Shown here: positions 1 through 64,000 of the stretch, piece after piece | Layout of the letters: each line of letters begins with the position of its first letter | Numbering within the stretch: position 1 is the first letter of the stretch | Origin: Nitrospirales bacterium | GTDB taxonomy: Bacteria > Nitrospirota > Nitrospiria > Nitrospirales > UBA8639 | NCBI GenBank assembly: GCA_021604005.1 | Contig: BQIV01000002.1 | Coordinates: forward strand, 1-64,000 | DNA: 64,000 bases | Direction of reading: 5' to 3' | The notes under the pieces: model-generated | Seen by the model: the letters and a program-made list of their open reading frames with translations, nothing else | The model's database searches: none | Told to the model about the DNA's origin: nothing | Program-made: the position numbers and the translations under genes

Positions 1-203
1 CAAGCCCGCCCAGTATGAGAGGCGTTTACTCAGCGGACTCTAGCGAAACCTCATCCGTTCTCAGGGAATACACATGCCCAATCGAACGCAAGCACACACG
101 TCAACCAGATGAAAGAGTCGTGGCACGGCTAGAGCCTGCAGACGTCAGATCATATGTATTGAGAAAAAGTTAAAATACAATAGGACAACAACACCTCCTA
201 CAC

Positions 204-1295
204 CTACTCAAAAATACGGTGCAAAAGCTCCAGGAAATCCTTCTCGCCTTTCTCAACGTTCGTCTCAAGACATATGGCCCAAATGTTCTCCTTGCCCTGC
301 AGCAACGGAAAAACTTTCACTCCGTCTTTTTCAGTTGTTAATACGACATCCACATCGTGTTGTTGCGCATGTGCATAAATGGTTTCCACGTGTATCGCTG
401 AATACGGAAAATGATCAGAAAACTCGAACTCATGAACGATCGTCACCCCCATGCATTCGACTGCTCGACGAAATGACGAAGCATTGCCAATACCGCTAAA
501 CATGACGACCCGCTTTCCATGAAGCCAGTCGCTAGATCTCACTTCTTGTGTCGCGATATTCATCAACGTTGGCGTATGGAATGCAATATGAATAGGAGAC
601 ACGGAATGACCAATGGCCGACTGAAGAGGCTGAATGGTATCTAAAGCCTGTAGAGTCTGATTCGCACGCGTAAGAAGAATCGCCGTGGCTCGTCGAGCGG
701 CGAACAGGGGCTCCCGTAGCCGTCCTCTTGGTAACAGAGCTGCCAAGCCTTGTTGATCTAGAGCATCAATCAACAGAAGATTACAGTCTCGATAGAGTCG
801 TAAATGCTGAAAGCCATCATCAAGCAGAAAACAATCAACATCGAATCGCGCCAGAACCCAGAGCCCCAGTTTATACCGATCGCTTCCAACCGCAATCACC
901 GCTCCAGGACAGCGCTGCGCCATTAAAAACGGCTCATCACCCACATCCCCCGGACTCACGAGACACTCATGACCATCCGACACAAGCACACAGTCCGCTG
1001 TGGAGGTTCGACGATATCCACGACTCAAGATTCCAACGCGTTTTCCATTCGCACGTAACCAACGTGCCAACCATATCACCACTGGAGTTTTTCCGGTTCC
1101 ACCAACCGTCAAGTTCCCCACACTAATCACAGGACACGGGAGACGAGACTCTCGTAACCAGCCCTTCTCATATAGCTTTTCTCGCGTCTGAACAACCAGG
1201 CCATAGGGCAGGGTTAGCATGGTGAGTACACCAGGGCAATGACGGTGCAACCACGAAGCACTTTTCTCTGCATGCATGCTAGCATCCAACATCAT
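204..1295 (-). CDS. lpxK: Tetraacyldisaccharide 4'-kinase
   Basis: Phosphorylates the 4' position of the lipid A disaccharide on the inner face of the cytoplasmic membrane. The 363-residue protein has the family's hydrophobic N-terminus (PYGLVV, then [10 protein letters not shown]), the Walker A-like segment [12 protein letters not shown] near residue 62, SRGYRR, and the conserved [11 protein letters not shown]. Length is normal for LpxK. It is the last gene of the minus-strand lipid A block, 33 bases after waaA. The 203 bases beyond its stop hold no recognisable gene or terminator. Confidence 0.95.
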
Positions 1296-1328
1296 GACAG
1301 TGTCCGAACTGTACTGAGAATGGTTTAC

Positions 1329-2708
1329 TTACGCCCTACCAACAACATGCCCTGCCGACGTCTCTGCGTGAATTTCATTAAGGATAGGGACAATTGCTTG
1401 GATCATGTGAAGGTTTTTCTTGACGACTCCGCGATGCGCCGCAAGCGCTTGCTGCGCGGCATGCCCAGCGCGAGTACTCCATGATACATCGTCATGAGCT
1501 ATTGTGATCCGATTGAACAGTTCATCCTCGTCTTGGACTTCAATTCCACCTCTGGCTTCTCGTAATATCCTTGCCACCTCGGCACAATGATCCGTATGGG
1601 GCCCAAAGAATACCGGCACCCCATGCTGTGCCGGCTCCAAGAGATTATGGCCTCCAATTGGCGTTAACGTTCCTCCAACAAACGCAATCCATCCCAAGGC
1701 ATAGATTGAGGCAAGCTCCCCCCTCGTATCAAGCAGAATGACTCGTGGCGTCCGCGCTGCATCCGTATGTCCATGATGACTCTGCACACGACTCCTTCGA
1801 GAACAAAGAAAGCCGTGACGTATGATAGTGTCTTCAACCTGTTGGCTACGCTCAATATGACGAGGAGCCATGAGCAACACCAACGACGGCACAGTATCAC
1901 ACAACCGCCTGTAGCAACGGAGAAGCTGCTCTTCCTCTTCAGGATGTGTACTACCTGCCACAAATAATTTTTCGTCCGGCGCAAGACCAAGCATAGAACG
2001 TGACACCGATTCAGGATGTTGCGTTGATTGCTCCTCGATAGAATCAAATTTCATATTTCCACTATTTCGAACAGTATCAGGATTGGCCCCGAGATTGATC
2101 AGACGTTGTGCATCTCGCTCAGACTGCATGAGACAGAGAGTCAGGGAAGATAACACCTGCCCCATGAACCGTCGAATGCGATAATACCGTTGATAGGAAT
2201 TTGAAGACAGTCGCCCATTCACAAGAATCGTTGGTATGTGTTGCTTGGCCATAGACCGTAGGAGATTGGGCCACAATTCAGTTTCGACAACAAGGAACGC
2301 TGCTGGCTGCAAGGCACGAATGTAGGCCCGTACCGCCCAGGGAAAATCGACAGGGCAATAGCAATGCTGAGCGATATCACATAATTGTCGCTCAACGGCC
2401 TCGCGTCCTGTCTCGGTGACAGTCGAGATCACCAGCGAACAATTGGGAGACTGCTCATGCAAGGCTTTCACAAATGGAACCACCGCCGTCACTTCTCCTA
2501 AGGAGACGGCATGAATCCAAATGACGGGGGCAGGTACGTGTTTAAGATTGACTGGAACTCGTCCCAAACGTTGTAGAAGGCCGCGACGACATCGTGGTTT
2601 GGCTAGGAGCCCCAGTACGATAAGGGGCGACGCGATCAACAGAAAAACATTGTACAAGAAGTACGCCACCACACCCCTCACACATGACAACAATATATGG
2701 CACCACAA
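1329..2708 (-). CDS. waaA: 3-deoxy-D-manno-octulosonic acid (Kdo) transferase
   Basis: Transfers Kdo from CMP-Kdo to lipid IVA, a GT30 enzyme anchored by one N-terminal membrane segment (about residues 14-34). The catalytic-glutamate segment IHAVSLGEVTA lies near residue 66, and the C-terminal Rossmann half shows APRHIER and GGHNLLEPAQHGVPVFFGP. The longest frame opens with TTG at 2708; a GTG a few codons further in is possible, and the ribosome site does not decide between them. It sits between the acyltransferase and lpxK in the lipid A operon. Confidence 0.93.
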   Translation of the reverse strand: MWCHILLSCVRGVVAYFLYNVFLLIASPLIVLGLLAKPRCRRGLLQRLGRVPVNLKHVPAPVIWIHAVSLGEVTAVVPFVKALHEQSPNCSLVISTVTETGREAVERQLCDIAQHCYCPVDFPWAVRAYIRALQPAAFLVVETELWPNLLRSMAKQHIPTILVNGRLSSNSYQRYYRIRRFMGQVLSSLTLCLMQSERDAQRLINLGANPDTVRNSGNMKFDSIEEQSTQHPESVSRSMLGLAPDEKLFVAGSTHPEEEEQLLRCYRRLCDTVPSLVLLMAPRHIERSQQVEDTIIRHGFLCSRRSRVQSHHGHTDAARTPRVILLDTRGELASIYALGWIAFVGGTLTPIGGHNLLEPAQHGVPVFFGPHTDHCAEVARILREARGGIEVQDEDELFNRITIAHDDVSWSTRAGHAAQQALAAHRGVVKKNLHMIQAIVPILNEIHAETSAGHVVGRA

Positions 2709-2779
2709 CCGGCCAGAGAATAAACAATGAAGGGCAATGGACTCAACAAATCCGTCAAGCAGCCAATGCTGGCCAAACC

Positions 2780-3444
2780 CTAGAGCTCAGCCATATCGGC
2801 ATCGGCTTCGAGGGTGATCGTAACCAATGTGCGTTCAAGTTCAAGACGTTTGGCTTCAAGCACTTCGCGAGAGGACGTGGGGTCAACCCAAATGGGAGCC
2901 CCCCAAATAAACAACGCTTTCGAGGCAGGGTACGGGACCATAAATTGGTCCCAACTGGAGAAAAGTTTTTTTTTGAGTACGCCACGGTCACTGGAACAAT
3001 GGGTTGTCCCGTCATCTTCGCGAGATGAATCACACCGTTCTGCACGTTCCACTTGGGCCCCTTGGGACCATCGGGCGTGACGACAAGATCCGCACCACGT
3101 CGTCCATGACGAACCAATTGCCGAAGCGCTGTAGTCCCACCCCTCGTTGTTGATCCTCGCGCCGATCGAAAACCCAATCGGCTCACGATGCGGTGAATAA
3201 GTTCCCCATCCCGATGTTGACTAATTAAAATATAGGCCAGGTTTCCACGATACACCAACGGCATCATACATTGCCGACCATGCCAAAATGCAAAAATAAT
3301 GGACTTCCCTTCACCATACAGCGCATGCACAGAATCCTCACCCCGTTTCCTCACATCCAATGTACGGCCAAGCCATTGAATAAGTTTGGCTCCAACAACT
3401 GGAACAAGATGAAGCTTTATCCATTGAGAAGCGGACATCATCAT
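2780..3444 (-). CDS. Lysophospholipid acyltransferase family protein (DUF374), frameshifted
   Basis: DUF374 acyltransferases act on phospholipid or lipid A precursors at the membrane. The N-terminal part is in one frame: FAFWHGRQCMMPL, ISQHRDGELI, RGSTTRGG and VVTPDGPKGP are all family motifs. After residue about 158 (AYSKK) that frame runs into nonsense-like sequence ending at 2755. The adjacent frame continues the family's usual C-terminus (SSWDQFMVPYPASKALFIWG, then a helical tail with LEAKRLELERTL) to a stop at 2780. The switch falls in nine A's (T's on the plus strand, 2966-2974). One extra A would restore a protein of about 221 residues, the normal length. Its start overlaps the msbA stop. 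Read literally in one frame it would be 2755-3444, 229 residues. Confidence 0.85.
2966..2974 (-). other. Nine-A homopolymer at the frameshift point
   Basis: Nine consecutive T's on the plus strand (A's in the mRNA sense) lie exactly where the acyltransferase changes reading frame. Such tracts are known sites of replication slippage, RNA-polymerase slippage and sequencing indels. Confidence 0.85.
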
Positions 3445-5201
3445 GAGACCGTATTTGGAACAAACGGGGTCATTGGCGTATGTTCAAATTGCGTCTGATA
3501 GAGTCGAGTATAGATCCCACCGTGCTTGAGCAATTCCGTATGCGTACCTATTTCGACAAGATTTCCATGTTCAAGAACCACAATGCGGTCAGCATGCTGA
3601 ACGGTTGAAAGCCTGTGAGCAATCACCAACGTCGTTCGATGACTCATTAAATTCGCCAATGCGGCCTGGACAAGCCGTTCAGACTCAGAGTCCAACGCCG
3701 AGGTTGCCTCATCAAGAATTAAGATAGGTGGGTCGCGCAAAATCGCTCGTGCAATCGCTAACCGTTGCCGCTGTCCACCGGAAAGCTTCACCCCATCTTC
3801 CCCGACCAGCGTATCTAATTGCTTCGGGAGTTGCTCAATAAACTCCCAGGCAAACGCGGAGGTCGCGGCATCGATAATTTCGGCGTCGTTGGCATCTGGA
3901 CGTCCATACGCAATGTTATGTCGTATCGTATCATCGAAGAGCACCGTTTCTTGCGAGACAATGCCGATTTGACGTCGCAAGGACACTCGACTGGCTTCAC
4001 GCACATCCTGTCCATCGATCAAGAGCATGCCATCTGACGGGCGATAGAATCGTGGAACCAAGCTGACGAGCGTCGACTTTCCGCTCCCGCTGCTTCCGAC
4101 AAGGGCCACGACCTCTCCAACTTGAATCGTTAATGAAACATGCTCTAGAGCAGGCTGATCACTACCTTCATAGGAAAATGTCACATCTCGAAACTCTAAT
4201 GAGCGTGCAATGGGAGAGAGCGTTGCCTTCCCGTCGTCACGATCAAACTCGGTTTCCAGATCCAAAACATCAAAAACTCGCTTTGATGCAGCCAGGGCAC
4301 GTTGAATCGTTTGATTCGCCCCTGAAAGACGCCGAATTGGAGCATAGGCCATAAACATCGCGGCAAAAAATGAAGAAAACTCTCCAGGCGTCATCGCCCC
4401 GATACTTATCAGATGTCCCCCATACCAGGTAATGACCATTGTGCCACACACTCCAATGATTTCCATAAGAGGTGATGACAACGCGGAAACCTGTGCGGAC
4501 TTTTGGCTTGCCGATCGATAGTCTCGATTCGTCACGTCAAATCGCTGCGCTTCGGACTCCTCCCGCCCATAGGCTTTCACAAGACGAATTCCCGAAAAGG
4601 CTTCTTTGAGGACGGCCGCCATATCCCCCATACTTTCCTGGCCTCGTGTCGCGAGCTTCCTTAATCGTTTTCCAATACGAACAATCACGAATGCCGAAGC
4701 AGGAAGGAGAAACAACATAACGATCGCCAATTTCCAGCTCTGGTAAAATACCACGCCTAACAGGGCCACAAACGTCAACCCTTGCTGAAAGAGATCTTTC
4801 ATGATACTCGGAATAGCATTAGCCATTTCATTCACATCGCTGATCACGCGTGCCACTAATCGCCCCGAGGCATTTACATCATGAAACCTCACAGGTAAGC
4901 GCACGACGTGGACAAATAATTGATGCCGCACATCCGCCACAATCCAGTTCCCGACATAACTCATCAGGTAGGCCTGCCCATACGCAAAACTGGCTTTCAC
5001 AATCGCCACTCCCAGAATAATGGCTGGAAGCACACGAAACCAATACGCATCCTGCTCGATAAAGATACCATCCATGAGCGGCTGAACAAGCCACGCATAC
5101 ACCGCCTGTAAACACGCAACACCAATTGAGCACAATAAGGCCGCGACTAAACGAACACGATAGGCATGCACATATCGAAGCAGACGGAGGAAGGTGGTCA
5201 C
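3441..5201 (-). CDS. msbA: Lipid A export ATP-binding/permease protein
   Basis: Half-size ABC exporter that flips core lipid A across the inner membrane. It has six N-terminal membrane helices (about residues 1-310), then a nucleotide-binding domain with Walker A GSSGSGKST, signature LSGGQRQRLAIARAI, Walker B ILILDEATSALD and the H-loop in LVIAHRL. I chose GTG at 5201: it is preceded by a good GGAGG site and overlaps the lpxB stop as GTGA. A longer frame reaches an ATG at 5225, inside lpxB. The protein is 586 residues, normal for MsbA. Confidence 0.93.
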   Translation of the reverse strand: MTTFLRLLRYVHAYRVRLVAALLCSIGVACLQAVYAWLVQPLMDGIFIEQDAYWFRVLPAIILGVAIVKASFAYGQAYLMSYVGNWIVADVRHQLFVHVVRLPVRFHDVNASGRLVARVISDVNEMANAIPSIMKDLFQQGLTFVALLGVVFYQSWKLAIVMLFLLPASAFVIVRIGKRLRKLATRGQESMGDMAAVLKEAFSGIRLVKAYGREESEAQRFDVTNRDYRSASQKSAQVSALSSPLMEIIGVCGTMVITWYGGHLISIGAMTPGEFSSFFAAMFMAYAPIRRLSGANQTIQRALAASKRVFDVLDLETEFDRDDGKATLSPIARSLEFRDVTFSYEGSDQPALEHVSLTIQVGEVVALVGSSGSGKSTLVSLVPRFYRPSDGMLLIDGQDVREASRVSLRRQIGIVSQETVLFDDTIRHNIAYGRPDANDAEIIDAATSAFAWEFIEQLPKQLDTLVGEDGVKLSGGQRQRLAIARAILRDPPILILDEATSALDSESERLVQAALANLMSHRTTLVIAHRLSTVQHADRIVVLEHGNLVEIGTHTELLKHGGIYTRLYQTQFEHTPMTPFVPNTVS

Positions 5202-6340
5202 GCTTCCACCTCCGCCAGCACACATTCTGCTGCGCGGCGAGACGCTCCGGGATCACCCAAGGCCTCTCGAACGTCTTGAAAGGATCGCCGCATGTCTTCA
5301 AGCAACTGCGGATTATGCAAGAGACGAAGCGCTTCGGGAACCAAATGCTTGACCGTCATGTCATGCTGAATAAACTCAGGCACAATACGGCGTCCCGCCA
5401 CAATATTGACTAAGCCGATATAGGGTATTTTTATTAACAGGCGTGCCACCGCGTAGGTCAACCATGGGACGCGATAGAGGACGAGCATAGGCGTACCAAT
5501 AATAGCTGCCTGCAGTGTTGCCGTTCCAGAGGCCACAAATAACAGATCGGCGGCCGCCATGACTTCGTTGGGCTGATTGTCAACGACAGAAATCTGTAAA
5601 CTCTTAAAGCCCTTGATTTTATCATGAATGCCGGCATGCGACACGGACGATGACTTGGCAATGGTAATGTGAATGTCAGGGAATGCTTTCTTCACTTCCC
5701 ACGCAGCCTCGAGCATTGTCGGGAGACAACGCTCCACTTCGTGTTCCCGGCTTCCAGGGAGCAGGCCTAAGACGCGCGCGCCCTTTGGAACGTGTAATTG
5801 CTGTCGAACGATGGTTTGGTCATAGGACGCATCCACCTCATCCAATAGTGGATGTCCCACAAAGTTGCAGGGCACCCCAGCCTGACGGTACAACGACTCT
5901 TCAAATGGAAAAATGACTAACATACGACTCACGGCACGCTGTATCACATTCAGGCGACGTGCTCCCCATGCCCATATTTGCGGGGCAATGTAGTAGATGA
6001 CATGCTGATTGGCTTTCACCGCCGTTTTGGCTAAACGAAGATTCATACCTGGACTATCAATCAACACCACGGCATCATACGTTTCTTCCCTCAATATCTT
6101 TTTTAATCGCCGTAACAGCTGTACCCCTCGACGTAACTGCGTCAATCCAGGTACGCCAATGGCATCAACCGATTCAATGCCGGGAAGTAAACGCACGCCT
6201 TCAGCGGACATGCGTTGACCGCCAACACCATCAATGTGAATCTGGGAATGTAAACGATAGAGCTCTTTAGCGAGATTCGCGCCGTGCAAATCACCTGACG
6301 CCTCTCCAGTCACAATGAGAATTCGTGGTGAGGATTTCAC
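5198..6340 (-). CDS. lpxB: Lipid-A-disaccharide synthase
   Basis: GT19 enzyme that joins UDP-2,3-diacylglucosamine to lipid X to form the lipid A disaccharide on the cytoplasmic face of the membrane. Family marks in order: VTGEASGDLHGANL at the N-terminus, DGVGGQRM, VLIDSPGMNLRLAK, YYIAPQIWAWG and LLPGSREHEV, then ASGTATLQAAIIGTPMLVLY in the donor-binding half. The 380 residues match the usual length. It lies 19 bases after the Gfo/Idh gene and is translationally coupled to msbA. Confidence 0.96.
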   Translation of the reverse strand: MKSSPRILIVTGEASGDLHGANLAKELYRLHSQIHIDGVGGQRMSAEGVRLLPGIESVDAIGVPGLTQLRRGVQLLRRLKKILREETYDAVVLIDSPGMNLRLAKTAVKANQHVIYYIAPQIWAWGARRLNVIQRAVSRMLVIFPFEESLYRQAGVPCNFVGHPLLDEVDASYDQTIVRQQLHVPKGARVLGLLPGSREHEVERCLPTMLEAAWEVKKAFPDIHITIAKSSSVSHAGIHDKIKGFKSLQISVVDNQPNEVMAAADLLFVASGTATLQAAIIGTPMLVLYRVPWLTYAVARLLIKIPYIGLVNIVAGRRIVPEFIQHDMTVKHLVPEALRLLHNPQLLEDMRRSFQDVREALGDPGASRRAAECVLAEVEA

Positions 6341-6359
6341 AATCGTCTACGTACAGAGA

Positions 6360-7325
6360 TCAGTCTCTCGACTCTTTCGATGAGGTCGCGGCTGATGCCA
6401 CATGGATGTTCTTGAGTATTTGATGTGCGAGATCTAACGACCCGACTCCATCCTCTCCAGACACCAACGGAGTCGACTGCGAGTTGATCGCGGCGAGAAA
6501 GGCCTGCAACTCACGTTGAAGCGGCTCACCGTCTCCTCCGGAGAGTTGTTCCGTTTTCACACTGACGCCTCCATCATTCCGTCCATTTCGGCGATGGATG
6601 ACCGCTTGCCGATCCTGATAATCGATAGAAAAGTATGCCTGAGGCTGGAACACACGACACTTCCGAAGTCTCCCGGTTGAAATGCGGCTCGCCGTAAACG
6701 TCGCCACACTACCATTCGCAAACCCAATACGCGCGTTGGCAATGTCTATTTGGTCGGTGAGCACGGCTAATCCGGAGGCTTCGATCGAGACGATTGAACC
6801 GAGTTGCAACGACAAGACAATATCAAGATCATGAATCATCAAATCAAGGACCACGTCGACATCCGTTCCTCGCGGCTGAAACGGACTGAGCCGGTGACAT
6901 TCGACAAACCCGGGATTCTGAATCAACGGGCGGACGATGTCGACAATGGGATTGAAACGTTCGACATGGCCAACTTGGAGAATACACTTGTATTGTTTGG
7001 CCAACTTGACTAAGGTCCGGCCATCTTCAATCCCGGACGTAATGGGTTTTTCCACAAGTACATGCACACCAGCTTCGAGACACGCGCGGACAACCGGATA
7101 ATGTTGAGAGGTCGGAACAGCAACGCTCACCGCATCGACATCTGACAAAAGACGAGCAAACTGCGCATGGTGTTGAACATGAAATTGGGAAGCGATAGCG
7201 TGGCCTCGTGACACGTCGATATCCGAGATCGCGACAAGCCGGGCTTCAGGAAGGGCGGAATAAATTCTCGCATGATGTTGCCCTAAATGCCCAACCCCAA
7301 TCACGCCAACCTTCAGTTGATCCAT
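6360..7325 (-). CDS. Gfo/Idh/MocA family oxidoreductase in the lipid A operon
   Basis: NAD(P)-dependent sugar oxidoreductase of 321 residues. The Rossmann motif GVIGVGHLGQHHAR is at residues 7-20 and the conserved LVEKPIT at about 90-96, followed by a C-terminal Gfo/Idh beta-sheet domain. The substrate cannot be read from sequence. Its place between lpxB and lpxI suggests a role in a lipid A precursor. One known precedent is GnnA, which oxidises UDP-GlcNAc before GnnB transamination, but no GnnB-like aminotransferase is adjacent (the only DegT protein here is 48 kb away). The general family call is firm; GnnA is only a possibility. Confidence 0.88.
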   Translation of the reverse strand: MDQLKVGVIGVGHLGQHHARIYSALPEARLVAISDIDVSRGHAIASQFHVQHHAQFARLLSDVDAVSVAVPTSQHYPVVRACLEAGVHVLVEKPITSGIEDGRTLVKLAKQYKCILQVGHVERFNPIVDIVRPLIQNPGFVECHRLSPFQPRGTDVDVVLDLMIHDLDIVLSLQLGSIVSIEASGLAVLTDQIDIANARIGFANGSVATFTASRISTGRLRKCRVFQPQAYFSIDYQDRQAVIHRRNGRNDGGVSVKTEQLSGGDGEPLQRELQAFLAAINSQSTPLVSGEDGVGSLDLAHQILKNIHVASAATSSKESRD

Positions 7326-7418
7326 GTCTAATCACATGCTTTCATTGTACATCATGTACGGTGTAGACGGGGGCCGCATGCCCTTGTGTACACTCTGTCA
7401 GGAGACGGCGCAGGACCA

Positions 7419-8285
7419 TTACATCGAGACAGGTCGTCCATGTGCTGCCGATATGCCCACAATAGCAATGCGATGGGCATTGGCTTGCTCAAGCACACGA
7501 TCTCGATCAAGTACAATTGTACGCCCAGCTTCCAGAGCCAACACAGACGCCTTCGCTTCAATCATTCGTTCAACGGAAATGGGACCAATGGCGGGAAGAT
7601 CGAAGCGTAAATCTTGCGTTGGTTTACAACGCTTGACCACCACGGCATTTTTTTGGGCCAACCGCCCACCGCGCCGAATGGTTTCATCCGTTCCTTCCGC
7701 AGCTTCAACCGCCACGACGGCTCGATTTTTCACCACTACGCACTGGCCAATATCTAAGCGACCAATGTCATGGGCCATGTCCCACCCAAACTGAATATCC
7801 TCCCATTCCTTTTTGGATGGCTTTCGGTTCGTCAACACACCTTCTTCGGCAAGAATGTCTTCTAGACCAAAAGTCGAATCAATAATATGAATCCCTTCAC
7901 GTTCCAGCTCTCCGGCCACAGCACGCAGAATACCATCATCTTTCCAATCCTTGAGCCTACTCAACACCATCAAGGCACGAAGGTCGGGACTGACGGTGGA
8001 AAACACATGGGTTTTTTTGAATCCCCCAAGCATCACCGCTTGCTGAATATCATGTTTTCTGAAGGCTTGAACGACCTTATTGAATTGGCCTATTTTTACC
8101 CACTGAATCCATTCAACGGCCTGTTCGAGTTCAGCAGAGGTCTCGCCGATATGGGCAACGGCTGACACACGATAACCCAATTTTCGAACCCGCTCCGAAA
8201 AGATAATCGGGAACCGTCCATTGCCAGCAATTAAGCCGATTCGGTCATTCTTTTGCACTGTTGACGTTCTTTCAGCGTAACTCAC
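7419..8285 (-). CDS. lpxI: UDP-2,3-diacylglucosamine pyrophosphatase, LpxI type (DUF1009)
   Basis: Hydrolyses UDP-2,3-diacylglucosamine to lipid X, replacing LpxH in bacteria that lack it. The 288-residue sequence has IGLIAGNGRFPI near residue 17, MLGGFKKTHVF, a central FGLEDILAEEGVLT and the C-terminal stretch KRCKPTQDLRFDLPAIGPI. It ends with the typical VLDRDRVLEQANAHRIAIVG. The position between lpxA and lpxB is typical. A 93-base gap separates it from the oxidoreductase downstream. Confidence 0.92.
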   Translation of the reverse strand: MSYAERTSTVQKNDRIGLIAGNGRFPIIFSERVRKLGYRVSAVAHIGETSAELEQAVEWIQWVKIGQFNKVVQAFRKHDIQQAVMLGGFKKTHVFSTVSPDLRALMVLSRLKDWKDDGILRAVAGELEREGIHIIDSTFGLEDILAEEGVLTNRKPSKKEWEDIQFGWDMAHDIGRLDIGQCVVVKNRAVVAVEAAEGTDETIRRGGRLAQKNAVVVKRCKPTQDLRFDLPAIGPISVERMIEAKASVLALEAGRTIVLDRDRVLEQANAHRIAIVGISAAHGRPVSM

Positions 8286-8308
8286 ATACCCGCCGTCAGG
8301 CTTCGAGA

Positions 8309-9118
8309 CTATACTTCTTCTTCATCTAATTCTCGCGACGCGCCTCGACATGTCCCCCGGCGAGAACTCTCAATAAATGTCACAAGTTTCAAGACATCGG
8401 CGCTATGCTCATATTGGGTACGGACGAGCTTGGTCGCCTCACTGATTGAATGTTTCTGGCGAAACAGCACGTCAAAGGCGCCTTTGAGATTGGCGATACG
8501 TTCACTGCTAAACTTATAGCGCCTGAGCGCAATCGAGTTGAGTCCAAATAACCGTGCGCGATAGCCGCCCGCTGCGCGTAAAAACGGAGGGACATCGCGC
8601 CCTAAAGCCGAGCAACCTCCGACCATCGCATATTCGCCGATCCGCACATACTGATGCACCCCCACCAACCCGCCAATGACAGAATAATTCCCTATGTATA
8701 TATGCCCTGCTAGCGTTGCGGCATTGGCCATAACGATGTAATCACCTAATTCACAATCATGCGCGACATGTACATAGGCCATGAGAAAATTGTGATGGCC
8801 AATACGCGTTACACCTCCGCCAAAACTCGTGGCGCGATTGACGGTGACATATTCCCGTAAAATATTGTCATCTCCAATAACCACTTTGGTCGGTTCATCT
8901 TTATATTGGAGGTGCTGCGGAGGAGATCCGATCGATGAATACGGAAACAGTTTGCATCGCTGGCCAATTTCCGTATGGCCTTCGACATTGACATGAGCAA
9001 CCAGCTCGGTCCCCTGTCGTATTCGGACATGCTCGCCCACAATACAATACGGACCAATACTCACATTGTCGTCAATTTCGGCCTTTGGATGTACAATCGC
9101 TGTTGGATGAATGTTCAT
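8309..9118 (-). CDS. lpxA: UDP-N-acetylglucosamine acyltransferase
   Basis: First enzyme of lipid A synthesis, O-acylating UDP-GlcNAc (or its 3-amino form) with hydroxyacyl-ACP. The sequence is a left-handed beta-helix of hexapeptide repeats (IHPTAIVHPKAEIDDNVSIG onward). The catalytic histidine lies in HVAHDC (about residue 121), followed by GGLVGVHQYVRIG and DVPPFLRAAGG, then a helical C-terminus. The 269-residue length is normal. fabZ lies 22 bases upstream. Confidence 0.96.
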   Translation of the reverse strand: MNIHPTAIVHPKAEIDDNVSIGPYCIVGEHVRIRQGTELVAHVNVEGHTEIGQRCKLFPYSSIGSPPQHLQYKDEPTKVVIGDDNILREYVTVNRATSFGGGVTRIGHHNFLMAYVHVAHDCELGDYIVMANAATLAGHIYIGNYSVIGGLVGVHQYVRIGEYAMVGGCSALGRDVPPFLRAAGGYRARLFGLNSIALRRYKFSSERIANLKGAFDVLFRQKHSISEATKLVRTQYEHSADVLKLVTFIESSRRGTCRGASRELDEEEV

Positions 9119-9140
9119 ATGTTCCAGTCCATAGAACGAG

Positions 9141-9599
9141 TTATGAATGAGTGACCGATTCTTGTGTCACCATGGCGGTCATTTCGGCTTCGCAGACAAG
9201 CGTTGAATCAACGAGTATTTTTCCTTGCATTTTCCAAAAAGCAGCCTTTTGCTTCAGCACTTCAACGTCAACCGTCAATTGATCACCGGGGAATACGGGT
9301 TTTCGGAACTTGGCTTTATCGACGCCGGCAAGATACACAATCGAGCGGCCTGGCCCCTGCGCCCCCTTCAAGGCCAGGACCGCGCCGACCTGCGCCATGA
9401 CTTCTAACTGTAAGACCCCGGGCATCACCGGTTGTCCAGGAAAATGACCCGGAAAGTAGGGCTCATTGCAGGTCACATTTTTTATGCCAGTGATGCGACG
9501 ACCAGCTTCAAAGTCAATGATCTTGTCGACTAACAAAAATGGATAGCGATGCGGGAGTATGGATTGAATTTCCTGACAAGTGATTTCAAGGCCAGCCAC
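9141..9599 (-). CDS. fabZ: 3-hydroxyacyl-ACP dehydratase
   Basis: Dehydrates 3-hydroxyacyl-ACP in fatty acid elongation and competes with LpxA for the same acyl-ACP pool, which is why the two are often neighbours. The hot-dog fold protein of 152 residues has LPHRYPFLLVD and the active-site histidine in YFPGHFPGQPVMPG, followed by the glutamate in LQLEVMAQ. A GGAGGA-type ribosome site stands before the ATG at 9599. Confidence 0.96.
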   Translation of the reverse strand: MAGLEITCQEIQSILPHRYPFLLVDKIIDFEAGRRITGIKNVTCNEPYFPGHFPGQPVMPGVLQLEVMAQVGAVLALKGAQGPGRSIVYLAGVDKAKFRKPVFPGDQLTVDVEVLKQKAAFWKMQGKILVDSTLVCEAEMTAMVTQESVTHS

Positions 9600-9690
9600 A
9601 ATAATCCTCCTTCCATAACAGGTCGGATAGAGAGTAAATCCCAGGTCGATACTTGCACGAACACGTTAGCCGCGTGCGAGAAGAGACATC

Positions 9691-9717
9691 CACGACCTGG
9701 AGGACGTCCCCGTCGTG
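9691..9717 (-). terminator. Stem-loop after ompH
   Basis: CACGAC and GTCGTG arms (6 bp, perfect) enclose a GC-rich interior that can pair further. The structure begins 16 bases after the ompH stop, in the 133-base gap before fabZ. No clear U-run follows, so it may be an mRNA-processing or attenuation hairpin rather than a true terminator. Confidence 0.35.
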
Positions 9718-9732
9718 CTAGACGAGTGTGTC

Positions 9733-10308
9733 TCATTCATCTTGATCTATTTTTTTGATTATGTCATCAGAAATATCCAAGTGTGGTTGATGGTAGAGAG
9801 TCGACGAACCCTGCCCGCGTTCCAAGACAATGACAAACTCCCGATCCTCTGCGAGCTGCGTGACGACCTCCGTCACATGAGATCGAAAATCTGCCATCAG
9901 GTCTTGCTGTTTTCCCTGGAGTTCACGAGACAAAGCCGCTTCTTTGACTTGGTAATCTCTCACACGTCGCTGAAATTTTTCCTCGCGTTCGCGTCTTGCT
10001 GATTCACTTAACACGCTCCCTTGATTCACAAGATCGTTTCGCATCTGTTGAATTTCCTGTTGCTCCAGTTCCAGCAGTACTTGCCGGTCTTTCATGAAAC
10101 TATCAAATGACTCTTTCAAGTCTTTTCCCGCTTGTGTTTCTTCAAGCACCCGCTGAAAGTCTACCACCGCGATCATTCCGGACCTTTCCATAGCCGGTGC
10201 GGTTGACTGACAGCCTGTGAGGCTTCCAAGTCCTACTCCGATAGCGAGAAGCCACATCATCGACAGATCAACACATGACGAACGAAGATGAACAAGAGTG
10301 GTATGCAT
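9733..10308 (-). CDS. OmpH/Skp family periplasmic chaperone, predicted lipoprotein
   Basis: Skp/OmpH proteins hold unfolded outer-membrane proteins in the periplasm for BamA. I start at ATG 10308 (191 residues), preceded by GAGGGG, rather than at a longer frame that overlaps bamA. The signal peptide ends in a lipobox, SLTGC (about residue 35), so the mature protein is probably lipidated; classical Skp is not. The body is IAVVDFQRVLEETQAGKDLK, then a long coiled coil (about 75-150), then the C-terminal strand. It is 25 bases after bamA. Confidence 0.87.
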   Translation of the reverse strand: MHTTLVHLRSSCVDLSMMWLLAIGVGLGSLTGCQSTAPAMERSGMIAVVDFQRVLEETQAGKDLKESFDSFMKDRQVLLELEQQEIQQMRNDLVNQGSVLSESARREREEKFQRRVRDYQVKEAALSRELQGKQQDLMADFRSHVTEVVTQLAEDREFVIVLERGQGSSTLYHQPHLDISDDIIKKIDQDE

Positions 10309-10333
10309 ATCAAACGCCCCTCTAAAACCGTGG

Positions 10334-12664
10334 TTAAAATACCGAACCCACCGAAAACTCAAACACGCCCCGTTTTTCTCCTGACCGTCTGGATAATGGC
10401 ACGCCATATGCCGCACGAAGAGGACCGAATGGAGAAATCCACCGGACTTCAAGGCCTGTGGCCGGGCGAAGATTACAACAGATATCAAAGGTTTTCGTCT
10501 TGGAAAACCCTTCCCCGTAATCGAAAAAGACGACTCCGTTTAGCTTGGCTTCAGCCAAAATGGGAAAGATCAAATCCACATTGAAAATTAATTGCTTCGT
10601 GGCGCCAAGCAATGTACGGCTCGCCGTAACCGGCCCTGCACGACCAAACTTAAATCCTCTCACCGTATTGATACCTCCGACGAAAAACAATTCAGGCAGC
10701 GGCACCGCATCGCCGTTATACCCCTTGGCAACACCGACTCGTGCCCGCGTGGCGATGCGAAGGTCCCAAATCGGCAACGGGGTGTACCGTAACGCATCAA
10801 ACGCCACCGAATAAAAATCATTCGTTCCGCCGAGCAACTCCGTTCCAAAGCTTGCATTCACCCCGACTCGGGCACCACGTCGCGGGTCAAGGAAAAAATC
10901 TCGAGAATCCCGGAATAAAGCTGTTCGGAATCCCGTTGTAGTTTGCGACCCGACTTGACGCAAGATCAGTTCCGGTGCGTCGGACCGGGGATTGGAAATT
11001 CGAATTCGCTCAGCGACAAAGGTAAAGCTTCCAGAAATATATTCTGAAAATGAGCGACCAAAGGTAATATTGCCACCCGTTTTCTTTTCTTCATAGGTTA
11101 AGAAGTCCGTGTTGGTCTGAAATCCATCAAGCTGCATAGATGTTAACCCATCGTAGAGTGCTGGATTTCGAAAGGTGATCACACCTAACGTTCGACGTCC
11201 ACCAACCTGTCCTCGAATTCGTCCCGTATAGCCAAGACCGAAGAGATTGCCCTCCGTAATATCGGCAATAGCGGTGAATTGATCGAGCGTACTAAAACCG
11301 CCACCGATACTGAATGATCCCGTCGGCTTCTCTTTAACTTTCACTTCAAGGTCAACTTGGCCTTCATCAATCTGCTGAGGAAGAATTTCTACGGTTTCAA
11401 AAAAGTTTAAATTATTCAGCCGTTCAAAACTCCGCTTCATGGCAACCGAGTCGATCATATCCCGTTCATCGACTCGCAACTCACGCCGAATCACATTGTC
11501 TCGGGTTTTCCCGTTTCCCGTAATACGAATATTCCGTATACGAATGAGTTCGCCTTCCTTGATGGTGAACACCACGTCGGTCGTCCGGCTTTCCGGGTCC
11601 GGTTGAATGGCAGGAACAGGTTCGGCGAACGCATAGCCACGTTCTCCATAGAGGTCAGTGAGCCGTGTCACTTCTTCTCTCACCTTGGCCCGTTGAAAGA
11701 CTTCTCCAGGTTGAATGGAAAGCCCCTCTTTCAATTCTTGATCTGTAAAGATGGTGTTGTCCTTAAATTTCACCGAATTCACGATATAGGGCTCACCCTC
11801 GACGATCGGGAAATTCACGTCAAACCATTCCTTCTTCTCATCCAGTTCGATTGAAGGCATACCCACTTGCACATCGAGATACCCTCGATTCATGTAGGCT
11901 TCTTTGATACGTTCCACGTCGTTTGGGATTTCGTCTTGCTTCAAAATGCCCGCGTCGGTAAACCATGACCACGGAAAAGACCATTCACGAGTCGCCATCC
12001 CGCTGAGTAATTCCTTTCGTGTTAGTATGGTTCGACCCGCAAAGGTGACCTTTTTGATATGAGCTTGAGGGCCTTCTTGGATGAAAAACGTCAATCGATT
12101 TTGATTTTCACTGATGACCTCCATCACCGGAACCACGTGTGCATGGTAATAGCCTTCTTCTTCGTAGGCTTTTCGGATATTTTCCGCACTCACATTCACT
12201 TGCTCCTGATCTAAAAACACTTGACTCTGCACCGTGACTTTTTCTTTTAACTTATCTTCCGACAATTCATCATTTCCATCAAACACGGTTTCAATATTAA
12301 AGGCTTTTTCACGAACAACAAAGATAATATCAACTCCGTCAGGCTTCCTCTGCGTCTCTACCTGCACATCTTCGAAGAATCCCATTTCATATATATGTTG
12401 GATCTCCGCACGAACTTCACTTGCACGAAACGGATTTCCAGACTGTAAGGTAAGTTTGGATTTAATCGCCTGGACGTCGATATGCTGAGTGCCCTGTATT
12501 CGAATCGAACGAATGGTCAACGCCTCATCGGCCGCCAGTGCAGGCAAGAGGGCTCCACCCGACAGTACGCCAAGGCTCACGGCCAAGGCCCAAAGAACGG
12601 GCATGCCAACGCGAATGGCTCGGTAGCTACATATGGGCAAACATCGGCGCCGGAAGTTGTTCAT
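10334..12664 (-). CDS. bamA: Outer membrane protein assembly factor BamA
   Basis: Core of the machine that inserts beta-barrel proteins into the outer membrane. The order is a signal peptide (cleavage near LPALAA, residue 44), five POTRA domains (about 48-430), and a 16-strand barrel to the C-terminus. The barrel contains the conserved loop-6 motif VRGF (GGINTVRGFKFGR) and ends in SVGSVF, a terminal aromatic as in Omp85 proteins. The 776-residue length is typical. It is the first gene of the minus-strand lipid A block. Confidence 0.96.
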   Translation of the reverse strand: MNNFRRRCLPICSYRAIRVGMPVLWALAVSLGVLSGGALLPALAADEALTIRSIRIQGTQHIDVQAIKSKLTLQSGNPFRASEVRAEIQHIYEMGFFEDVQVETQRKPDGVDIIFVVREKAFNIETVFDGNDELSEDKLKEKVTVQSQVFLDQEQVNVSAENIRKAYEEEGYYHAHVVPVMEVISENQNRLTFFIQEGPQAHIKKVTFAGRTILTRKELLSGMATREWSFPWSWFTDAGILKQDEIPNDVERIKEAYMNRGYLDVQVGMPSIELDEKKEWFDVNFPIVEGEPYIVNSVKFKDNTIFTDQELKEGLSIQPGEVFQRAKVREEVTRLTDLYGERGYAFAEPVPAIQPDPESRTTDVVFTIKEGELIRIRNIRITGNGKTRDNVIRRELRVDERDMIDSVAMKRSFERLNNLNFFETVEILPQQIDEGQVDLEVKVKEKPTGSFSIGGGFSTLDQFTAIADITEGNLFGLGYTGRIRGQVGGRRTLGVITFRNPALYDGLTSMQLDGFQTNTDFLTYEEKKTGGNITFGRSFSEYISGSFTFVAERIRISNPRSDAPELILRQVGSQTTTGFRTALFRDSRDFFLDPRRGARVGVNASFGTELLGGTNDFYSVAFDALRYTPLPIWDLRIATRARVGVAKGYNGDAVPLPELFFVGGINTVRGFKFGRAGPVTASRTLLGATKQLIFNVDLIFPILAEAKLNGVVFFDYGEGFSKTKTFDICCNLRPATGLEVRWISPFGPLRAAYGVPLSRRSGEKRGVFEFSVGSVF

Positions 12665-13126
12665 TCACCAATCCATTTTCCGGCAGCATGGAATCGATGA
12701 GCAAACGAATTCCCCAGCACGGATTGCAGTATGAAAGGAAAACCGTGGATGACAAAGCCTGACGTAGACAAGAGATCTTGAGTGGTCATACCCAACCGGG
12801 GAGCAGAAAAGGATCGAAACGATTTGCTCACAGCGAGGGCAGGAATTCTATGATTTGTAAGATGTGAATACTCTTAGGAAGACATTGAATTATATAGTTG
12901 AATTACGATTCTTGTAAAGTACGGGGTCTGATGCGTCTTAGGCATTTTCTCCTGATGAGATTATCTTGACATTATTTTTACCCTTCTCCTAGTATCGTCA
13001 CCATGCTCATGCAACATCCACACATGCTGTACGCCTGGCATACACCGGCAATCTCCAATGCATCTCACATAAACGTACCGACTGTACGCACATCATACAG
13101 GCTATATTAAATCTCTAACGCCACGT
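12665..13126. other. Divergent intergenic region between bamA and lon
   Basis: These 462 bases separate the bamA operon from lon and must hold both promoters. A sigma-70-like promoter for lon is visible. No CIRCE heat-shock operator, RNA gene or convincing small protein was found. The bamA promoter could not be pinned down by eye. Confidence 0.6.
12966..12995 (+). promoter_or_regulatory. Possible sigma-70 promoter of lon
   Basis: A perfect -35 TTGACA (12966-12971) is followed after 18 bases by TAGTAT (12990-12995), a fair -10. This gives a leader of about 125 bases before lon. The match is by eye only. Confidence 0.45.
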
Positions 13127-15610
13127 ATGGAAGAACCGTTAGCTATGGAAGAACGTTCGCAAACCGAAATCCCTTCGTCTCTCCCACTCCTTCCCGTTCG
13201 CGATATTGTGGTCTTTCCGTATATGGTCTTGCCCTTGTTTGTTGGCCGAGACGTCTCTATCAAGGCTATCGAAGAAGCGTTAGCCGGCAATCGGATGATC
13301 TTTCTCACCACACAGAAGACACAAGAAATCGAATTGCCGAAACCTGAAGAATTACATTCGGTCGGAACGGTGGGCATGATCATGCGCATGCTTAAGCTAC
13401 CGGATGAACGGATCAAGATTTTAGTCCAAGGCCTCGCCAAAGCCCGCATCCTTGACTATATACAGTCGGAACCGTTCTATACCGTCACGCTTGAAAAACT
13501 CGTAGACGTCCAGGTCCCCCAAGCCTCGCTCGAGCATGAAGCCTTGATGCGCACAACCAAGGAATCGCTTGAACACGTCGTCAATCTTGGCAAAGTGATT
13601 ATGCCCGATGTTCTCACGGTTATCGAAAACCTGGATGAACCAGGTCGGCTGGCAGACATCATCGCCTCCAATCTCGGCCTCAAAGTGGACATCACCCAAG
13701 AGGTATTAGAGATTGCGGATCCACTCAAGCGGCTCGCACGCGTCAGGGAAGTGCTCGCCAAAGAACATGACGTGTTATCGATGCAACAAAAAATCCAGGC
13801 TCAAGCCAAAGGCGAGATGGATAAAACGCAACGGGAATACTTTTTGCGGGAACAATTAAAGGCCATCCAAAAAGAATTAGGCGAATTGGACGATCGCGTA
13901 GAGGAAGTCTCAGAGTTTCGAACTCGCATGGCCGAGGCGAAGATGCCCGAGAAAGTTCAGAAAGAATGCGAGAAACAATTAAAACGGCTCGAAAAAATGC
14001 ATCCCGATGCCGCAGAGTCCGGAACGGTCCGCACCTATTTAGAATGGATGGTCGACCTTCCCTGGAGCCACCAGTCACAGGATAACTTGGATATTAAAGC
14101 CGCCACCAAGGTCTTACACCAGGATCACTATGATCTGGAAAAAGTGAAAGAACGCATTTTAGAATATTTGGCCGTTCGAAAACTGAAAGAAAAAATGAAG
14201 GGTCCAATTCTTTGCTTTGTCGGTCCCCCAGGGGTCGGCAAAACGTCCCTAGGCAAATCCATCGCAAAAGCACTCGGACGGGAATTTATTCGTATCAGTC
14301 TCGGCGGAACCAGAGACGAAGCGGAAATACGCGGACATCGACGTACATACGTTGGTGCCCTTCCCGGCCGGATCATTCAAGGCTTAAAACAAGCCGGGAC
14401 CAACAACCCGGTCTTTATGCTTGATGAAATCGACAAAGTCGGCATGGATTTTCGAGGCGACCCCTCAGCCGCCCTGCTTGAAGTGCTGGACCCTGAGCAA
14501 AACCATGCGTTTACGGACCATTATCTCAGTGTTCCGTTTGACTTGAGCGACGTGATGTTTATTACCACGGCCAATCTCACTGACCCCATTCTCTCGGCAC
14601 TGCGCGACCGCATGGAAATCATCAGCATTCCCGGCTATTCCGAAGAAGAGAAACTGGGCATTGCACAACGTTACCTCATTCCTCGGCAATTAGAGGAACA
14701 CGGAATCTCCGAGAAGCACCTCCGGCTCACGGAACCGGTGGTTCAGCAAATTATTTCTCACTATACGCGAGAAGCCGGCGTTCGAAATCTTGAACGTGAA
14801 ATAGCCAATGTCATGCGTAAAGTCGCGAAACGTGTTGCAGAAGGTGGGACCACTCGCTCGACCGTCACACCCAGTACGCTCAATAAATATTTAGGCGCGC
14901 CGAAATTCCTTCCCGACCAAGAACAAGAACATGACGAAGTCGGCGTCGTCACCGGATTAGCGTGGACAGAAAGTGGCGGAGACGTCCTCTACATTGAAGC
15001 CTCATCCATCAACGGGAAGGGACAACTGACTCTGACCGGACACTTGGGTGATGTAATGAAAGAATCCGCACAGGCGGCACTCAGCTATATTCGAACACAA
15101 GCGAAGACGTTGCATATTCCTCCCGAGCTCTTCACGAAAAAAGATATTCATATCCACGTGCCGGCAGGCGCGATCCCCAAGGACGGCCCATCAGCAGGCA
15201 TCACCATGGCGACAGCCTTGGCTTCGAGCTTGAGTAACATTCCAACGCGACGCGATGTCGCGATGACCGGCGAAGTCACGCTTCGCGGACGCGTCCTGCC
15301 GGTTGGCGGATTGAAAGAAAAAATTCTTGCGGCAAAGCGTGCAAAACTCACGTGTATTATCCTCCCGAAACGCAATGAAAAAGACTTGGAAGATATCCCC
15401 AAGCATTTGATGAAAGATCTTGAATTTGTCTTTGTCGAATCCATGTCTGAAGTCTTGCAAACCGCGCTTCGCAAAAAGAACAAGCCACGAGTTTCGCCGC
15501 AAACGCTGAATGGAAAAACGCCCACGACACGACGCACCATAGTAAAACCTTCACGCACGAGTTCAACGCAACGACGAAAAATTACCAGCCGAAAATCTTC
15601 AACCCGCTGA
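13127..15610 (+). CDS. lon: ATP-dependent protease Lon with a basic C-terminal tail
   Basis: Cytoplasmic AAA+ protease that removes misfolded and short-lived regulatory proteins. Domains: LON substrate domain (about residues 17-210), coiled-coil linker, AAA+ domain with Walker [10 protein letters not shown] (366-374) and Walker [10 protein letters not shown], then the Ser-Lys protease domain. The catalytic Ser is about 689 ([10 protein letters not shown]) and the Lys about 732 (GGLKEK). The last 46 residues (about 782-827) are an unusual Arg/Lys/Ser/Thr-rich extension not part of the fold. The start at 13127 is weak; ATG 13145 has a GGAAGA site and may be used. thiL follows after 4 bases. Confidence 0.96.
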
Positions 15611-15614
15611 CCAT

Positions 15615-16679
15615 ATGCCCCGCACTCCCCTTCGGAGAACCGTTTCGGACCTAGGCGAATTTACGCTGCTCAACACCGTTCAACAGATACTTGCTGACTG
15701 TAACGCACCTTCGCCTCACGGTATCGGTGACGATGCGGCCATTCTACAACCATCATCTGGACACGAATGGCTCGTCTCGAAAGACCTGTTGCTTGAAGGT
15801 ATTCACTTCGATTCACAGTACGCAACCTATCGGGAAATCGGCTATAAAGCCGCTGCCGTGAATATCAGCGACATGGCCGCCATGGGAGGCACACCACAGT
15901 ATCTGCTCATTGGATTGGCTGTTCCACCATCCACCCCTCTTGCGCATGTACGGGCGCTCTACCGCGGACTTCGAGACATCTGTCGCACTTTTCGCATCAC
16001 CGTCATCGGGGGCGACACCTGTGCCTCCAGGACTGATGTCTGCATCAGCATCACGATCATTGGGACGGTCAAAGCCGGACACGCGCTGTGTCGAAACGGC
16101 GCACAAGTCGGCGATCATATATATGTAACTGGAACACTTGGCGACTCCGGTGCAGGCCTACGGCTATTACAAGACCGCACATCCCGATATACTGGACAAC
16201 TCCCAAAGTCTGTCGTACGATTTCTCATACAACGTCATCTTCACCCAACTCCACAAGTCCATCTTGGTCAAATATTAGCAAAACGTCGCCTGGCCACAGC
16301 AGCCATTGACCTATCAGATGGTTTGTCGGGAGACCTGCGTCACCTGTGTCAAGCCAGCCATGTCGGAGCCGATATTGAAATGTCGAATATTCCTATCTCA
16401 TCGCAATGTGCCGCGTATATCTCGTATAGCCACGACTCCCGGATGAAGATTTCTCTTGCAAGTGGGGAAGACTATCAACTGCTTTTTACGGTTTCACCCA
16501 ACAATCAGCAACGACTAAAACACATGGCGACCCGCCTCGGATACATGATTACCCGCATTGGAACGATTCAACCGTCCAAACAGGGGCTGCATATCCAATT
16601 AGCAGATGGTGCTCGACAAGCTCTGCCTCAACAGAGTTATGATCATTTCCGGTCATCGTCCGTACAGGCGCGGTTGTGA
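15615..16679 (+). CDS. thiL: Thiamine-monophosphate kinase
   Basis: Phosphorylates thiamine monophosphate to thiamine diphosphate. The 354-residue protein belongs to the PurM/ThiL superfamily. It shows [10 protein letters not shown] near residue 36, [33 protein letters not shown] and the C-terminal [10 protein letters not shown] with [12 protein letters not shown]. It is slightly longer than the usual 320-330 residues. It starts 4 bases after lon and ends in a GTGA overlap with the DUF2062 gene, so the three genes are probably co-transcribed. Confidence 0.93.
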
Positions 16680-17125
16680 TATCACTTCGCAATATTCGTG
16701 AACAGCTTGTTCAAATCCTGCACCTCCAAGAATCACCACAACGTACCGCCTTCGCCTTTGCCCTCGGCGTGTTTATCGCGTTTGCCCCCCATTATGGGTT
16801 TCACACCGTGAGCGTGGTCATGCTTGCCTGGGCGTTTCGCCTCAACTATCTCGCCATGCTCATGGGAGCCTTTCTCAATAACCCATGGACCATTGCTCCG
16901 ATCTTAGGCCTCACGCTGTATACGGGACTGGCCGCGTTTGGGTCACCCACGACATCTCCCATCGATTTCTCGAACCTGCATATCGATAATCTGTTCGAAA
17001 GCCTCTCGCCTTACTTACTCCCTTTCATACTCGGAGGGTGTATACTTGGGCTCATTGGTGCGGTCCTCGCCTATCCTATCATGTTATGTATTATTTACCG
17101 CTATCGTGCGGTCAAATCTCACTAG
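16676..17125 (+). CDS. DUF2062 domain membrane protein
   Basis: Small integral membrane protein of unknown function (149 residues). The family signature is visible: RTAFAFALGVFIAFAPHYGF, then MLMGAFLNNPWTIAPI, with three to four membrane segments across residues 25-145. DUF2062 members are often near polysaccharide or lipid genes, but no activity can be assigned here. It begins with GTG, overlapping the thiL stop by four bases. Confidence 0.85.
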   Translation: MISLRNIREQLVQILHLQESPQRTAFAFALGVFIAFAPHYGFHTVSVVMLAWAFRLNYLAMLMGAFLNNPWTIAPILGLTLYTGLAAFGSPTTSPIDFSNLHIDNLFESLSPYLLPFILGGCILGLIGAVLAYPIMLCIIYRYRAVKSH

Positions 17126-17251
17126 GGCACAGAGTACGATGCTATTCACGACATTCCATCCAAGACGACATCAACACCACATGGCACCAGCCCCGTTGAC
17201 CGACCGTTTCGGCACAGGCAGCACGCCACAGATGCACTGCTGGAATCACGT

Positions 17252-18646
17252 ATGAGTCAGGACCCACGGCTTCCACATGAAGGTACCTCGCTCATTGCAG
17301 ACCCCATTCATGGCTATATCACCTTCACCGTACCGCGCACGGATGGAGCATCGCATGAATACACCGAACAAGACCTGATCGATTCTCCCTGGCTGCAACG
17401 ATTACGATATATCTATCAACTTCAAAGCGCGCATTGGGTCTACCCGGCAGCGGAGCACACCCGATTTCAACATTCATTGGGAGCCATGCATCTGGCCGGA
17501 CGATTCGCCAATCATGTCTACCCCACGCTGTCGCACATGATTCATGAGGTACCGTCCCCACCCTATATCGAAGCATTGCTTCGTGTCGCGGCCCTGCTCC
17601 ACGATGTCGGACATGGACCGTTTTGCCATTTCTTCGATCACCATTTTCTGAATCGTTTTCATCTCACCCATGAACACATTGGGCAAGTGATTATCCGGAC
17701 GAAACTTGGCCCGATCATTGAACAGATCACACGCAGCCCCTCAGGCCCCTTCATGCCAGGGGAACGATTGAACCCCGATCACGTGGCCTTTCTCATCCTC
17801 AAAGATCCACACAAGTCGACTCACGGATATCCCCGGTGGCTCACCGCGTTACAACCGTTGTTAGGCGGAGTCTATACAGCCGATAACTGTGACTATATTC
17901 TTCGTGATTCCTATATGTGCGGGGTCGCCATCGGTCCCGTGGATATCGAACGGCTCATCCATTATACGTTTTTCACGAACAAAGGCCTCACCATACACAA
18001 ATCGGGCCTCCCTGCCTTACAAATGTTTTTACATGCGCGACTGTATTTGTATACCAACGTGTACTACCATCGCACGACACGAGCCATCGACTTGCATTTG
18101 CAAGAAATTTTTTCCGACACCATGCGATACCTCTATCCGCATAACCCGCTAGAACATCTTGACACCTATCTTGTCCTCACCGATTGGCACATCATTGAAG
18201 CCGTCCGGACCTGGGAACGCGGTACTCATCGCGTGAAAAAGCGGCTTGGGCGGGAATGGGCAAGAATTTTAATGCGCGACGTGAAATGGAAAATGGCCTA
18301 CACCACATTAGTCTCACTTCCAAGCAACGCCAAAACCCGCACTCACGTACAATCATCACGGCTTGACGATCACATCCGTCAAGCCCTTCCCCCTCGCTTA
18401 CGGAGGATGAAGTTCTGGATTGATATGGCCCATCAAGATCCACGTCCAATCAACCTTTTGAATATGGGTGGATTTCAAATATTTGTCTACGACCCATCAA
18501 CACGTCATGTCGCCAAAGAAAGTCTGCAAACATTCTTTGAACATCTCCCTGCAAGAATGGTGCAATTCCGCATTTACACTCACGACCACAAAGCCGATGC
18601 GGAACTGGCCCAAGCGGCAAAGCATGTCCTCGGCGAAAAAGGATAG
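17252..18646 (+). CDS. HD domain phosphohydrolase (dGTPase/SAMHD1-like)
   Basis: Metal-dependent phosphohydrolase of 464 residues. The N-terminus (DPIHGYITF) and the HD core are characteristic of the YwfO/SAMHD1-like group: TRFQHSLGAMHLAGR gives the first His, and AALLHDVGHGPFCHFFDHHF gives the HD pair (about residues 118-119). A further metal Asp lies in YTADNCDYILRDSYMCGV. Members hydrolyse dNTPs or other nucleotides; the substrate here is unknown. It stands 126 bases after the DUF2062 gene and converges on the CsgG-like lipoprotein. Confidence 0.87.
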   Translation: MSQDPRLPHEGTSLIADPIHGYITFTVPRTDGASHEYTEQDLIDSPWLQRLRYIYQLQSAHWVYPAAEHTRFQHSLGAMHLAGRFANHVYPTLSHMIHEVPSPPYIEALLRVAALLHDVGHGPFCHFFDHHFLNRFHLTHEHIGQVIIRTKLGPIIEQITRSPSGPFMPGERLNPDHVAFLILKDPHKSTHGYPRWLTALQPLLGGVYTADNCDYILRDSYMCGVAIGPVDIERLIHYTFFTNKGLTIHKSGLPALQMFLHARLYLYTNVYYHRTTRAIDLHLQEIFSDTMRYLYPHNPLEHLDTYLVLTDWHIIEAVRTWERGTHRVKKRLGREWARILMRDVKWKMAYTTLVSLPSNAKTRTHVQSSRLDDHIRQALPPRLRRMKFWIDMAHQDPRPINLLNMGGFQIFVYDPSTRHVAKESLQTFFEHLPARMVQFRIYTHDHKADAELAQAAKHVLGEKG

Positions 18647-18741
18647 AGGCACTGAAACGAAAGACAATGACGCGTAAGCAGAACAAGCGAGAACGCTACG
18701 CTACGGCAGGCAGGAACGGAGAGTGACGATAGGCCTTGCCT

Positions 18742-20442
18742 TCACTGATCGACGTATCCAAATCCGATATGCGAAAGGTCCTTGATTAAATCTAATTGAA
18801 TCCGTGCCGCAAATACGTGAGTCGTCTCAACACGTTCACGTGACTCACCCTGACAGACATCGATACAATAACCACGCAACGCATTCATAAGGACTTCAAC
18901 ATCGGACCGCAAGACGTCCTCGTGAAGTCCCTGAACAACACGAACATCCTCCACAATCCCGTTCTTCCCATGCACTCGCAAGTGAATCGTACGGCGATTC
19001 CCAGGAAGATATCCTTGAACGGGAAGCGACTCCGTAACCGGAGGCCTCCATCGATCCAAGAACCACTGCTTCAACCGGCGTTCAAATACAATGTGCTGTT
19101 TGTGAAACACGGCATCATTTCGAGCGGTTTCGTTGGCAGGCTCGAGAATCTCAACAGAGACGATCCTACGCTCATCCGACACTGGCACAACGACCGCGTC
19201 AAAATGAGTGATCCGTTGATGATACCGCAATATGTTTTGTGGAAATTCGGCCTGTCCAACAATTGTTGCGTCAGGTGAAAGTCCTAGCCGTATGGCTCCT
19301 GAATCGTCTATGGCAATCGTCTTATCTACACGCCATGTACCTGGCGAGGAGACGGCAAGCACTTCACCGGACTGAGACATCGCTCGTACAAATAGACGTC
19401 GTGGGACACGAAACCGTTCGGTAAATAATCGAGCCGCATTCGCTTCTGATTTCCAAACGAGCTTGCCTTCCTCCAGTTCCCGGTCATCGGCCGGTAAACG
19501 GGAAACCTCCAATGCCGGATGAATGGAACGTAGTCGGTCAACACGAAAGGATGCTGAGACAGAAATCCACAGACTCTCCCCGTTTCGCGTTGTTCCTTCA
19601 TCCGGCGAAACGGTAAACGCATCAGCAGAAGCATCAAGCTCAATGACAAATCCACGCTGCCATACCACATCGGCAAACAACCATGCCTCTTCTCGTAAAC
19701 GTCGTGCCGTGTCAAGCCGTAGTGGCACATCAAAGGCCAAGATTGGAGCCTGAGGGGGATCGACAAGATCGTGAAACTCAGAGATATCTGAGGAATTCGG
19801 AACGACAGTGGCAGAGGGTGTAGGACGGAGGATTCGAACGTGTTGCCGTTTTGAATAGAGAGAGTCATTCGAGACGCCCTGAGCCCCAAACCATTCGCCT
19901 ATGCGTTGAGAGACATTCCGTTCCAGAGTTGGCACATCATCAACGGTTCCCGTCACTCGACTCGCGCGAACGACCACACCACGCTCAACATCCAGGACAT
20001 GTATATCGACAGACAAGCGGGCCTCATGATGGTACACACTCCCTTTCAACAAATATCGCGCACCACTTAATTGCCCGAGTTTGACTGCCGAACCGGGATC
20101 CGTCATGCCGCGATGCTGAATCCACTGTTCTCGTAAAACGTCTCCCAACGATTGACGGGAAATAATATGAATATCAGATGCCAGGGTTAAGTCAGTCACG
20201 AGCATCTCGGGCAGACCTTTCCGCAGCCAGCCCCACGGCGCATCATGTTGATACACATCAAAAGGTAAAATTCCCAACGAATGAGGAAGCGGAAGCGGAG
20301 GCTCCTGTGGAATCTGAACGGCCGGATTCTCTGGTCCCGGCACAGAGGGAGAAGGTGTGGAGCAACTCAGAAGCCCGAGGATGACCGGAATACACAGAAC
20401 GGAGACATAACCCACGCTCGTCTTAACGCGTAACCCACCCAT
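18742..20442 (-). CDS. CsgG/FlgO-like outer-membrane lipoprotein
   Basis: Predicted lipoprotein of 566 residues. The start chosen, ATG 20442, gives a signal peptide with lipobox LLSC (about residue 27), though no strong ribosome site is seen and a GTG nine codons later is possible. Residues about 45-190 resemble the CsgG/FlgO fold (LGILPFDVYQHDAPWGWLRK, then LSGARYLLKGSVYHHEARLS). The rest is unrecognised, with a C-terminal region of TonB-like flavour (IHLRVHGKNGIVEDVRVVQG). It overlaps the PilZ gene by 20 bases, so the two are coupled. A role in surface or motility structures is an inference from neighbours. Confidence 0.7.
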   Translation of the reverse strand: MGGLRVKTSVGYVSVLCIPVILGLLSCSTPSPSVPGPENPAVQIPQEPPLPLPHSLGILPFDVYQHDAPWGWLRKGLPEMLVTDLTLASDIHIISRQSLGDVLREQWIQHRGMTDPGSAVKLGQLSGARYLLKGSVYHHEARLSVDIHVLDVERGVVVRASRVTGTVDDVPTLERNVSQRIGEWFGAQGVSNDSLYSKRQHVRILRPTPSATVVPNSSDISEFHDLVDPPQAPILAFDVPLRLDTARRLREEAWLFADVVWQRGFVIELDASADAFTVSPDEGTTRNGESLWISVSASFRVDRLRSIHPALEVSRLPADDRELEEGKLVWKSEANAARLFTERFRVPRRLFVRAMSQSGEVLAVSSPGTWRVDKTIAIDDSGAIRLGLSPDATIVGQAEFPQNILRYHQRITHFDAVVVPVSDERRIVSVEILEPANETARNDAVFHKQHIVFERRLKQWFLDRWRPPVTESLPVQGYLPGNRRTIHLRVHGKNGIVEDVRVVQGLHEDVLRSDVEVLMNALRGYCIDVCQGESRERVETTHVFAARIQLDLIKDLSHIGFGYVDQ

Positions 20443-21028
20443 GCGGATGACTTTGACGGTGACGCTGAATGATGGCTTGGGATCGAATAATATGTCGAAT
20501 AATCGCCTCGCGGTCATCTTCCGAAATCTCAGTAAACTGAACGGCTGTTTCAAAATAGGACTCATTCCCTTTTTCAACGAAAGCCGTTCGCACAACGGTT
20601 CCAATGGCTTGAATCGGAACAAACGGACGCAAAATCAGTCGCAGCACAAGTGAACTCTCCAGCGGAAACTCCTTGTCTGTCTTAAATCGAATACCGGAGC
20701 CACTGAGATTCACAGTCATAAATTGTGGAATACTATTCTCTAGCCGGTTTTCTTTTGCGAGAGTTTTGAGGACTGAGGTCAACATCCAATCGATACGGGT
20801 TAACATCTGAAGCATAAGCGGGTCTTTAATCGTCAGATCCTTTTCATCCACCATTGCTCGAACCAAATCCGGCGAGATGGCCAATTCCTCCCACTGCCAC
20901 TGAGCCATTTGCGCCTCGCTCGGCTCAACGGATTCAAAGGAAAGCGCTAAGGGCACATCGACATTCACACAGGCATTGACTGACCCACGAACATCTTTTC
21001 GACGTTCATCACTCTCAACATTACTCAT
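20423..21028 (-). CDS. PilZ domain protein (predicted c-di-GMP receptor)
   Basis: A 201-residue protein with the two c-di-GMP-binding elements of PilZ domains: an arginine pair in ERRKDVRG (residues 8-15) and VNLSGSGIRF (about 109-118). The long gap between them suggests a helical insert before the barrel. PilZ proteins link c-di-GMP to motility or exopolysaccharide. The position between a surface lipoprotein and the flagellin operon fits motility control, but this is inference. Confidence 0.82.
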   Translation of the reverse strand: MSNVESDERRKDVRGSVNACVNVDVPLALSFESVEPSEAQMAQWQWEELAISPDLVRAMVDEKDLTIKDPLMLQMLTRIDWMLTSVLKTLAKENRLENSIPQFMTVNLSGSGIRFKTDKEFPLESSLVLRLILRPFVPIQAIGTVVRTAFVEKGNESYFETAVQFTEISEDDREAIIRHIIRSQAIIQRHRQSHPHGWVTR

Positions 21029-21160
21029 ACATAGCCTCGTAAAGTCTCAGAGCAACACACACACGAATATTTCGATACATCGCTTCGCTACATGGACACA
21101 AGCATTTACGAAAAACAATACAGGCATCGAGAGACGGAACGATCGTACCGGCACACCCCA

Positions 21161-21445
21161 TTATGGTGAAGTTTCTATCGTTGATACTGGAACCTCGCGT
21201 TCCTCAAACTGTTGAATCTGATTGACAATCACGCGAGCCTCTTCTGCAGACATATTAATTTTCTCTAAATACTTGATGACCTGTGGATCTTTGCAATGTC
21301 GAAGAGCCAATTGCGCAAATACCGTAATCGGCAATAACTTATTTGCTAACACGTGGACGTGCGGTTTGAAGGCCTCTCGATCATCATGTGGTGTCGAAGC
21401 CTTTTCTTGCGCAATGGAGGCTGAAGGAAGAATACTGTTGTGCAT
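21161..21445 (-). CDS. Small stand-alone H-box (DHp-like) protein
   Basis: A 94-residue protein whose centre, HVLANKLLPITVFAQLALRH (residues 31-50), resembles the phosphoacceptor helix of histidine kinases (H-x-L-x-N-x-L-x-x-I). A second helix follows (YLEKINMSAEEARVIVNQIQ). There is no ATP-binding domain, so it could be a phosphotransfer protein or a non-catalytic dimerisation module. The ribosome site is weak and coding status is supported mainly by the helix pattern. It lies between the PilZ gene and the flagellin operon. Confidence 0.55.
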   Translation of the reverse strand: MHNSILPSASIAQEKASTPHDDREAFKPHVHVLANKLLPITVFAQLALRHCKDPQVIKYLEKINMSAEEARVIVNQIQQFEEREVPVSTIETSP

Positions 21446-21918
21446 ACGCCATGTTCGGTAATAGTAATTTTGACTTGGCTCTATTTTCTAAACGCAATTG
21501 TCATACCACTCTAGCGAACTCAATTACGCTCCAAACAAGAAATAGCATCGACTCAACAAGGGACAATATCTCAAGGGCACCTCTAGTAGCGAAAATTCCT
21601 TCAGTCGGCTATAGCGGACGTAATAGGGGACGGCTATAGAAATACTTTTTCATATGATAAACAGCGAACTATTCAGAACAAAGACGTGAGTGTTACAGAC
21701 ATGTAAACACCACATGTGTTGGCTCACCTGACCGGCAGCGTCAACTTCTTGACGCACTTCGACCGTGCTCTGTCATTGAAAAAAGCCAAGACCTAACAGG
21801 AAAAGAGAAGACAAGGAAGGGACAAAACGTTCACTTTGCATCTTACAATGCAACTCTTAACGTGGCATGTATAATTGGAAATGAGAGACGATTCGTCATC
21901 ACGAAGAACTCAAAACAA
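21446..21918. other. Non-coding stretch downstream of the flagellin operon
   Basis: No gene is supported in these 473 bases. The only structure noticed is a perfect 7-bp inverted repeat, GCGTCAA-CTTC-TTGACGC, at 21738-21755. It has no U-run on either strand and could be an operator or a weak terminator of the fliC operon. Confidence 0.45.
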
Positions 21919-22248
21919 TCAGGCCGATCGTACAAAGCGAGTGCCTGCTGAGTTTGCATAGGTCAATTTGTGTTTTCGCTGTCGTAATTTTCGGCCTTGC
22001 TCCTGCATATCATCCAATCGTTGTTGCGTAGCCGCTTGCACGATCTTCGCGCGCTCTTGAATAACGAGATCGATAGCAATAAGCCGTTTCACCACTGATA
22101 CAGGAAGTTCATTGAACGCAAATTCTTGCGCACGGCGTTGATACAGCAAGGCCACATCATCCCAATGCCCGGACTCGGATGAGTCCAGCGCTTCTTGAGT
22201 CAGGAGTTCGATAGGGTGCTGAGAAACACGTGGCGTCATCGACTGCAT
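21919..22248 (-). CDS. FliT-like flagellar export chaperone
   Basis: A 109-residue, all-helical protein next to fliS. The pattern LTQEALDSSESGHWDDVALL, then a heptad-rich helix (IQERAKIVQAATQQRLDD), fits the FliT family, which chaperones the cap protein FliD. Its ATG overlaps the fliS stop as TAATG (one base), so it is translationally coupled. The family match rests on context plus helical pattern, as FliT sequences are poorly conserved. Confidence 0.65.
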   Translation of the reverse strand: MQSMTPRVSQHPIELLTQEALDSSESGHWDDVALLYQRRAQEFAFNELPVSVVKRLIAIDLVIQERAKIVQAATQQRLDDMQEQGRKLRQRKHKLTYANSAGTRFVRSA

Positions 22249-22640
22249 TAGACTCCTACAGCTTCGGCCATTGCGCCCTGTCGTGCTAATTCAACCCACG
22301 CCTCACGAACGACACCTAAACACCGGATAGGACTATTGAGCCGAGTAGCGTCGTGATGAAGATTGGCCTGTGTCAGTTCATATTGAACATATTCATACAA
22401 ACGGCGTAAATCCGTTGCGATGGCGCCGCCTTTCTCCATATCCAGAGAAGCTGACAATTCATTGATGACCGCAAGCGCACGGTCAAGAAATCGAGCCTTA
22501 TCTTGCCGGTTGTCGGTTCGAATGCCTTCCTGGCCAAGCTTTAAAGACTGAATGACTCCGTCATATAGTAAGACCACAACTTGCACGGAGGACGCGGTTT
22601 GCACCTGAGTTTTGGCATAGAGTTGAGCACCTTGTATCAT
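22248..22640 (-). CDS. fliS: Flagellar export chaperone FliS
   Basis: Binds the C-terminus of flagellin and prevents premature polymerisation. The 130-residue helical bundle shows YAKTQVQTASSVQVVVLLYD and LNELSASLDMEKGGAIATDL-like spacing (ALAVINELSASLDMEKGG), then LRRLYEYVQYELTQAN, all typical of FliS. It follows fliD by 26 bases. Confidence 0.92.
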   Translation of the reverse strand: MIQGAQLYAKTQVQTASSVQVVVLLYDGVIQSLKLGQEGIRTDNRQDKARFLDRALAVINELSASLDMEKGGAIATDLRRLYEYVQYELTQANLHHDATRLNSPIRCLGVVREAWVELARQGAMAEAVGV

Positions 22641-22666
22641 ACTACCGACCCTTCCCTAGGTTGTCG

Positions 22667-24055
22667 TTATATTAACGAATTCAAATTATCGAGCTGCGAC
22701 TGCAAACTTGATAATAATCCGTCAAGATTCGCAAATTTGATCCGCTGCTGCTCTTCAAATTGCGTAATGCGTGTTTCAAGAACGTCTATTTGATCATCGA
22801 AATCATCAATCTCGCTCGTGAGGGTATTCTGTCGTAGCGTCAATGCGCCAAACTCAATATCATCTAAGTTATCAACGGCATCCAGCAGACGGTCGGCAAT
22901 ACCAGATGTCCCATTCGTCGGATTATTGATAAAGAGTTCCCGCACTTCATCAAAGGAATCAGCCAATCGCGCATCAAGCGTAGCATCATCGAGCACGATC
23001 GTCCCATCAGCGGTTTGAGTCTGAAATCCAATTTGACCAGCGGACGAGATAGTCGACAAGCCACTCACTTGTCCAGAAAGTGCCCCACGTATTTTATCCA
23101 GTACCGTACGAGTGAGAGATTCTCCGACGAAAATGCCGCGTTCATTAGTTTCCTCATTGAAAAATGTTCGTTCATCAATAAACTTCACCACATCATTGTA
23201 GGCTTCAACAAGTGACGAAATACCTTCTTTAACGGCCTCCGTATCCTGGGAAATGGAAATGCTCACCGGATTCGCCGCATCTACACCTTGAAGGTTTAAC
23301 GTCACCCCTGCAATCACGTCGGAAAGCGTATTGGATGACCGATTAAGCGTCACCTGATCATTGCCTGCAGTACCAAGGATGATTTCAGAATCTAACGCTC
23401 CTTGAAAAGTATCCACACCAGTGGTGACGGTATCGAGCGAGGTACTATCTGTCGTAATCGAAATGGCATTGCTTGCCCCCGTGTCATTGGCCGTTAACAC
23501 AAGCCGATACGCAGGCGTGGATTCACTACCGGTATTGAGCGTGGACGCACTGACCCCTGCCCCTAAATCGTTAATGGCATTCTTGAGATCATCAAGTGTG
23601 GCGTCACCCTCTAAATTCACAGTCTGCGCAGCACCACCAGCAACCGAAAAGGTGAACGTTCCACCCCCACCACCTACAATGCTTGTTTCAGTCGACGCGA
23701 CGGTTGTTGACGCTTTGGATGACACTTGATGAGCGGTGGCCAGTTGATTCACCGTCACCGTATGAGTCCCAGCTGTGGCCGTTGAAGAAGAAGAGGCCGT
23801 CAAGACGTTTTGCGCACTGGCAGTACTGACATCGACCTTCGTCTTATCAAAACTGATGCGAGTTTGCATACTATTCGCGGCGCTTTGAAGCGTCAGAAGT
23901 TTCGTCCCTAACGTCCCCAAATCCGTTAGCTTTTCTTGTGATGCCAGTTTTTTTTCTGTCAACCGATCAATGGGCAGACGTTCAGCTTGGACAAGAAATT
24001 CGACAATCTGCCCAAAGTCGACTCCGTTTCCTAATCCTCCAAAGCTTACAGCCAT
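22667..24055 (-). CDS. fliD: Flagellar hook-associated protein 2 (filament cap)
   Basis: Forms the pentameric cap under which flagellin polymerises. The N-terminal FliD domain (about residues 8-105) begins SFGGLGNGVDFGQIVEFLV. Flagellin-IN-like repeats fill the middle (about 160-280), and the C-terminal FliD domain (about 285-450) ends in a coiled coil (IDVLETRITQFEEQQRIKFA). The 462-residue length is typical. It lies 108 bases after flaG in the filament operon. Confidence 0.94.
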   Translation of the reverse strand: MAVSFGGLGNGVDFGQIVEFLVQAERLPIDRLTEKKLASQEKLTDLGTLGTKLLTLQSAANSMQTRISFDKTKVDVSTASAQNVLTASSSSTATAGTHTVTVNQLATAHQVSSKASTTVASTETSIVGGGGGTFTFSVAGGAAQTVNLEGDATLDDLKNAINDLGAGVSASTLNTGSESTPAYRLVLTANDTGASNAISITTDSTSLDTVTTGVDTFQGALDSEIILGTAGNDQVTLNRSSNTLSDVIAGVTLNLQGVDAANPVSISISQDTEAVKEGISSLVEAYNDVVKFIDERTFFNEETNERGIFVGESLTRTVLDKIRGALSGQVSGLSTISSAGQIGFQTQTADGTIVLDDATLDARLADSFDEVRELFINNPTNGTSGIADRLLDAVDNLDDIEFGALTLRQNTLTSEIDDFDDQIDVLETRITQFEEQQRIKFANLDGLLSSLQSQLDNLNSLI

Positions 24056-24163
24056 AGTAAACGCTCCCTGTCATGTTGGTGCATCATGCGTGTTTAGAAA
24101 ATCTCAAGGACTACCGTAGGCTGTACCCACGCCGTCGACGAATATTTGATGGATCGTAACTCG

Positions 24164-24604
24164 TTACGCTTCTTCCTCAAGAAGAATCCCTGAATGCTCA
24201 TCAAAGAATCGCTGAGTACGTAAGACCTCTTCAGAAGGAATTTGACGTATCAGTTCCCCTGATTCCCGTTCAACGACTTTGATAACCACACGATCCGATT
24301 CCTCTTCAAGAGAAAATTGTACATGAGAATCGATCTGATCAAGGTTATTTTGAATCTGCGCAACTCGTTCTTTCAGATCCTGATTACCTAAAACGCTTTG
24401 CGTGTCTAAAGCATCTTGAACTTCTGAAGCACCTTCCGCTCCTACAGCACCGATACGATCTTTCGACGCAGAAGATAATTGAAGTGATGATTTCTTTTCT
24501 TGAACGTCGCTCAGATCTGCAGTCGCCTTGGCTCCAGAACGGTCTCGTACGCCTTGCCCGATAGACAATACAGCCGATGTAGGTTCCGGAACACTCTGTA
24601 TCAT
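24164..24604 (-). CDS. flaG: FlaG family flagellar protein
   Basis: FlaG proteins influence filament length. The conserved C-terminal domain is clear: VQFSLEEESDRVVIKVVERE, SGELIRQIPSEEVLR. The N-terminal 60 residues are low-complexity and variable, as usual. A strong GGAGGGAGG ribosome site precedes the ATG at 24604. It lies just behind the fliC hairpin and in front of fliD. Confidence 0.88.
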   Translation of the reverse strand: MIQSVPEPTSAVLSIGQGVRDRSGAKATADLSDVQEKKSSLQLSSASKDRIGAVGAEGASEVQDALDTQSVLGNQDLKERVAQIQNNLDQIDSHVQFSLEEESDRVVIKVVERESGELIRQIPSEEVLRTQRFFDEHSGILLEEEA

Positions 24605-24638
24605 AATGTCCTCCCTCCGTGGACATACGGAGTAGAAT

Positions 24639-24665
24639 GAGCAAGGCCGCCATGCGGCCTTGCTC
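24639..24665 (-). terminator. Strong hairpin between fliC and flaG
   Basis: A perfect 12-bp inverted repeat with a 3-base loop (GAGCAAGGCCGC / GCGGCCTTGCTC) starts 15 bases after the fliC stop and ends 34 bases before flaG. The U-run is poor (ATTCTAC), so it is more likely a partial terminator or an mRNA-stabilising structure that keeps flagellin transcript in excess over flaG-fliD. Confidence 0.7.
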
Positions 24666-24679
24666 TATTTCCCACTTCT

Positions 24680-25507
24680 TTAATTCAATAGCGCAAGCGC
24701 CTGCTGAGGCAACGTATTGGCCTGTGCCAAAATCGACGTTCCTGCTTGCACCAAAATTTGATTTCGAACGAATTTCGATGTCTCTAACGCAATATCAGCA
24801 TCTCGAATACGAGACTCGGCAGCCGTAAGGTTTTCACCACCTACTGCCAAGTTTTGAACAGCCGCATCAATCCGGTTTTGCAAGGAACCGATCGTGGCTC
24901 GAGCACTGGCCACAGCACTGATTGCACTGTCAATGCTTCCCAAGGCACTCAACGCCGAATCAGCCGTTGAGACATTCGTCGTCGACAAGCTAAGCTGAGC
25001 GGTATTGAGATCATCCAATTGAATCGATAAGGTATCGTTCGCAGAGCTTCTGAACCCTATTTGAATGGAAAGACTATTATTGTCCGCACCGCTCAATAGC
25101 TTCACACCGTTAAATTCTGTCACGGACGAAATACGGTCGATTTCAGATCTCAAGGCCACAAACTCTTGATCCAAGTATGACCGTTCAGTGGATCCGAGAA
25201 TACCACTGGCTGACTGTTCTGCCAATTCTCGAAGTCGTCCGAGGAGGTTACCGACATTGGCAGCGCCACCGTCGGCAATTTGCAGAAGACTGATTCCGTC
25301 GTTTGCATTTCGAGCAGCCTGATTAATACTTCGGATTTGCGCACGCAGCGTCTCTGAAATACCCAGACCAGCAGCATCGTCAGCTGCTCGGGTAATCCGG
25401 AGACCGGAAGAAAGACGAGCCACAGAACCATTTAACGAATTGGTATTCGTTTCTAAGTTCCGTTGAGCATTAAGGGACGCAACGTTTGTGTTTACAACAA
25501 GTGCCAT
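24680..25507 (-). CDS. fliC: Flagellin
   Basis: Filament subunit of 275 residues, a short flagellin made of the D0/D1 domains and little variable region. N-terminus: MALVVNTNVASLNAQRNLE, then LSSGLRITRAADDAAGLGIS. C-terminus: SRIRDADIALETSKFVRNQI and LAQANTLPQQALALLN. The middle (about residues 130-200) is rich in Ser/Thr and would carry any O-glycans. An AAGGAGG site precedes the ATG, and a sigma-28 promoter lies about 120 bases upstream. The glycosyltransferase genes upstream may modify this protein. Confidence 0.97.
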   Translation of the reverse strand: MALVVNTNVASLNAQRNLETNTNSLNGSVARLSSGLRITRAADDAAGLGISETLRAQIRSINQAARNANDGISLLQIADGGAANVGNLLGRLRELAEQSASGILGSTERSYLDQEFVALRSEIDRISSVTEFNGVKLLSGADNNSLSIQIGFRSSANDTLSIQLDDLNTAQLSLSTTNVSTADSALSALGSIDSAISAVASARATIGSLQNRIDAAVQNLAVGGENLTAAESRIRDADIALETSKFVRNQILVQAGTSILAQANTLPQQALALLN

Positions 25508-25536
25508 AAAAATCCTCCTTGATAATATGCGACTTC

Positions 25537-25552
25537 AGAGTATCCGTACTCT
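25537..25552 (-). promoter_or_regulatory. Hairpin in the fliC mRNA leader
   Basis: AGAGTA-CGGA-TACTCT is a perfect 6-bp stem with a four-base loop, 30 bases before the fliC start and inside the predicted leader. It could stabilise the message or bind a regulator; function is unknown. Confidence 0.45.
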
Positions 25553-25628
25553 AAAGTTTCGTGAATAATGAATAGACCCCCAACCTTCCTTTCCCAAGAT
25601 GAATCATCATATTTGGGTTTCGATCATA

Positions 25629-25656
25629 CCTATCGGAATTCATGGCAAAGACTTGA
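25629..25656 (-). promoter_or_regulatory. Sigma-28 (FliA) promoter of fliC
   Basis: On the minus strand TCAA (25656-25653) is followed by 16 bases and CCGATAGG (25636-25629). This matches the TAAA-N15-GCCGATAA flagellar consensus in spacing and in nearly all bases. It predicts transcription from about 25622 and a leader of about 115 bases. Confidence 0.8.
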
Positions 25657-25751
25657 GGGTTTCCTGCTCGCACAGACAAGACACGCACAAACACCGAAGA
25701 ACTGCATACATTCAAGCAACATTTTTTATTTACAATATATTTCGAAACAAC

Positions 25752-26285
25752 TCATGGAGTATTGGTCAAACGTGGCATGACCTCAAATTCAAGGAGATCG
25801 GCAATTTCAACTAGATCCGAGCGTTCACGAGCGGCCACCACCTTGTGCACCCAACTCACCATCGACGTCGATTGTACGTCAGCGGTTTCAACAGATCTCG
25901 CAAGTTCGACCCATTCCACGTAGTCAGCTAACCGTCCAAACCAATCATCAAGTTGTCGAAACCGTTTTTCTCCACGGCGAAACGCCTGCACTAATTTTTC
26001 CGCATCGACCTTTAAGCCTCGACCATATTCTTGAGCACTGGATGCACCACTCTCGACAATAGACTGAATCGGCTGACTGGTGGCGATGACTTTCCCCAAT
26101 GGTCCTGCCACTTGCGAAAGAACCGACGGAACTAAATCACGATCAGTCAATGCTCGGGATCCGACCTGTAAATTTGTCACCAAACATCCTCTGGCATGTG
26201 CCGTATCACTCACACGTGCGATCACGTCCTCAAGCTTCACGGTATCGGCCATTTCCCACACTTCTTCATCAAGTTGTACTTGCAT
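25752..26285 (-). CDS. Hypothetical protein between flagellin and glycosylation genes
   Basis: A 177-residue acidic, mostly helical protein that I do not recognise. It has no signal peptide or membrane segment. A short C-terminal segment (RSDLVEIADLLEFEVMPRL) looks like a conserved helix seen in small proteins linked to glycosylation clusters, but this is only an impression. It has a strong AAGGAGGAT site before ATG 26285 and overlaps the end of the GT9 gene by 17 bases, so the two are coupled. Confidence 0.75.
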   Translation of the reverse strand: MQVQLDEEVWEMADTVKLEDVIARVSDTAHARGCLVTNLQVGSRALTDRDLVPSVLSQVAGPLGKVIATSQPIQSIVESGASSAQEYGRGLKVDAEKLVQAFRRGEKRFRQLDDWFGRLADYVEWVELARSVETADVQSTSMVSWVHKVVAARERSDLVEIADLLEFEVMPRLTNTP

Positions 26286-27924
26286 GTACCATCCTCCTTG
26301 CTAGTGCTTTTATATGATCAAGGCCCAACTGCTCTGCGACATTCCATGTACGATGACGCCATCTGGCATACGCTCGTGCATGTTCACGGGCCATCCCCGA
26401 AAGATCTGGTTGTTGTAAATTATGTGTATCACGAAAACATGCAGTCGTAATTGGGGTAAAGGCAAGAGACGTTCGTCCAAGTTTTCTCGCCTCATGGGCT
26501 AGACAATTTAAACGCTCCTGACAGGCTTTCAGACGATCGACGGCTAATGGCTTAGAAGATGTGAGCTTCACAAATTCATCAGCATGCTCACAAAGAGCCG
26601 TGAGCATCGGCTCTAATCGTAGAAATATCTCTTGTACATACTCGAAATCCGGGGGCCGATCGGTCGAAATTCGAATCTGACTTGAAGTTCCCGCACAGGT
26701 GTCAAACCAGAATTTCCTCCAAAATTCTCCGTACCATTGATATACCCGAGGCTCTGTACCAACACGAAGATGGTAGGTACCCAGTTGATCGAAATCGATA
26801 GCAGACTCATAGATCCGCATTCCTAGAGAGAAAGCCGGCAACGCGCCTCTCCCCAATGCATGGACGCACACCTCTGAGACATACCGTGGGAGAAGTCGTT
26901 CCTTACAACTTTGATGGGCACAGACTTGGTCAAACCCACATGGACCACATTCAATCTCTGGCTGGATGACCCAATGCTTAGGTCCGTATGGTCCAGTCTC
27001 CCGAAAATCAACGTGGCCAACAGACACATTGACCACAGGTACGCCCACTCCAACGGCAACGTGCATCGGCCCAGTATCGTTGGTCAGCATTAAATCACAC
27101 TGAGATAAAAGGCCAACGAGTTGTGGAATGGTTGTTTTTCCAATCGCGTAGCAGAGTGGCGCCAAGCCTCCAGCGTTTTTATAGACCTGGACGGCTTCCT
27201 GGGCGACTGGCAATTCCTTGTTGCTCCCAATTAACACAAATCCAACATTGAGTTGCTGACTGATTAGCGCCATCGTCTGACCGAAATACTCAGGACGCCA
27301 GGCTTTCATGACGTCACTCGCTCCAATTTGTACGCCAATCCAATAGGCTGGCGCCCCTGAGGCTGCAAGAAAGGCACCTGCCCATTCACAATCAGAAGCC
27401 TGCCGTTTCAGTTCCACTGACTCGTATGGACCGGGGCCACTCCCACCTAGGGCATACACATCGACCAAATTCAAGCGATTGATCCTTCTATAGGTATGCA
27501 TATCGAGAAAATAGGCCATCCAAGGATCCTTAACGATCACATTCCCATCGGGTGCGGTCGTCAATCCACGAATATCGGAACCCCCAACATAACCGGTTAA
27601 ATATGCACTACGCCGATTAAACGTCAGATTGATGACCCGGTCGTATCCACTTTGAACCAGAGGTTTGGCCCATTTCGACATATCGTCATACATCGACACG
27701 ACATCTCTCGCTCGTACACGTGTTTCATTCATAAGTGCTTGAAAGTCATATGCCAAAACATGCCGGATACCAGGAAGTAATTTCGCAATCACAGCAAACT
27801 CCTGATCCACGACGACATCAATGGCCACACCAGGCCACTCATATTCTAATCGCTTCAACAGCGGAGTCATTTGAATCAAATCGCCCATGCGAGTGACATT
27901 TACTATAAGAACGTGTTTAGACAT
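26269..27924 (-). CDS. GT9 (heptosyltransferase-like) glycosyltransferase with C-terminal extension
   Basis: A 551-residue GT-B enzyme. The ADP-heptose:LPS heptosyltransferase fold covers residues 1-365: VTRMGDLIQMTPLLKRLE, LIGSNKELPVAQ, LTNDTGPMHVAVGVGVPVVN and the ETGPYGP signature. It is followed by ECGPCGFDQVCAHQSCKERL, a cysteine cluster common in this family. The last ~185 residues are a helical extension of unknown role. The donor may be a heptose or another sugar. The position directly upstream of the flagellin genes suggests a flagellin target rather than LPS core; that is inference. Confidence 0.85.
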   Translation of the reverse strand: MSKHVLIVNVTRMGDLIQMTPLLKRLEYEWPGVAIDVVVDQEFAVIAKLLPGIRHVLAYDFQALMNETRVRARDVVSMYDDMSKWAKPLVQSGYDRVINLTFNRRSAYLTGYVGGSDIRGLTTAPDGNVIVKDPWMAYFLDMHTYRRINRLNLVDVYALGGSGPGPYESVELKRQASDCEWAGAFLAASGAPAYWIGVQIGASDVMKAWRPEYFGQTMALISQQLNVGFVLIGSNKELPVAQEAVQVYKNAGGLAPLCYAIGKTTIPQLVGLLSQCDLMLTNDTGPMHVAVGVGVPVVNVSVGHVDFRETGPYGPKHWVIQPEIECGPCGFDQVCAHQSCKERLLPRYVSEVCVHALGRGALPAFSLGMRIYESAIDFDQLGTYHLRVGTEPRVYQWYGEFWRKFWFDTCAGTSSQIRISTDRPPDFEYVQEIFLRLEPMLTALCEHADEFVKLTSSKPLAVDRLKACQERLNCLAHEARKLGRTSLAFTPITTACFRDTHNLQQPDLSGMAREHARAYARWRHRTWNVAEQLGLDHIKALARRMVHASTT

Positions 27925-28053
27925 CGCTGTACGTACATTTCCTTCCGAACGTTAGGAGGAATGGGTCGGACTACAAGAGAATTGAAACTTGTTTTTTAGG
28001 TCAACTTACATCTCTTATTTCATATAACAAGCTTCACATTCGAGGTTTTACTC

Positions 28054-28094
28054 TTTCTGTCTTACGCTTCACGTGCCACACTTCACGCTTCACT
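28054..28094 (-). repeat. Short degenerate GTGAAGCGT repeats
   Basis: Copies of GTGAAGCGTGAAG / GTGAAGCGTAAG lie just past the stop of the Maf-CgeB gene. They form a small tandem array in the 171-base gap before the GT9 gene. Confidence 0.55.
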
Positions 28095-28095
28095 A

Positions 28096-29913
28096 TTAGA
28101 TGAAGTCTCTGGTCTCTTGTCGATACTCGTCCATCATCAGGATCAACAATTCATCTCGACTTAACACGGCTGTCGGACCTTTAGCCCTGATATTCGCTGC
28201 AACATCTTGCAATTCCACACGATCAGAATGAGGAAGAGCGTTCACCATTGGAATTAACTCCGGATTGCCTTTGGATTTCGCCACTAAGGCATCAGTACTC
28301 CGATCACCTCGTAACACTTCCCCAATACGATCCGACATATGAAGACCCACCGTCCCGAGCAATGCCTCCATTCGATGCACATAGGTATGATGGGCTAAGA
28401 CATGCTGCCGCGAAGCTTCGGCCATGCCTTGCCGTTCATCCGTATCATAAACATACCGTTGTATTGTGGGCACGAGATCTTCAGGCTTTTGAAGAATTGC
28501 GAGCATCGTCTCGTCAAAATGTTGCGACAACAGTGTTCGAGTGTCGATAATCTGAAACGCTCCACACGCAGCAAGTTCAAACGTGCGCGGATTAATTCCA
28601 TCCCCATCAGGGTCAAACCCATGCCCAGTAAACGAATGCAGATTGATGTTGACCTTTGTGTGATTAAATATTTTGACACTGGTTTCTGAATCGATTCGTG
28701 CCCCATTTCGCTGTAACGCAACAGCTAAGGGACCTGGATTCTCCCATTCATTGCCCCAGAGCTTGAACGACCAATCTTGATTAAGTAACGTTTGAAGTAA
28801 CTGCCGTCGGTTCGGATAGCCAGCCCCAAGAAATGAAACGTCAGCGCCAAACTCTTCGTGTTCTTCCAAGCAACTCGTGACAGGCTTATGGATGGCAGGA
28901 TTCGCCGCAAGCGGCAAATAAGTCACCTGCCTCGCCCCGGCATGCGTGAGCGCATCAATACAGGCTTCCTGTTGCATCACAAACCAAAAATCATATCCAG
29001 ACGCGACTTGTTGCCAATAGGTTAAATGTCTAAAATTTTCGACAAACCACATAGCCGTCACCACGTTCTTTTTACGAAGTTGCTCTAACACAGGCATGGA
29101 TAGTGGCGCTTGCGCCATCGCCAGGACGAGGTCTGGTGGATCGTCCGCAATATGAGCCAAACTCACGACTCCAAGCGTATCGCCAAACTTACTCTGCATG
29201 GTCATTCTCAACTGCTGGTCACGAAGACGTTCTAAATTTTTATATCCAGGATAGTGAATCGAATGATCAATCCACGTCACCCGGTGTCCAAGAGCTTCCA
29301 ACGCTGGAACCACATGGTTCGTCACGGATAGAGATCCCCCATAGATTGGTCCGACGACGGCAACATGAAGCTTTCCTCCTTGTTTCGAGGACACTCGTTC
29401 ACGAAGTGCATATTGAAAGGCTCTGACATACGGCTCATGAAGAACAGCAGAAGGGGCATGATGGACAAAACGGATTCGAGAATACGCTTGACTGACACGA
29501 TCAGCCAGATCCTCGGCATCGCCCCATAACCATTGTATCTGTTCACCCCATCCCGCAAGAGACCTCACCGTCAGTACGTCAAGCAACTCACCAAGGTCTG
29601 GCACTAAAACAAGAATCTGTGTTTCCTTACTAAGGATCTGCGTTAAGGCTTCGACGTGATAGAGGAGGCCAACACCAATGGTCAGCAAAGCCTCTCCTGA
29701 ACGATGCTCGTGAACTGCATGTTCTGCCCACGCTTGCGCTTCCTTCCAGGGATCATAGGCACTATGAATCCATTGCTGATGAACCTGCGCTGTTGGCATA
29801 CCGTTTTTCGCAGTCAATACCTTTAACACTCCTCCATTCACGTCCTTGAGCCTATCCGCAAGAATAGGATCATGCACACGAAGAAGCTTCAGATTTTTTT
29901 GTACTATATTCAT
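28096..29913 (-). CDS. CgeB-like glycosyltransferase with a Maf-like N-terminal domain
   Basis: A 605-residue protein. Residues about 1-160 resemble the N-terminal part of motility-associated factor (Maf) proteins: IHSAYDPWKEAQAWAEHAV, then LLTIGVGLLYHVEALTQIL and a following LVLVPDLGE. Residues about 185-540 are a GT-B domain of the CgeB/YkvP type (HVAVVGPIYGGSLSVTNHV, DVSFLGAGYPNRRQLLQ, and NPRTFELAACGAFQIIDTR near the donor site). Maf proteins glycosylate flagellins in other bacteria, so a flagellin target is likely. The start has an AGGA site 7 bases upstream. Confidence 0.78.
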   Translation of the reverse strand: MNIVQKNLKLLRVHDPILADRLKDVNGGVLKVLTAKNGMPTAQVHQQWIHSAYDPWKEAQAWAEHAVHEHRSGEALLTIGVGLLYHVEALTQILSKETQILVLVPDLGELLDVLTVRSLAGWGEQIQWLWGDAEDLADRVSQAYSRIRFVHHAPSAVLHEPYVRAFQYALRERVSSKQGGKLHVAVVGPIYGGSLSVTNHVVPALEALGHRVTWIDHSIHYPGYKNLERLRDQQLRMTMQSKFGDTLGVVSLAHIADDPPDLVLAMAQAPLSMPVLEQLRKKNVVTAMWFVENFRHLTYWQQVASGYDFWFVMQQEACIDALTHAGARQVTYLPLAANPAIHKPVTSCLEEHEEFGADVSFLGAGYPNRRQLLQTLLNQDWSFKLWGNEWENPGPLAVALQRNGARIDSETSVKIFNHTKVNINLHSFTGHGFDPDGDGINPRTFELAACGAFQIIDTRTLLSQHFDETMLAILQKPEDLVPTIQRYVYDTDERQGMAEASRQHVLAHHTYVHRMEALLGTVGLHMSDRIGEVLRGDRSTDALVAKSKGNPELIPMVNALPHSDRVELQDVAANIRAKGPTAVLSRDELLILMMDEYRQETRDFI

Positions 29914-29930
29914 AGAGTATCCTAGAGCTC

Positions 29931-31004
29931 TTACATACCTAGCCGATGATGAATCTGAAGACCGGCATGTCGAAACTTCTCAGCCACCGCCGACGCGTGA
30001 CGAGCCATAGATTGATTATTCAAGAATCGACTTGTCGCACTCTCATCGTAACAAGAAGCCGCGTACTCATAGACCGGTGCTAGGAGAAAAAGGATTTCAT
30101 CTTGCCTGGCTCTCCTCCGCTGAAGGATAGTCTGACCATCAATCGCTGCAAGTGTATTGAGAATTGTCTGGGCCCGATGAACTCCAGTATGCTTTGCCAA
30201 CACTTCTGAGCGACCCAAAGCAGCAATCTTGATACGTTCATCTTCATGTAACATGTAATATTCAGCTATCTGAATAATTTGTTCGATGTTGCCTTTTTCA
30301 TACAGCACACAGTGAACCCGATCTTGAAATAAATCTTCTAACCCGTTGCCAACCCGTTCCATCAACAAGAGAGCACCACATGCCATCGCCTCAAATGTAC
30401 GAAAATTTACATCATTGTCCGCACATTGGTTGAGCACCATTTTCGATTCCAAAAACACCGAAATAAAATCTCCCGTTTCAATATTCAGTGGATAAACCTG
30501 TTGTAATTCTTCGAGAATTCGATACCGCAATGGATTGAGAGCTTTGTTATTCGTCCCGACAAAACTGAGATTATGTCTTCGTAGTGGTTGAACAGGTCTT
30601 GTCGGATCAGAAAACGTAAATAAAGGTAGCCAGTGGACACACTGCCTCGATTCATCTCGCCGGTATAGAGACTCAAAGTCACGTTGTGCAACAAATATCA
30701 CGTCAAATACCGTTGCATAGGCTTTATGCCAACGATGATGAAGATGAGAGTCGATCGCATACCAACCTACCGGAACTTCAAGGTGTTCCAAACCTAAGAA
30801 AAGGGGATGGGTGCTTTCATCAGTCAATAATACAAAGTCAGGATCCCAGCTATATGGCAATTCCTGTAATACACGATCGATCTCAATAGGAAACTCAGGC
30901 AGCCGCACATCACCAGTATTATCTGTTGTACACGTTAAGACATCATGACCACATGCTTGAAACGCTTCCTTTAGAATAGAAAGCCCAAGCAGAAGAATGT
31001 TCAC
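29931..31004 (-). CDS. CgeB-like glycosyltransferase, paralogue 1
   Basis: A 357-residue GT-B protein closely similar to its upstream neighbour. Both share ACGHDVLTCTTDN-type N-termini, VLLTDESTHPLFLGLEHL, WHKAYATVFDVIFVAQRDF and FRTFEAMACGALLLMERVGN (donor-binding region). I start at GTG 31004, which overlaps the upstream stop as GTGA and aligns with the paralogue's first residues. A longer frame to 31097 would lie inside that gene. The probable role is adding one sugar to flagellin or surface glycan. Confidence 0.82.
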   Translation of the reverse strand: MNILLLGLSILKEAFQACGHDVLTCTTDNTGDVRLPEFPIEIDRVLQELPYSWDPDFVLLTDESTHPLFLGLEHLEVPVGWYAIDSHLHHRWHKAYATVFDVIFVAQRDFESLYRRDESRQCVHWLPLFTFSDPTRPVQPLRRHNLSFVGTNNKALNPLRYRILEELQQVYPLNIETGDFISVFLESKMVLNQCADNDVNFRTFEAMACGALLLMERVGNGLEDLFQDRVHCVLYEKGNIEQIIQIAEYYMLHEDERIKIAALGRSEVLAKHTGVHRAQTILNTLAAIDGQTILQRRRARQDEILFLLAPVYEYAASCYDESATSRFLNNQSMARHASAVAEKFRHAGLQIHHRLGM

Positions 31005-32110
31005 AAACTGACCCCACTCGAATATTGTGCATGTCCTCGTAAACGTTGCAGCGCGTCTCTTCGAACGTCTTGATACATCGTGTGCATTCGCACACACTCA
31101 CGAAATTGTAAGGCGGACTGTTGATGTCGTTGACTCGCAACTTCATAGATACCAGCAGCATGCTCATACACGTAAGTTAGTAGCTCGTACACTTCTGACA
31201 ATTTTGCTTGTCTCGAACTGACGAACTTATGCGAGTTTGAAGTTTGGATAATCTCCGTAATGGTTTGCGCTCGATGTACCGTGCTATGGGATTTGAGCAC
31301 AACCTCTCGCCCAGCATAGGCAATAGCCTCTCGCTCCTGTTTGTGATGGGCATAGTATTGCGCTAACTCGACAATTTGGTTGATATTGCTTCGATCGTAC
31401 ATTACTAAATGTTTTCGATCTTGAAACAATTCGTCAAACCCATTTCCCACATGTTCCGTCAATAGCAAGCTTCCACATGCCAACGCTTCAAAGATCCGAA
31501 AATTCACATCATTGGCCGCACATTCATTCAATACAACCTTAGAACGGTTAAAGACACTCACATATTCTCCGGTGGTGGTATACAGAGGGGTCCGTGCACC
31601 CACTGCCTCTAGCAATCGACTCCGTTCAGGTTTCCACGTCGAATTGATGACACCCACAAAACTCAGATCATAGATTTTGGGTAATACACAATGACAGTCT
31701 CGTTCAAGATCGGAAAATAACGGTAACCACGTCACGGCCTGACGCGAGGGATCACAGGTATAATCCAACACATAATCTTTCTGCGCCACAAATACAAAAT
31801 CGAATACCGCGGCGTAGGCTTTATGCCAATGTAAATGAAGGTGGGCATCAATTGTGTACCATGCGGTTGGAATCGCAAGACGTTCTAAGCCAAAAAACAT
31901 AGGCTCCGTGCTTTCATCCATTAAGAACACAAGATCAGGACTCCATCCACGCGGCAATGATTGGAGCACGCGATCAATAGACACAGGAAATGCCTCAATC
32001 CAAATATCGCCACATTGATCTGTTGTGCATGTCAACACCTCATGCCCACATTGCAAAAAAGCCTTCTTCAACACAGGAAAACCTAACAACAAAATCTTCA
32101 TAGTACGCAT
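31001..32110 (-). CDS. CgeB-like glycosyltransferase, paralogue 2
   Basis: A 369-residue GT-B protein with QCGHEVLTCTTDQCGD, VFLMDESTEPMFFGLERL, WHKAYAAVFDFVFVAQKDY and FRIFEALACGSLLLTEHVGN. It and the next gene are an obvious tandem duplication. Its ATG overlaps the stop of the GT9 gene by one base (TAATG). The C-terminal ~60 residues, rich in His/Gln/Arg, differ from the copy. Acceptor and donor are unknown. Confidence 0.82.
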   Translation of the reverse strand: MRTMKILLLGFPVLKKAFLQCGHEVLTCTTDQCGDIWIEAFPVSIDRVLQSLPRGWSPDLVFLMDESTEPMFFGLERLAIPTAWYTIDAHLHLHWHKAYAAVFDFVFVAQKDYVLDYTCDPSRQAVTWLPLFSDLERDCHCVLPKIYDLSFVGVINSTWKPERSRLLEAVGARTPLYTTTGEYVSVFNRSKVVLNECAANDVNFRIFEALACGSLLLTEHVGNGFDELFQDRKHLVMYDRSNINQIVELAQYYAHHKQEREAIAYAGREVVLKSHSTVHRAQTITEIIQTSNSHKFVSSRQAKLSEVYELLTYVYEHAAGIYEVASQRHQQSALQFRECVRMHTMYQDVRRDALQRLRGHAQYSSGVSL

Positions 32111-33420
32111 TATGAAACGTGAGACGAAACCGACAGCCCCATCAATTCATGAACAGAGTCCCAATTCACATTCCGTCCATTGAGCATATCCCACATCTGT
32201 TCACGATACCCACCAGGCTCTCGATTCGATTCGGCATATTGGACAAAATGTGCACCCCACTCATCGTGGTGACTCTCCCAAAGACTCCATCCTTCTGGAA
32301 TCGATGCGCACGTTTCAGTCAACAATAGTTCAACGCTTTCTTGCACTGGCCAAGATTCCGGATGTATCCCTTCTTCTACATTATTTTGTATGTTACATTT
32401 TGCATTTTGCTCTAACCGATCTTGCCCATTTTGCGCTTTATATTTTTCATTTTGACTTGATGTCATTTCCGCCTGCCATACCCAATGGCCGGGTCCATAG
32501 GGACCTGTTTCATGCACGCGCGCACGAGAAAAATAGAAGCCTTGAATCTTGACTCCAGAGGCAACACCGAGATGAAGAGGCCCCGTATCGGAACCAATCA
32601 CCCAATCACAATGTGACAAGATATTCGCTAATTGCGGAAGAGACGTCTGTCCACATGCATCCCAAATTCGTCCAAGATATAGTGATGGAATTCGATCTAA
32701 AAGCGCATGGGTCAATTCACGCTCTCCGGCTCCACCAACTAACAGGATTCGTCCTTCCGGACAGGCAGTCAGAAATGTGCGAATCCATTCATCCCACATC
32801 TGAAGAGGAATCCGACGATCAGCATCACCAGAACCAATAACAAGCGCCACACGAATGCCATTGGCAGAAAAAAAGCTACTGAGCCCCATGGGAAACTTTC
32901 TGTCGGCGCGTTTTAACATTGGAATACTAGTCGGAGGCCTCACTCCACAGATCCCACAAAATGCATCAGCAAGATGCACACGATTTCCGCCACGATGGGC
33001 CCCGACAATTTGCAAATATTTCACCCAATTGGGAACTCGAGAAGAAAGCGGACCATAGCAACCAGAGCCCATCACTTCACTGGCATATAGATGGCTCGCA
33101 AGCATCGCACGAGGATGATTATTCAAGTTATAGGCCAGTGAGTATGAGCCGGCTTGACATCTTTGTATATAATTTGCAGCTTGAAAAAGCGCCATTTCTT
33201 TCTTTTGAGACCAATCTTTGGCAATTCCCCTCCACTCCTCACCATCCCAAGGAAAAATCTGCCTAATACCGGGAAAACAAGAACCTACAGAGATCAAGGG
33301 TTTTGCACATAAGAGATCCAACTCTTCATCCGGATACCACTCTCGCAAGGAAGCAATGACGGGTAAGGTTTGGAGAAGATCCCCTAACCGAGCCAATTGA
33401 ATAACAAGACGATGTGACAT
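32110..33420 (-). CDS. GT9 (heptosyltransferase-like) glycosyltransferase with in-frame repeat insert
   Basis: A 436-residue member of the heptosyltransferase family: IQLARLGDLLQTLPVIASLR at the N-terminus, VIGSGDADRRIPLQMW, VIGSDTGPLHLGVASGVKIQ and ETGPYGPGHWVW. Right after that motif, where its relatives carry a cysteine cluster, it has an Asn/Gln/Lys-rich segment of about 33 residues encoded by AT-rich repeats (32370-32467). This gene heads the run of glycosyltransferases ending at flagellin. Confidence 0.84.
   Translation of the reverse strand: MSHRLVIQLARLGDLLQTLPVIASLREWYPDEELDLLCAKPLISVGSCFPGIRQIFPWDGEEWRGIAKDWSQKKEMALFQAANYIQRCQAGSYSLAYNLNNHPRAMLASHLYASEVMGSGCYGPLSSRVPNWVKYLQIVGAHRGGNRVHLADAFCGICGVRPPTSIPMLKRADRKFPMGLSSFFSANGIRVALVIGSGDADRRIPLQMWDEWIRTFLTACPEGRILLVGGAGERELTHALLDRIPSLYLGRIWDACGQTSLPQLANILSHCDWVIGSDTGPLHLGVASGVKIQGFYFSRARVHETGPYGPGHWVWQAEMTSSQNEKYKAQNGQDRLEQNAKCNIQNNVEEGIHPESWPVQESVELLLTETCASIPEGWSLWESHHDEWGAHFVQYAESNREPGGYREQMWDMLNGRNVNWDSVHELMGLSVSSHVS
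32370..32467 (-). repeat. AT-rich CAAAATG-type repeats inside a GT9 gene
   Basis: Several imperfect copies of CAAAATG(N)AAAA occur in the coding sense. They encode a low-complexity stretch (QNEKYKAQNGQDRLEQNAK) unlike the rest of the protein. The insertion keeps the reading frame. Confidence 0.6.
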
Positions 33421-33765
33421 ATTCTTTCTTGTTGTCGGTTATTCTTGTTCGATTCTTTAATTCAGAGAGAGCCACCTGAACCTATACCCTTTCCTATCGA
33501 GATAGCAGGTCTCTAACGATTCATATTCGAGTACGAAGGATAGTGTTCGCAGCGTGAACCCTTAACGCTTCTAGATACGTCAACCAACGTTTCATCACTT
33601 GCAGACTTGTGAAGCTCTTTACTGGCAGTACTCTTGCACCGTTTGAACGGTACGTACACACAATCATACACCCGTCCTCGCTCTTACTCGAAGACCTACG
33701 CATGACATTAATTCGAAATGATGACCGTACGCATACGCATGCCCTGCCACGGGGAAAATACATCC

Positions 33766-34866
33766 ATGCACATTGCTGAAAAAATGAAACGTGAGTGGAA
33801 TCGTCGGGCGACACATCATGCCCCATTTTGGGTCGCAACTGAACATTTTCATAATGACCGGCAATTTGAACAATCCGGCAAAAATACGGCCAAGGCCCTT
33901 CTATCTCGCGTTGCCCCCTACTCTTCCCCCTCGTGGACTGTTCTGGATATTGGTTGCGGAATCGGCCGTGTTCTCAAACCGCTCGCCTCTCACTTTCAAC
34001 AGCTTGTCGGCATCGATGTTTCCGGGGAAATGATTGCCCAAAGCAAGAAATGGCTGGATGGGTGTATCAATGTCGAGACATTGGAAACATCTGGAGTTGA
34101 CCTACATGCGTTTCGAGACCAATCATTTGATCTGGTGTATTCGTTTGTCGCCTTTCAGCATATGCCTCGACCTGTATTTGCACGATATTTAGAGGAAAGT
34201 CATCGGGTACTCACCACTCATGGGTATCTGGCCTTCCAAATTCCAATTGGTGTTTCTCGTGATCCAGTCTTAGAAGATACGGTTTCGATGCGACAGTACA
34301 GTACAGACGAGCTTGCGAAAGAATTGCAGCGATGTGGATTTAAGTTAATTGATGAGAACGAAATAAACACAAGCACACAGACAAGAGCAAAACCCAATAA
34401 CGCCAAGCTGAATCGCCATCACTCACACTGCGCAAAAACGTACGTCGCACACGTGGAAGATACATGGAACGGCTCTCGTCGTTCGATGAGACTCAATAAT
34501 GAGTTCTATCTTGCGAAAAAATCAGGAGAGGTGATTCGAGAGAAGAACACCAACTGGTTGGAAACTGAATGTGATCAGAACTTCTCTTTACTGGATACGC
34601 GGATGTATATTTGGTTTGCCGAACAATGCCTAGACGCAGATCAGAACGAGGAAGCACTACGAACCTATAAGTCCTTACAGGAACAAGAGCCTGACAGTCT
34701 TGAGAAATGGACCCGCACGGTGGAACTGCTCATTGAACAAAAAAAGTTTGAGGAGGCACGGATAACACTTGAGAAACTCACTGCAGCCCTGCCAACATAT
34801 GAGGCCTTGAATAAATTACTCGAAACCCAAAAACGTGATGTGCAAGATACGATAATTCAGATCTAA
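33766..34866 (+). CDS. SAM-dependent methyltransferase with C-terminal TPR-like region
   Basis: A 366-residue class I methyltransferase. Motif I is LDIGCGIGRVLKPLA (about residue 60), followed by VGIDVSGEMIAQ and FDLVYSFVAFQHMPRP. Residues about 280-355 form TPR-like helix pairs (EEALRTYKSLQEQEPDSLEK, FEEARITLEKLTAALP). I prefer ATG 33766, which has GGGGA upstream, over ATG 33718, which has no ribosome site. It is the first plus-strand gene after the glycosyltransferases and is divergent from them. Substrate unknown, probably a sugar. Confidence 0.82.
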   Translation: MHIAEKMKREWNRRATHHAPFWVATEHFHNDRQFEQSGKNTAKALLSRVAPYSSPSWTVLDIGCGIGRVLKPLASHFQQLVGIDVSGEMIAQSKKWLDGCINVETLETSGVDLHAFRDQSFDLVYSFVAFQHMPRPVFARYLEESHRVLTTHGYLAFQIPIGVSRDPVLEDTVSMRQYSTDELAKELQRCGFKLIDENEINTSTQTRAKPNNAKLNRHHSHCAKTYVAHVEDTWNGSRRSMRLNNEFYLAKKSGEVIREKNTNWLETECDQNFSLLDTRMYIWFAEQCLDADQNEEALRTYKSLQEQEPDSLEKWTRTVELLIEQKKFEEARITLEKLTAALPTYEALNKLLETQKRDVQDTIIQI

Positions 34867-35001
34867 TGCAATCGCACTCATACACAAATAGCAAGTGCCC
34901 TACGAGAAAAGACATGCCGATCAAAGAAGACAGAAACACTGAAGGAGTACAGGCTCAGATAGTGTATTGAACAACACACGATGGGAAGGCAATAGTCGGT
35001 A

Positions 35002-35053
35002 TTAGCAAACCTGACAACTTGCCAGGAAATAGCAACACATACGATTCCAAAGA
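35002..35053 (-). pseudogene. Relic of the 3' end of a TylF-like methyltransferase
   Basis: On the minus strand this reads LWNRMCCYFLASCQVC-stop, almost the same as the end of the intact methyltransferase at 36604-37635 (LWNRTNRYFLSSCQVC-stop). The 48 aligned bases share about 37 positions. Only the tail of the gene survives, next to a transposase fragment. Confidence 0.7.
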
Positions 35054-35075
35054 TTGCAGGCACATCCTACGGCCG

Positions 35076-35267
35076 ATGCGTACCCTGAAGGAAGAACTTG
35101 TCTTGTTGTGAGAATGGAGAAGCCACCAAGAATTGCAAGAACCTATAACTCAGTTGGTCGGGGACTATAACAAAACGTATCACCATTCAGCGTTAAATGA
35201 TAAAACGCCAACGCAGTTCAGACTAGATTATCAATCCAGCTATTTGACCCAGTTCGTGGCTGCTTGA
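35076..35267 (+). pseudogene. IS3-family transposase OrfB fragment
   Basis: Sixty-three codons with one internal stop read MRTLKEELVLL-stop-EWRSHQELQ, LVGDYNKTYHHSALNDKTPT and QF. This is the C-terminal end of an IS3-type DDE transposase (TLKEE...W...YN..R.H..L...TP..F). The rest of the element is gone. Confidence 0.75.
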
Positions 35268-35355
35268 CAAATAGAGAGCACCTCAATATCAAGAAACCTT
35301 TATCCAATAACTCACTCAAGGAAGAGACACGTTAATTGCGCTTCAACTTGCCATT

Positions 35356-35375
35356 CCCCGTAGCTTGCTGCGGGG
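35356..35375 (+). repeat. GC-rich palindrome upstream of the FkbM gene
   Basis: CCCCG-TAGCTTGCTG-CGGGG is an inverted repeat whose inner bases also pair (AGC/GCT), followed by ATCTTTATTT. It may act as a terminator or be a REP-like element. It lies upstream of the preferred FkbM start. Confidence 0.5.
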
Positions 35376-35439
35376 ATCTTTATTTCAAGAACAAAACGCA
35401 TTATCAATATGTAGGCAATACGGAAGTAAGAAATATCGA

Positions 35440-36234
35440 ATGGACCATTTCATGCTGTTCAAAAAGATCCTATGCGAGGGTAGCATTGTTTTAGATATTG
35501 GAGGGCATAAGGGAAATTATTCGAGACTTTTCTCCGCCATGGTAGGAAAAACAGGAAAAGTCTATAGCTTCGAACCACATCCCGACCTTTACCCTCATCT
35601 TGAAAATGTTGCAGTACATTGCCCATTGGGTAACATTTTCCCATTTTCTTATGCTCTGAGCGACAGCTTAGGTCAAGCAGCTTTGTACTCTGGGAACGAT
35701 CAAATCCATGACCAGGCATCCACCATTTGTGTTGAATTAGCAACGTCTGACCGCCTTGGTCAAAACTTGCGAAACTTTCAAGTTAAAACTATACCTTTAG
35801 ACTTTTTTTGCAAAGAGATTGAAGTCTTTCCCGACTTCGTTAAGATAGATGTAGAAGGTGCGGAGGACCGAGTGATTTCAGGAATGCGTGAGACTCTCCG
35901 TCGATTTTACCCTACGGTGCTATTTGAATTTGGACTCAATAAATGGAAAAACCAAGTTCCCCAACATTTAAAAACTCTCAGGGATTTTGGATACACCCTT
36001 TACTTAACCGACTTCACAAAATTTCTCGGAGACCCACCCTATTCATGGGAAAATACTATTAATTCTTCGAACGAGAATTTAGGCAAATCCCTTTTGGAAT
36101 TTTCTGATGACGAATTATTGTCTACGATACCTTTCCATACCAATGTTCTTGCAATACAAAGAGAAAGAGATAGGCAAATTTTTCACACAACGCATTTCAT
36201 GCCATTATCTGAAGCTGTTCCTCTCTTGACATAA
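35440..36234 (+). CDS. FkbM family methyltransferase, copy 1
   Basis: SAM-dependent O-methyltransferase of the FkbM type, 264 residues from ATG 35440. That start aligns with the start of the paralogue at 40514-41353 (MDHFMLFKKIL against MDHTLLFKQIL). A longer frame to 35365 would run through the upstream palindrome. Motifs: VLDIGGHKGNYSRLF, VYSFEPHPDLYPHL, ISYALSD-like FPFSYALSD, PDFVKIDVEGAEDRVISGM and TVLFEFG. Sugar O-methylation is likely in this setting. It is the only plus-strand gene between 34867 and the window end. Confidence 0.85.
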   Translation: MDHFMLFKKILCEGSIVLDIGGHKGNYSRLFSAMVGKTGKVYSFEPHPDLYPHLENVAVHCPLGNIFPFSYALSDSLGQAALYSGNDQIHDQASTICVELATSDRLGQNLRNFQVKTIPLDFFCKEIEVFPDFVKIDVEGAEDRVISGMRETLRRFYPTVLFEFGLNKWKNQVPQHLKTLRDFGYTLYLTDFTKFLGDPPYSWENTINSSNENLGKSLLEFSDDELLSTIPFHTNVLAIQRERDRQIFHTTHFMPLSEAVPLLT

Positions 36235-36603
36235 AGTTTTACTCGAAACCGCTCAGATTTTCTCTACTGAACTTTTCTCGTTATACAATTCATCAATGAT
36301 TACAATTTTTCTTTTGCAGTCCTCCCCCAGAGTTTGGATGCCAATCAGAAAACCATACAAGGACCCAGGACAAAGAATGGGGACGGGGACACCTCCAAGT
36401 CATACCAATTGAAGAAGATGCAACATATTAACTTACGTTGTCAGTGCTTCTTGCTTATTTCTTTAATTGTATAATCTCTCGCCAGAGATGAAAGGACTCA
36501 CTTTAGCCGTGGGAACGTCACGAAAAAAGAGAAAACGGAGAAGAGAAAAGCGGATAGATTCTGAAAAAGGAAAGTTGGCGAGAAACTCTACAAAAAACAA
36601 GAG
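36235..36603. other. Non-coding gap between convergent methyltransferase genes
   Basis: No gene or clear terminator is seen in these 369 bases. A direct repeat GGGGAC-GGGGAC-ACC (36379-36393) stands out from the AT-rich surroundings. Confidence 0.45.
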
Positions 36604-37635
36604 CTAGCAGACCTGACAACTTGACAAAAAGTAACGATTCGTCCGATTCCAAAGCATATAAAAATTCATCGACACCTCCGCGCCGCCTACCTGAGGATAT
36701 TGCTCCCGTATTTTGGACACAGCCTTCTTGACACCCTCAACCGTATAATCATCAACAAGTATGATTCCATTTTCTTGAAGTTTCGGTACAATAAGCCTGA
36801 GGCTCGCCAGAGTTCCTTCGTATTGATCAGTGTCCAATAATGCAAATGAGACATGTTCTTCTCTCAACAACACATCTGGTAATGTATCCTGTACAAGCCC
36901 CTTGATTAATGTAGTCTTTTGAGCCAAGCCTTGCTCCTGAACATAGCTCGAGACGCCCTCAAGCGACGTATCTGCAAACACTCCAGATTGATAGATGGTC
37001 GTTCCATCAGCATTCGTAGGATGAGGCATACCTGCAAAGGTATCAAATGTATAAATCTTTCGATCATCACCCCATTCATCCAGCAACTTCCCCATAAACA
37101 CGGTGCCTCCTCCTCGAAATGACCCACACTCAAGAATGCATCCATCGTACGTTGCAAGAAGGGCATGGGCAATAAGGCCAAGTTTTCGAAAATTCAAACA
37201 CGTCTGCAATATGGAAATTTTATCCAACGCAATCTTCACTCCAACTCGGAACTTTCTCATAAGGAGAATAGGACACGTAAGGGGAGTTTCATGAGAAAAA
37301 TGTTTATCTAATTTTTCAAGTAATGCGGTTTCCTCTGAGGAGGTCTTCGCTTCAGCAATGATGAGATCATAGGCTTTGCTATCCAACTCAGCAATTTCTC
37401 GACTTGAGTAAAAGATATCCTGAGCAATTCCCCCGTAAAATTCCTTAATCGATAGTCCAAAATCTTTCATGGCTTCTGAATTCTCAAATAGTGAAAGATC
37501 GGCACTCACACCTGCCACGCGCAGATTAGACTTTTGGCAGAATGCAGATAAAGCCGTCCCATAGAGATCGTAGAGTATAAGATCCATGGACTCATTCATA
37601 TATCTGCCTAATGATGTGCCTAATAATGCTTCCAC
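36604..37635 (-). CDS. TylF/macrocin O-methyltransferase-like protein
   Basis: A 343-residue protein starting at GTG 37635. The C-terminal two thirds are a TylF-type methyltransferase: ILECGSFRGGGTVFMGKLL (about residue 166), IYTFDTFAGMPHPT, LLDTDQYEGTLASL and ILVDDYTVEGVKKAV. These carry the metal-binding acidic residues of the family. The N-terminal ~110 residues are extra and unrecognised. TylF relatives methylate deoxysugar hydroxyls. A decayed copy of its 3' end lies at 35002-35053. Confidence 0.82.
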   Translation of the reverse strand: MEALLGTSLGRYMNESMDLILYDLYGTALSAFCQKSNLRVAGVSADLSLFENSEAMKDFGLSIKEFYGGIAQDIFYSSREIAELDSKAYDLIIAEAKTSSEETALLEKLDKHFSHETPLTCPILLMRKFRVGVKIALDKISILQTCLNFRKLGLIAHALLATYDGCILECGSFRGGGTVFMGKLLDEWGDDRKIYTFDTFAGMPHPTNADGTTIYQSGVFADTSLEGVSSYVQEQGLAQKTTLIKGLVQDTLPDVLLREEHVSFALLDTDQYEGTLASLRLIVPKLQENGIILVDDYTVEGVKKAVSKIREQYPQVGGAEVSMNFYMLWNRTNRYFLSSCQVC

Positions 37636-37728
37636 GAGTTTAGGACCTTTCCTAATTTTAGTACTGTTCTATTGAACGAAATAGGCCGGTAAAATTCCTA
37701 CTACTTCATATAACATTCTAGTCAAAAT

Positions 37729-38643
37729 TCAGGAGTTCTTTAACACGATCCAATTTTGAAAGCTGAATTTTTCAGGTGGGGGGAGAAGTTCAAGTACAGT
37801 CATATATCTGTTCCAATACTTTTTAATGACCTCTTCTTTATAAAACGTTTGACTGACGACAGCATCACCATAGAAAAAGAAATCTGTATCCATTTCAGGC
37901 TGTTCCAGCATTGATGTTGGATGATTTTCTTTAACCCAGTCTAGTTCCTTATTAGTGTGATAAAAATCCCAGGCAAACTCACACTGAACAGTCTGAATAC
38001 ACAAACCACCAGGCTTCAGCACTCTGCTGAGTTCTGCTAGCCAGAAGTCCCATAAATATTTTGTATGAGTAAAGACTGAAATGCCGTAGATTACGTCAAG
38101 AGAAGAATCCTTAAACGGAAGATGGGGAAACGTACTACCTGTCATGACTTGAATGTCATTTGGGAAATATCTCCTCATCCATTCAACTAAAAATGCCTGA
38201 ATATCAGTGCCGCTCAATTTCCAGTGAAATTGTTCCTGTTCTTTGATAAAATGACGCAAAACCCGTCCGGATGAACAACCCCAGTCCAAAATACTCATAT
38301 GCTCTTTAATTCCATGGTGCCGCTCGATCAGCGTCATAATCATGTCATGATCATATTTACCCCATTCAAGGTAATGTCTATCATCATCAGGAGAATAACC
38401 AGCACGGCAAATCGGGGGTGGAAGGGGAATTGATTCTCCCTCCACTTCAACATTCGATTCAAAAATTGGAGCTGAACTTTCTTTTGCATCGTCCATAGGC
38501 CAATGATACATATAGTTTGCTCTGAGAAGGTCTTGCTTAATCTCAGACAACTGCTGCGTAAACTCTCGTTGGACTAATTCTTTCACAAATTTGGCAATAA
38601 GCCCTCCTAACCCTGCTGGTTTTTCCATTTCGTTTTCAGTCAT
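37729..38643 (-). CDS. Class I SAM-dependent methyltransferase
   Basis: A 304-residue protein. The methyltransferase core begins near residue 120: MSILDWGCSSGRVLRHF (motif I), LSGTDIQAFLVEWM, LDVIYGISVFTHT and ELSRVLKPGGLCIQTVQ. A helical N-terminus of about 40 residues precedes it. The target is unknown; the context is a surface-glycan locus. No close operon partner, with 93 bases downstream and over 300 upstream. Confidence 0.83.
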   Translation of the reverse strand: MTENEMEKPAGLGGLIAKFVKELVQREFTQQLSEIKQDLLRANYMYHWPMDDAKESSAPIFESNVEVEGESIPLPPPICRAGYSPDDDRHYLEWGKYDHDMIMTLIERHHGIKEHMSILDWGCSSGRVLRHFIKEQEQFHWKLSGTDIQAFLVEWMRRYFPNDIQVMTGSTFPHLPFKDSSLDVIYGISVFTHTKYLWDFWLAELSRVLKPGGLCIQTVQCEFAWDFYHTNKELDWVKENHPTSMLEQPEMDTDFFFYGDAVVSQTFYKEEVIKKYWNRYMTVLELLPPPEKFSFQNWIVLKNS

Positions 38644-38965
38644 GTATCTAGTCCCGATGATCTGATCTATGCCTCATTTGTCTACGGAATATTGCAAACT
38701 TAATTTCTGCGGCTTTCAAGCTTAGGCCAGGTTCATCCTTCAACCAGGCTACCCTTATTTACGCCACTATCTTAATGCTTACCCTTGGAGATCCAAAGGC
38801 AATTCATACAACACGTTAACCCGTCAGCCTAAGCTGCGAGACTACGAAGAAGTCAAATCTGGTATGACCTGAAGCAGACTTCCTAACAGGGAACATTTGA
38901 GAGTCACCGAAATATAGAATCCTTCCTCCCGACAACAATAAAACTCTTAATCGATTCTCCACTCT
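38644..38965. other. Gap between methyltransferase and radical SAM genes
   Basis: No gene is supported. A plus-strand open stretch of about 48 codons (38724-38872) with protein-like composition ends in TGA, but it has no start and no recognisable family; it may be a relic. Confidence 0.4.
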
Positions 38966-40153
38966 TCACCCAGTTTGAGCCAGGTGATCCCTAACTTTCT
39001 CTCGTAGTGTCCCGCAATCGGTCAACGGCCTTCCTGGACAAGTACGACAGGCAGTGTCTAAATCACCAGAGAGTAAGTTTTGGCGAAGACGCTTGATGGA
39101 GGAGTTATTCAGAATGTCGTTGATACTCTGCCCAGAAGACAGGGACCCAACTGGCGAATAAAAACAACACGGTGTCACACCCCCATCTGCCCTCACAATG
39201 GCATAGTTCCACGGATCTAGACAATCTCTTGTTTGTCCACTTTGTGGCTGTGCTGAATAGGTCGTGACGCCCATACCTCCCTCCTCTTTCCATGACGATC
39301 GCTCCTCAACCTTCGTCTGCCTAGTCACATCATTAGCCTTTGCTTGGTCCTGATTCACGCGAGCATTGATACTATCCAACAATCCATCGTGACAGACAAA
39401 TTTCAGACCAAACCCTTTGATCAATTTCAGAGCGCGTTCCAAGGCCCCTAAGGCCTCATAAAACTGTTCACGGGGCATTTCACAGACATGGTTGAAGCTA
39501 TCGGCATGCGGGAGATCAGAAATCTTAGCTAAATTACAGAAATTAAACTGCCTGACTCCCATACTAATTCCCGTCGCAACGTAGTTTTCCAACCCTAGGA
39601 TGTTCTGATCGGTCACGACACAACTCCACGCGAATAATGGTATCTCATGACCATTTTTGCATGCTGCCGCGCGAACGCGTGCCATGTTATACACGAGCAT
39701 ACGAAAATCCGCACCTCGTCGAAGCTTCCTGAATAACTTGAGGTCAACCGTATCGCAACTCACATCAATTTGGGACAGCCTTGCCAAGGTATCATAGTCT
39801 TCCTGATCCATTTCACGAGCAAAATTGCTGATCAAAGTGAGTGAAAAACCGGCCTCCAGCAGTTTCTGACAATAGGAACGCCAGTCTTTGAGTATCAGAG
39901 TCTCCCCAGTCCCGCTAATACAGATCTTATCAATACTTCGAGCTTTCAGGTCTTTCACAAAAGCGTCAAAATCCCCGATACAGGTGAGATCTTGCCCAAT
40001 ATAATCAGGATGACTGAGTGAGCAATACACACAGCGTAAATTACACCGAGAGGTGAATTCCAAATTGATAGACCCCGTTGTCGGCGTCTCAAGAAGATCC
40101 CAGTCACGACTCCCTATTGTCACAGGCTGCTCCACATTAATGAGCTCCTTCAT
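38966..40153 (-). CDS. Radical SAM/SPASM domain protein, copy 1
   Basis: A 395-residue enzyme starting at ATG 40153, which has GGAGGG 8 bases upstream; an ATG five codons earlier overlaps that site. The radical SAM cluster motif CNLRCVYC (Cys 37, 41, 44) is followed by the GTGET glycine motif. The C-terminal SPASM domain binds extra iron-sulfur clusters (CLDPWNYAIVRADGGVTPCC, then CRTCPGRPLTDC). Such proteins modify peptides or sugars by radical chemistry. No small peptide precursor is seen beside it, so a sugar substrate is more likely here. It is a close duplicate of 41480-42655. Confidence 0.84.
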   Translation of the reverse strand: MKELINVEQPVTIGSRDWDLLETPTTGSINLEFTSRCNLRCVYCSLSHPDYIGQDLTCIGDFDAFVKDLKARSIDKICISGTGETLILKDWRSYCQKLLEAGFSLTLISNFAREMDQEDYDTLARLSQIDVSCDTVDLKLFRKLRRGADFRMLVYNMARVRAAACKNGHEIPLFAWSCVVTDQNILGLENYVATGISMGVRQFNFCNLAKISDLPHADSFNHVCEMPREQFYEALGALERALKLIKGFGLKFVCHDGLLDSINARVNQDQAKANDVTRQTKVEERSSWKEEGGMGVTTYSAQPQSGQTRDCLDPWNYAIVRADGGVTPCCFYSPVGSLSSGQSINDILNNSSIKRLRQNLLSGDLDTACRTCPGRPLTDCGTLREKVRDHLAQTG

Positions 40154-40513
40154 GCCAGCTCCCTCCATATCAACCCAGCGTCATTGATTATCTCCCTGGT
40201 CTCACTGCATCGCATCACTCATTTCAGATGAACTCATCAATGTTTTGCAGCTTCCTTCATAAGCGGCAATCAGCAGCCAGTAAATCATTCCAACCAAACA
40301 CAGGTAAAACCCATTATGAGACGTTCTGTATCGATATCGAAATTTTCTGCTCAATACTTTAGCTTTTTCTCATTTTAATTGGAGAATAGTGGATAGCAGT
40401 CTTTGGCACTGGCCCTGCTCCAATTCCCGAACTCTCTGCAATACTGCTATTGGTGACAAAATTAGTGGAATGAGCTTCAAGATGTTGGAAAGCCACACAC
40501 CAAGTGGAAATTT
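40154..40513. other. Non-coding gap between radical SAM and FkbM genes
   Basis: Nothing recognisable in these 360 bases. Both strands were read for a short peptide substrate gene ahead of the radical SAM gene; only frames of 10 codons or fewer were found. Confidence 0.5.
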
Positions 40514-41353
40514 TCATGAAATCATTGGCAAGGCTGTTCGTTGTTTCAAAGAGACTGCCATATGAACAGCTTCCGTGATGGGGATGAGACGATCAGAGGC
40601 TAAAAGTCGAAGATGTGACACTCGTTTTATCGCAAGAACGTCGCACAGAAGATATTGCAAATTGAATACATCGTCGTCAACGAATGAAAACATTTTTTCG
40701 TTAAGTTCTCCGTTTGACGAATCTGCAATATTCTCCCAGGAAAATGGTGGATTCCCAAGAAATTGTACGAAATTTGCTATGCAAAGCCTGTAACCAAGAC
40801 TTCTGAGAGTCTCAAAATGTCGAGGAAGAGAGCCTTGGGAGCCAGGAAACGAAAACTCAAATAACACCGTCGCGTGAGACTGTTGGAGAACTTCAAGCAT
40901 TCCACCGAACACTCGATCTTCGGCTCCCTCCACATCAATTTTAATGAGGTCGGGAAGTACGTTAAGCTTTTTTGAGAAAAAATCCAACGTTAGGGTGTTG
41001 ACTTTGAATAACCGCATATCAGCCCCTAACCGGTCCGAGTTCGCTCCCTCCATGCACAGAGTCGATGCCCTCGTTGTTGATGGATCATCTTTGTTCCCTC
41101 CCGCATATAACACCTCTTCGCCAATCGTGTCGCTCACGGCGTACGAAAATGGGAAGATGTTGGCTGCGTGACTATGGACAGCAAGATCTTCGAGATCAAG
41201 GTATATTTCAGGATGAGGTTCGAAGCTATACACCCGTCCTCGTGGTCCAAGAAGGTCACTAAAAGTACGGGCATAGTCTCCAGCATGTCCCCCAACATCA
41301 AACACAACGTCACCGCAAGAGAGGATTTGCTTGAACAGTAAAGTATGGTCCAT
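40514..41353 (-). CDS. FkbM family methyltransferase, copy 2
   Basis: A 279-residue FkbM O-methyltransferase and paralogue of the gene at 35440. Motifs: VVFDVGGHAGDYARTF, VYSFEPHPEIYLDL, NIFPFSYAVSD, PDLIKIDVEGAEDRVFGGM, ATVLFEFSFPG and FLGNPPFSWENIADSSN. The two copies align end to end apart from the C-terminal tail. It stands between the two radical SAM genes, consistent with duplication of a radical SAM-methyltransferase unit. Confidence 0.86.
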   Translation of the reverse strand: MDHTLLFKQILSCGDVVFDVGGHAGDYARTFSDLLGPRGRVYSFEPHPEIYLDLEDLAVHSHAANIFPFSYAVSDTIGEEVLYAGGNKDDPSTTRASTLCMEGANSDRLGADMRLFKVNTLTLDFFSKKLNVLPDLIKIDVEGAEDRVFGGMLEVLQQSHATVLFEFSFPGSQGSLPRHFETLRSLGYRLCIANFVQFLGNPPFSWENIADSSNGELNEKMFSFVDDDVFNLQYLLCDVLAIKRVSHLRLLASDRLIPITEAVHMAVSLKQRTALPMIS

Positions 41354-41479
41354 AGAATGTTAAATATGTCCTTAACTTTATTCGCTAGAAAAATACATGG
41401 GTTACGACAGTTGAGCGCATTGGCCTACGACATCTTATGCCTGGGCTTAGAGATGAGATAAGCACGCGTCAGGCAGTTT

Positions 41480-42655
41480 TTAAGCCAGATGACGCCTGAC
41501 CTTGTCCTGCAAGGTCCCACAGTCCGTTAACGGTCTTGATACACAGAAGCGACAGCCCTCGTCTAAATCACCGGAAAGTAAGTTTTGGCGGAGACGTTTG
41601 ATGGAAAAATTATTCAGAATGTCGTTGATGCTTTGCCCGGAAGCCAGGGAGCCAACTGGCTCACGTTGACAACAGGGGCTCACGTTCCCATCAGCCCTCA
41701 CGATGGCATAGTTCCACGGATCTAGACAATCTCTTGTTTGTCCACTTTTAGGACTCACAGAATAGGCGATGCCCACTGATGTCGCTACCTTCCATTGCGC
41801 TAGCTCCTTAACCTGCGTCTGAGTAGTCACATCTTCAGACTTTGCCTGATCCATATTTACGCGTGCATTGATACTATCCAAAAAGCCACTCTCACAGCAT
41901 ATTTCCACACGAAATTTTTTAATCAATTTCAGGGCGCGCTCCAAAGCACCTAAGGCCTCATAAAACCGTTCTTGAGGCATTTCACAGACGTGGTTGAAGC
42001 TCTCGGCATGCGGCAGATCCGAAATCTTGGATAAATTATTGAATGCAAATTGCGTGACTCCCATGCTAATTCCCGTCGCAACATAGTTTTCCAGATCGAG
42101 GATATTCTGATCGTTTACAACACACGTCCACCCAAACCTTGGCATCATATTTCCATTTGCGCATGCTGCCGCGCGAACGCGTGCCATGTTATACACGAGC
42201 ATACGAAAATCCCCGCCTCGTCGAAGCTTCCTGAATACCTTGAGGTCGACCGTATCACAACTCACATTAATTTGGGTCAGCCTTGCCAAAGTATCATAGT
42301 CTTCCTGATCCATTTCACGCGCAAAATTACTGATTAAGGTGAGCGAAAAACCGGCCTCCAGCAGCTGCTGACAATAGGACCGCCAGTCTTTGAGTATCAG
42401 AGTTTCTCCAGTCCCATTAATACAAATATGGCGGACATTTCGCGCTTTCAAATCTTTCACAAAAGCGTGAAAGTCCTCGATACAGGTGAGATCTTGCCCA
42501 ACATAATCTGGATGACTCACGGAGCAATACACACAGCGTAAATTGCAGCGAGAGGTGAATTCCAAATTGATAGAATGCGTTGTATGGACTTCAAGACAAT
42601 CACGGTCACTATTCCCTATTTTCACAGGAGACTCCACATTAATAAGCTCCGTCAT
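41480..42655 (-). CDS. Radical SAM/SPASM domain protein, copy 2
   Basis: A 391-residue paralogue of the gene at 38966. The radical SAM motif CNLRCVYC, the glycine motif NGTGETLILKDW, and a SPASM domain (CLDPWNYAIVRADGNVSPCC, CRFCVSRPLTDCGTL) are all intact. ATG 42655 is chosen because GGTGGGAG lies 8 bases upstream and the first residues then align with copy 1 (MTELINVESPV against MKELINVEQPV). The copies diverge most around residues 250-310. Substrate unknown. Confidence 0.84.
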   Translation of the reverse strand: MTELINVESPVKIGNSDRDCLEVHTTHSINLEFTSRCNLRCVYCSVSHPDYVGQDLTCIEDFHAFVKDLKARNVRHICINGTGETLILKDWRSYCQQLLEAGFSLTLISNFAREMDQEDYDTLARLTQINVSCDTVDLKVFRKLRRGGDFRMLVYNMARVRAAACANGNMMPRFGWTCVVNDQNILDLENYVATGISMGVTQFAFNNLSKISDLPHAESFNHVCEMPQERFYEALGALERALKLIKKFRVEICCESGFLDSINARVNMDQAKSEDVTTQTQVKELAQWKVATSVGIAYSVSPKSGQTRDCLDPWNYAIVRADGNVSPCCQREPVGSLASGQSINDILNNFSIKRLRQNLLSGDLDEGCRFCVSRPLTDCGTLQDKVRRHLA

Positions 42656-42941
42656 ATCATATCTCCCACCAGACCAACTCATCGCCCTTGATCATTTCAA
42701 CAGACACAATCGTTCTAATTCCATTCCGTATTAAAACGAACGAACAGATAAAACCGTATACATGAACCTCAAAATTTCAATGTGAAAAATATAATTTCTT
42801 CAACATATTTTCTTATGAGCATTTCTTGAGTTTCTTCATCATGTACCTAGGTGTCATACGAACCATTATGCTGGCCGATCAACACACGTACGAAGAACTC
42901 CCCCAGAAAGAGGGTCAAGTAAAAACCTTCACCCCACCTTT

Positions 42942-43718
42942 TCACTTTACTCCTTGGGACTCCCATTGCCTTCTATAGTATCCTTGTTGAGGATTCATTC
43001 CCCAAACAGAATCTTGAGTTTTAATCGCTGAAAAAAATGTGCTAAAGACATCACACCCCCTAAATCTTTCTTTATTAAATCCTCCCACTGAAAATTGATC
43101 CAATATTCCAGGCCTGTAGTTGACTAAAATAGGCTCTTCAAAGTGATTGACAGGAGTTGTATGACCAACAAGCAATGCCGTACATATTTCATATCTGTTA
43201 CTCTCATAGTAGTCTGAATAGAGAGTTGGCGAAAACATGTAAAAACCATGATCGACATAGTTATGGGTTGGGGAAAAATGAATAATCTTGCCATTTTCTT
43301 TCAACATATAATGAATATTTCTGAGCACATTAGGTATATGAAAAATATGCTCAGATGTACCTCCATCAAAAATGACATCATACTGATTATGCAAACTTTC
43401 TGGGACTGGTGTATTTAAATCCCAGATGTACGTACTGTCCTGAGAAGAATGAATATCAAGACTATGAACCGTATCGAACCCAAGAGATTGAAAAAAGCAA
43501 TGATCATCAATGGTGTCTAATGCAGGACAATAAGGATTCTCTCGTGTAGTAATCTTTTCTAGATTCTTTAGAGAAATATTGAGTGCTCGTGCTTGCTTAG
43601 TAAAGTCCGCATATGAAAAATATATATCTTGGCGCCCCAGCTGCAACACTGCCCCTTGAAACTGAGTTTTCTGCGATTCCTGTAACAGCAACCCTGATCC
43701 TGCTAAAGCTATTCCCAA
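42942..43718 (-). CDS. SAM methyltransferase-like protein of a polysaccharide locus
   Basis: A 258-residue protein starting with TTG 43718 behind an AGGGG site. The core resembles a methyltransferase: YDVIFDGGTSEHIFHIPNV, then NIHYMLKENGKIIHFSPTHN and HGFYMFSPTLYSDYYE. The usual glycine-rich SAM motif is weak, with FDTVHSLDIHSSQ in its place, so activity is uncertain. Similar proteins are found in O-antigen clusters. It lies between the radical SAM copy 2 and gmd. Confidence 0.68.
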   Translation of the reverse strand: MGIALAGSGLLLQESQKTQFQGAVLQLGRQDIYFSYADFTKQARALNISLKNLEKITTRENPYCPALDTIDDHCFFQSLGFDTVHSLDIHSSQDSTYIWDLNTPVPESLHNQYDVIFDGGTSEHIFHIPNVLRNIHYMLKENGKIIHFSPTHNYVDHGFYMFSPTLYSDYYESNRYEICTALLVGHTTPVNHFEEPILVNYRPGILDQFSVGGFNKERFRGCDVFSTFFSAIKTQDSVWGMNPQQGYYRRQWESQGVK

Positions 43719-43935
43719 TTTCGCCCCTTGATTCTTGGTGATAGAAAGTTTAGATCTTGTATATACTTATTTATGTATAATTAATGTGACATCTTCCCTC
43801 TCATCATTAGTAACTCTTGTTTAACTCTTTAAGGTGTATAAAGTCTTATTTAGGTACATACTCGAGCAAAGTCTCTCCATAATTTTGAATATACCCAGAA
43901 GTGTTGCGAGATGGAGTTAACCGCCCCTAAGACGT

Positions 43936-44958
43936 TTATGCATAGAATGCCATGCTGGAGGATTTGGCTTTCGTAAGATTCACATCACCGGTCTCTAGCA
44001 TTTCCATATCGATTTCTACCATTTCTTTCACTAAATCTTGAAATTTAATCTGAGGTATCCACCCTAGTCGTTCCTTAGCTTTCGAAGCATCACCTAATAG
44101 CGTTTCCACCTCGGCTGGTCGGTAGAATTGAGGATCACTGACTACATAGTCTTGATAATTCAGTCCAAGATGGGAGAAGGCTTCTTCGGCAAATTCTCGA
44201 ACCGAATGTTGCTCTCCTGTAGAAATGACGTAGTCATCTGGATCGTCCTGTTGCAACATCATCCACATAGCCATCACATACTCACGCGCATGTCCCCAAT
44301 CTCTGAGTGATTCAAGATTCCCAAGTTGTAACTGATCTTTAAGTCCTAGCTTGATTGCCGCTGCATGATAGGAAATCTTTCTTGTCACAAACTCAAAGCC
44401 ACGGCGTGGCGATTCATGATTGTATAAAATGCCACACGATGCTCGGACCCCATAGGCTTCACGATAGTTCTGAGTGAGATGGTACCCGGACACCTTAGAA
44501 ATACCGTAAGCCGATCGTGGATGAAAGAAGGTCAATTCATCCTGTGGCACACATGCGACCTTTCCAAACATTTCACTGGATGCGGCAAAGTAGAATCGAC
44601 AGTCAGGGGCGCAATCCCTTAGAGCAGATAACACATGATGGGTTCCATTGATATTGGCATGTAAAGTCGAAAATTCATCTTCAAAGGAATAGGTCACAAA
44701 ACTTTGTGCAGCTAAATGGTAGCATTCATCAGGCACCACCTCTTTAAAGACTCGATACAAACTTGGCAGGCTCTCCAACGAGGCCGCATGCAACTGTAAA
44801 TCATCCTTTATGTGCCGAATTCTCCATAACCGTCGATCTGGATCTTCCATGGCGACGCGTCGAACAATACCGTGCACTTCATACCCTTTTTCAAGTAAAA
44901 TCTCTGCGAGATACGACCCGTCTTGTCCAGTGATCCCTGTAATAAGTGCTTTCATCAT
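43936..44958 (-). CDS. gmd: GDP-mannose 4,6-dehydratase
   Basis: Converts GDP-D-mannose to GDP-4-keto-6-deoxy-D-mannose, precursor of GDP-fucose, -rhamnose or -perosamine. The 340-residue SDR shows ALITGITGQDGSYLAEILL, HLAAQSFVTYSFEDEFSTLH, AASSEMFGKV and the active-site Tyr/Lys in HPRSAYGISKVSGYHLT, then NHESPRRGFEFVTRKIS. All are diagnostic of GMD. No reductase (fcl or rmd) is adjacent, so the next step must be encoded elsewhere or by the DegT aminotransferase at 55150. Confidence 0.93.
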   Translation of the reverse strand: MMKALITGITGQDGSYLAEILLEKGYEVHGIVRRVAMEDPDRRLWRIRHIKDDLQLHAASLESLPSLYRVFKEVVPDECYHLAAQSFVTYSFEDEFSTLHANINGTHHVLSALRDCAPDCRFYFAASSEMFGKVACVPQDELTFFHPRSAYGISKVSGYHLTQNYREAYGVRASCGILYNHESPRRGFEFVTRKISYHAAAIKLGLKDQLQLGNLESLRDWGHAREYVMAMWMMLQQDDPDDYVISTGEQHSVREFAEEAFSHLGLNYQDYVVSDPQFYRPAEVETLLGDASKAKERLGWIPQIKFQDLVKEMVEIDMEMLETGDVNLTKAKSSSMAFYA

Positions 44959-45379
44959 TCACCTAACGGCAGCAAAAGATTTTTGTTCAGTTCTCTCACC
45001 TTTCCAACGCAACGATTTTCTGCACTTATCTTGCTCACCCTTTCTCTTGGGGATGAGAATTATCACTTGAAAAAATGAAAAGTATAGAAGATTGAAGATG
45101 AAACCCATTAAAAAATTTTTGTAAGGCGAAAATTGTTAAATAACAAGAGGATCTCTATTCAAGTTATAGACCAGAAAACACACGATAGCCCAGGAATAGC
45201 CTCGATGAGCATAAATTGAAAATTTCCTACAACTTTACGATATTATAGTGGCTTCAGATTCGTGCTTACTCGTTGTCTACAGCCGTATTTTCCCATCAGA
45301 CAGGAAAATTGTGCCTACGAAAGCCAACCATACAAGACCCAAAAAGTAGTAGCCTCCACTATTCCTTTGAAAGAAGCAG
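44959..45379. other. AT-rich gap upstream of gmd
   Basis: No gene is supported. The right part may be the left end of the IS wreck that follows, but no terminal inverted repeat could be seen. Confidence 0.4.
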
Positions 45380-45960
45380 AAAATACGACCACAACGGAAT
45401 CATTCACCGAGTTTCAAGGCCAAAGTCGCCATGGCAGTCATACGGAACGACAAGACATGACCTGAGTTAGTCGACCACTATGACGTACATGCCAATCAGA
45501 TCCAAGGCTGGAAGAAACAGAACAAGAAAAAAGCCGAGCAGGTCTTTAGCGTCTAACACACGGGAGAGGGCAAGGCGGAAGGCATCGTGCAACCCCTCCG
45601 TGAGAAGATCGGGGAATTGACGATAGAGCGGGACTTTTTAATCATGGTGCTCAGTTTACCTCTTAAGCATTTACTCAAGTCGTGCAAGAAGCAGGAGTAG
45701 TAATCAATATGGACGGGAAGAACCTTAGGGTCGACAACGTGGTGGTGGAACGATTATGGCGCCATGTGAAATAGGAGTGGGTGCACCTCAACGCCTATGA
45801 CTCCTCTCTCGACGTGCAGAAACAGTTGGAGGAATACTTTCGTATTCTACAACACCGAACACCGTTACCAGGCACTCGACCGACAGACTTCTAACGCCGT
45901 ATGTTGTGCGACAGCTGCCCACGCGCAGGATCACTCCTATATGCACCATTATGGCTTTTA
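45380..45960 (+). mobile_element. Decayed, internally deleted IS3-family element
   Basis: Reading through frameshifts and stops recovers both IS3 proteins. OrfA pieces: AKVAMAVIRNDKT, PELVDHYDVHANQIQGWKKQ and REKIGELTIERDFL. OrfB C-terminus: QFTS, FTQVVQEAGVV, MDGKNLRVDNVVVERLWRHV, EWVHLNAYDSSLDVQKQLEE and FYNTEHRYQALDRQT. At least two stops and two indels are present, and most of OrfB including the first catalytic acids is missing. It can no longer move by itself. Confidence 0.82.
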
Positions 45961-45971
45961 GATAAGTAAAT

Positions 45972-46667
45972 CTAGTGAGGTACTGTTGAAAATTTTTCAC
46001 CTGGAAACGGTATATCTAAAGCTATTGCATCTGCATCGTCCAGTATGGGTGAAAAAAAATCTTGGCCATAGATGACATCTTTTATTTTTAATATTCCGTT
46101 TTCAAAGTATATTCTATCATGTGATAAATAATTGACTGATTGAAGTAATAATTTACATTGTGCAACAAACATTTTGTGCATTGTTTGATTTTTATTTCCC
46201 TTGTCACAGCATCCAATCGCTTGCGCAATTATGGGGCCTCCGTCGATAGTATGATCGATGATATGCGCTGTAACACCTATATATCGAACATCTGAATTAA
46301 TTGCCTTCTTCAAAGAACCCATACCAGGAAATGCTGGCAGTAAAGATGGGTGCAAATTTAAAATTTTATTTTCATACTCGTTCAAAATTTCTTCTGTAAA
46401 GAGTCTGGAGAAAACACTAATTATGAAATCAATCTGATTTTCTTTGCATACGGAACATAATTTTCTTGAAAATTCATTATTATTAGCCTCGATGATAGTC
46501 ATGCACTTTTTTCCGTATTTCTTTGCAACATCAATTGCACCACATTCTCTATCCGTAATAAGCAAATCAATTTTTTGATTGCACGTTTCAAACCTCAAGG
46601 CATGCTCCAACAAAGACCCCTTTGAATTTGTAACAATTGCAATTTTTTTTCTACCTGTAGATCCCAT
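45972..46667 (-). CDS. Formyltransferase family protein (sugar N-formyltransferase candidate)
   Basis: A 231-residue PurN/Fmt-fold enzyme using N10-formyltetrahydrofolate. The catalytic segment is intact: ILNLHPSLLPAFPGMGSL (Asn-x-His) and HIIDHTIDGGPIIAQAIG (Asp). In surface-glycan loci such proteins formylate amino sugars on nucleotide carriers (WbkC, VioF, FdtF types). A GAAGG site precedes the ATG. Its bases are markedly richer in A/T than the genes of the lipid A block, and an IS3 wreck lies against its 3' end, so recent acquisition is likely. Confidence 0.8.
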   Translation of the reverse strand: MGSTGRKKIAIVTNSKGSLLEHALRFETCNQKIDLLITDRECGAIDVAKKYGKKCMTIIEANNNEFSRKLCSVCKENQIDFIISVFSRLFTEEILNEYENKILNLHPSLLPAFPGMGSLKKAINSDVRYIGVTAHIIDHTIDGGPIIAQAIGCCDKGNKNQTMHKMFVAQCKLLLQSVNYLSHDRIYFENGILKIKDVIYGQDFFSPILDDADAIALDIPFPGEKFSTVPH

Positions 46668-46681
46668 TACTGTAACCTTCT

Positions 46682-47704
46682 TTATGTGAAGTATCTGAAC
46701 AAGAGGTTTCCGGCTTTATGAAGTAGCTCTTCATCCGGATCACTTTCTATTATCAGTTTTGTAATATCCCGTAACACTTGCCTTGCGTCTTCTCTCTTGT
46801 TGTCTTCAGCCAGCAGTGTATTCGATATAATTGCAATAGGGTAGCTTATGGCGCCCATACTTTGTTTAAACCTCACCACCCCAATATCATCATCAGCGCA
46901 CCAACTCATTCCAAGATCAACAATATCGTATTGATCTTTTCGGGCACGGCATAAAAGGTCCCAAAACAGTAAGTTATTGGACCTGTATTCCAACTTCTCC
47001 ATTTTGGATGCGCCAAACTTGTAATACAAAACATTTTTATGCTTGAGTAGTAAAATGGCGCTGATAACTTCACCATCCAGCATTGCTTCCAGAACAAATC
47101 CATTCCCTGCCTTAAAGAACTCATCAAAAATAACTTCAAAAAACGTTATGGGAGGAGTCAGTATTTTAAACTTTAGTTTCCTGTGTTGAGCAAACAAACG
47201 GAAAAATCTTCTGACGCTTTCGATATCCGAACTTTTATGAATACTGACACCATTTTTTTTCGCTTTTGCGACTGCTCTTCGAAATGAGTTCGAAGTGTTT
47301 TTCAGCATCACGTCTTCATCATCTATATCTACTCTGTGATATTGTGCCACTATGTTAGTAGTCAGATTTCTGATAGTACAATCCTTGAAAGACTCTCCGT
47401 CCCAGCGAAATTTAATAGGACAATCCTTAAAATTTCGTTCAATTGTTTTTATAATATCCTCGAGTTGATCTATGTTTAATCCTGACTTGACGTAGTCGGA
47501 AAAGGGGAGTGAAACAATCCGTTTGCCTATAAAATCATCAATGAAAGCAAAAAAAATCATGCCTCGATCTTGTTGAATTGCATATATTTGATATGAGAAA
47601 GTATGTAGTAAGGTTTTTATCCATTCATTCGAATCAAATAAATTCAACCCTTTGTAATCACTTAATATCTCCGGATTATCATTTATATTGATAATATTGG
47701 TCAT
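46682..47704 (-). CDS. FemAB/GNAT-like acyltransferase
   Basis: A 340-residue protein with the double-GNAT pattern of FemAB-like proteins (Acetyltransf_6). Seen: RRAVAKAKKNGVSIHKSSD, RRFFRLFAQHRKLKF, ISAILLLKHKNVLYYKFGAS and LLFWDLLCRARKDQYDIVDL. These transfer aminoacyl or acyl groups and occur in exopolysaccharide loci. It is AT-rich like the formyltransferase 14 bases downstream, and the two probably moved in together and act on the same amino sugar (inference). Confidence 0.75.
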   Translation of the reverse strand: MTNIININDNPEILSDYKGLNLFDSNEWIKTLLHTFSYQIYAIQQDRGMIFFAFIDDFIGKRIVSLPFSDYVKSGLNIDQLEDIIKTIERNFKDCPIKFRWDGESFKDCTIRNLTTNIVAQYHRVDIDDEDVMLKNTSNSFRRAVAKAKKNGVSIHKSSDIESVRRFFRLFAQHRKLKFKILTPPITFFEVIFDEFFKAGNGFVLEAMLDGEVISAILLLKHKNVLYYKFGASKMEKLEYRSNNLLFWDLLCRARKDQYDIVDLGMSWCADDDIGVVRFKQSMGAISYPIAIISNTLLAEDNKREDARQVLRDITKLIIESDPDEELLHKAGNLLFRYFT

Positions 47705-47888
47705 AATTCAAAAGCAACTAGTATCGTGCATTAAGCAAATGGGGCTTCATCAAGTCGAGTGAGTTGAATGAGTCAACTGATCGGTTATTACACACGTCTA
47801 CCCGAATGATTCTTGGAACCCTATGACTCTTTTTGCATGCTGCTGCACGAAATCGTTGAGTTTCCTACACGTGTAACCAAGATTCGAT

Positions 47889-50800
47889 CTAAGCAGATTT
47901 TTGATGGGTACTTAAAGAAACAACCTCTCGAGCAACTCGCTCTAAAGTTTGTTCCATTTCGTCTAGGCCCTCGAAACCTGGAGCAATAAGCTTTAGCGTA
48001 TTTATATGGGTTTTTGCATCTTCAATATTGCCCACCTTAAGTTGTACACTTCCCAACGCGAAGCGGACTGAACAGTTTGTAGGATTTCGCTGGAGATAGT
48101 ATGAGAGTGAGTTCTCAAGTTCACCCCAATCCCCAAGGACCGTACATGCCCGAATCAACCAATGAATGGCCTCTTCATCATCGGGGTATGCACGCAGCAC
48201 CCCAAGCAATACTGTTTTTGCCTTGTCAGCTGCTGTTTGTCCCATATAAGCCATAGCCAGCCCCATGCGACACTTTCGAGGATCACCTCCATAGCGCAGA
48301 GCACTGCTAAAAGCATCGACCGCTTCTTGATAATTCTGATGCTGCATCGACAAAACACCAAAGACTACCCACCCTTCTGGGTGGGTTGGATGTTGGTGAA
48401 AAAACTTTTTAAGATACATTTTGGCTTTATCCAGTCTTCCCTGCACGAGGGCGTCTTGTGCATTTTGAAGTTCTGCCTCAATTGTCGGAGTTACAGATTG
48501 AGCAGAGGAAGACGTAGGATGGGATTTGGGAATATCCTGAATCGTGGCTTCTTTCGCTTGAGTAAGAATATCTTGGTACAGGCCCTTAAGCTGATCGACG
48601 GTCCGACTCCAGGTATACTGCAAAGCATCGTTCTGAAGATGCGCAGAAGGCGGAGCGCTTATCGCTTGAAGAACGGCATCTCGGATACTATTTGGGTCAT
48701 CAGGCTCACAATAATGTACACCGTACGGAAGATAGTCTTTGAGCGTCCCCCAAGACGTAGCAGCTACGGCACAACCGAAACGAGCCGCCTCAATTGTGAC
48801 GATCCCAGGCAATTCATACCAACTTGGTAAACAAAATACTTTGGCTCCTCGATAACACGATGCCAGCATGTCATCTGACAAACGATCAACAAATATTGTA
48901 GGGGCCTTTCGTGGGAATCGACGACACAGGTCATCATATTCTGCTTGATACTTAACCCCGCCGGTAACAAACACCATCGGAATTGGTTCATGCTGTAAGG
49001 CCTTCAAAAGCATCAATTGGTTTTTTCTCGTCTCAAGCCGACCAACACACAAAACATAATCTTTCACTTGATATTTTTCGCAAAACAATTCTGGACCAAC
49101 ATTAGCATTGAGATGGTCCATTCCGAACTTCACGACTTCAATACGTTTACTCTCGGGATAAATTTCAAGCAATCGGCGACGTTCTACTTCACCGCTAGCG
49201 AAGAGGCAGGACGCATGCTGCGCCACAAAGGAATTCTCAGAAGGTGGAACTGAAGGTAGTCCTCGAATCTGATTCAAAGTTGAAGTAAATTGTCCTTCAT
49301 CAAACCCACTTTCAAAATACTGCCTAAACACAGCAATCGACGCAGAACACTTTGAAAGAAATCGTGGCCAATCTTCAAACAGAGTTGTGACCACAAAAGG
49401 AATCCCTGCTTGCAGGGCTTCTCTTGCGCAGTGCTCTGTATATTCTGGCGTGGCAAAGTTGAATAAATGAACAAGATCGTAGCTTGTTAATGTCGATTGT
49501 CCCAGTGCAATATCGACCTGAATACCTGATTGCTCAAGACCATCTTTGAGCTTGTTCATCACTAAGGTATCTCCACCAGGATGAGACACGGCATTCTGTC
49601 GATTTTGAAATAACACTCGAAGAGGCCGCTCTTGTCTACTTGTGTCGTGTTTTTCGCTTATAGATGTACGAGGAACCGACTCCTTCTCTACGTTTGCCTT
49701 CATTGCAGGTTGCACATCACGTATCAAGCAATCTGAATTTATGCCTGAAGAAGCCTGCGTTTTCACAGCCTCTTGTTGCTTACGACAGGTGAGTACTTGA
49801 GCCTGTTCTAAAATAGGTTTTGCACGATCATAGTCTTTCGTTCCACGCAATAATTCGTCACCTAACAACCAATACGCATCAGAACATTGTGGAGGTCGCG
49901 TCATCGTTTGCTCTAGCAGTTTCACAACTTCAGATCCCACTCTACAACCGCGAAGCACAAGCGCCAGTCCAATTTGTGCCCATTCATCATCAGGTGGGGT
50001 AATCGGTTCATTAGATTGCTTCAAATATGGTAACTGATAGCGATAGTAGTCTTTCCAAAAATGGATTCGCTCGACTTCGCTAAGATGATGTTGAAAAGCG
50101 GTCGCTGTCCGTGTCCAACTTTCTTCTTGTTCCTTTCGCGGCAGAGCTGACTTACCACTCTCACGAAATAACCGTGATTGTGAGAGCACATGATCGACAT
50201 AATGGAATGAGTACCCTTGAGCTGCAATCCGGAGCCAGTATTCGTAGTCGATGGAGAAAAATAGATCTTCTCGGTATTTCCCTATTGTGCGTATAAGTTC
50301 TTTTGAATAAAACATCGACGGTTGATAGAGTTCTATCAGGTCAAACCATCTCATCAATATGGGTAATGTGATTGGCACTCTAGGAATCTGCAACCACGCG
50401 ATGGCTTGCTGTTCATCCGTCAAGAGAGTTTTTCCGTAGACAAGATGCCGACCTTCATGAGAATTCATTTCCGATGCGACAATTCGAAACACATCTTGAC
50501 CAAAATAATTATCATCTGCATTGAGCCAGGAAATGATGTCACCGTTTGCCATCGCAAGCGCCTTATTCAATGCTTCAGCTTCTCCATTATCTGGTTCGGA
50601 CACCCATTTGAGATGGGGATATTCTTTGAGTATCTCAACCGTTTCGTCTGTTGAAGCCCCATCGGCGATAATATGCTCAAAGTTGTCATAATTTTGTGCG
50701 AGGACGCTTTCAATACAGCCACGAATATACTGAGCACAATTCATAGTTGGAGTTACAACGGAAATCTTAGGACGTAAAATTGCTGACTCTCGTAATGTGG

Positions 50801-52100
50801 ACATAGCATTGACCTTTTTAGGGCTTTGAGATTTCAGAGGAATGGCCTGTGGTTCAGTCGTTCTCGTTACTTTTTTTTGAGCAGCTGATAGGGCTTCTCT
50901 CCATCGCTCTACAGACTGCTCCATTGAAAGCTGCTCAGCGATAGTTTGCCGTGCAGCCTCTCCAAGCTTTCGACACAAAGCAGAATCCATCGATAATTGA
51001 ATCGCATATTGAGCAAATTCCTTTGCATCATTAGCGACAAACCCATTCACTCCATGTTCGATAGGCGATGCACTTGCGACCGCTTTCATGGCAATAACCG
51101 GAACACCATGCGCCATTGACTCGAGTATTTTTATTTGACTCCCTGTTCCTCCCAGCATGGGACAAATCGTGAATCGACTGACTGTATACAGAGGTTTTAA
51201 ATCGGGTATATAGCCTGACAACTCGACTCCTTGAACCCCTTCTACCTTCTCTGAAAATCCACCAACCACGCGTAATCGAAATCCAGGAATCTTCTCTAAC
51301 ACCCGAGGTAATACTTTCCTAACAAAATATACATACCCTTGGAGATTGAGCGGATTATTGGACCCCACAAACAACGGTAATCCATCATATGAATTTTTTA
51401 TATGTTGAAGGGCACATGCGGTCGGAACAGTACGTACTGCCCTACATGTCGAGTGCGTCCGAATGATACGAGCATCTGATTCTGTAATGGTAACAACTCC
51501 ATCGTACGCGTTATAAACCTTAATTTCCTTGGACTTGTTTTCGTAAGAATGACTCCACAATTCATCATAGAACGCTTCATCAATTACCGAAGGGTCGACA
51601 TTTTCAGGTATAACCGGCTCTTTTAAGAATGGTGAGACCTTTTTGGTTAAATGCCCATTGATTTCTAGCAAGTCGACGCTCCTGAGTATGCGAGTCGCCG
51701 ACTTATACGCATCATCCACAGCAAGCTGCCCCCACCATGCGTAATAGATGAGCACAAGGTCCGGCTTAACCTCCAAAAAGACATTGCGAAACTCTCTCAA
51801 GAGCCAAGGAGTTTGATACATATCCCAAGTATCTGGATAATATACTTGTTGATTGAGAAGGAATAGTTTCTCAACTGAATTGGCTTGCGCAAGATGAATT
51901 TTAATGTTACATGCCTCTTCAAACTTTCTCACATCGTCAACATGCCAACCCGTATCAGGGTCTCCAAATAAATCTGAAGCAAATAATGTGATCTCATACC
52001 CTAAGTTCAAAAGTGCCATCAAATCAGCAAGTTGAACTTGATGCGCCCCCGTTCGTGCACCCAACGCATTAAATGGCCAAAAAATCAGTATCTTTTTCAT
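47889..52100 (-). CDS. Giant glycosyltransferase: GT4 - GT2 - GT4 - TPR
   Basis: A 1403-residue cytoplasmic polypeptide with three catalytic modules. Residues 1-400 are a GT4 enzyme (MLGGTGSQIKILESMAHGVP near 320). Residues 445-690 are a GT2/GT-A domain (ISVVTPTMNCAQYIRGCIES, DGASTDETVEIL, metal motif LNADD about 526-530). Residues 826-1180 are a second GT4 (CVGRLETRKNQ, SWYELPGIVTIEAARFGCAV). Residues 1208-1390 are TPRs (FHQHPTHPEGWVVFGVLS and repeats). It probably adds several consecutive sugars to one glycan. The GT2 module is nearly the same as the second one in the next gene upstream. Confidence 0.88.
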   Translation of the reverse strand: MKKILIFWPFNALGARTGAHQVQLADLMALLNLGYEITLFASDLFGDPDTGWHVDDVRKFEEACNIKIHLAQANSVEKLFLLNQQVYYPDTWDMYQTPWLLREFRNVFLEVKPDLVLIYYAWWGQLAVDDAYKSATRILRSVDLLEINGHLTKKVSPFLKEPVIPENVDPSVIDEAFYDELWSHSYENKSKEIKVYNAYDGVVTITESDARIIRTHSTCRAVRTVPTACALQHIKNSYDGLPLFVGSNNPLNLQGYVYFVRKVLPRVLEKIPGFRLRVVGGFSEKVEGVQGVELSGYIPDLKPLYTVSRFTICPMLGGTGSQIKILESMAHGVPVIAMKAVASASPIEHGVNGFVANDAKEFAQYAIQLSMDSALCRKLGEAARQTIAEQLSMEQSVERWREALSAAQKKVTRTTEPQAIPLKSQSPKKVNAMSTLRESAILRPKISVVTPTMNCAQYIRGCIESVLAQNYDNFEHIIADGASTDETVEILKEYPHLKWVSEPDNGEAEALNKALAMANGDIISWLNADDNYFGQDVFRIVASEMNSHEGRHLVYGKTLLTDEQQAIAWLQIPRVPITLPILMRWFDLIELYQPSMFYSKELIRTIGKYREDLFFSIDYEYWLRIAAQGYSFHYVDHVLSQSRLFRESGKSALPRKEQEESWTRTATAFQHHLSEVERIHFWKDYYRYQLPYLKQSNEPITPPDDEWAQIGLALVLRGCRVGSEVVKLLEQTMTRPPQCSDAYWLLGDELLRGTKDYDRAKPILEQAQVLTCRKQQEAVKTQASSGINSDCLIRDVQPAMKANVEKESVPRTSISEKHDTSRQERPLRVLFQNRQNAVSHPGGDTLVMNKLKDGLEQSGIQVDIALGQSTLTSYDLVHLFNFATPEYTEHCAREALQAGIPFVVTTLFEDWPRFLSKCSASIAVFRQYFESGFDEGQFTSTLNQIRGLPSVPPSENSFVAQHASCLFASGEVERRRLLEIYPESKRIEVVKFGMDHLNANVGPELFCEKYQVKDYVLCVGRLETRKNQLMLLKALQHEPIPMVFVTGGVKYQAEYDDLCRRFPRKAPTIFVDRLSDDMLASCYRGAKVFCLPSWYELPGIVTIEAARFGCAVAATSWGTLKDYLPYGVHYCEPDDPNSIRDAVLQAISAPPSAHLQNDALQYTWSRTVDQLKGLYQDILTQAKEATIQDIPKSHPTSSSAQSVTPTIEAELQNAQDALVQGRLDKAKMYLKKFFHQHPTHPEGWVVFGVLSMQHQNYQEAVDAFSSALRYGGDPRKCRMGLAMAYMGQTAADKAKTVLLGVLRAYPDDEEAIHWLIRACTVLGDWGELENSLSYYLQRNPTNCSVRFALGSVQLKVGNIEDAKTHINTLKLIAPGFEGLDEMEQTLERVAREVVSLSTHQKSA

Positions 52101-52136
52101 TGGCTAACTCGTAAAAAATCTTAACTCACCTTACGT

Positions 52137-54617
52137 TTATGCGACCGTGTCAGCGTTCCCTCTGCAGACCAATGGCAATGCGCCAAACTGACTTCGTACA
52201 GCTGGATCTTTCGACTCTAGGGCTAATGCCCATTCAAAAGCCTGTTGAGCCTCAACACACTGATTATGCTGAACAAGGTTCTCAGCATACAGTCCAAGGA
52301 GATTCGCAGTAATGAGAAGGGAATCTTGCGAAGAGCTTTGCAGTCTACTGCTTAAAATCTTATAGAAAAAATCTGGATCGACTCGTTTACATTCACGATA
52401 GGCGAGCATAAAACCTATGACACTTTCCTTACAATCGGAAAAATCTATAACTTCATCCTTGTAATAGTCAGCAGCGTGGAGTAATCGAAAGGTATAAAAA
52501 TCCTTAAAGAAATGAATTTGCTCTCCAACTTCTAAGCATGGGAGAAAAGCCATACAAATGTCCCACCATTCTTTGGCTTTTACCGCATAAGGCGTTTCCG
52601 TCTTACCTCCAGATCGATAAATCATCGATTTGGAAAACGCTTGATCAACAAAATGAAACTTGTACCCTTTCATGGCAATCCTAAACCAATACTGATAATC
52701 AGCTCCGTAACAGAGGTGTTCATTAAAGAATCCAACATCTTCCAATAACATTCGAGAGATGAAAATTGAAGGTTGAAACAGATTAAGCTTAAACCATCTT
52801 GTCAGCGTTACCATATTGATGGGTGCCATCGGCATCACCCAATGTGTCGCTTCTTTCTCGTCATTGACAAAAATTGTTTTCCCATACACTACATGCTGGC
52901 CATCAGCAGAACATAGTTCTTCGGCTGCCCGAAGCAATGCTCCATCGACATAACAATCATCGGCATTAAGCCAGCCCAGAATATCTCCAGTAGCCATTCG
53001 CAGAGCCTTATTCAATGCTTCGATTTCTCCATTGTCTGGCTCAGAAATCCACTTCACATGCGGGTATTCCTTAAGGATCTCGACAGTATTATCTGTTGAA
53101 CCACCATCCACGACGATATGCTCGAAATTCTCGTAATTTTGCCGCAAGACACTCTCTATACAATCGCGAATCAATGGACCGCAGTTATAAGTCGGCGTGA
53201 CTATCGAAAACTTTGGATGCTGCACTTGTCCAATACCTACATTTTTGACCAACGCCTCTTTCATCGCATGGTCTAATGGCTGCTCAACGCTCTTGGAAAT
53301 TGAACAGGTGTTCGTTGTGTGGATTCCCATCTTATGCAAGTCCTTCAGCCTCTCTTGGGCACGCACATGAGAAGAGTCAATTTCGACAAGCATCTCTAGG
53401 GTTTGGATAGCTCTCCTAACCTGACCTGTACGTTCATACATCATTGCCAATGCATAACGCACATTCATATTGGTGGGAAAACGAGAAATTGATTTAATCA
53501 GGGTTTCTACGGCACGGGAGTCATCACCTAATGCTGCATAGACAAATGCTAATGCTAAATGGGTTTCAACCTGTTCGGGATGTTCTCGAGCCAATTCAAT
53601 ACAAAACGGCGCAGTCGCAGATAAACTCGCTCGTACAATAGCTGGATCAGAACAGTTACTAGCTGACTCAACATTCTTTGCGTGCATCGAATACTGTTCG
53701 AGTGTTGATGCACTTAGCGTCTCGCCTTGAACATACCGACTCCATTGCCAAAACGGGTAATGAATCAGCATCAAGGTCTGCAGATCCCAATGCTCAGGCG
53801 ATTCCAGCACTGCATGAACTATGTCATCACCAAAATGATTCATCACTTTGCCGCGAACGAAATAGGGGACAACGTCAAGATAAGACTTAGATTTAAGCAT
53901 TGTAAAAATACGTTGAAGAACTTGAGACTGGTCCTCCCATGTGCGCCTTCCTGAAGAGGAATAGCTATCTGACCGAACTCTCAGGGCCGATAACGGTGCA
54001 GGGATATAGCAGATGCCTTGTCGAAAGCCGAGAACGAGTAAGGCAAACCAATCACAATGCCACTTCAGTTCTGAAGGATACCCACCAATATCTAGCAACG
54101 CGTTCTTTTTTACCACCGACGTATGACCAGCGATCCAATTCCCTCTAATGACTTGAACGAACTCTTCTGGGGAAAGATACCCAGGCGTGTCCCTCCATTG
54201 CAGGCGTGAAATCCTTTCAACATCGCTTTGATCCTCAAACCATACAGGGTCAGAGCAACAGAGCGGAGCATTGGGATGCTGAGCCAAAAGACTCATCGAT
54301 TCTTCAAGAAATCCTGGCAGGAATTTATCATCAGCCGAACACCCAACTATGTACTCACCCTGTGCTTGCTTCAAAAAAAGATCAGTTGAGTAAAGAGGCC
54401 CCTTGTTGGTGTCATTTTGAATTAACTTGACGTTGAATTCTCGTTGGACGAATGCGTCAATAATCTGAAGGCTGTTATCAGTTGAACAATCGTCAATAAT
54501 CATTATTTCAGTTGGCGTGAAAGACTGACTGAGAATAGACCCTATGGACTGTTCAAGATAATGTGCGTGATTGTAGTTTGGCACACATACCGACAGTGTC
54601 ATGTCTTGCATAGCCAA
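52137..54617 (-). CDS. Double GT2 glycosyltransferase with internal TPRs
   Basis: An 826-residue protein. Residues 7-230 are a first GT2 domain (LSVCVPNYNHAHYLEQSIGS, IIDDCSTDNSL, metal motif SADD about 95-98). Residues about 345-435 are TPRs (LALAFVYAALGDDSRAVETL, ALAMMYERTGQVRRAIQTL). Residues 468-715 are a second GT2 (FSIVTPTYNCGPLIRDCIES, DGGSTDNTVEIL, LNADD about 550-554), and the tail contains one more TPR-like hairpin. It is 36 bases ahead of the giant enzyme and shares a GT2 module with it, so the two probably act on the same chain. Confidence 0.88.
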   Translation of the reverse strand: MAMQDMTLSVCVPNYNHAHYLEQSIGSILSQSFTPTEIMIIDDCSTDNSLQIIDAFVQREFNVKLIQNDTNKGPLYSTDLFLKQAQGEYIVGCSADDKFLPGFLEESMSLLAQHPNAPLCCSDPVWFEDQSDVERISRLQWRDTPGYLSPEEFVQVIRGNWIAGHTSVVKKNALLDIGGYPSELKWHCDWFALLVLGFRQGICYIPAPLSALRVRSDSYSSSGRRTWEDQSQVLQRIFTMLKSKSYLDVVPYFVRGKVMNHFGDDIVHAVLESPEHWDLQTLMLIHYPFWQWSRYVQGETLSASTLEQYSMHAKNVESASNCSDPAIVRASLSATAPFCIELAREHPEQVETHLALAFVYAALGDDSRAVETLIKSISRFPTNMNVRYALAMMYERTGQVRRAIQTLEMLVEIDSSHVRAQERLKDLHKMGIHTTNTCSISKSVEQPLDHAMKEALVKNVGIGQVQHPKFSIVTPTYNCGPLIRDCIESVLRQNYENFEHIVVDGGSTDNTVEILKEYPHVKWISEPDNGEIEALNKALRMATGDILGWLNADDCYVDGALLRAAEELCSADGQHVVYGKTIFVNDEKEATHWVMPMAPINMVTLTRWFKLNLFQPSIFISRMLLEDVGFFNEHLCYGADYQYWFRIAMKGYKFHFVDQAFSKSMIYRSGGKTETPYAVKAKEWWDICMAFLPCLEVGEQIHFFKDFYTFRLLHAADYYKDEVIDFSDCKESVIGFMLAYRECKRVDPDFFYKILSSRLQSSSQDSLLITANLLGLYAENLVQHNQCVEAQQAFEWALALESKDPAVRSQFGALPLVCRGNADTVA

Positions 54618-54667
54618 TACGACCTTTCAACTAAATGATGCCAGAGGGACTAAATGACCAAGTCGAC

Positions 54668-55126
54668 TCATCTCATCATGTAAGCTTGAAATTCAGCAAT
54701 TTCTTCAGCATTCGACCCATCTGGGCACCATAGCGCATGTTCTGTTGTATCTTTCAAAAATGGTCCAGTGGTTGTCTCATGAACAATCACAAACGTCGAG
54801 AGAGGGATGACCGAATGCCAGACATCACCAGGCAATCGACACAGGAATGTTCCGTCACATTCCCCAGGTGAGAGTCGTGTCCGGCGCGTAACTTGACCAC
54901 ATTCGCTAAACAACACGAGAAGGAGCTCTCCCTCAATCATGTGAAATGATTCACTCTTTCCAGCATGACGATGAGGTCGGACGTAGGAGTCTCGACAAAA
55001 GGCAATGACCATTTCCTGAACTTTCTCATAATGATCGCGATGAAGACAGATTCTCGCACGTTTTTGTGGAGAGGACATCGCTGCCTGCTTGAGTTGAGCA
55101 AGCTGTGCGCCGTTCACTTCATTCAT
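54668..55126 (-). CDS. wbuC: WbuC family cupin-fold protein
   Basis: Small cupin (152 residues from ATG 55126) of the WbuC family, a common marker of O-antigen clusters with no proven reaction. Metal-binding residues are visible: RPHRHAGKSESFHMIEGELL, then LPGDVWHSV. The family N-terminus (SPQKRARICLHRDHYEKVQE) is intact. The start is uncertain: a GTG at 55150 just after AAGGAGGT overlaps the aminotransferase stop region, and the longest frame opens at 55189 inside that gene. The ATG gives the best fit to family length. Confidence 0.8.
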   Translation of the reverse strand: MNEVNGAQLAQLKQAAMSSPQKRARICLHRDHYEKVQEMVIAFCRDSYVRPHRHAGKSESFHMIEGELLLVLFSECGQVTRRTRLSPGECDGTFLCRLPGDVWHSVIPLSTFVIVHETTTGPFLKDTTEHALWCPDGSNAEEIAEFQAYMMR

Positions 55127-55149
55127 TTCTTGACCCAAAGAAACGACCA

Positions 55150-56274
55150 CTACACCTCCTTCGTTTCCTGAAAAAACTCCTGAACACACTCCGTAACATA
55201 ACAGACATCAGTGCGTGCCAATTTTTCATGGATGGGAAGAGAAAGAATCTCTTTCACCAAGCCAGAAGCATTCAACATCTCCGCACGCGGACAATGTAAG
55301 TATGCAGGTTGTTCAGACATCAGAGACGGATGACGAATTTTGGTCTCAACTCCCTTGTTTCGAAGAAACGCCATGAGCGCATCTCGCTGTCTTGTTCGAA
55401 TTATGTATGTATAAAAGACATCGATTCCGCCTTGAGTCTCTCGAGGAGTCTCCACCAATCCAGTCAGTTGCTCGTCATACCACGATGCCAGCTCCCGCCT
55501 TCGCTCAATCACCCAATCAATCTTTGATAACCGCTTTAACAGGATTGCAGCCTGTATCGTATCCAATCGCCCATTCAGGCTTGGTTCGATACACACTTCT
55601 TTGTTCACGGTTCCGTTATACCGAAGGGCAAGTAACCTGTCGTAGATATCTTCACGATCCATCACGATCATACCAGCTTCACCACATGCTCCTAATACCT
55701 TCATAGGATTCATACTGAAACAACCGATGCTTCCAAAAGATCCAGCAATTTGATCGTGATAGCGAGCACCAAATGCCTGGGAAGCGTCCTCTACGACTGC
55801 TAGATCATACTCGGCGGCAATTTCAGATAACGCTTCCATTTGGCAAACCTTACCCGTGTAGTGTACCGGCATCACAGCTTTCGTCCTTGAAGTAATCAAT
55901 CTGCGAACACATTCCGGATCGATGTTCAAGTCTTCACCAATATCCGCAAAAACCGGAGTCGCTCCTGTCATCGCAATAGCATTAGCGGTAGCGACCCATG
56001 ATAGTGAGGTGGTGATGACTTCAGAGCCTGGCCCCACCCCTAAACTTTTCAACCCCAAATATAAGGCATCCGTACCGGAGTTGACGCCCACCGCATATTT
56101 TCGCCCACAAAAAATAGCTATTTTGACTTCCAATTCATGTACTTCTTTTCCGAGAACCAACTGGCCATGACACAATACATTCTCCACGGCCGATAGGATC
56201 TCTTGACGTGCAGCTTTATCGGTAATTCGCAGATCAAGAAAGGGTACCTTCCACTCCATGACTTCACTAGGCAT
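55150..56274 (-). CDS. DegT/DnrJ/EryC1/StrS family sugar aminotransferase
   Basis: PLP enzyme of 374 residues that transaminates a keto-sugar nucleotide. Seen: GVNSGTDALYLGLKSLGVGP, DASQAFGARYHDQIAGSFGS (Asp 163 contacts the PLP ring) and the PLP lysine, about residue 192, in SMNPMKVLGACGEAG. The sequence does not tell whether a 3- or 4-keto sugar is used. With gmd and a formyltransferase in the same locus, an N-formylated amino sugar such as N-formylperosamine is conceivable. It lies 4 bases after the methyltransferase and leads into wbuC. Confidence 0.88.
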   Translation of the reverse strand: MPSEVMEWKVPFLDLRITDKAARQEILSAVENVLCHGQLVLGKEVHELEVKIAIFCGRKYAVGVNSGTDALYLGLKSLGVGPGSEVITTSLSWVATANAIAMTGATPVFADIGEDLNIDPECVRRLITSRTKAVMPVHYTGKVCQMEALSEIAAEYDLAVVEDASQAFGARYHDQIAGSFGSIGCFSMNPMKVLGACGEAGMIVMDREDIYDRLLALRYNGTVNKEVCIEPSLNGRLDTIQAAILLKRLSKIDWVIERRRELASWYDEQLTGLVETPRETQGGIDVFYTYIIRTRQRDALMAFLRNKGVETKIRHPSLMSEQPAYLHCPRAEMLNASGLVKEILSLPIHEKLARTDVCYVTECVQEFFQETKEV

Positions 56275-56278
56275 CAGA

Positions 56279-56989
56279 TCACTCGCATTTCGCGCCGTGG
56301 TTGAATTGGGGAATAAAAGCTAAAACAAAGTAATACCAGGCCATTTTCGAGAATCCGGTATGGACCACTTCATCGTTCATCGAAAACGCGGTCGTTCGAG
56401 CAAAATAATGTTCAATCAAGTTGAGCAATTCTTCCTGATCATAGCACTTGACATGAGAGGCCTTACTGAGTGCACTTTGATACTGGTACGAATAGAGACT
56501 CGGTGATCCAATCACCGTCATACCACTCGGATGAAGATGACCAGCCATAGCCGCAACGAGTTGATGCCCTTGCTCAACGGGCATATGTTCAATCACATCA
56601 AGAGCCACAACGACGTCATAACGCTGAGAAGCTTCCACATCGAATACATCGCCCATTTGAAACTCGACATTGTCTCGAGGGTTGAGCGCACGTGCCTCCG
56701 CGATCTCTGTATTCTTGACATCCATTCCCGTGACATGCGAACAAAACTGGCTTAAGAACACACTCCCTAATCCAGACCCACAACCAATCTCCAATACCCG
56801 ATCCGTTTTTTTGATTAACCGTGCGACAAACTTATATCGAGCAAGACGAATAAGCAGTCGGAGCAAATCTTTTTCAAGAAAATACCCATACTCTGGTGGA
56901 AAAATCGCTCCCTTGTAGTTCGCATACAATTCGCCAACCAACTTCTCATACTGCTCAGGGTCAGCATGATATGGACCGAGATCTTGCAT
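56279..56989 (-). CDS. Class I SAM-dependent methyltransferase
   Basis: A 236-residue methyltransferase. Motif I is RVLEIGCGSGLGSVFLSQF (about residue 65), followed by VTGMDVKNTEIAEARAL, YDVVVALDVIEHMPVEQG and LHPSGMTVIGSPSLYS. It belongs with sugar or lipid methyltransferases by context only. It is 4 bases ahead of the aminotransferase, so the two are co-expressed and may act on the same amino sugar. Confidence 0.82.
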   Translation of the reverse strand: MQDLGPYHADPEQYEKLVGELYANYKGAIFPPEYGYFLEKDLLRLLIRLARYKFVARLIKKTDRVLEIGCGSGLGSVFLSQFCSHVTGMDVKNTEIAEARALNPRDNVEFQMGDVFDVEASQRYDVVVALDVIEHMPVEQGHQLVAAMAGHLHPSGMTVIGSPSLYSYQYQSALSKASHVKCYDQEELLNLIEHYFARTTAFSMNDEVVHTGFSKMAWYYFVLAFIPQFNHGAKCE

Positions 56990-56998
56990 AATTATCTC

Positions 56999-57263
56999 TC
57001 AATCTCCAGATAACGTACACATTGGTCTAAAAATACTCACAAGTCTGTGAGTAAGATTTTCAATCAGGATTGTGTGCACTCCAACCCGCTTTCCAGACAC
57101 GCTATCATTCATTGAATCACCGACACACGCCATTTCGTGATGAGCAAAATCCAAACGTGTCTGGACAAGTAAGAGTCCTTCCTGATCTGTCTTATGTCGA
57201 GATGCTCAATTTTTCGAGCAGCATTTCGAGTGCCTGTTTTGTGTCGTCCGAAAATAGTGCCAT
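56999..57263 (-). pseudogene. Relic of a HAD-superfamily phosphatase
   Basis: The last 65 or so codons read HKTDQEGLLLVQTRLDFAHH, EMACVGDSMNDSVSGKRVGV and HTIL. This is the C-terminal end of a phosphoglycolate-phosphatase-like HAD protein (GDSxxD motif kept). Upstream, in another frame, MALFSDDTKQALEMLLEKLS fits the preceding strand and helix. A stop and frameshift separate the pieces and the N-terminal DxDGT half is missing. It lies between two methyltransferase genes in the 458-base gap 56990-57447; no other gene is seen there. Confidence 0.65.
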
Positions 57264-57447
57264 GATTTACTCTCGAGAAGTTATACTCTGAATACATGCA
57301 ATCGTATCCGACATTCCGATCGATTTCCTGATACGTTCACACTCAAAGTGGACAACTAAGTGATAAACTTCCGATAAAGCCAATTGGATATATCCATAAT
57401 CATTGGACTTCACCCTTGCAATACGCCATTCATAACCGTATCTGTTG

Positions 57448-58110
57448 TTATTCGAAAAAAATATTGGAGTAATCTCCGGTGTACCCAGCTTGCTGATAGA
57501 TCCAACGCCATTCTTCTGGCGTATGAAACGCCCGGCATGTCAATTGCCAATACATGAGGTTCACCTTCTCCCGCTCATTTCGATACGCCTCTACCACCAC
57601 ATATTTCGAACCTCGTGAGACGCGCTCTATCTCACTTAGGGCACGACTCAACTGGTAGTTATACAGGTTGTGCAATGTATTCACTGAATACACAAAATCA
57701 AAGGATTGGTCATTGAATGGAAGATTCTCTGCTTTCGCTAGTTGAAGACAGCCTTGAAGTTCAGGTTTAGCCGTTTGGATCCCGTATCGAGACGCATCTA
57801 TCCCCACCACTGTAGCGTTCGAAAGGAGTTGGGTGAATTCATACAACAAAAAGCCTCGCCCACAACCAACATCAAGAATGCAAGCATTTTGAGAAAGTCC
57901 GTAATGACGAATCATCGCCTCCGCAACTGCTCGCCATCGACCATCATAACGATATCCACCGTATCCATATCTCCGATCTCCATCCCAGTATTCCTTCCCA
58001 AAACGAGTGGCCACCTCGGCACAGACCGTCTTGTCATGCTCAACCACCCGCTGCAAGTAATTTCGTTTACTCACAGTATGTAGAGACGAAATAAAGTCAA
58101 TACATTCCAT
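57448..58110 (-). CDS. Class I SAM-dependent methyltransferase
   Basis: A 220-residue protein. Motif I is ACILDVGCGRGFLLYEF (about residue 76), followed by VVGIDASRYGIQTAKPEL, LPFNDQSFDFVYSVNTLHNL and SEIERVSRGSKYVVVEAY. A Tyr/Gly/Arg-rich segment (DRRYGYGGYRYDGRW) precedes the fold and is common in methyltransferases of glycan clusters. It is 12 bases after the epimerase gene and is the last intact gene of the split-transketolase operon. Confidence 0.83.
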   Translation of the reverse strand: MECIDFISSLHTVSKRNYLQRVVEHDKTVCAEVATRFGKEYWDGDRRYGYGGYRYDGRWRAVAEAMIRHYGLSQNACILDVGCGRGFLLYEFTQLLSNATVVGIDASRYGIQTAKPELQGCLQLAKAENLPFNDQSFDFVYSVNTLHNLYNYQLSRALSEIERVSRGSKYVVVEAYRNEREKVNLMYWQLTCRAFHTPEEWRWIYQQAGYTGDYSNIFFE

Positions 58111-58122
58111 ATCACAAATTAG

Positions 58123-59112
58123 TTAGGGTTGATGTTGATATTCCATCGGATATTGTACGATCATTTCCCAATGGCGCTTACTCCAATCAATGACGTCCAC
58201 AATACCTTCATGAAATGCAATTGAAGGAGTCCAACTCAATTCCGTCTTAGCCTTACCAGAGTCAATCACATAGGCAGAATCTTGTCCCACTCGTTCTTCC
58301 ACTTGATAAACAGCTTTCTCAAAATTGATGCTCAATCGTTCGCTAATTGTCCGAACCACATCTCGAACAGTTATTCCTTCATCAGGTGAAAGATGATAGA
58401 TTTGCCCAATCTTCCCACGTTCCAAAACAGCGAGTTCACCTTGAGAAACATCTCTAATATGAATATAGGACTTTACGGCCTTCCCACCACCATGCAATGA
58501 CACTTGCTTCCCCGAACGAAAATAAATTACGGATCGAGGGATAATCTTATGGAGCTGCTGTCGAGCCCCATACACGTTGGTAGCCCGAACCATGAGCAAA
58601 GGAAATCCAAACTCTTTATGATACAAATGGAGCAACGTATCAGCCGCAGCCTTAGAGGCAGCGTAGGGCGTGCTCGGATTAAGCGGAGCGTCTTCCTTTA
58701 CTGTCCCGACACACGAACCATAGACTTCGGGAGATGAAATATGCAGATATTTCTCTAAATACTTTTGTTTCCGCAAATGATTGACAAGTTTGGCCAATGA
58801 CACATTGTTCGTTTCATACCAATGTTCTGGATGATTCCAACTCAGTGCGACCTCACTCTGTGCTGCAAAGTTGACAATGTAATTGGGCTGCTCAGTGTCT
58901 AAGAGCCTCAATACTTCATCCATTTGAGAATTCAAATCAAGTTGATGAAATTGATACCGCGAAAGTTCGTGTCGACCATAAAACCTTAAAAACATTGGTG
59001 ACTTTTCAGGGGAACGACTAATTCCAATAACCGAATATTCACCATGATCAAGGAGAAGGTCAATAAAATCTTGCCCTGAGAATGAATTGCTTCCCAGTAC
59101 GACAACTTTCAT
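58123..59112 (-). CDS. NAD-dependent epimerase/dehydratase (extended SDR)
   Basis: A 329-residue nucleotide-sugar enzyme. ATG 59112 is chosen: it overlaps the upstream stop as ATGA, and the Rossmann motif (VVLGSNSFSGQDFIDLLL) starts right after it. The active site is in TPYAASKAAADTLLHLY (Tyr-x3-Lys), with the upstream motif HISSPEVYG where 4,6-dehydratases have (S/T)DEVYG. Also seen: VRATNVYGARQQLHKIIPR and SYIHIRDV. It looks most like a dTDP-glucose 4,6-dehydratase relative, but the Asp-to-Pro change makes a dehydratase role uncertain; an epimerase is possible. Confidence 0.85.
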   Translation of the reverse strand: MKVVVLGSNSFSGQDFIDLLLDHGEYSVIGISRSPEKSPMFLRFYGRHELSRYQFHQLDLNSQMDEVLRLLDTEQPNYIVNFAAQSEVALSWNHPEHWYETNNVSLAKLVNHLRKQKYLEKYLHISSPEVYGSCVGTVKEDAPLNPSTPYAASKAAADTLLHLYHKEFGFPLLMVRATNVYGARQQLHKIIPRSVIYFRSGKQVSLHGGGKAVKSYIHIRDVSQGELAVLERGKIGQIYHLSPDEGITVRDVVRTISERLSINFEKAVYQVEERVGQDSAYVIDSGKAKTELSWTPSIAFHEGIVDVIDWSKRHWEMIVQYPMEYQHQP

Positions 59113-60167
59113 AGGCACACTCCACTCGGCTCGCAATAATCAAAGACTGTTCCACGAATCAAATTTTGCTTCAGTATTGGCTCTATAAACTGTTTAGCTT
59201 TTTGAAATTGACCACGTTTAACTTTTTCATCCTTAAGCATACCGCCCGCAAAAACACGGCGCTTTGCTCCAATGGGCAAAAATTCATTGAGAAGAATGCA
59301 TGCCCATTTTATTTGATAGAGCGGAAACAACATCTTCGCCCGCTTCTGATGCTGCTCTGATTCTGGCAACTCGCTCGTGACATGTTGCACGAACACGTCG
59401 AACCACTTGACCGACACAGGAACCTCTGGCTGGCAGAAAAAATCACACACAAGTTTTGCAGGGTCATCCCATCCGGCATATTCAAAATCAATAAACCGAA
59501 GAGTAGCATTCACCCCAAGTAACGCGTTGTGAAACCCAAGATCCGACGGAGAGAGACATCGTTCCGACATGCTCAATATCTTGCCATAGGCTGCAGAGGT
59601 TATTGAGGACAAGACTTTTTGTTTTTCGTTTTCCCAGCATGGAAACAACGTCGATCGAATAAATTCCCATACCCTACGCTCGAAAGGCGTGGATGTCTGA
59701 ACCGACTCTAACCGCTTCACCCGTTTCTCGATACAATACACATGCTCAGCAATACTAAAGCACGACTCTGATGCTGCTGGAAGACTTAAGGCTCGCTTAC
59801 GATGCTTTTGACGATTTATCATCTGCACAAATTTTATTACTTGCTTCAGATAGGCAAGACACACTTCGTCTCGTAAGATTTTTCGACCAGGAATGTCCTC
59901 AAAAAATGTTACTCCTACCTCTTCCTCATAAATGAACGGCCAAGGCACATCACGAATTCCTGCATCCCAGATGAATCTGGAGAAATCGTACTCAGTTCGT
60001 TGACGCTTTCGAGTATCCCCTGGATCGTTGAAGTATTGTTTCGCGACCAATGTACAATCATTCGCCTGCACTCTCCATACTCGATTATTCCTTCCTCCTG
60101 ACAGTTCATCAATTGTCGACACTCCAGTCACACCATGCTTTTCCAACATGGCTGTGATTGGAGGCAT
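59109..60167 (-). CDS. Aminoglycoside-phosphotransferase-like (APH) small-molecule kinase
   Basis: A 352-residue protein of the APH/choline kinase fold, starting at ATG 60167, which overlaps the HAD gene stop by one base (TAATG). ELSGGRNNRVWRV forms the nucleotide loop and LVAKQY gives the ATP lysine. The catalytic loop is LSPSDLGFHNALL (Asp about 209, Asn about 214), where the usual His before the Asp is Ser. IDFEYAGWDDPA gives the metal Asp (about 227). In a sugar operon it probably phosphorylates a sugar rather than an antibiotic. Confidence 0.83.
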   Translation of the reverse strand: MPPITAMLEKHGVTGVSTIDELSGGRNNRVWRVQANDCTLVAKQYFNDPGDTRKRQRTEYDFSRFIWDAGIRDVPWPFIYEEEVGVTFFEDIPGRKILRDEVCLAYLKQVIKFVQMINRQKHRKRALSLPAASESCFSIAEHVYCIEKRVKRLESVQTSTPFERRVWEFIRSTLFPCWENEKQKVLSSITSAAYGKILSMSERCLSPSDLGFHNALLGVNATLRFIDFEYAGWDDPAKLVCDFFCQPEVPVSVKWFDVFVQHVTSELPESEQHQKRAKMLFPLYQIKWACILLNEFLPIGAKRRVFAGGMLKDEKVKRGQFQKAKQFIEPILKQNLIRGTVFDYCEPSGVCL

Positions 60168-60802
60168 TAGGCCGTCGTTACGCATCGATTTGACCACTCA
60201 CTCAACATGCACTGCAGAAACTCTCTCCAACTCCCTACTCGCGCCAAACCCTGGAATGAACTCGTGCGCTGATGTGGGTCAAACAAGACCCGATGCACTG
60301 AAGAAGGAAACTCTACACTCAGCAAAAACTCAGGAAGATCATCTAGAAACACGTCGCATTTCAGCGATCTAATGCGGTAGCATTTCCCAGTGGCGGTCGG
60401 TTCAAAGAACACCCGATCTTCTGAAAGCCCATACTTCTCTTGGCACATGAATCCTTGTTGAAACATCCATTCCAACGCTGACTCATGAAGATTGTACTGT
60501 GTTCCCTGATATGGAAATTGTGTCTTATGACTCACGACATAGATAGATATGTCTGCTTTTCTACAATGAGACAAAAACTCGAATACGCCAGGAAATGGAA
60601 TCGCTCTTTTCAGGAAAGGACCATACGCTCGTGATTGTAGCTCCGTCCAAAAATTTTCCTTTCCAATATGGCGCAAATAGTCTCGTATCGCAGTTTTCGT
60701 AGGCGGAATGCTGTTGGGCACTAATTTCTCTTCGATCGCCATTTGTTGAAACAACGCATCATACGAAACAATCGTATTATCAAAATCTAGACCAACGATC
60801 AT
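60167..60802 (-). CDS. HAD-superfamily hydrolase (sugar phosphatase candidate)
   Basis: A 211-residue HAD protein with the nucleophile motif GLDFDNTIVSYDALF at the N-terminus, motif II in ISIYVVSHKTQ (about residue 93) and the acidic motif IV in CDVFLDDLPEFL. It is therefore a probable phosphatase for a sugar phosphate. It is 20 bases after the dehydrogenase and coupled to the kinase. This pair of opposing activities (HAD and APH) resembles the phosphatase and kinase steps of nucleotide-heptose routes; that comparison is inference. Confidence 0.8.
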   Translation of the reverse strand: MIVGLDFDNTIVSYDALFQQMAIEEKLVPNSIPPTKTAIRDYLRHIGKENFWTELQSRAYGPFLKRAIPFPGVFEFLSHCRKADISIYVVSHKTQFPYQGTQYNLHESALEWMFQQGFMCQEKYGLSEDRVFFEPTATGKCYRIRSLKCDVFLDDLPEFLLSVEFPSSVHRVLFDPHQRTSSFQGLARVGSWREFLQCMLSEWSNRCVTTA

Positions 60803-60822
60803 CTTGAGCTCATCATCAGGAA

Positions 60823-61860
60823 CTAGGCGACCATCTTAAGCAATGGTCTCAAGGTCTTTCCTTGCTCTAGGTCACTAATCGCTTGATTCACATTTAGTAG
60901 CGAATATGGTTCATCTTGGAGCCAGTCGAACGTTAGGGAACGTGAAGCAATCAATCTTGCATATCGCTCGAAATCTCGATCAGGAATGCTGTCGCCTCCC
61001 CAAGTGCCTCGTAATTGCTTTCCACTATTAAGCTCTTTGGGATTTATTTTCATGTTCCGCCCATGTTTGGCATTACCAACGATAACCGCAATTCCCCCCT
61101 GAGAACGAACGGCCGACAATGCCATCTCCATCACGGTCGTTTGCCCACTGCATTCAATCGCGACATCCACGCCACGAGGGAAAATCTTGTGAATCTCCTC
61201 TAGAGAGTTGTGCTCTGTCGCATCAATACAATGTGTTGCACCAATACGCTCGGCTGTTTTTAACCGTTCCTTTCGCAGGTCGATTGCAACGATAGGGTAG
61301 GCTCCACTAAGACACGCTCCCGCTACAGCAAAACTTCCTACACCCCCAACACCAAACACGGCAAGACTATTCCCTGGACGAAGAGTAGCGGTATTCAAGA
61401 CCGCTCCGACTCCTGTAGGAACTGCACATCCAAGAAACGCTCCATCTGATAATCCAATAGTGTCTGGCAAAATTGTGAGTCGGTTTTCGCTCACGACAGT
61501 ATATTGACTGAATGTCGTGACTCCTCCGGCATTCACTTTATGTCCATTCCATTCGTATACAGTTCCTGGTACATCGGCTCCAGTTCCTTTTATCCATGAC
61601 AATATGACTCGCTGACCCACCTTAACCTTACGAACTCCCGCCCCAACTTCAAGTACGGTTCCGCTCCCCTCATGACCCAAACAATGCGGCAAAAACGGAT
61701 CAGCTCCACGATATCCATTGCACTCCAAAAGTTGAGTGTGACACACACCACTATATGCCATTTCAACTAAAACTTGGCCAGGGGCCAGCTTGGGTATTTC
61801 AAGATCTTCGATAGCAAGCGGCCTTCCGGTTTCGACAAGAATAGCTGCGACTGTCTTCAT
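60823..61860 (-). CDS. Zinc-dependent alcohol dehydrogenase (MDR family)
   Basis: A 345-residue medium-chain dehydrogenase. Catalytic-zinc ligands are in YSGVCHTQLLECNGYRG (Cys) and LPHCLGHEGSGTVLEVG (His-Glu). The NAD(P) motif is LAVFGVGGVGSFAV (about residue 171). The four-cysteine structural-zinc lobe of classical alcohol dehydrogenases is absent, replaced by a short loop (GADVPGTVYEWNGHKVNAGG). The ATG overlaps the end of the transketolase C-terminal gene (ATGA), so the enzyme probably oxidises or reduces its product. Confidence 0.88.
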   Translation of the reverse strand: MKTVAAILVETGRPLAIEDLEIPKLAPGQVLVEMAYSGVCHTQLLECNGYRGADPFLPHCLGHEGSGTVLEVGAGVRKVKVGQRVILSWIKGTGADVPGTVYEWNGHKVNAGGVTTFSQYTVVSENRLTILPDTIGLSDGAFLGCAVPTGVGAVLNTATLRPGNSLAVFGVGGVGSFAVAGACLSGAYPIVAIDLRKERLKTAERIGATHCIDATEHNSLEEIHKIFPRGVDVAIECSGQTTVMEMALSAVRSQGGIAVIVGNAKHGRNMKINPKELNSGKQLRGTWGGDSIPDRDFERYARLIASRSLTFDWLQDEPYSLLNVNQAISDLEQGKTLRPLLKMVA

Positions 61861-62813
61861 CTAACCAACTCCAGTTGTTTTGCATTTTGTTTTTTACATG
61901 TGCGTGACAATACGACATTCATGATCTTATGAGGGGTCAGCCCGAAGTAGTCACGCGCGAACTCATGCCCACCCGCCTCATGAAGGAATACATCATCGGT
62001 TCCAATGCAGATCAATTGTGTACCAAGCAACTGACGTTCTACCTGCCACTCGGCAATACTTCCACCCAATCCACCTTTACAACTATGTTCCTCAACCGTG
62101 ACAACCGTTGGAAACTTCGAGAATGTCTCACGAAGGAACTCTTGTTCCAAGGGTTTAACTGTATGCATGCTCACGACTTGAGTTGACACGTTTCGCCGCT
62201 GCAATAATGCAGCAGCTTCCATGGCTACAGGAAGGACATTACCGGTGCTGATTAAACAAACATCTCGCCCAGGTTTTACAATAAGACTTTTGCCTATGGT
62301 CATCTTAGGTTGATCTGTATGAACCACTGGTTCACCCTTTTTCCCCAGTCGAATATAGACTGGACCATCATGAGCAACAGCAGCACGAACAAGTTCCTGA
62401 ACCTCCCATGGGTCACCAGGGCATACCACCGTCATTTCGGGAAGCGCTTTGAGCAATGCGATATCTTCACAGGCATGATGGGTAGCCCCATTGGCAGCAT
62501 ATGCAAGACCAGCTCCAACACCAACAATCACCACTGACGCACGGTGATAGCATAGATCCACTCGAATTTGCTCTAAACAACGAGTGGTCGAAAATGATGC
62601 AATCGTATAAGTCAGAGGTTTCATTCCAGCCAACGCAAGGCCTCCGGCAACACCTATCATATTTGCTTCCGCCACACCACAGTTCACAAATCTATTGGGA
62701 TAACGGTCCTGAAAGGTATCAAAGAGATGATTACCAATATCGCCTGTCAGCAACACAAGACGCGTATCGTCTTCTGCCAATTGCGTCACAGTCTCTGCAA
62801 ACGCATTCCTCAT
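61857..62813 (-). CDS. Transketolase-like protein, C-terminal subunit
   Basis: A 318-residue protein with the pyrimidine-binding and C-terminal domains of transketolase/DXPS. Seen: LLTGDIGNHLFDTFQDRYP, RFVNCGVAEANMIGVAGGLA (with the glutamate that activates thiamine diphosphate), ATHHACEDIALLKALPEMTV and VEEHSCKGGLGGSIAEW. It pairs with the N-terminal subunit upstream (ATGA overlap) to form one split enzyme. Two-carbon transfer to a sugar precursor is the likely reaction; the substrate is unknown. Confidence 0.9.
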   Translation of the reverse strand: MRNAFAETVTQLAEDDTRLVLLTGDIGNHLFDTFQDRYPNRFVNCGVAEANMIGVAGGLALAGMKPLTYTIASFSTTRCLEQIRVDLCYHRASVVIVGVGAGLAYAANGATHHACEDIALLKALPEMTVVCPGDPWEVQELVRAAVAHDGPVYIRLGKKGEPVVHTDQPKMTIGKSLIVKPGRDVCLISTGNVLPVAMEAAALLQRRNVSTQVVSMHTVKPLEQEFLRETFSKFPTVVTVEEHSCKGGLGGSIAEWQVERQLLGTQLICIGTDDVFLHEAGGHEFARDYFGLTPHKIMNVVLSRTCKKQNAKQLELVR

Positions 62814-63613
62814 ATACGCATTAACTCCGCAACTGCAGAGGATAACTCTTCGTCATTTGGTACACGGTAATGCCAATTATTATCGTCTTCCATAAACGAT
62901 ATTCCTTTACCTTTGACCGTATGGGCGACAATGACCACAGGCTTTCCAGTGTTATCTGGTATGTCACGAAATACATCTGCCAACTCCAGAGAGTCATGAC
63001 CATTTACTTCGTACACACTCCATCCAAATGCTTTCCATTTTTGCGCTAGAGGCTTTAACTTCATAACCTCGTCACTTCGCCCGGTCGCCTGCCATTTGTT
63101 GTAATCAATGATTACAACAAGAGATTCCAAGTTATGGGCCGAAGCAAACAGTGCTCCTTCCCATGTTGATCCTTCATTGCATTCCCCATCACTCAACAAT
63201 ACGAACACCCGATACATTCGATTTTGCATTCTTGCAGCTAAACTTATCCCGCTAGCAACCGAAAGACCGTGCCCCAAAGAACCAGAACCTATTTCCACAC
63301 CAGGAACACAATAGGGGCTTGGATGTTCCGGCAAACAGCTACCCGATTGTGCATAGGTATTGAGAACATCCAAGGGGAAAAATCCTCGATGAGCCAACGT
63401 CGCATACAGAGCACTCGCCGCATGACCTTTACTCAGAATGAACCGATCTCGATCCGGATCTTGATAATTGCTAGGATCAATCCGAAGAACTCCACGATAC
63501 AATACTTCCAGAATATCCACACAACTTAATGCGGACCCCAAATGAGGCGTCCTCGCTTGATGTGACATACGAACGACTTCGCTTCTGAGAATAGTGGCAA
63601 TATTCTTCATCAC
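62810..63613 (-). CDS. Transketolase-like protein, N-terminal (TPP-binding) subunit
   Basis: A 267-residue protein carrying the thiamine-diphosphate-binding half. Seen: RMSHQARTPHLGSALSCVDI, RFILSKGHAASALYATLAHR, GSGSLGHGLSVASGISLA and the TPP motif LSDGECNEGSTWEGALFA-NHN-like IIDYNKWQATG. Split transketolases are common in secondary sugar pathways. The gene begins 5 bases after the upstream epimerase stop and is coupled to its partner. A housekeeping role is unlikely in this context. Confidence 0.91.
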   Translation of the reverse strand: MMKNIATILRSEVVRMSHQARTPHLGSALSCVDILEVLYRGVLRIDPSNYQDPDRDRFILSKGHAASALYATLAHRGFFPLDVLNTYAQSGSCLPEHPSPYCVPGVEIGSGSLGHGLSVASGISLAARMQNRMYRVFVLLSDGECNEGSTWEGALFASAHNLESLVVIIDYNKWQATGRSDEVMKLKPLAQKWKAFGWSVYEVNGHDSLELADVFRDIPDNTGKPVVIVAHTVKGKGISFMEDDNNWHYRVPNDEELSSAVAELMRI

Positions 63614-63618
63614 ACACC

Positions 63619-64000
63619 CTACGTAAGTACTAACGACTGCATTCTCTTAATGTTGTAATACTTATCATCACTCATCGAGTTTCTTATACGCCCCGCTGCA
63701 AATGCACCAACCAGATCTTCCACTGCCTGTCCCACAGTGTGCTTGGGAACAAATCCCAATTCTCGGCGAATCTTTTCCGACGAAATGTGATACGAGCGAT
63801 GATCATTGGTGTCCGTATAAATAATTTCCACATCGGGTCCAACTTTACTCTGCACCATCGCGGCAATGTCTGATACGCAATGATTATGATAGCCAGCATT
63901 GAAAACCTGCCCATTAATTTTCTCAGACGGCCAATTCAAGGATTGTGTGTACACCTCAACCATGTCTTGAATATGAATATTCGGCCTTTTTTGCTTACCA
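63619..64000 (-). CDS. NAD-dependent epimerase/dehydratase, C-terminal part (cut by window edge)
   Basis: The frame is open to the window end and encodes at least 126 residues of an extended SDR. KRPNIHIQDMVEVYTQSL, GQVFNAGYHNHCVSDIA and the tail YHISSEKIRRELGFVPKHTV are typical of the substrate-binding half of nucleotide-sugar epimerases. The NAD-binding N-terminus lies outside the window. It is the first gene seen of the split-transketolase operon. Confidence 0.82.
   Translation of the reverse strand, partial: GKQKRPNIHIQDMVEVYTQSLNWPSEKINGQVFNAGYHNHCVSDIAAMVQSKVGPDVEIIYTDTNDHRSYHISSEKIRRELGFVPKHTVGQAVEDLVGAFAAGRIRNSMSDDKYYNIKRMQSLVLT

Follow-up and report, generated by a model that had tools for sequence, protein, structure and literature searches.

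The window, that is, the whole 64-kb stretch of DNA that was analysed, carries on its minus strand a lipid A operon arranged around a DUF374 gene. On the upstream side, lpxA (8309–9118) and lpxI (7419–8285) are open frames, lpxB (5198–6340) matches PF02684 (E 4.4e-95), and msbA (3441–5225), which scores above the cut-off of TIGR02203, directly adjoins the DUF374 gene. On the downstream side, waaA, encoding the Kdo transferase (1329–2708, with the start codon as given by the ORF tool; PF04413, E 3.2e-63), adjoins the gene, and lpxK is found at 204–1295 (PF02606 and TIGR00682). The original prediction described everything around the DUF374 gene as intact, and the flanking lpxK, waaA, msbA, lpxB, lpxI, and lpxA are indeed all open. 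A minus-strand oxidoreductase of the GFO/IDH/MocA family (6360–7325) lies between lpxI and lpxB. Its role in a lipid A operon is not obvious; it may possibly serve an amino-sugar variant of lipid A.

The DUF374 gene encodes an acyltransferase of the LpxJ type and sits between msbA and waaA; it begins at 3444 with an ATG that overlaps the stop codon of msbA. The LpxJ family, which consists of lipid A late acyltransferases, was formerly called DUF374 (PMC6148475). The minus-strand sequence from 3800 to 2500 was read, and the reading frame of the gene was found to change at nine A's that occupy positions 2974–2966 on the minus strand (T's on the plus strand), as had been predicted. The frame-0 ORF (2755–3444) encodes 229 amino acids, made up of the conserved part and an unconserved frame-0 tail of 72 amino acids. 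The conserved N-terminal part (2974–3444) contains the DUF374 motifs, and Pfam family PF04028 matches residues 66–130 of the frame-0 ORF (E 2.8e-26; 91.3 bits against a cut-off of 26.8), which bears out the earlier assignment of the N-terminal motifs to the first frame. The C-terminus of the family (SSWDQFMVPYP onward) is encoded in the −1 frame, in a conserved part (2780–2965) that runs from LFSSWDQFMVPYP to a TAG stop at 2782–2780, also in agreement with that prediction. The run between the two parts (2966–2974) is the proposed slippage site, and it is read in the window as TCA AAA AAA AAC. It is the only A/T run of at least nine in the window, which has a GC content of 0.465 and contains six runs of eight. 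A scan of the window genome (4.7 Mb) for nine A's gave 36 overlapping matches, which amount to about 30 A/T runs of at least nine besides the one in the DUF374 gene. A search of PHROGs returned no match.

The tract was compared across relatives, a check that the original prediction had proposed. All five genomes of the genus, the window genome included, carry the gene, and the frame break is present in all five. A DUF374 match was obtained in 44 of the 48 genomes of the family and in 211 of the 235 genomes of the order, which contains Nitrospira, leaving 24 without a match. For five genomes of the order that lack a match, four of them small (1.7–1.8 Mb), loss of the gene or incomplete assembly may be responsible. 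All 211 gene-bearing loci of the order, each from a species-level genome, were read, and 202 are broken at the same place and in the same direction, with a run of 9 or 10 A's. In every one of these 202 genes, whether the run is 9 or 10, the Trp codon lies 20 nt beyond the end of the Ser-type codon, and 17 of the 202 genomes are listed as single contigs. A pattern scan for the exact form of the site found it in 127 of 395 genomes drawn from the phylum, all 127 belonging to the order, and the reversed control pattern had no match in the same 395 genomes. These findings mark the frame break as an apparently ancient, inherited trait rather than an error of sequencing.

The exceptions within the order are few. 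Six genomes (G020, G151, and G231–G234, the copy in G233 being a distant one) have the gene in frame without a run of nine. G039 has the gene in frame with 10 A's and is the only such case in 211. In G012 the run is 10 A's long and the C-terminus falls in the +1 frame; close to the run, on its downstream side, this genome lacks one T that is present in the very similar G017. The G012 state may be either an assembly slip or a gene that would need the loss of one A at slippage; its locus is identical near the site to another locus, L294. In G118, two Ns upstream make the frame unscorable, and this genome was entered as in frame in the counts of 211 and 298. One locus (L226, from G190) with no parsable N-terminal part and a disturbed upstream frame was dropped.

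Protein or family searches gave 298 genes, from species that are not independent of one another, and 227 of these are broken, with a run of 9 in 206 and of 10 in 21. A further 67 genes are in frame with a run of eight or fewer, and a broken gene with a run shorter than nine was found in none of the 298. A long run without the usual break occurs in four of the 298, namely G039 and L374 in frame, the unscorable G118, and G012 in the +1 frame. L374 is in frame with 9 A's, and L368 and L408 are in frame with 8. No run of nine is present in G020, G151, or family f4, all of which are in frame. A FastTree tree was built from the part upstream of the run and rooted on distant in-frame relatives; several of its branches are weakly supported, three short loci (L106, L224, and L225) were left out, and L355 was not parsed. 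Frame and run states change 10–11 times on this tree, compared with a mean of 63 for shuffled labels. Of six supported independent pairs, five agree with the association of break and run, none oppose it, and one shows no difference (sign test, p 0.0625). The tree reads as inheritance of the broken state through a large Nitrospirota clade, with further apparent origins in a second Nitrospirota group and in the phylum to which a Syntrophorhabdus genome belongs. It also reads as including a few returns to frame, with the caution that parsimony counts alone do not prove direction.

The site extends beyond the order. In other orders of the class, 13 of the 20 genomes searched had a match; nine of the 13 loci combine the break with a run of 9 or 10, and the other four have neither. 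In other Nitrospirota classes, 36 genomes were searched and eight matched, and the parsed loci comprise four broken with a run and four in frame without one. In the Syntrophorhabdus phylum, the DUF374 family is present in 187 of 247 genomes. Of the 69 loci read there, 15 have 9 or 10 A's and a broken frame, and the frame is intact in 53 with eight or fewer and in one with nine; the 15 of 69 is not a frequency, as the loci are the 30 best by E-value plus 39 picked by hand, partly by open-frame length and including G490, known beforehand to be positive. In the phylum of an Acidobacteria-titled genome, the site pattern was found in nine of 297 genomes with the C-terminus in the −1 frame in all nine, a result to be read with the spacing of the pattern, which favours a −1 layout, and with the genome at the centre of the search being one of the nine. 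Among named genomes, at least 119 stretches carry the site, and the −1 frame was found in 107 of the 111 with a recognisable upstream motif; this pattern likewise favours the −1 layout, so the proportion of broken genes in this set carries no weight in the argument. Two loci with 10 A's in frame (L292 and L340) may represent precursor or reverted states, as may G039, L374, and one partial named contig (L312) with a run of 11 A's. Four records titled Acidimicrobiia, Nitrospinota, or Nitrosospira carry a Nitrospira-like lpxJ, and these are probably mis-binned or mis-named assemblies and are not taken as evidence of spread.

The gene neighbourhood was checked in 147 loci, namely the 119 named stretches in which the site had been detected together with 28 to 30 loci from the family. 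Among the 131 with room on both sides, 129 are flanked on the same strand by matches to MsbA (upstream) and WaaA (downstream). Deltaproteobacteria-titled records are among the loci with both neighbours, and an Acidobacteria-titled locus has neither.

Selection on the two parts of the gene was estimated by comparing moderately diverged broken genes in 600 pairs. Before the run, pN/pS is 0.146. After the run, pN/pS is 0.285 in the shifted frame and 1.21 in frame 0, where an average of two stop-bearing codons per pair was found. Purifying selection after the run acts only in the shifted frame, indicating that the full-length product is what selection sees. The frame-0 tails of the 211 broken genes tabulated (202 of the order and nine of the rest of the class) are 49 codons long in 86 genes, 52 in 42, and 11 in 27, with more than 20 other lengths in the rest. 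These lengths are common within clades and are not shared across clades.

The read-through protein was modelled with AlphaFold2, giving a mean pLDDT of 90.5 from an alignment of 24 sequences, three of which cover the part after the run. The model has a lysophospholipid-acyltransferase-like fold. Its best PDB fold matches are PatA, PlsC, and LpxM (E 7e-7 to 1e-5), with a TM of only 0.51–0.57, and a sequence search of solved structures gave weak matches, the best with E 0.23. In the model, the junction lies in a turn after strand 149–156, and beyond it are placed strands 159–163, 166–170, and 175–180 and a C-terminal helix (192–219). The truncated frame-0 protein is probably inactive because it would lack the three strands and the helix that the model places beyond the junction. 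The family and the operon suggest that the full product acylates lipid A.

The codons of the tract were examined in the same 211 broken genes, which have a median GC of 0.61. Outside the tract, these genes use AAA for 36% of Lys and TCA for 8% of Ser, and AAG is preferred for Lys. Within the tract, all 211 have AAA AAA as the middle pair of codons. The first codon is TCA in 204, TCT in five, and TTA and GCA in the remaining two; the fourth is AAC in 152 and AAG in 40. All five genes with TCT have AAA as the fourth codon, so a run of at least nine is kept even though its register moves by one base. A moved register is common in the Syntrophorhabdus phylum, where AGT, GGT, CGT, or TCT is followed by nine A's. 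It can be argued from these codons that one ribosomal heptamer of 7 nt would not hold all nine positions, and that a requirement on run length would.

The region around the tract was also searched for elements that stimulate ribosomal frameshifting. No Shine–Dalgarno-like element was found among seven motifs in the roughly 20 nt upstream in any of the 211 genes. The 55 nt downstream have a mean folding z of −0.23 (n=69), compared with −0.09 in a control stretch (n=70), in a model that leaves pseudoknots aside. A z below −2 was obtained for four of the 69 and for one of the 70, and a consensus fold over the 69 diverse downstream sequences was empty. Slippery heptamers, A AAA AAA and/or A AAA AAC/G/A, are present in all 211. 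Thus, of the marks of −1 ribosomal frameshifting, the heptamer was found, and a downstream stimulatory fold, as far as that model covers it, and an SD-like element were not. The marks of a transcriptional slippage site that were found are an A/T run of about nine or more at the junction in 227 of 227 broken genes, a conserved frame relation and run, and selection on both parts.

Together with these data, it can be proposed that the gene encodes a functional late acyltransferase of the LpxJ family whose full-length form depends on RNA polymerase slippage at 9, sometimes 10, A's. A probability of roughly 0.8 is given to this reading. RNA polymerase would slip on the A run and add one A to a fraction of the mRNAs, and ordinary translation of the slipped mRNAs would produce the full enzyme. 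The protein made from unslipped mRNAs would leave the family sequence at the run, and the last three strands would be missing from it along with the C-terminal helix. In a large proportion of bacterial genomes, selection against A/T runs becomes evident at a length of nine nucleotides (PMC1088944), and according to a review, slippage in vivo is efficient on nine A's or T's (PMC5009743). Transcription is favoured because the run length is held, because ribosomal stimulators were not found, and because nine nucleotides is the published threshold. Of the explanations first offered for the break, transcriptional slippage yielding a short and a full product is thus the one that gained comparative support, with the two products themselves being what the mechanism would predict.

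The main rival is programmed −1 ribosomal frameshifting at the tandem A AAA AAA / A AAA AAC(G), with the mRNA unaltered. It would yield an identical protein, and its slippery heptamers occur in all the tabulated broken genes. In addition, with stimulators present, A_AA.A_AA.G ranks among the motifs that shift most efficiently in E. coli, and a proven A_AAA_AAC case is described in IS elements without an established stimulator (PMC4066793). However, none of the SD-like motifs tried occurs upstream in any of the 211, and the downstream stretch shows neither a consensus nor an unusual mean structure. A single heptamer also leaves the conservation of nine A's unexplained, as the change to AAA in the fourth codon after TCT illustrates, and AAC outnumbers AAG as the fourth codon although the AAG motif is the efficient one in E. 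coli. Ribosomal frameshifting is therefore considered unlikely, but it is the alternative that deserves the most attention as to mechanism. Phase variation, in which DNA slippage in the A run would switch lipid A acylation on and off between generations, was another of the initial suggestions. A runs mutate readily, and a lipid A gene would be a plausible object of such switching. A random on/off switch, however, would leave a mixture of states across genomes, with on and off run lengths both common among relatives. The in-frame state with a run was found in one of 211 genomes of the order (G039, with 10 A's), and the broken runs are 9 or 10 in all 227 cases. Strong selection on the shifted frame also speaks against such a switch, which is very improbable. 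A sequencing or assembly error, also among the explanations proposed at the outset, has in its favour that homopolymers are error-prone and that G012 and G118 look like single-assembly anomalies. It was rejected because 202 of the 211 species-level genomes are broken in the same way; the single-contig genomes and the invariant spacing to the Trp codon speak against it as well, and the chance that it accounts for the break is minute.

Why the site is kept is a separate matter from how it works. One reading, held tentatively and at just short of even odds, is that the nine-A run acts as an ancient dose valve for lipid A acylation, in which selection keeps LpxJ dependent on slippage and a return to a single frame is disfavoured. 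One operon (msbA-lpxJ-waaA) would then supply full-length LpxJ in a constant, low proportion to MsbA and WaaA or, alternatively, in a proportion that varies with conditions acting on the polymerase. Such a role would apply across the order and, through apparently separate origins, in other phyla. The other reading is neutral lock-in, in which a deletion in an A-rich Lys stretch was tolerated through rescue by slippage and has merely been inherited since, neither the short product nor a low dose bringing any advantage. This concerns the persistence of the site, and its odds do not compete with those of polymerase slippage. In-frame relatives with A-rich Lys codons (8 A's in L368 and L408, 9 in L374) could represent the precursor, frame 0 past the run is not under purifying selection, and homopolymer frameshifts are possibly corrected by slippage in Blochmannia and Buchnera (PMC3017870). 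However, a one-base return to an in-frame run of 10 A's would be expected to be frequent and was seen once in 211, and the run is gone from other in-frame members (G020, G151, and f4). Neutral lock-in is a quite possible explanation, at odds somewhat below even.

If polymerase slippage is confirmed as the mechanism, lpxJ would be among the slippage-dependent bacterial genes with the deepest conservation, situated in a core envelope pathway of nitrifiers. Predictions of lipid A structure or of lpxJ expression in these bacteria would then have to allow for slippage. Annotation tools may call the gene a pseudogene or split it into two fragments. The 202 broken genomes of the order, the handful in frame, and the apparently separate origins elsewhere form a natural comparative experiment, which bears on whether slippage sites persist by selection or by lock-in.

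Characterized LpxJ/DUF374 enzymes share with this gene the Pfam family, the lipid A operon context, and a related acyltransferase fold. No frameshift is described for them in the available part of that report (PMC6148475), whereas the relatives of the window gene encode the protein in two frames. Among the openly available papers listed in a literature search, none was found to report slippage or frameshifting in lpxJ/DUF374 or in these bacteria. The GeneTack survey likewise sought conserved frame transitions in prokaryotes, in 1106 genomes, and it included one Nitrospirae genome; DUF374 is not named in its main text, and a cluster labelled 'Tetraacyldisaccharide kinase/acyltransferase' is placed under translational coupling (PMC3711429). 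Term searches of the accessible text of that survey (PMC3711429) and of the slippage review (PMC5009743) returned no mention of an lpxJ slippage site.

Ribosomal and transcriptional systems of comparable design are known. E. coli dnaX uses −1 ribosomal frameshifting at an A-rich slippery heptamer. The lpxJ site differs from E. coli dnaX and from IS elements in that stimulators were not found and nine A's, not seven, are conserved. IS-element frameshifting resembles it in the A-rich slippery heptamer and the −1 direction (PMC4066793). In Thermus thermophilus dnaX, nine sense-strand A's likewise lie in a cellular housekeeping gene that gives a long and a short product; there the unslipped mRNA encodes the full-length protein (PMC1088944, PMC5009743), whereas in lpxJ the slipped mRNA would do so. 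The Thermus gene serves DNA replication, and lpxJ is an envelope gene. In Citrobacter rodentium tssM1, the DNA frame is likewise broken after a poly-A run (11 A's), slippage restores the full-length protein at about 20%, and no SD or structure is reported nearby (PMC4256274). The tssM paper describes, in the text available, one further tssM with a run in another species (PMC4256274), whereas the lpxJ site is found in nearly the whole order and in other phyla. Frameshifted genes that are kept and may be corrected by slippage, with frames common between species, are also described in Buchnera and Blochmannia, which are AT-biased insect endosymbionts with 114–153 long coding poly-A tracts (PMC3017870). 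In contrast, lpxJ has a single conserved site in genes with a median GC of 0.61. Poly-A slippage in bacterial genes is thus already known, and what is unusual in the proposed lpxJ case is the depth of conservation of the site and its position in a core envelope gene.

Follow-up and report, generated by a model that had tools for sequence, protein, structure and literature searches.

A split transketolase and a fused or paired phosphatase-kinase appear to define an as yet undescribed pathway, present in several phyla, for a nucleotide-activated sugar elaborated by two carbons (higher-carbon or branched) and intended for flagella and surface glycans. We give this reading a probability of about 55%. 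The genes lie at one end of the window, that is, the whole 64,000-nucleotide stretch of Nitrospirales DNA analyzed here. Seven of them had been singled out in a preliminary description, and after checking the coordinates we recovered all seven open reading frames where they had been placed, tightly packed on the minus strand. They are listed below with an adjacent methyltransferase gene.

58123-59136, minus strand: SDR337, an RmlB/GMD-like NAD-dependent sugar-nucleotide enzyme, with the ATG at 59112 as likely start
59109-60197, minus strand: APH-fold small-molecule kinase, 362 aa (Pfam APH)
60167-60802, minus strand: HAD-family phosphatase, 211 aa (conserved motifs and predicted fold)
60823-61860, minus strand: zinc medium-chain dehydrogenase (Zn-ADH, MDR), 345 aa (Pfam ADH_N, ADH_zinc_N)
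61857-62813, minus strand: TKC, C-half of the split transketolase, pyrimidine-binding and C domains (Pfam Transket_pyr/Transketolase_C)
62810-63613, minus strand: TKN, ThDP-binding N-half of the split transketolase (Pfam Transketolase_N)
63619-64000, minus strand: C-terminal part of SDR334, a GalE-like SDR cut by the window end
57448-58110, minus strand: MT2, SAM-dependent methyltransferase, 220 aa (Pfam Methyltransf_11/31)

The Pfam Epimerase/GDP_Man_Dehyd domains of the SDRs in the seven-gene set were confirmed, and SDR334 is complete beyond the window (334 aa, contig C2 63619-64623). Several overlaps of 1 to 4 bases had been reported between these genes. This holds for three junctions, as 4 bases are shared by TKN and TKC, by TKC and ADH and, if SDR337 starts at ATG 59112, by APH and SDR337 (28 bases with the listed TTG). 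However, HAD and APH overlap by 19 to 31 bases depending on the start, and gaps separate ADH from HAD (20 bases) and SDR334 from TKN (5 bases). The seven-gene set is real but belongs to a larger one: HldE and MT2 are also members, as is in many cases a GmhA-like SIS protein, and these lie outside the region first described. The operon runs past position 64000 with genes for an HldE-like kinase/nucleotidyltransferase and for HddA-, HddC- and GmhA-like proteins; its upstream half also harbors SDR312, an Fcl-like SDR308 and an L-2-hydroxyglutarate oxidase. A nucleotidyltransferase, which the preliminary description had proposed to seek there, was found just upstream in two forms, one a nucleotidyltransferase-PfkB protein of HldE type and the other of HddC type.

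The search for the same set in other genomes showed that it is conserved together across many phyla. Its core consists of nine genes (HldE, SDR334, TKN, TKC, Zn-ADH, HAD, APH kinase, SDR337 and MT2), often joined by the GmhA-like SIS protein. In 55 loci, retrieved by way of APH and largely from metagenome-assembled genomes, at least seven of the nine core genes occurred within one stretch, and these loci covered at least 12 named phyla. When only complete APH loci were considered (7.5 kb or more on both sides, n = 40), HAD was present in 40, ADH and SDR337 in 37 each, TKN and TKC in 36 each, MT2 in 35, SDR334 in 34 and HldE in 32. In contrast, ADH, HAD, APH, SDR337 and SDR334 were all absent from 19 other split-transketolase loci (Fisher p of about 1e-10 to 1e-15). 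Because the same set recurs across phyla, the seven-gene set is not a product of chance. The association also survives rearrangement, since the core genes occur in three different orders and are split into two blocks in the Gemmataceae. We rejected the possibility that the Gemmataceae lack the transketolase part, as these genomes carry it a few kilobases from the other block or at another site. In 13/13 checked genomes without the transketolase beside the kinase, it is encoded elsewhere. In most of the gene orders, the neighbor of MT2 is SDR337 or APH. The cassette is also present in a Herbaspirillum strain (Herbaspirillum rhizosphaerae UMS-37) and has probably spread horizontally.

Several other candidates were discarded. 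A plasmid search with APH gave a single distant match, in Solidesulfovibrio, at a locus with transketolase halves next to an APH and a protein of about 200 aa, together with pseudaminic acid genes, but without the cassette, and a TKN match on an Azospirillum plasmid belonged to an unrelated locus. The passages considered from the report on the Actinoplanes wps-2 split-transketolase cluster (PMC13390465) contain no HAD/APH/ADH set, and we did not count this cluster as the same set. A role in anti-phage defense was rejected as well, PADLOC giving no matches.

TKN of the window and 59 other cassette TKNs formed one clade (support 99/91). The best solved relative of TKN was 6yak and that of TKC the C-chain of the Carboxydothermus split transketolase (7.5e-58). 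H26, H66, G114, D155, E160, N185, H261, E411 and H473 were kept in all or nearly all cassette TKN/TKC sequences, and H100 was a glutamine in 17/63. Judged by sequence, the ThDP machinery is intact. The anion-binding pocket is kept but altered, because the Arg358 equivalent is conserved in cassette TKC and two other residues are replaced, Ser385 by Arg or Lys in 64/67 and Arg520 by Lys in 67/67 cassette transketolases. Furthermore, a tryptophan occupies position 187 in 63/63 cassette transketolases versus 0/23 other split transketolases. No other ThDP enzyme was found in the operon. The two-carbon transfer proposed earlier is plausible given the intact ThDP site, but chain extension, branching and supply of sedoheptulose 7-phosphate would all fit the sequence alike.

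Supply alone, in which the transketolase would feed sedoheptulose 7-phosphate into a second heptose-nucleotide route while the other genes tailor an ordinary heptose and no new skeleton arises, seems quite improbable to us. Sedoheptulose 7-phosphate is indeed the classic transketolase product and the substrate of GmhA, and HldE- and GmhA-like genes are found within the cassette. However, the window genome already has a full-length housekeeping transketolase, the differences at positions 187 and 385 are strictly conserved in the cassette enzymes, and heptose loci are not known to carry a transketolase.

The cassette HldE-like protein has a reversed domain order, with the nucleotidyltransferase first and PfkB second, and scored below the curated cut-offs of TIGR02198 (124/345 bits), TIGR02199 (110/181.5) and PRK11316 (182/521). 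The best solved relative of its kinase half was a heptose-7-phosphate kinase (4e84), and a canonical HldE nucleotidyltransferase scoring above cut-off is encoded on contig C10 of the same genome. Similarly, the cassette GmhA-like protein was below the cut-off of TIGR00441 (66/209 bits), and a close GmhA is encoded elsewhere in the genome. The GmhA-like proteins kept the phosphate-binding serines, with Glu65 replaced by Asp and Gln172 by Glu in 20/20, substitutions that would be consistent with a changed ketose phosphate.

That no known nucleotide-sugar route uses this set, as first stated, is true of the set as a whole, but several of its members are related to enzymes of known heptose-nucleotide routes. 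The ADP-L-glycero-D-manno-heptose route of Gram-negative LPS comprises TktA, GmhA, HldE, GmhB and HldD. The cassette shares its front-half step classes (transketolase, SIS isomerase, PfkB kinase plus nucleotidyltransferase, HAD phosphatase and SDR) but differs in the reversed, below-cut-off HldE, in a HAD that is not GmhB and in the altered GmhA-like site. Moreover, the route has no counterpart of ADH, APH, SDR337 or MT2. The GDP-heptose modification route of the Campylobacter jejuni capsule consists of GmhA2, HddA, HddC, Cj1427 and Cj1428. It resembles the upstream half of the window operon, with its HddA-, HddC- and GmhA-like genes, SDR312, SDR308 and L-2-hydroxyglutarate oxidase. However, unlike the cassette, it is not known to include a transketolase, a HAD-APH pair or a zinc dehydrogenase, and most cassette genomes are without HddA/HddC nearby: of 41 complete cassette loci, only 4 matched the HddA profile and only 9 the HddC profile.

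The cassette HAD had no match in Pfam, GmhB included. Its motifs DxDNT, S-H-K-T, Lys and DD were conserved in 31 homologues, and the predicted model (pLDDT 95.5) has a HAD fold, closest among solved structures to 5'(3')-deoxyribonucleotidases (TM about 0.67). In the APH kinase, the catalytic Asp219, Asn224 and Asp237 were invariant among 35 homologues, and the model (pLDDT 91.5) was closest to choline kinase/LicA (TM about 0.56). PDB sequence searches with either protein returned no relatives, and neither matched an NCBIfam family. Fourteen loci carry HAD and APH as a fusion, and the transketolase adjoins the pair in most gene orders, an arrangement that would suit a kinase, C2-transfer and phosphatase sequence. 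The idea that HAD is simply GmhB was weakened by three loci (L058, L059 and L066) whose cassettes contain a GmhB-like phosphatase next to HAD. The same three loci may cast doubt on HAD as the terminal phosphatase. In several other loci, GmhB neighbors HddC as part of a different module.

We tentatively propose that the cassette is devoted to a single nucleotide-activated, heptose-like sugar and that the split transketolase adds two carbons to the skeleton of this sugar, a possibility that we hold short of probable. What the data show directly is which genes are present, their conservation and synteny, the fusion of HAD with APH, the intactness of the catalytic motifs and the transketolase clade; we infer every substrate, the order of the steps and the final target. 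The APH kinase would phosphorylate an acceptor aldose that the zinc dehydrogenase may have prepared; the role of this dehydrogenase is a guess. TKN/TKC would then transfer a C2 ketol from a ketose phosphate to the phosphorylated acceptor, and the GmhA-like SIS protein would convert the resulting longer ketose phosphate into an aldose phosphate. After phosphorylation of C1 by the PfkB half of the HldE-like protein, HAD would take off the terminal phosphate and the nucleotidyltransferase half would activate the sugar, which SDR334 and SDR337 would oxidize, dehydrate or epimerize and MT2 would methylate. In the window genome, the product would probably be transferred to flagellin. Transketolases can make octulose 8-phosphate (PMC5854111).

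SDR337 harbors the motif [ST][ST]PE-VYG with an invariant Glu, and Glu137 and Tyr158 were conserved in 51/51. Its best solved relatives are proteins named dTDP-glucose 4,6-dehydratases, and it scored below the cut-off of TIGR01181. The best solved relative of SDR334 was 6vo6 (Campylobacter Cj1427; 1.6e-43, residues 6-313). SDR334 is 32% identical to SDR312, itself a near-full-length match to 6vo6 (residues 2-311, 1.9e-110). By homology, a Cj1427-type C4 dehydrogenase is present in the neighboring module, and SDR334 of the cassette is only its distant relative. In Zn-ADH, Cys40 and His63 were invariant and Cys145 was found in 49/57; the protein is without the four-Cys structural-zinc lobe and its nearest solved family is class III ADH.

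The gene content would fit chain extension before activation as well as keto-sugar branching after it. Against extension, SDR334 and SDR337 look keto-sugar-forming, which would equally suit branching, the GmhA-like copy of the window genome has a leucine in place of the His180 equivalent, and a GmhA-like gene is nearby in only 14 of the 40 complete APH loci. If branching took place, GmhA/HldE-type enzymes would provide an NDP-heptose, SDR334 would oxidize C4, the transketolase would add a hydroxyacetyl group to the ketone, yielding a branched sugar with a tertiary alcohol, the zinc dehydrogenase would reduce the branch ketone and MT2 would methylate. The full-length relationship of SDR334 to 6vo6 speaks for this scheme, which we nevertheless regard as rather unlikely. 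Cj1427 couples C4 oxidation to alpha-ketoglutarate, and such coupling would fit the L-2-hydroxyglutarate oxidase genes found near the cassette in 7 loci and directly before SDR337-SDR334 in two. An oxidoreductase followed by a split transketolase is also the proposal for miharamycin and amipurimycin (PMC12247030), and Rif15 with rifamycin S indicates that a split transketolase can use a large ketone (PMC6002545). On the other hand, the proposed ketone branching by transketolases lacks an in vitro demonstration (PMC12247030), the HAD-APH pair, among the tightest parts of the cassette, is given no role, and the altered GmhA-like active site is left unexplained.

Related logic is found in natural-product clusters. 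The lincosamide octose cluster combines a transaldolase, isomerase, kinase, phosphatase and nucleotidyltransferase (PMC12945683, PMC5854111). As in the cassette, a dedicated C-C-bond enzyme gives an unusual ketose phosphate that passes to such enzymes and to SDRs (LmbR, LmbN, LmbP, LmbK, LmbO, LmbM/L/Z/S). However, that enzyme is a transaldolase, GDP-octose is made without an HldE-type protein, and neither APH nor a zinc dehydrogenase is involved; among the annotated operon genes there was no LmbR-type transaldolase, a transketolase standing in its place. The Rif15a/b, miharamycin and amipurimycin enzymes are likewise two-gene transketolases dedicated to a biosynthetic cluster, but in other clusters and hosts and, for Rif15, with rifamycin S as acceptor. 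For the sugar-branching enzymes of the miharamycin type, a keto-sugar acceptor has been proposed and only Streptomycetes have been reported (PMC12247030). YerE-type branching (yersiniose and relatives) also relies on a ThDP enzyme forming sugar C-C bonds in an LPS sugar cluster. Nevertheless, YerE is a decarboxylase-family enzyme using pyruvate, the other cassette genes are unmatched there, and no YerE-like decarboxylase-family ThDP enzyme was found in the operon. Bradyrhizose was dropped as a candidate product, as none of the papers listed for it connected it with a transketolase.

Searches of the open-licence PMC literature found no description of the gene set. As this negative covers open-licence papers only, the pathway could already be characterized in subscription journals or under other gene names. 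We consider this very unlikely, given that HAD and APH have neither PDB sequence relatives nor an NCBIfam family and that a 2025 review of ThDP enzymes names only Streptomyces split transketolases for sugar branching, all uncharacterized (PMC12247030). Higher-carbon and C-branched sugars are known on bacterial surfaces, and the role of transketolases in building them is an open question (PMC12247030). A nine- to ten-gene set shared by so many phyla offers a direct test of transketolase-built sugars. If our proposal is true, it would name a large class of genes in glycan clusters now annotated only as transketolase, phosphotransferase or HAD hydrolase.

Elsewhere in the window, the following features bear on the target of the sugar.

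24680-25507, minus strand: flagellin (Pfam Flagellin_N and Flagellin_C)
47889-54617, minus strand: downstream of the sugar genes, a pair of very large glycosyltransferases with multi-domain architecture (1403 and 826 aa)

The sugar-gene island sits between flagellin/fliD and flgK/flgL, and therefore the sugar probably decorates flagellin. Attachment to a glycan had been foreseen in the preliminary description; the neighborhood points to flagellin glycosylation rather than to a polysaccharide only. The two glycosyltransferases likely use the activated sugars. The larger one has Pfam domains of glycosyltransferase group 1 (in two stretches) and family 2 as well as TPR, and the 826-aa protein resembles it by eye.

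Gene calls and family-profile searches confirmed the seven-gene operon of the preliminary description (58123-64000), on the minus strand: positions and families were as proposed, with overlaps of 4 bases at three junctions, given an SDR337 start at the ATG at 59112. Its boundary had to be moved. The window is the start (positions 1 to 64000) of the 252-kb contig BQIV01000002.1, and beyond it the operon continues; the SDR cut by the window edge is a whole 334-aa protein (SDR334). Along transcription, the order is L-2-hydroxyglutarate oxidase, SDR312, a NUDIX-like protein (family judged from its translation alone), an HddC-like nucleotidyltransferase, a Methyltransf_13/14 C-methyltransferase, the Fcl-like SDR308, an HddA-like kinase, a GmhA-like SIS protein, SDR364, an HldE-like protein (nucleotidyltransferase domain, then PfkB), SDR334, the genes first described and the methyltransferase MT2. 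The nucleotidyltransferase sought beyond 64000 thus exists twice, as the HddC-like and HldE-like genes. The first two genes are directly adjacent:

Contig 72707-74953 (L002:16707-18953 of a fetched stretch): L-2-hydroxyglutarate oxidase and SDR312

The oxidase scored 315 bits against a curated cut-off of 299, and SDR312 matched 6vo6, which we take to be the structure of Campylobacter Cj1427, over nearly its full length (1.9e-110). Cj1427 re-oxidises its cofactor with alpha-ketoglutarate, yielding L-2-hydroxyglutarate. If this chemistry applies, the adjoining oxidase would recycle the by-product.

Scanning genomes with APH as the query recovered 266 relatives of this kinase, and the best 80 of these were fetched and used to build profiles. 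At least seven of the nine core genes occurred together in 55 loci from 13 phyla named in the records and a few unplaced genomes, a sample that is biased because all loci were found via APH, and in which most are MAGs. An archaeal match (L129) may be a binning error. Among the 40 loci flanked on each side by 7.5 kb or more of sequence, HAD was present in 40 (fusions counted), the zinc dehydrogenase (ADH) and SDR337 in 37 each, the transketolase halves TKN and TKC in 36 each, MT2 in 35, SDR334 in 34, HldE in 32 and the GmhA-like gene in 14. Across 19 other split-transketolase loci, ADH, HAD, APH, SDR337, SDR334 and the GmhA-like gene were each absent (0/19), MT2 occurred in three and HldE in two. 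Three gene orders were found: HldE-SDR334-TKN-TKC-ADH-HAD-APH-SDR337-MT2 (this contig, Planctomycetota, Elusimicrobiota and others), SDR337-SDR334-HldE-ADH-TKN-TKC-HAD-APH-MT2 (Verrucomicrobiota) and SDR334-GmhA-SDR337-TKN-TKC-HAD-APH-MT2-ADH, followed further along by HldE and HddC (Pseudomonadota, Nitrospinota). In 14 loci, HAD and APH form a single fused protein. Where an APH locus lacked TKN, the genome, searched whole, carried a split-type TKN elsewhere (13/13); twelve stretches fetched around these TKN genes all contained SDR334, and HldE was absent from one only, a short contig. The cyanobacterial cassettes L058:8057-9320 and L059:8120-9380 harbor two small proteins in place of the zinc dehydrogenase (268 and 156 aa in L058, where a Pfam search of the pair gave no match), which may be a non-orthologous replacement.

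In the TKN tree, 60 cassette proteins lay on one side of a branch (support 99/91) and 22 other split transketolases on the opposite side, with one label change versus 19.6 expected for shuffled labels. Branching within the cassette clade tracks organism phylogeny only loosely, consistent with horizontal transfer. The cassette enzymes keep His26, His66, Asp155, Glu160, Asn185, His261, Glu411, His473 and Arg358 (E. coli TktA numbering) and are expected to be active with ThDP. Trp replaces Ile187 in 63/63 cassette proteins versus 0/23 others, Arg or Lys replaces Ser385 in 64/67, Lys replaces Arg520 in 67/67, and Leu or Asn stands in place of Asp469; the substrate pocket is thus altered, with positive charge retained. 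Gly461 and Leu469 are shared with other split transketolases and give no evidence of cassette specificity. Gemmataceae-type genomes (L172-L175, L180-L182) have a divergent TKN, with His replacing Trp in the DYNKWQ motif, and the gene set in two separate blocks.

The HAD model (pLDDT 95.5) is closest to 5'(3')-deoxyribonucleotidases (13-16% identity) and the APH model (pLDDT 91.5) to choline kinase/LicA (TM ~0.56), both with catalytic residues retained. In SDR337 the 4,6-dehydratase Glu is retained, Pro occupies the position of the RmlB Asp, and 16/51 carry Arg for the usual Lys; SDR334 lacks such an acid. In the GmhA-like proteins the phosphate-binding serines are retained, but Glu65 is replaced by Asp and Gln172 by Glu in 20/20; the copy in this genome has also lost His180. 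Since housekeeping HldE-NT, GmhA and full-length transketolase genes are present separately in the host genome, the cassette copies are dedicated. These results show the cassette to be conserved and dedicated, its catalytic motifs intact.

We infer that its product is a nucleotide-activated heptose-like sugar carrying two extra carbons. We favour a C2 extension ahead of nucleotide activation because this would give the transketolase, GmhA, HldE, HAD, APH and the SDRs a role, along the lines of the lincosamide octose route (PMC12945683, PMC5854111). A serious rival is that the transketolase branches a 4-keto sugar, a scheme put forward as a hypothesis for miharamycin (PMC12247030). SDR334, by sequence match a Cj1427 relative, speaks for such branching, as do the L-2-hydroxyglutarate oxidase genes preceding SDR337-SDR334 in two other loci (L075 and L078). 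Possibly the transketolase merely supplies sedoheptulose 7-phosphate, but this would leave its specialised clade without explanation. Rif15 shows that split transketolases can be recruited for an unusual C2 transfer (PMC6002545). The main claim of the preliminary description, a conserved pathway not yet described, finds support within the limits of the open literature and the databases searched. Its wording that no known route uses this set needed correction: it applies to the set as a whole, whereas several members are relatives of enzymes from known heptose-nucleotide routes.

The surroundings point to a likely destination of the sugar:

Window 22667-24055: FliD, downstream of the sugar genes
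Window 24680-25507: flagellin, downstream of the sugar genes
Window 47889-52100: giant glycosyltransferase (1403 aa), a single chain combining several GT domains with TPR-like repeats
Window 52137-54617: giant glycosyltransferase (826 aa), resembling the 1403-aa protein by eye in its GT domains and TPR-like repeats

With small flagellar-type genes, FliD and flagellin form a stretch at 22248-25507. Upstream of the operon lie FliW-like, FlgL, FlgK and other flagellar, chemotaxis and motor genes (L003:622-19592 of a fetched stretch; read from translations), and many glycosyltransferases separate the flagellin/FliD side from the FlgL/FlgK side. The glycan region so flanked (~26-74 kb of the contig) is most likely a large flagellar glycosylation island with flagellin as target. 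The window begins with a lipid A block (LpxK, MsbA-like ABC transporter), and a role in LPS is possible. GC drops across the island from ~0.50 to 0.40-0.46, as is common in glycan islands.

On the Solidesulfovibrio plasmid pDCAR1 (L136:13294-17478), a distant APH-kinase relative is flanked by a hypothetical protein of ~200 aa and by transketolase halves, inside a pseudaminic acid cluster; this locus may represent a minimal form of the system or a related one.
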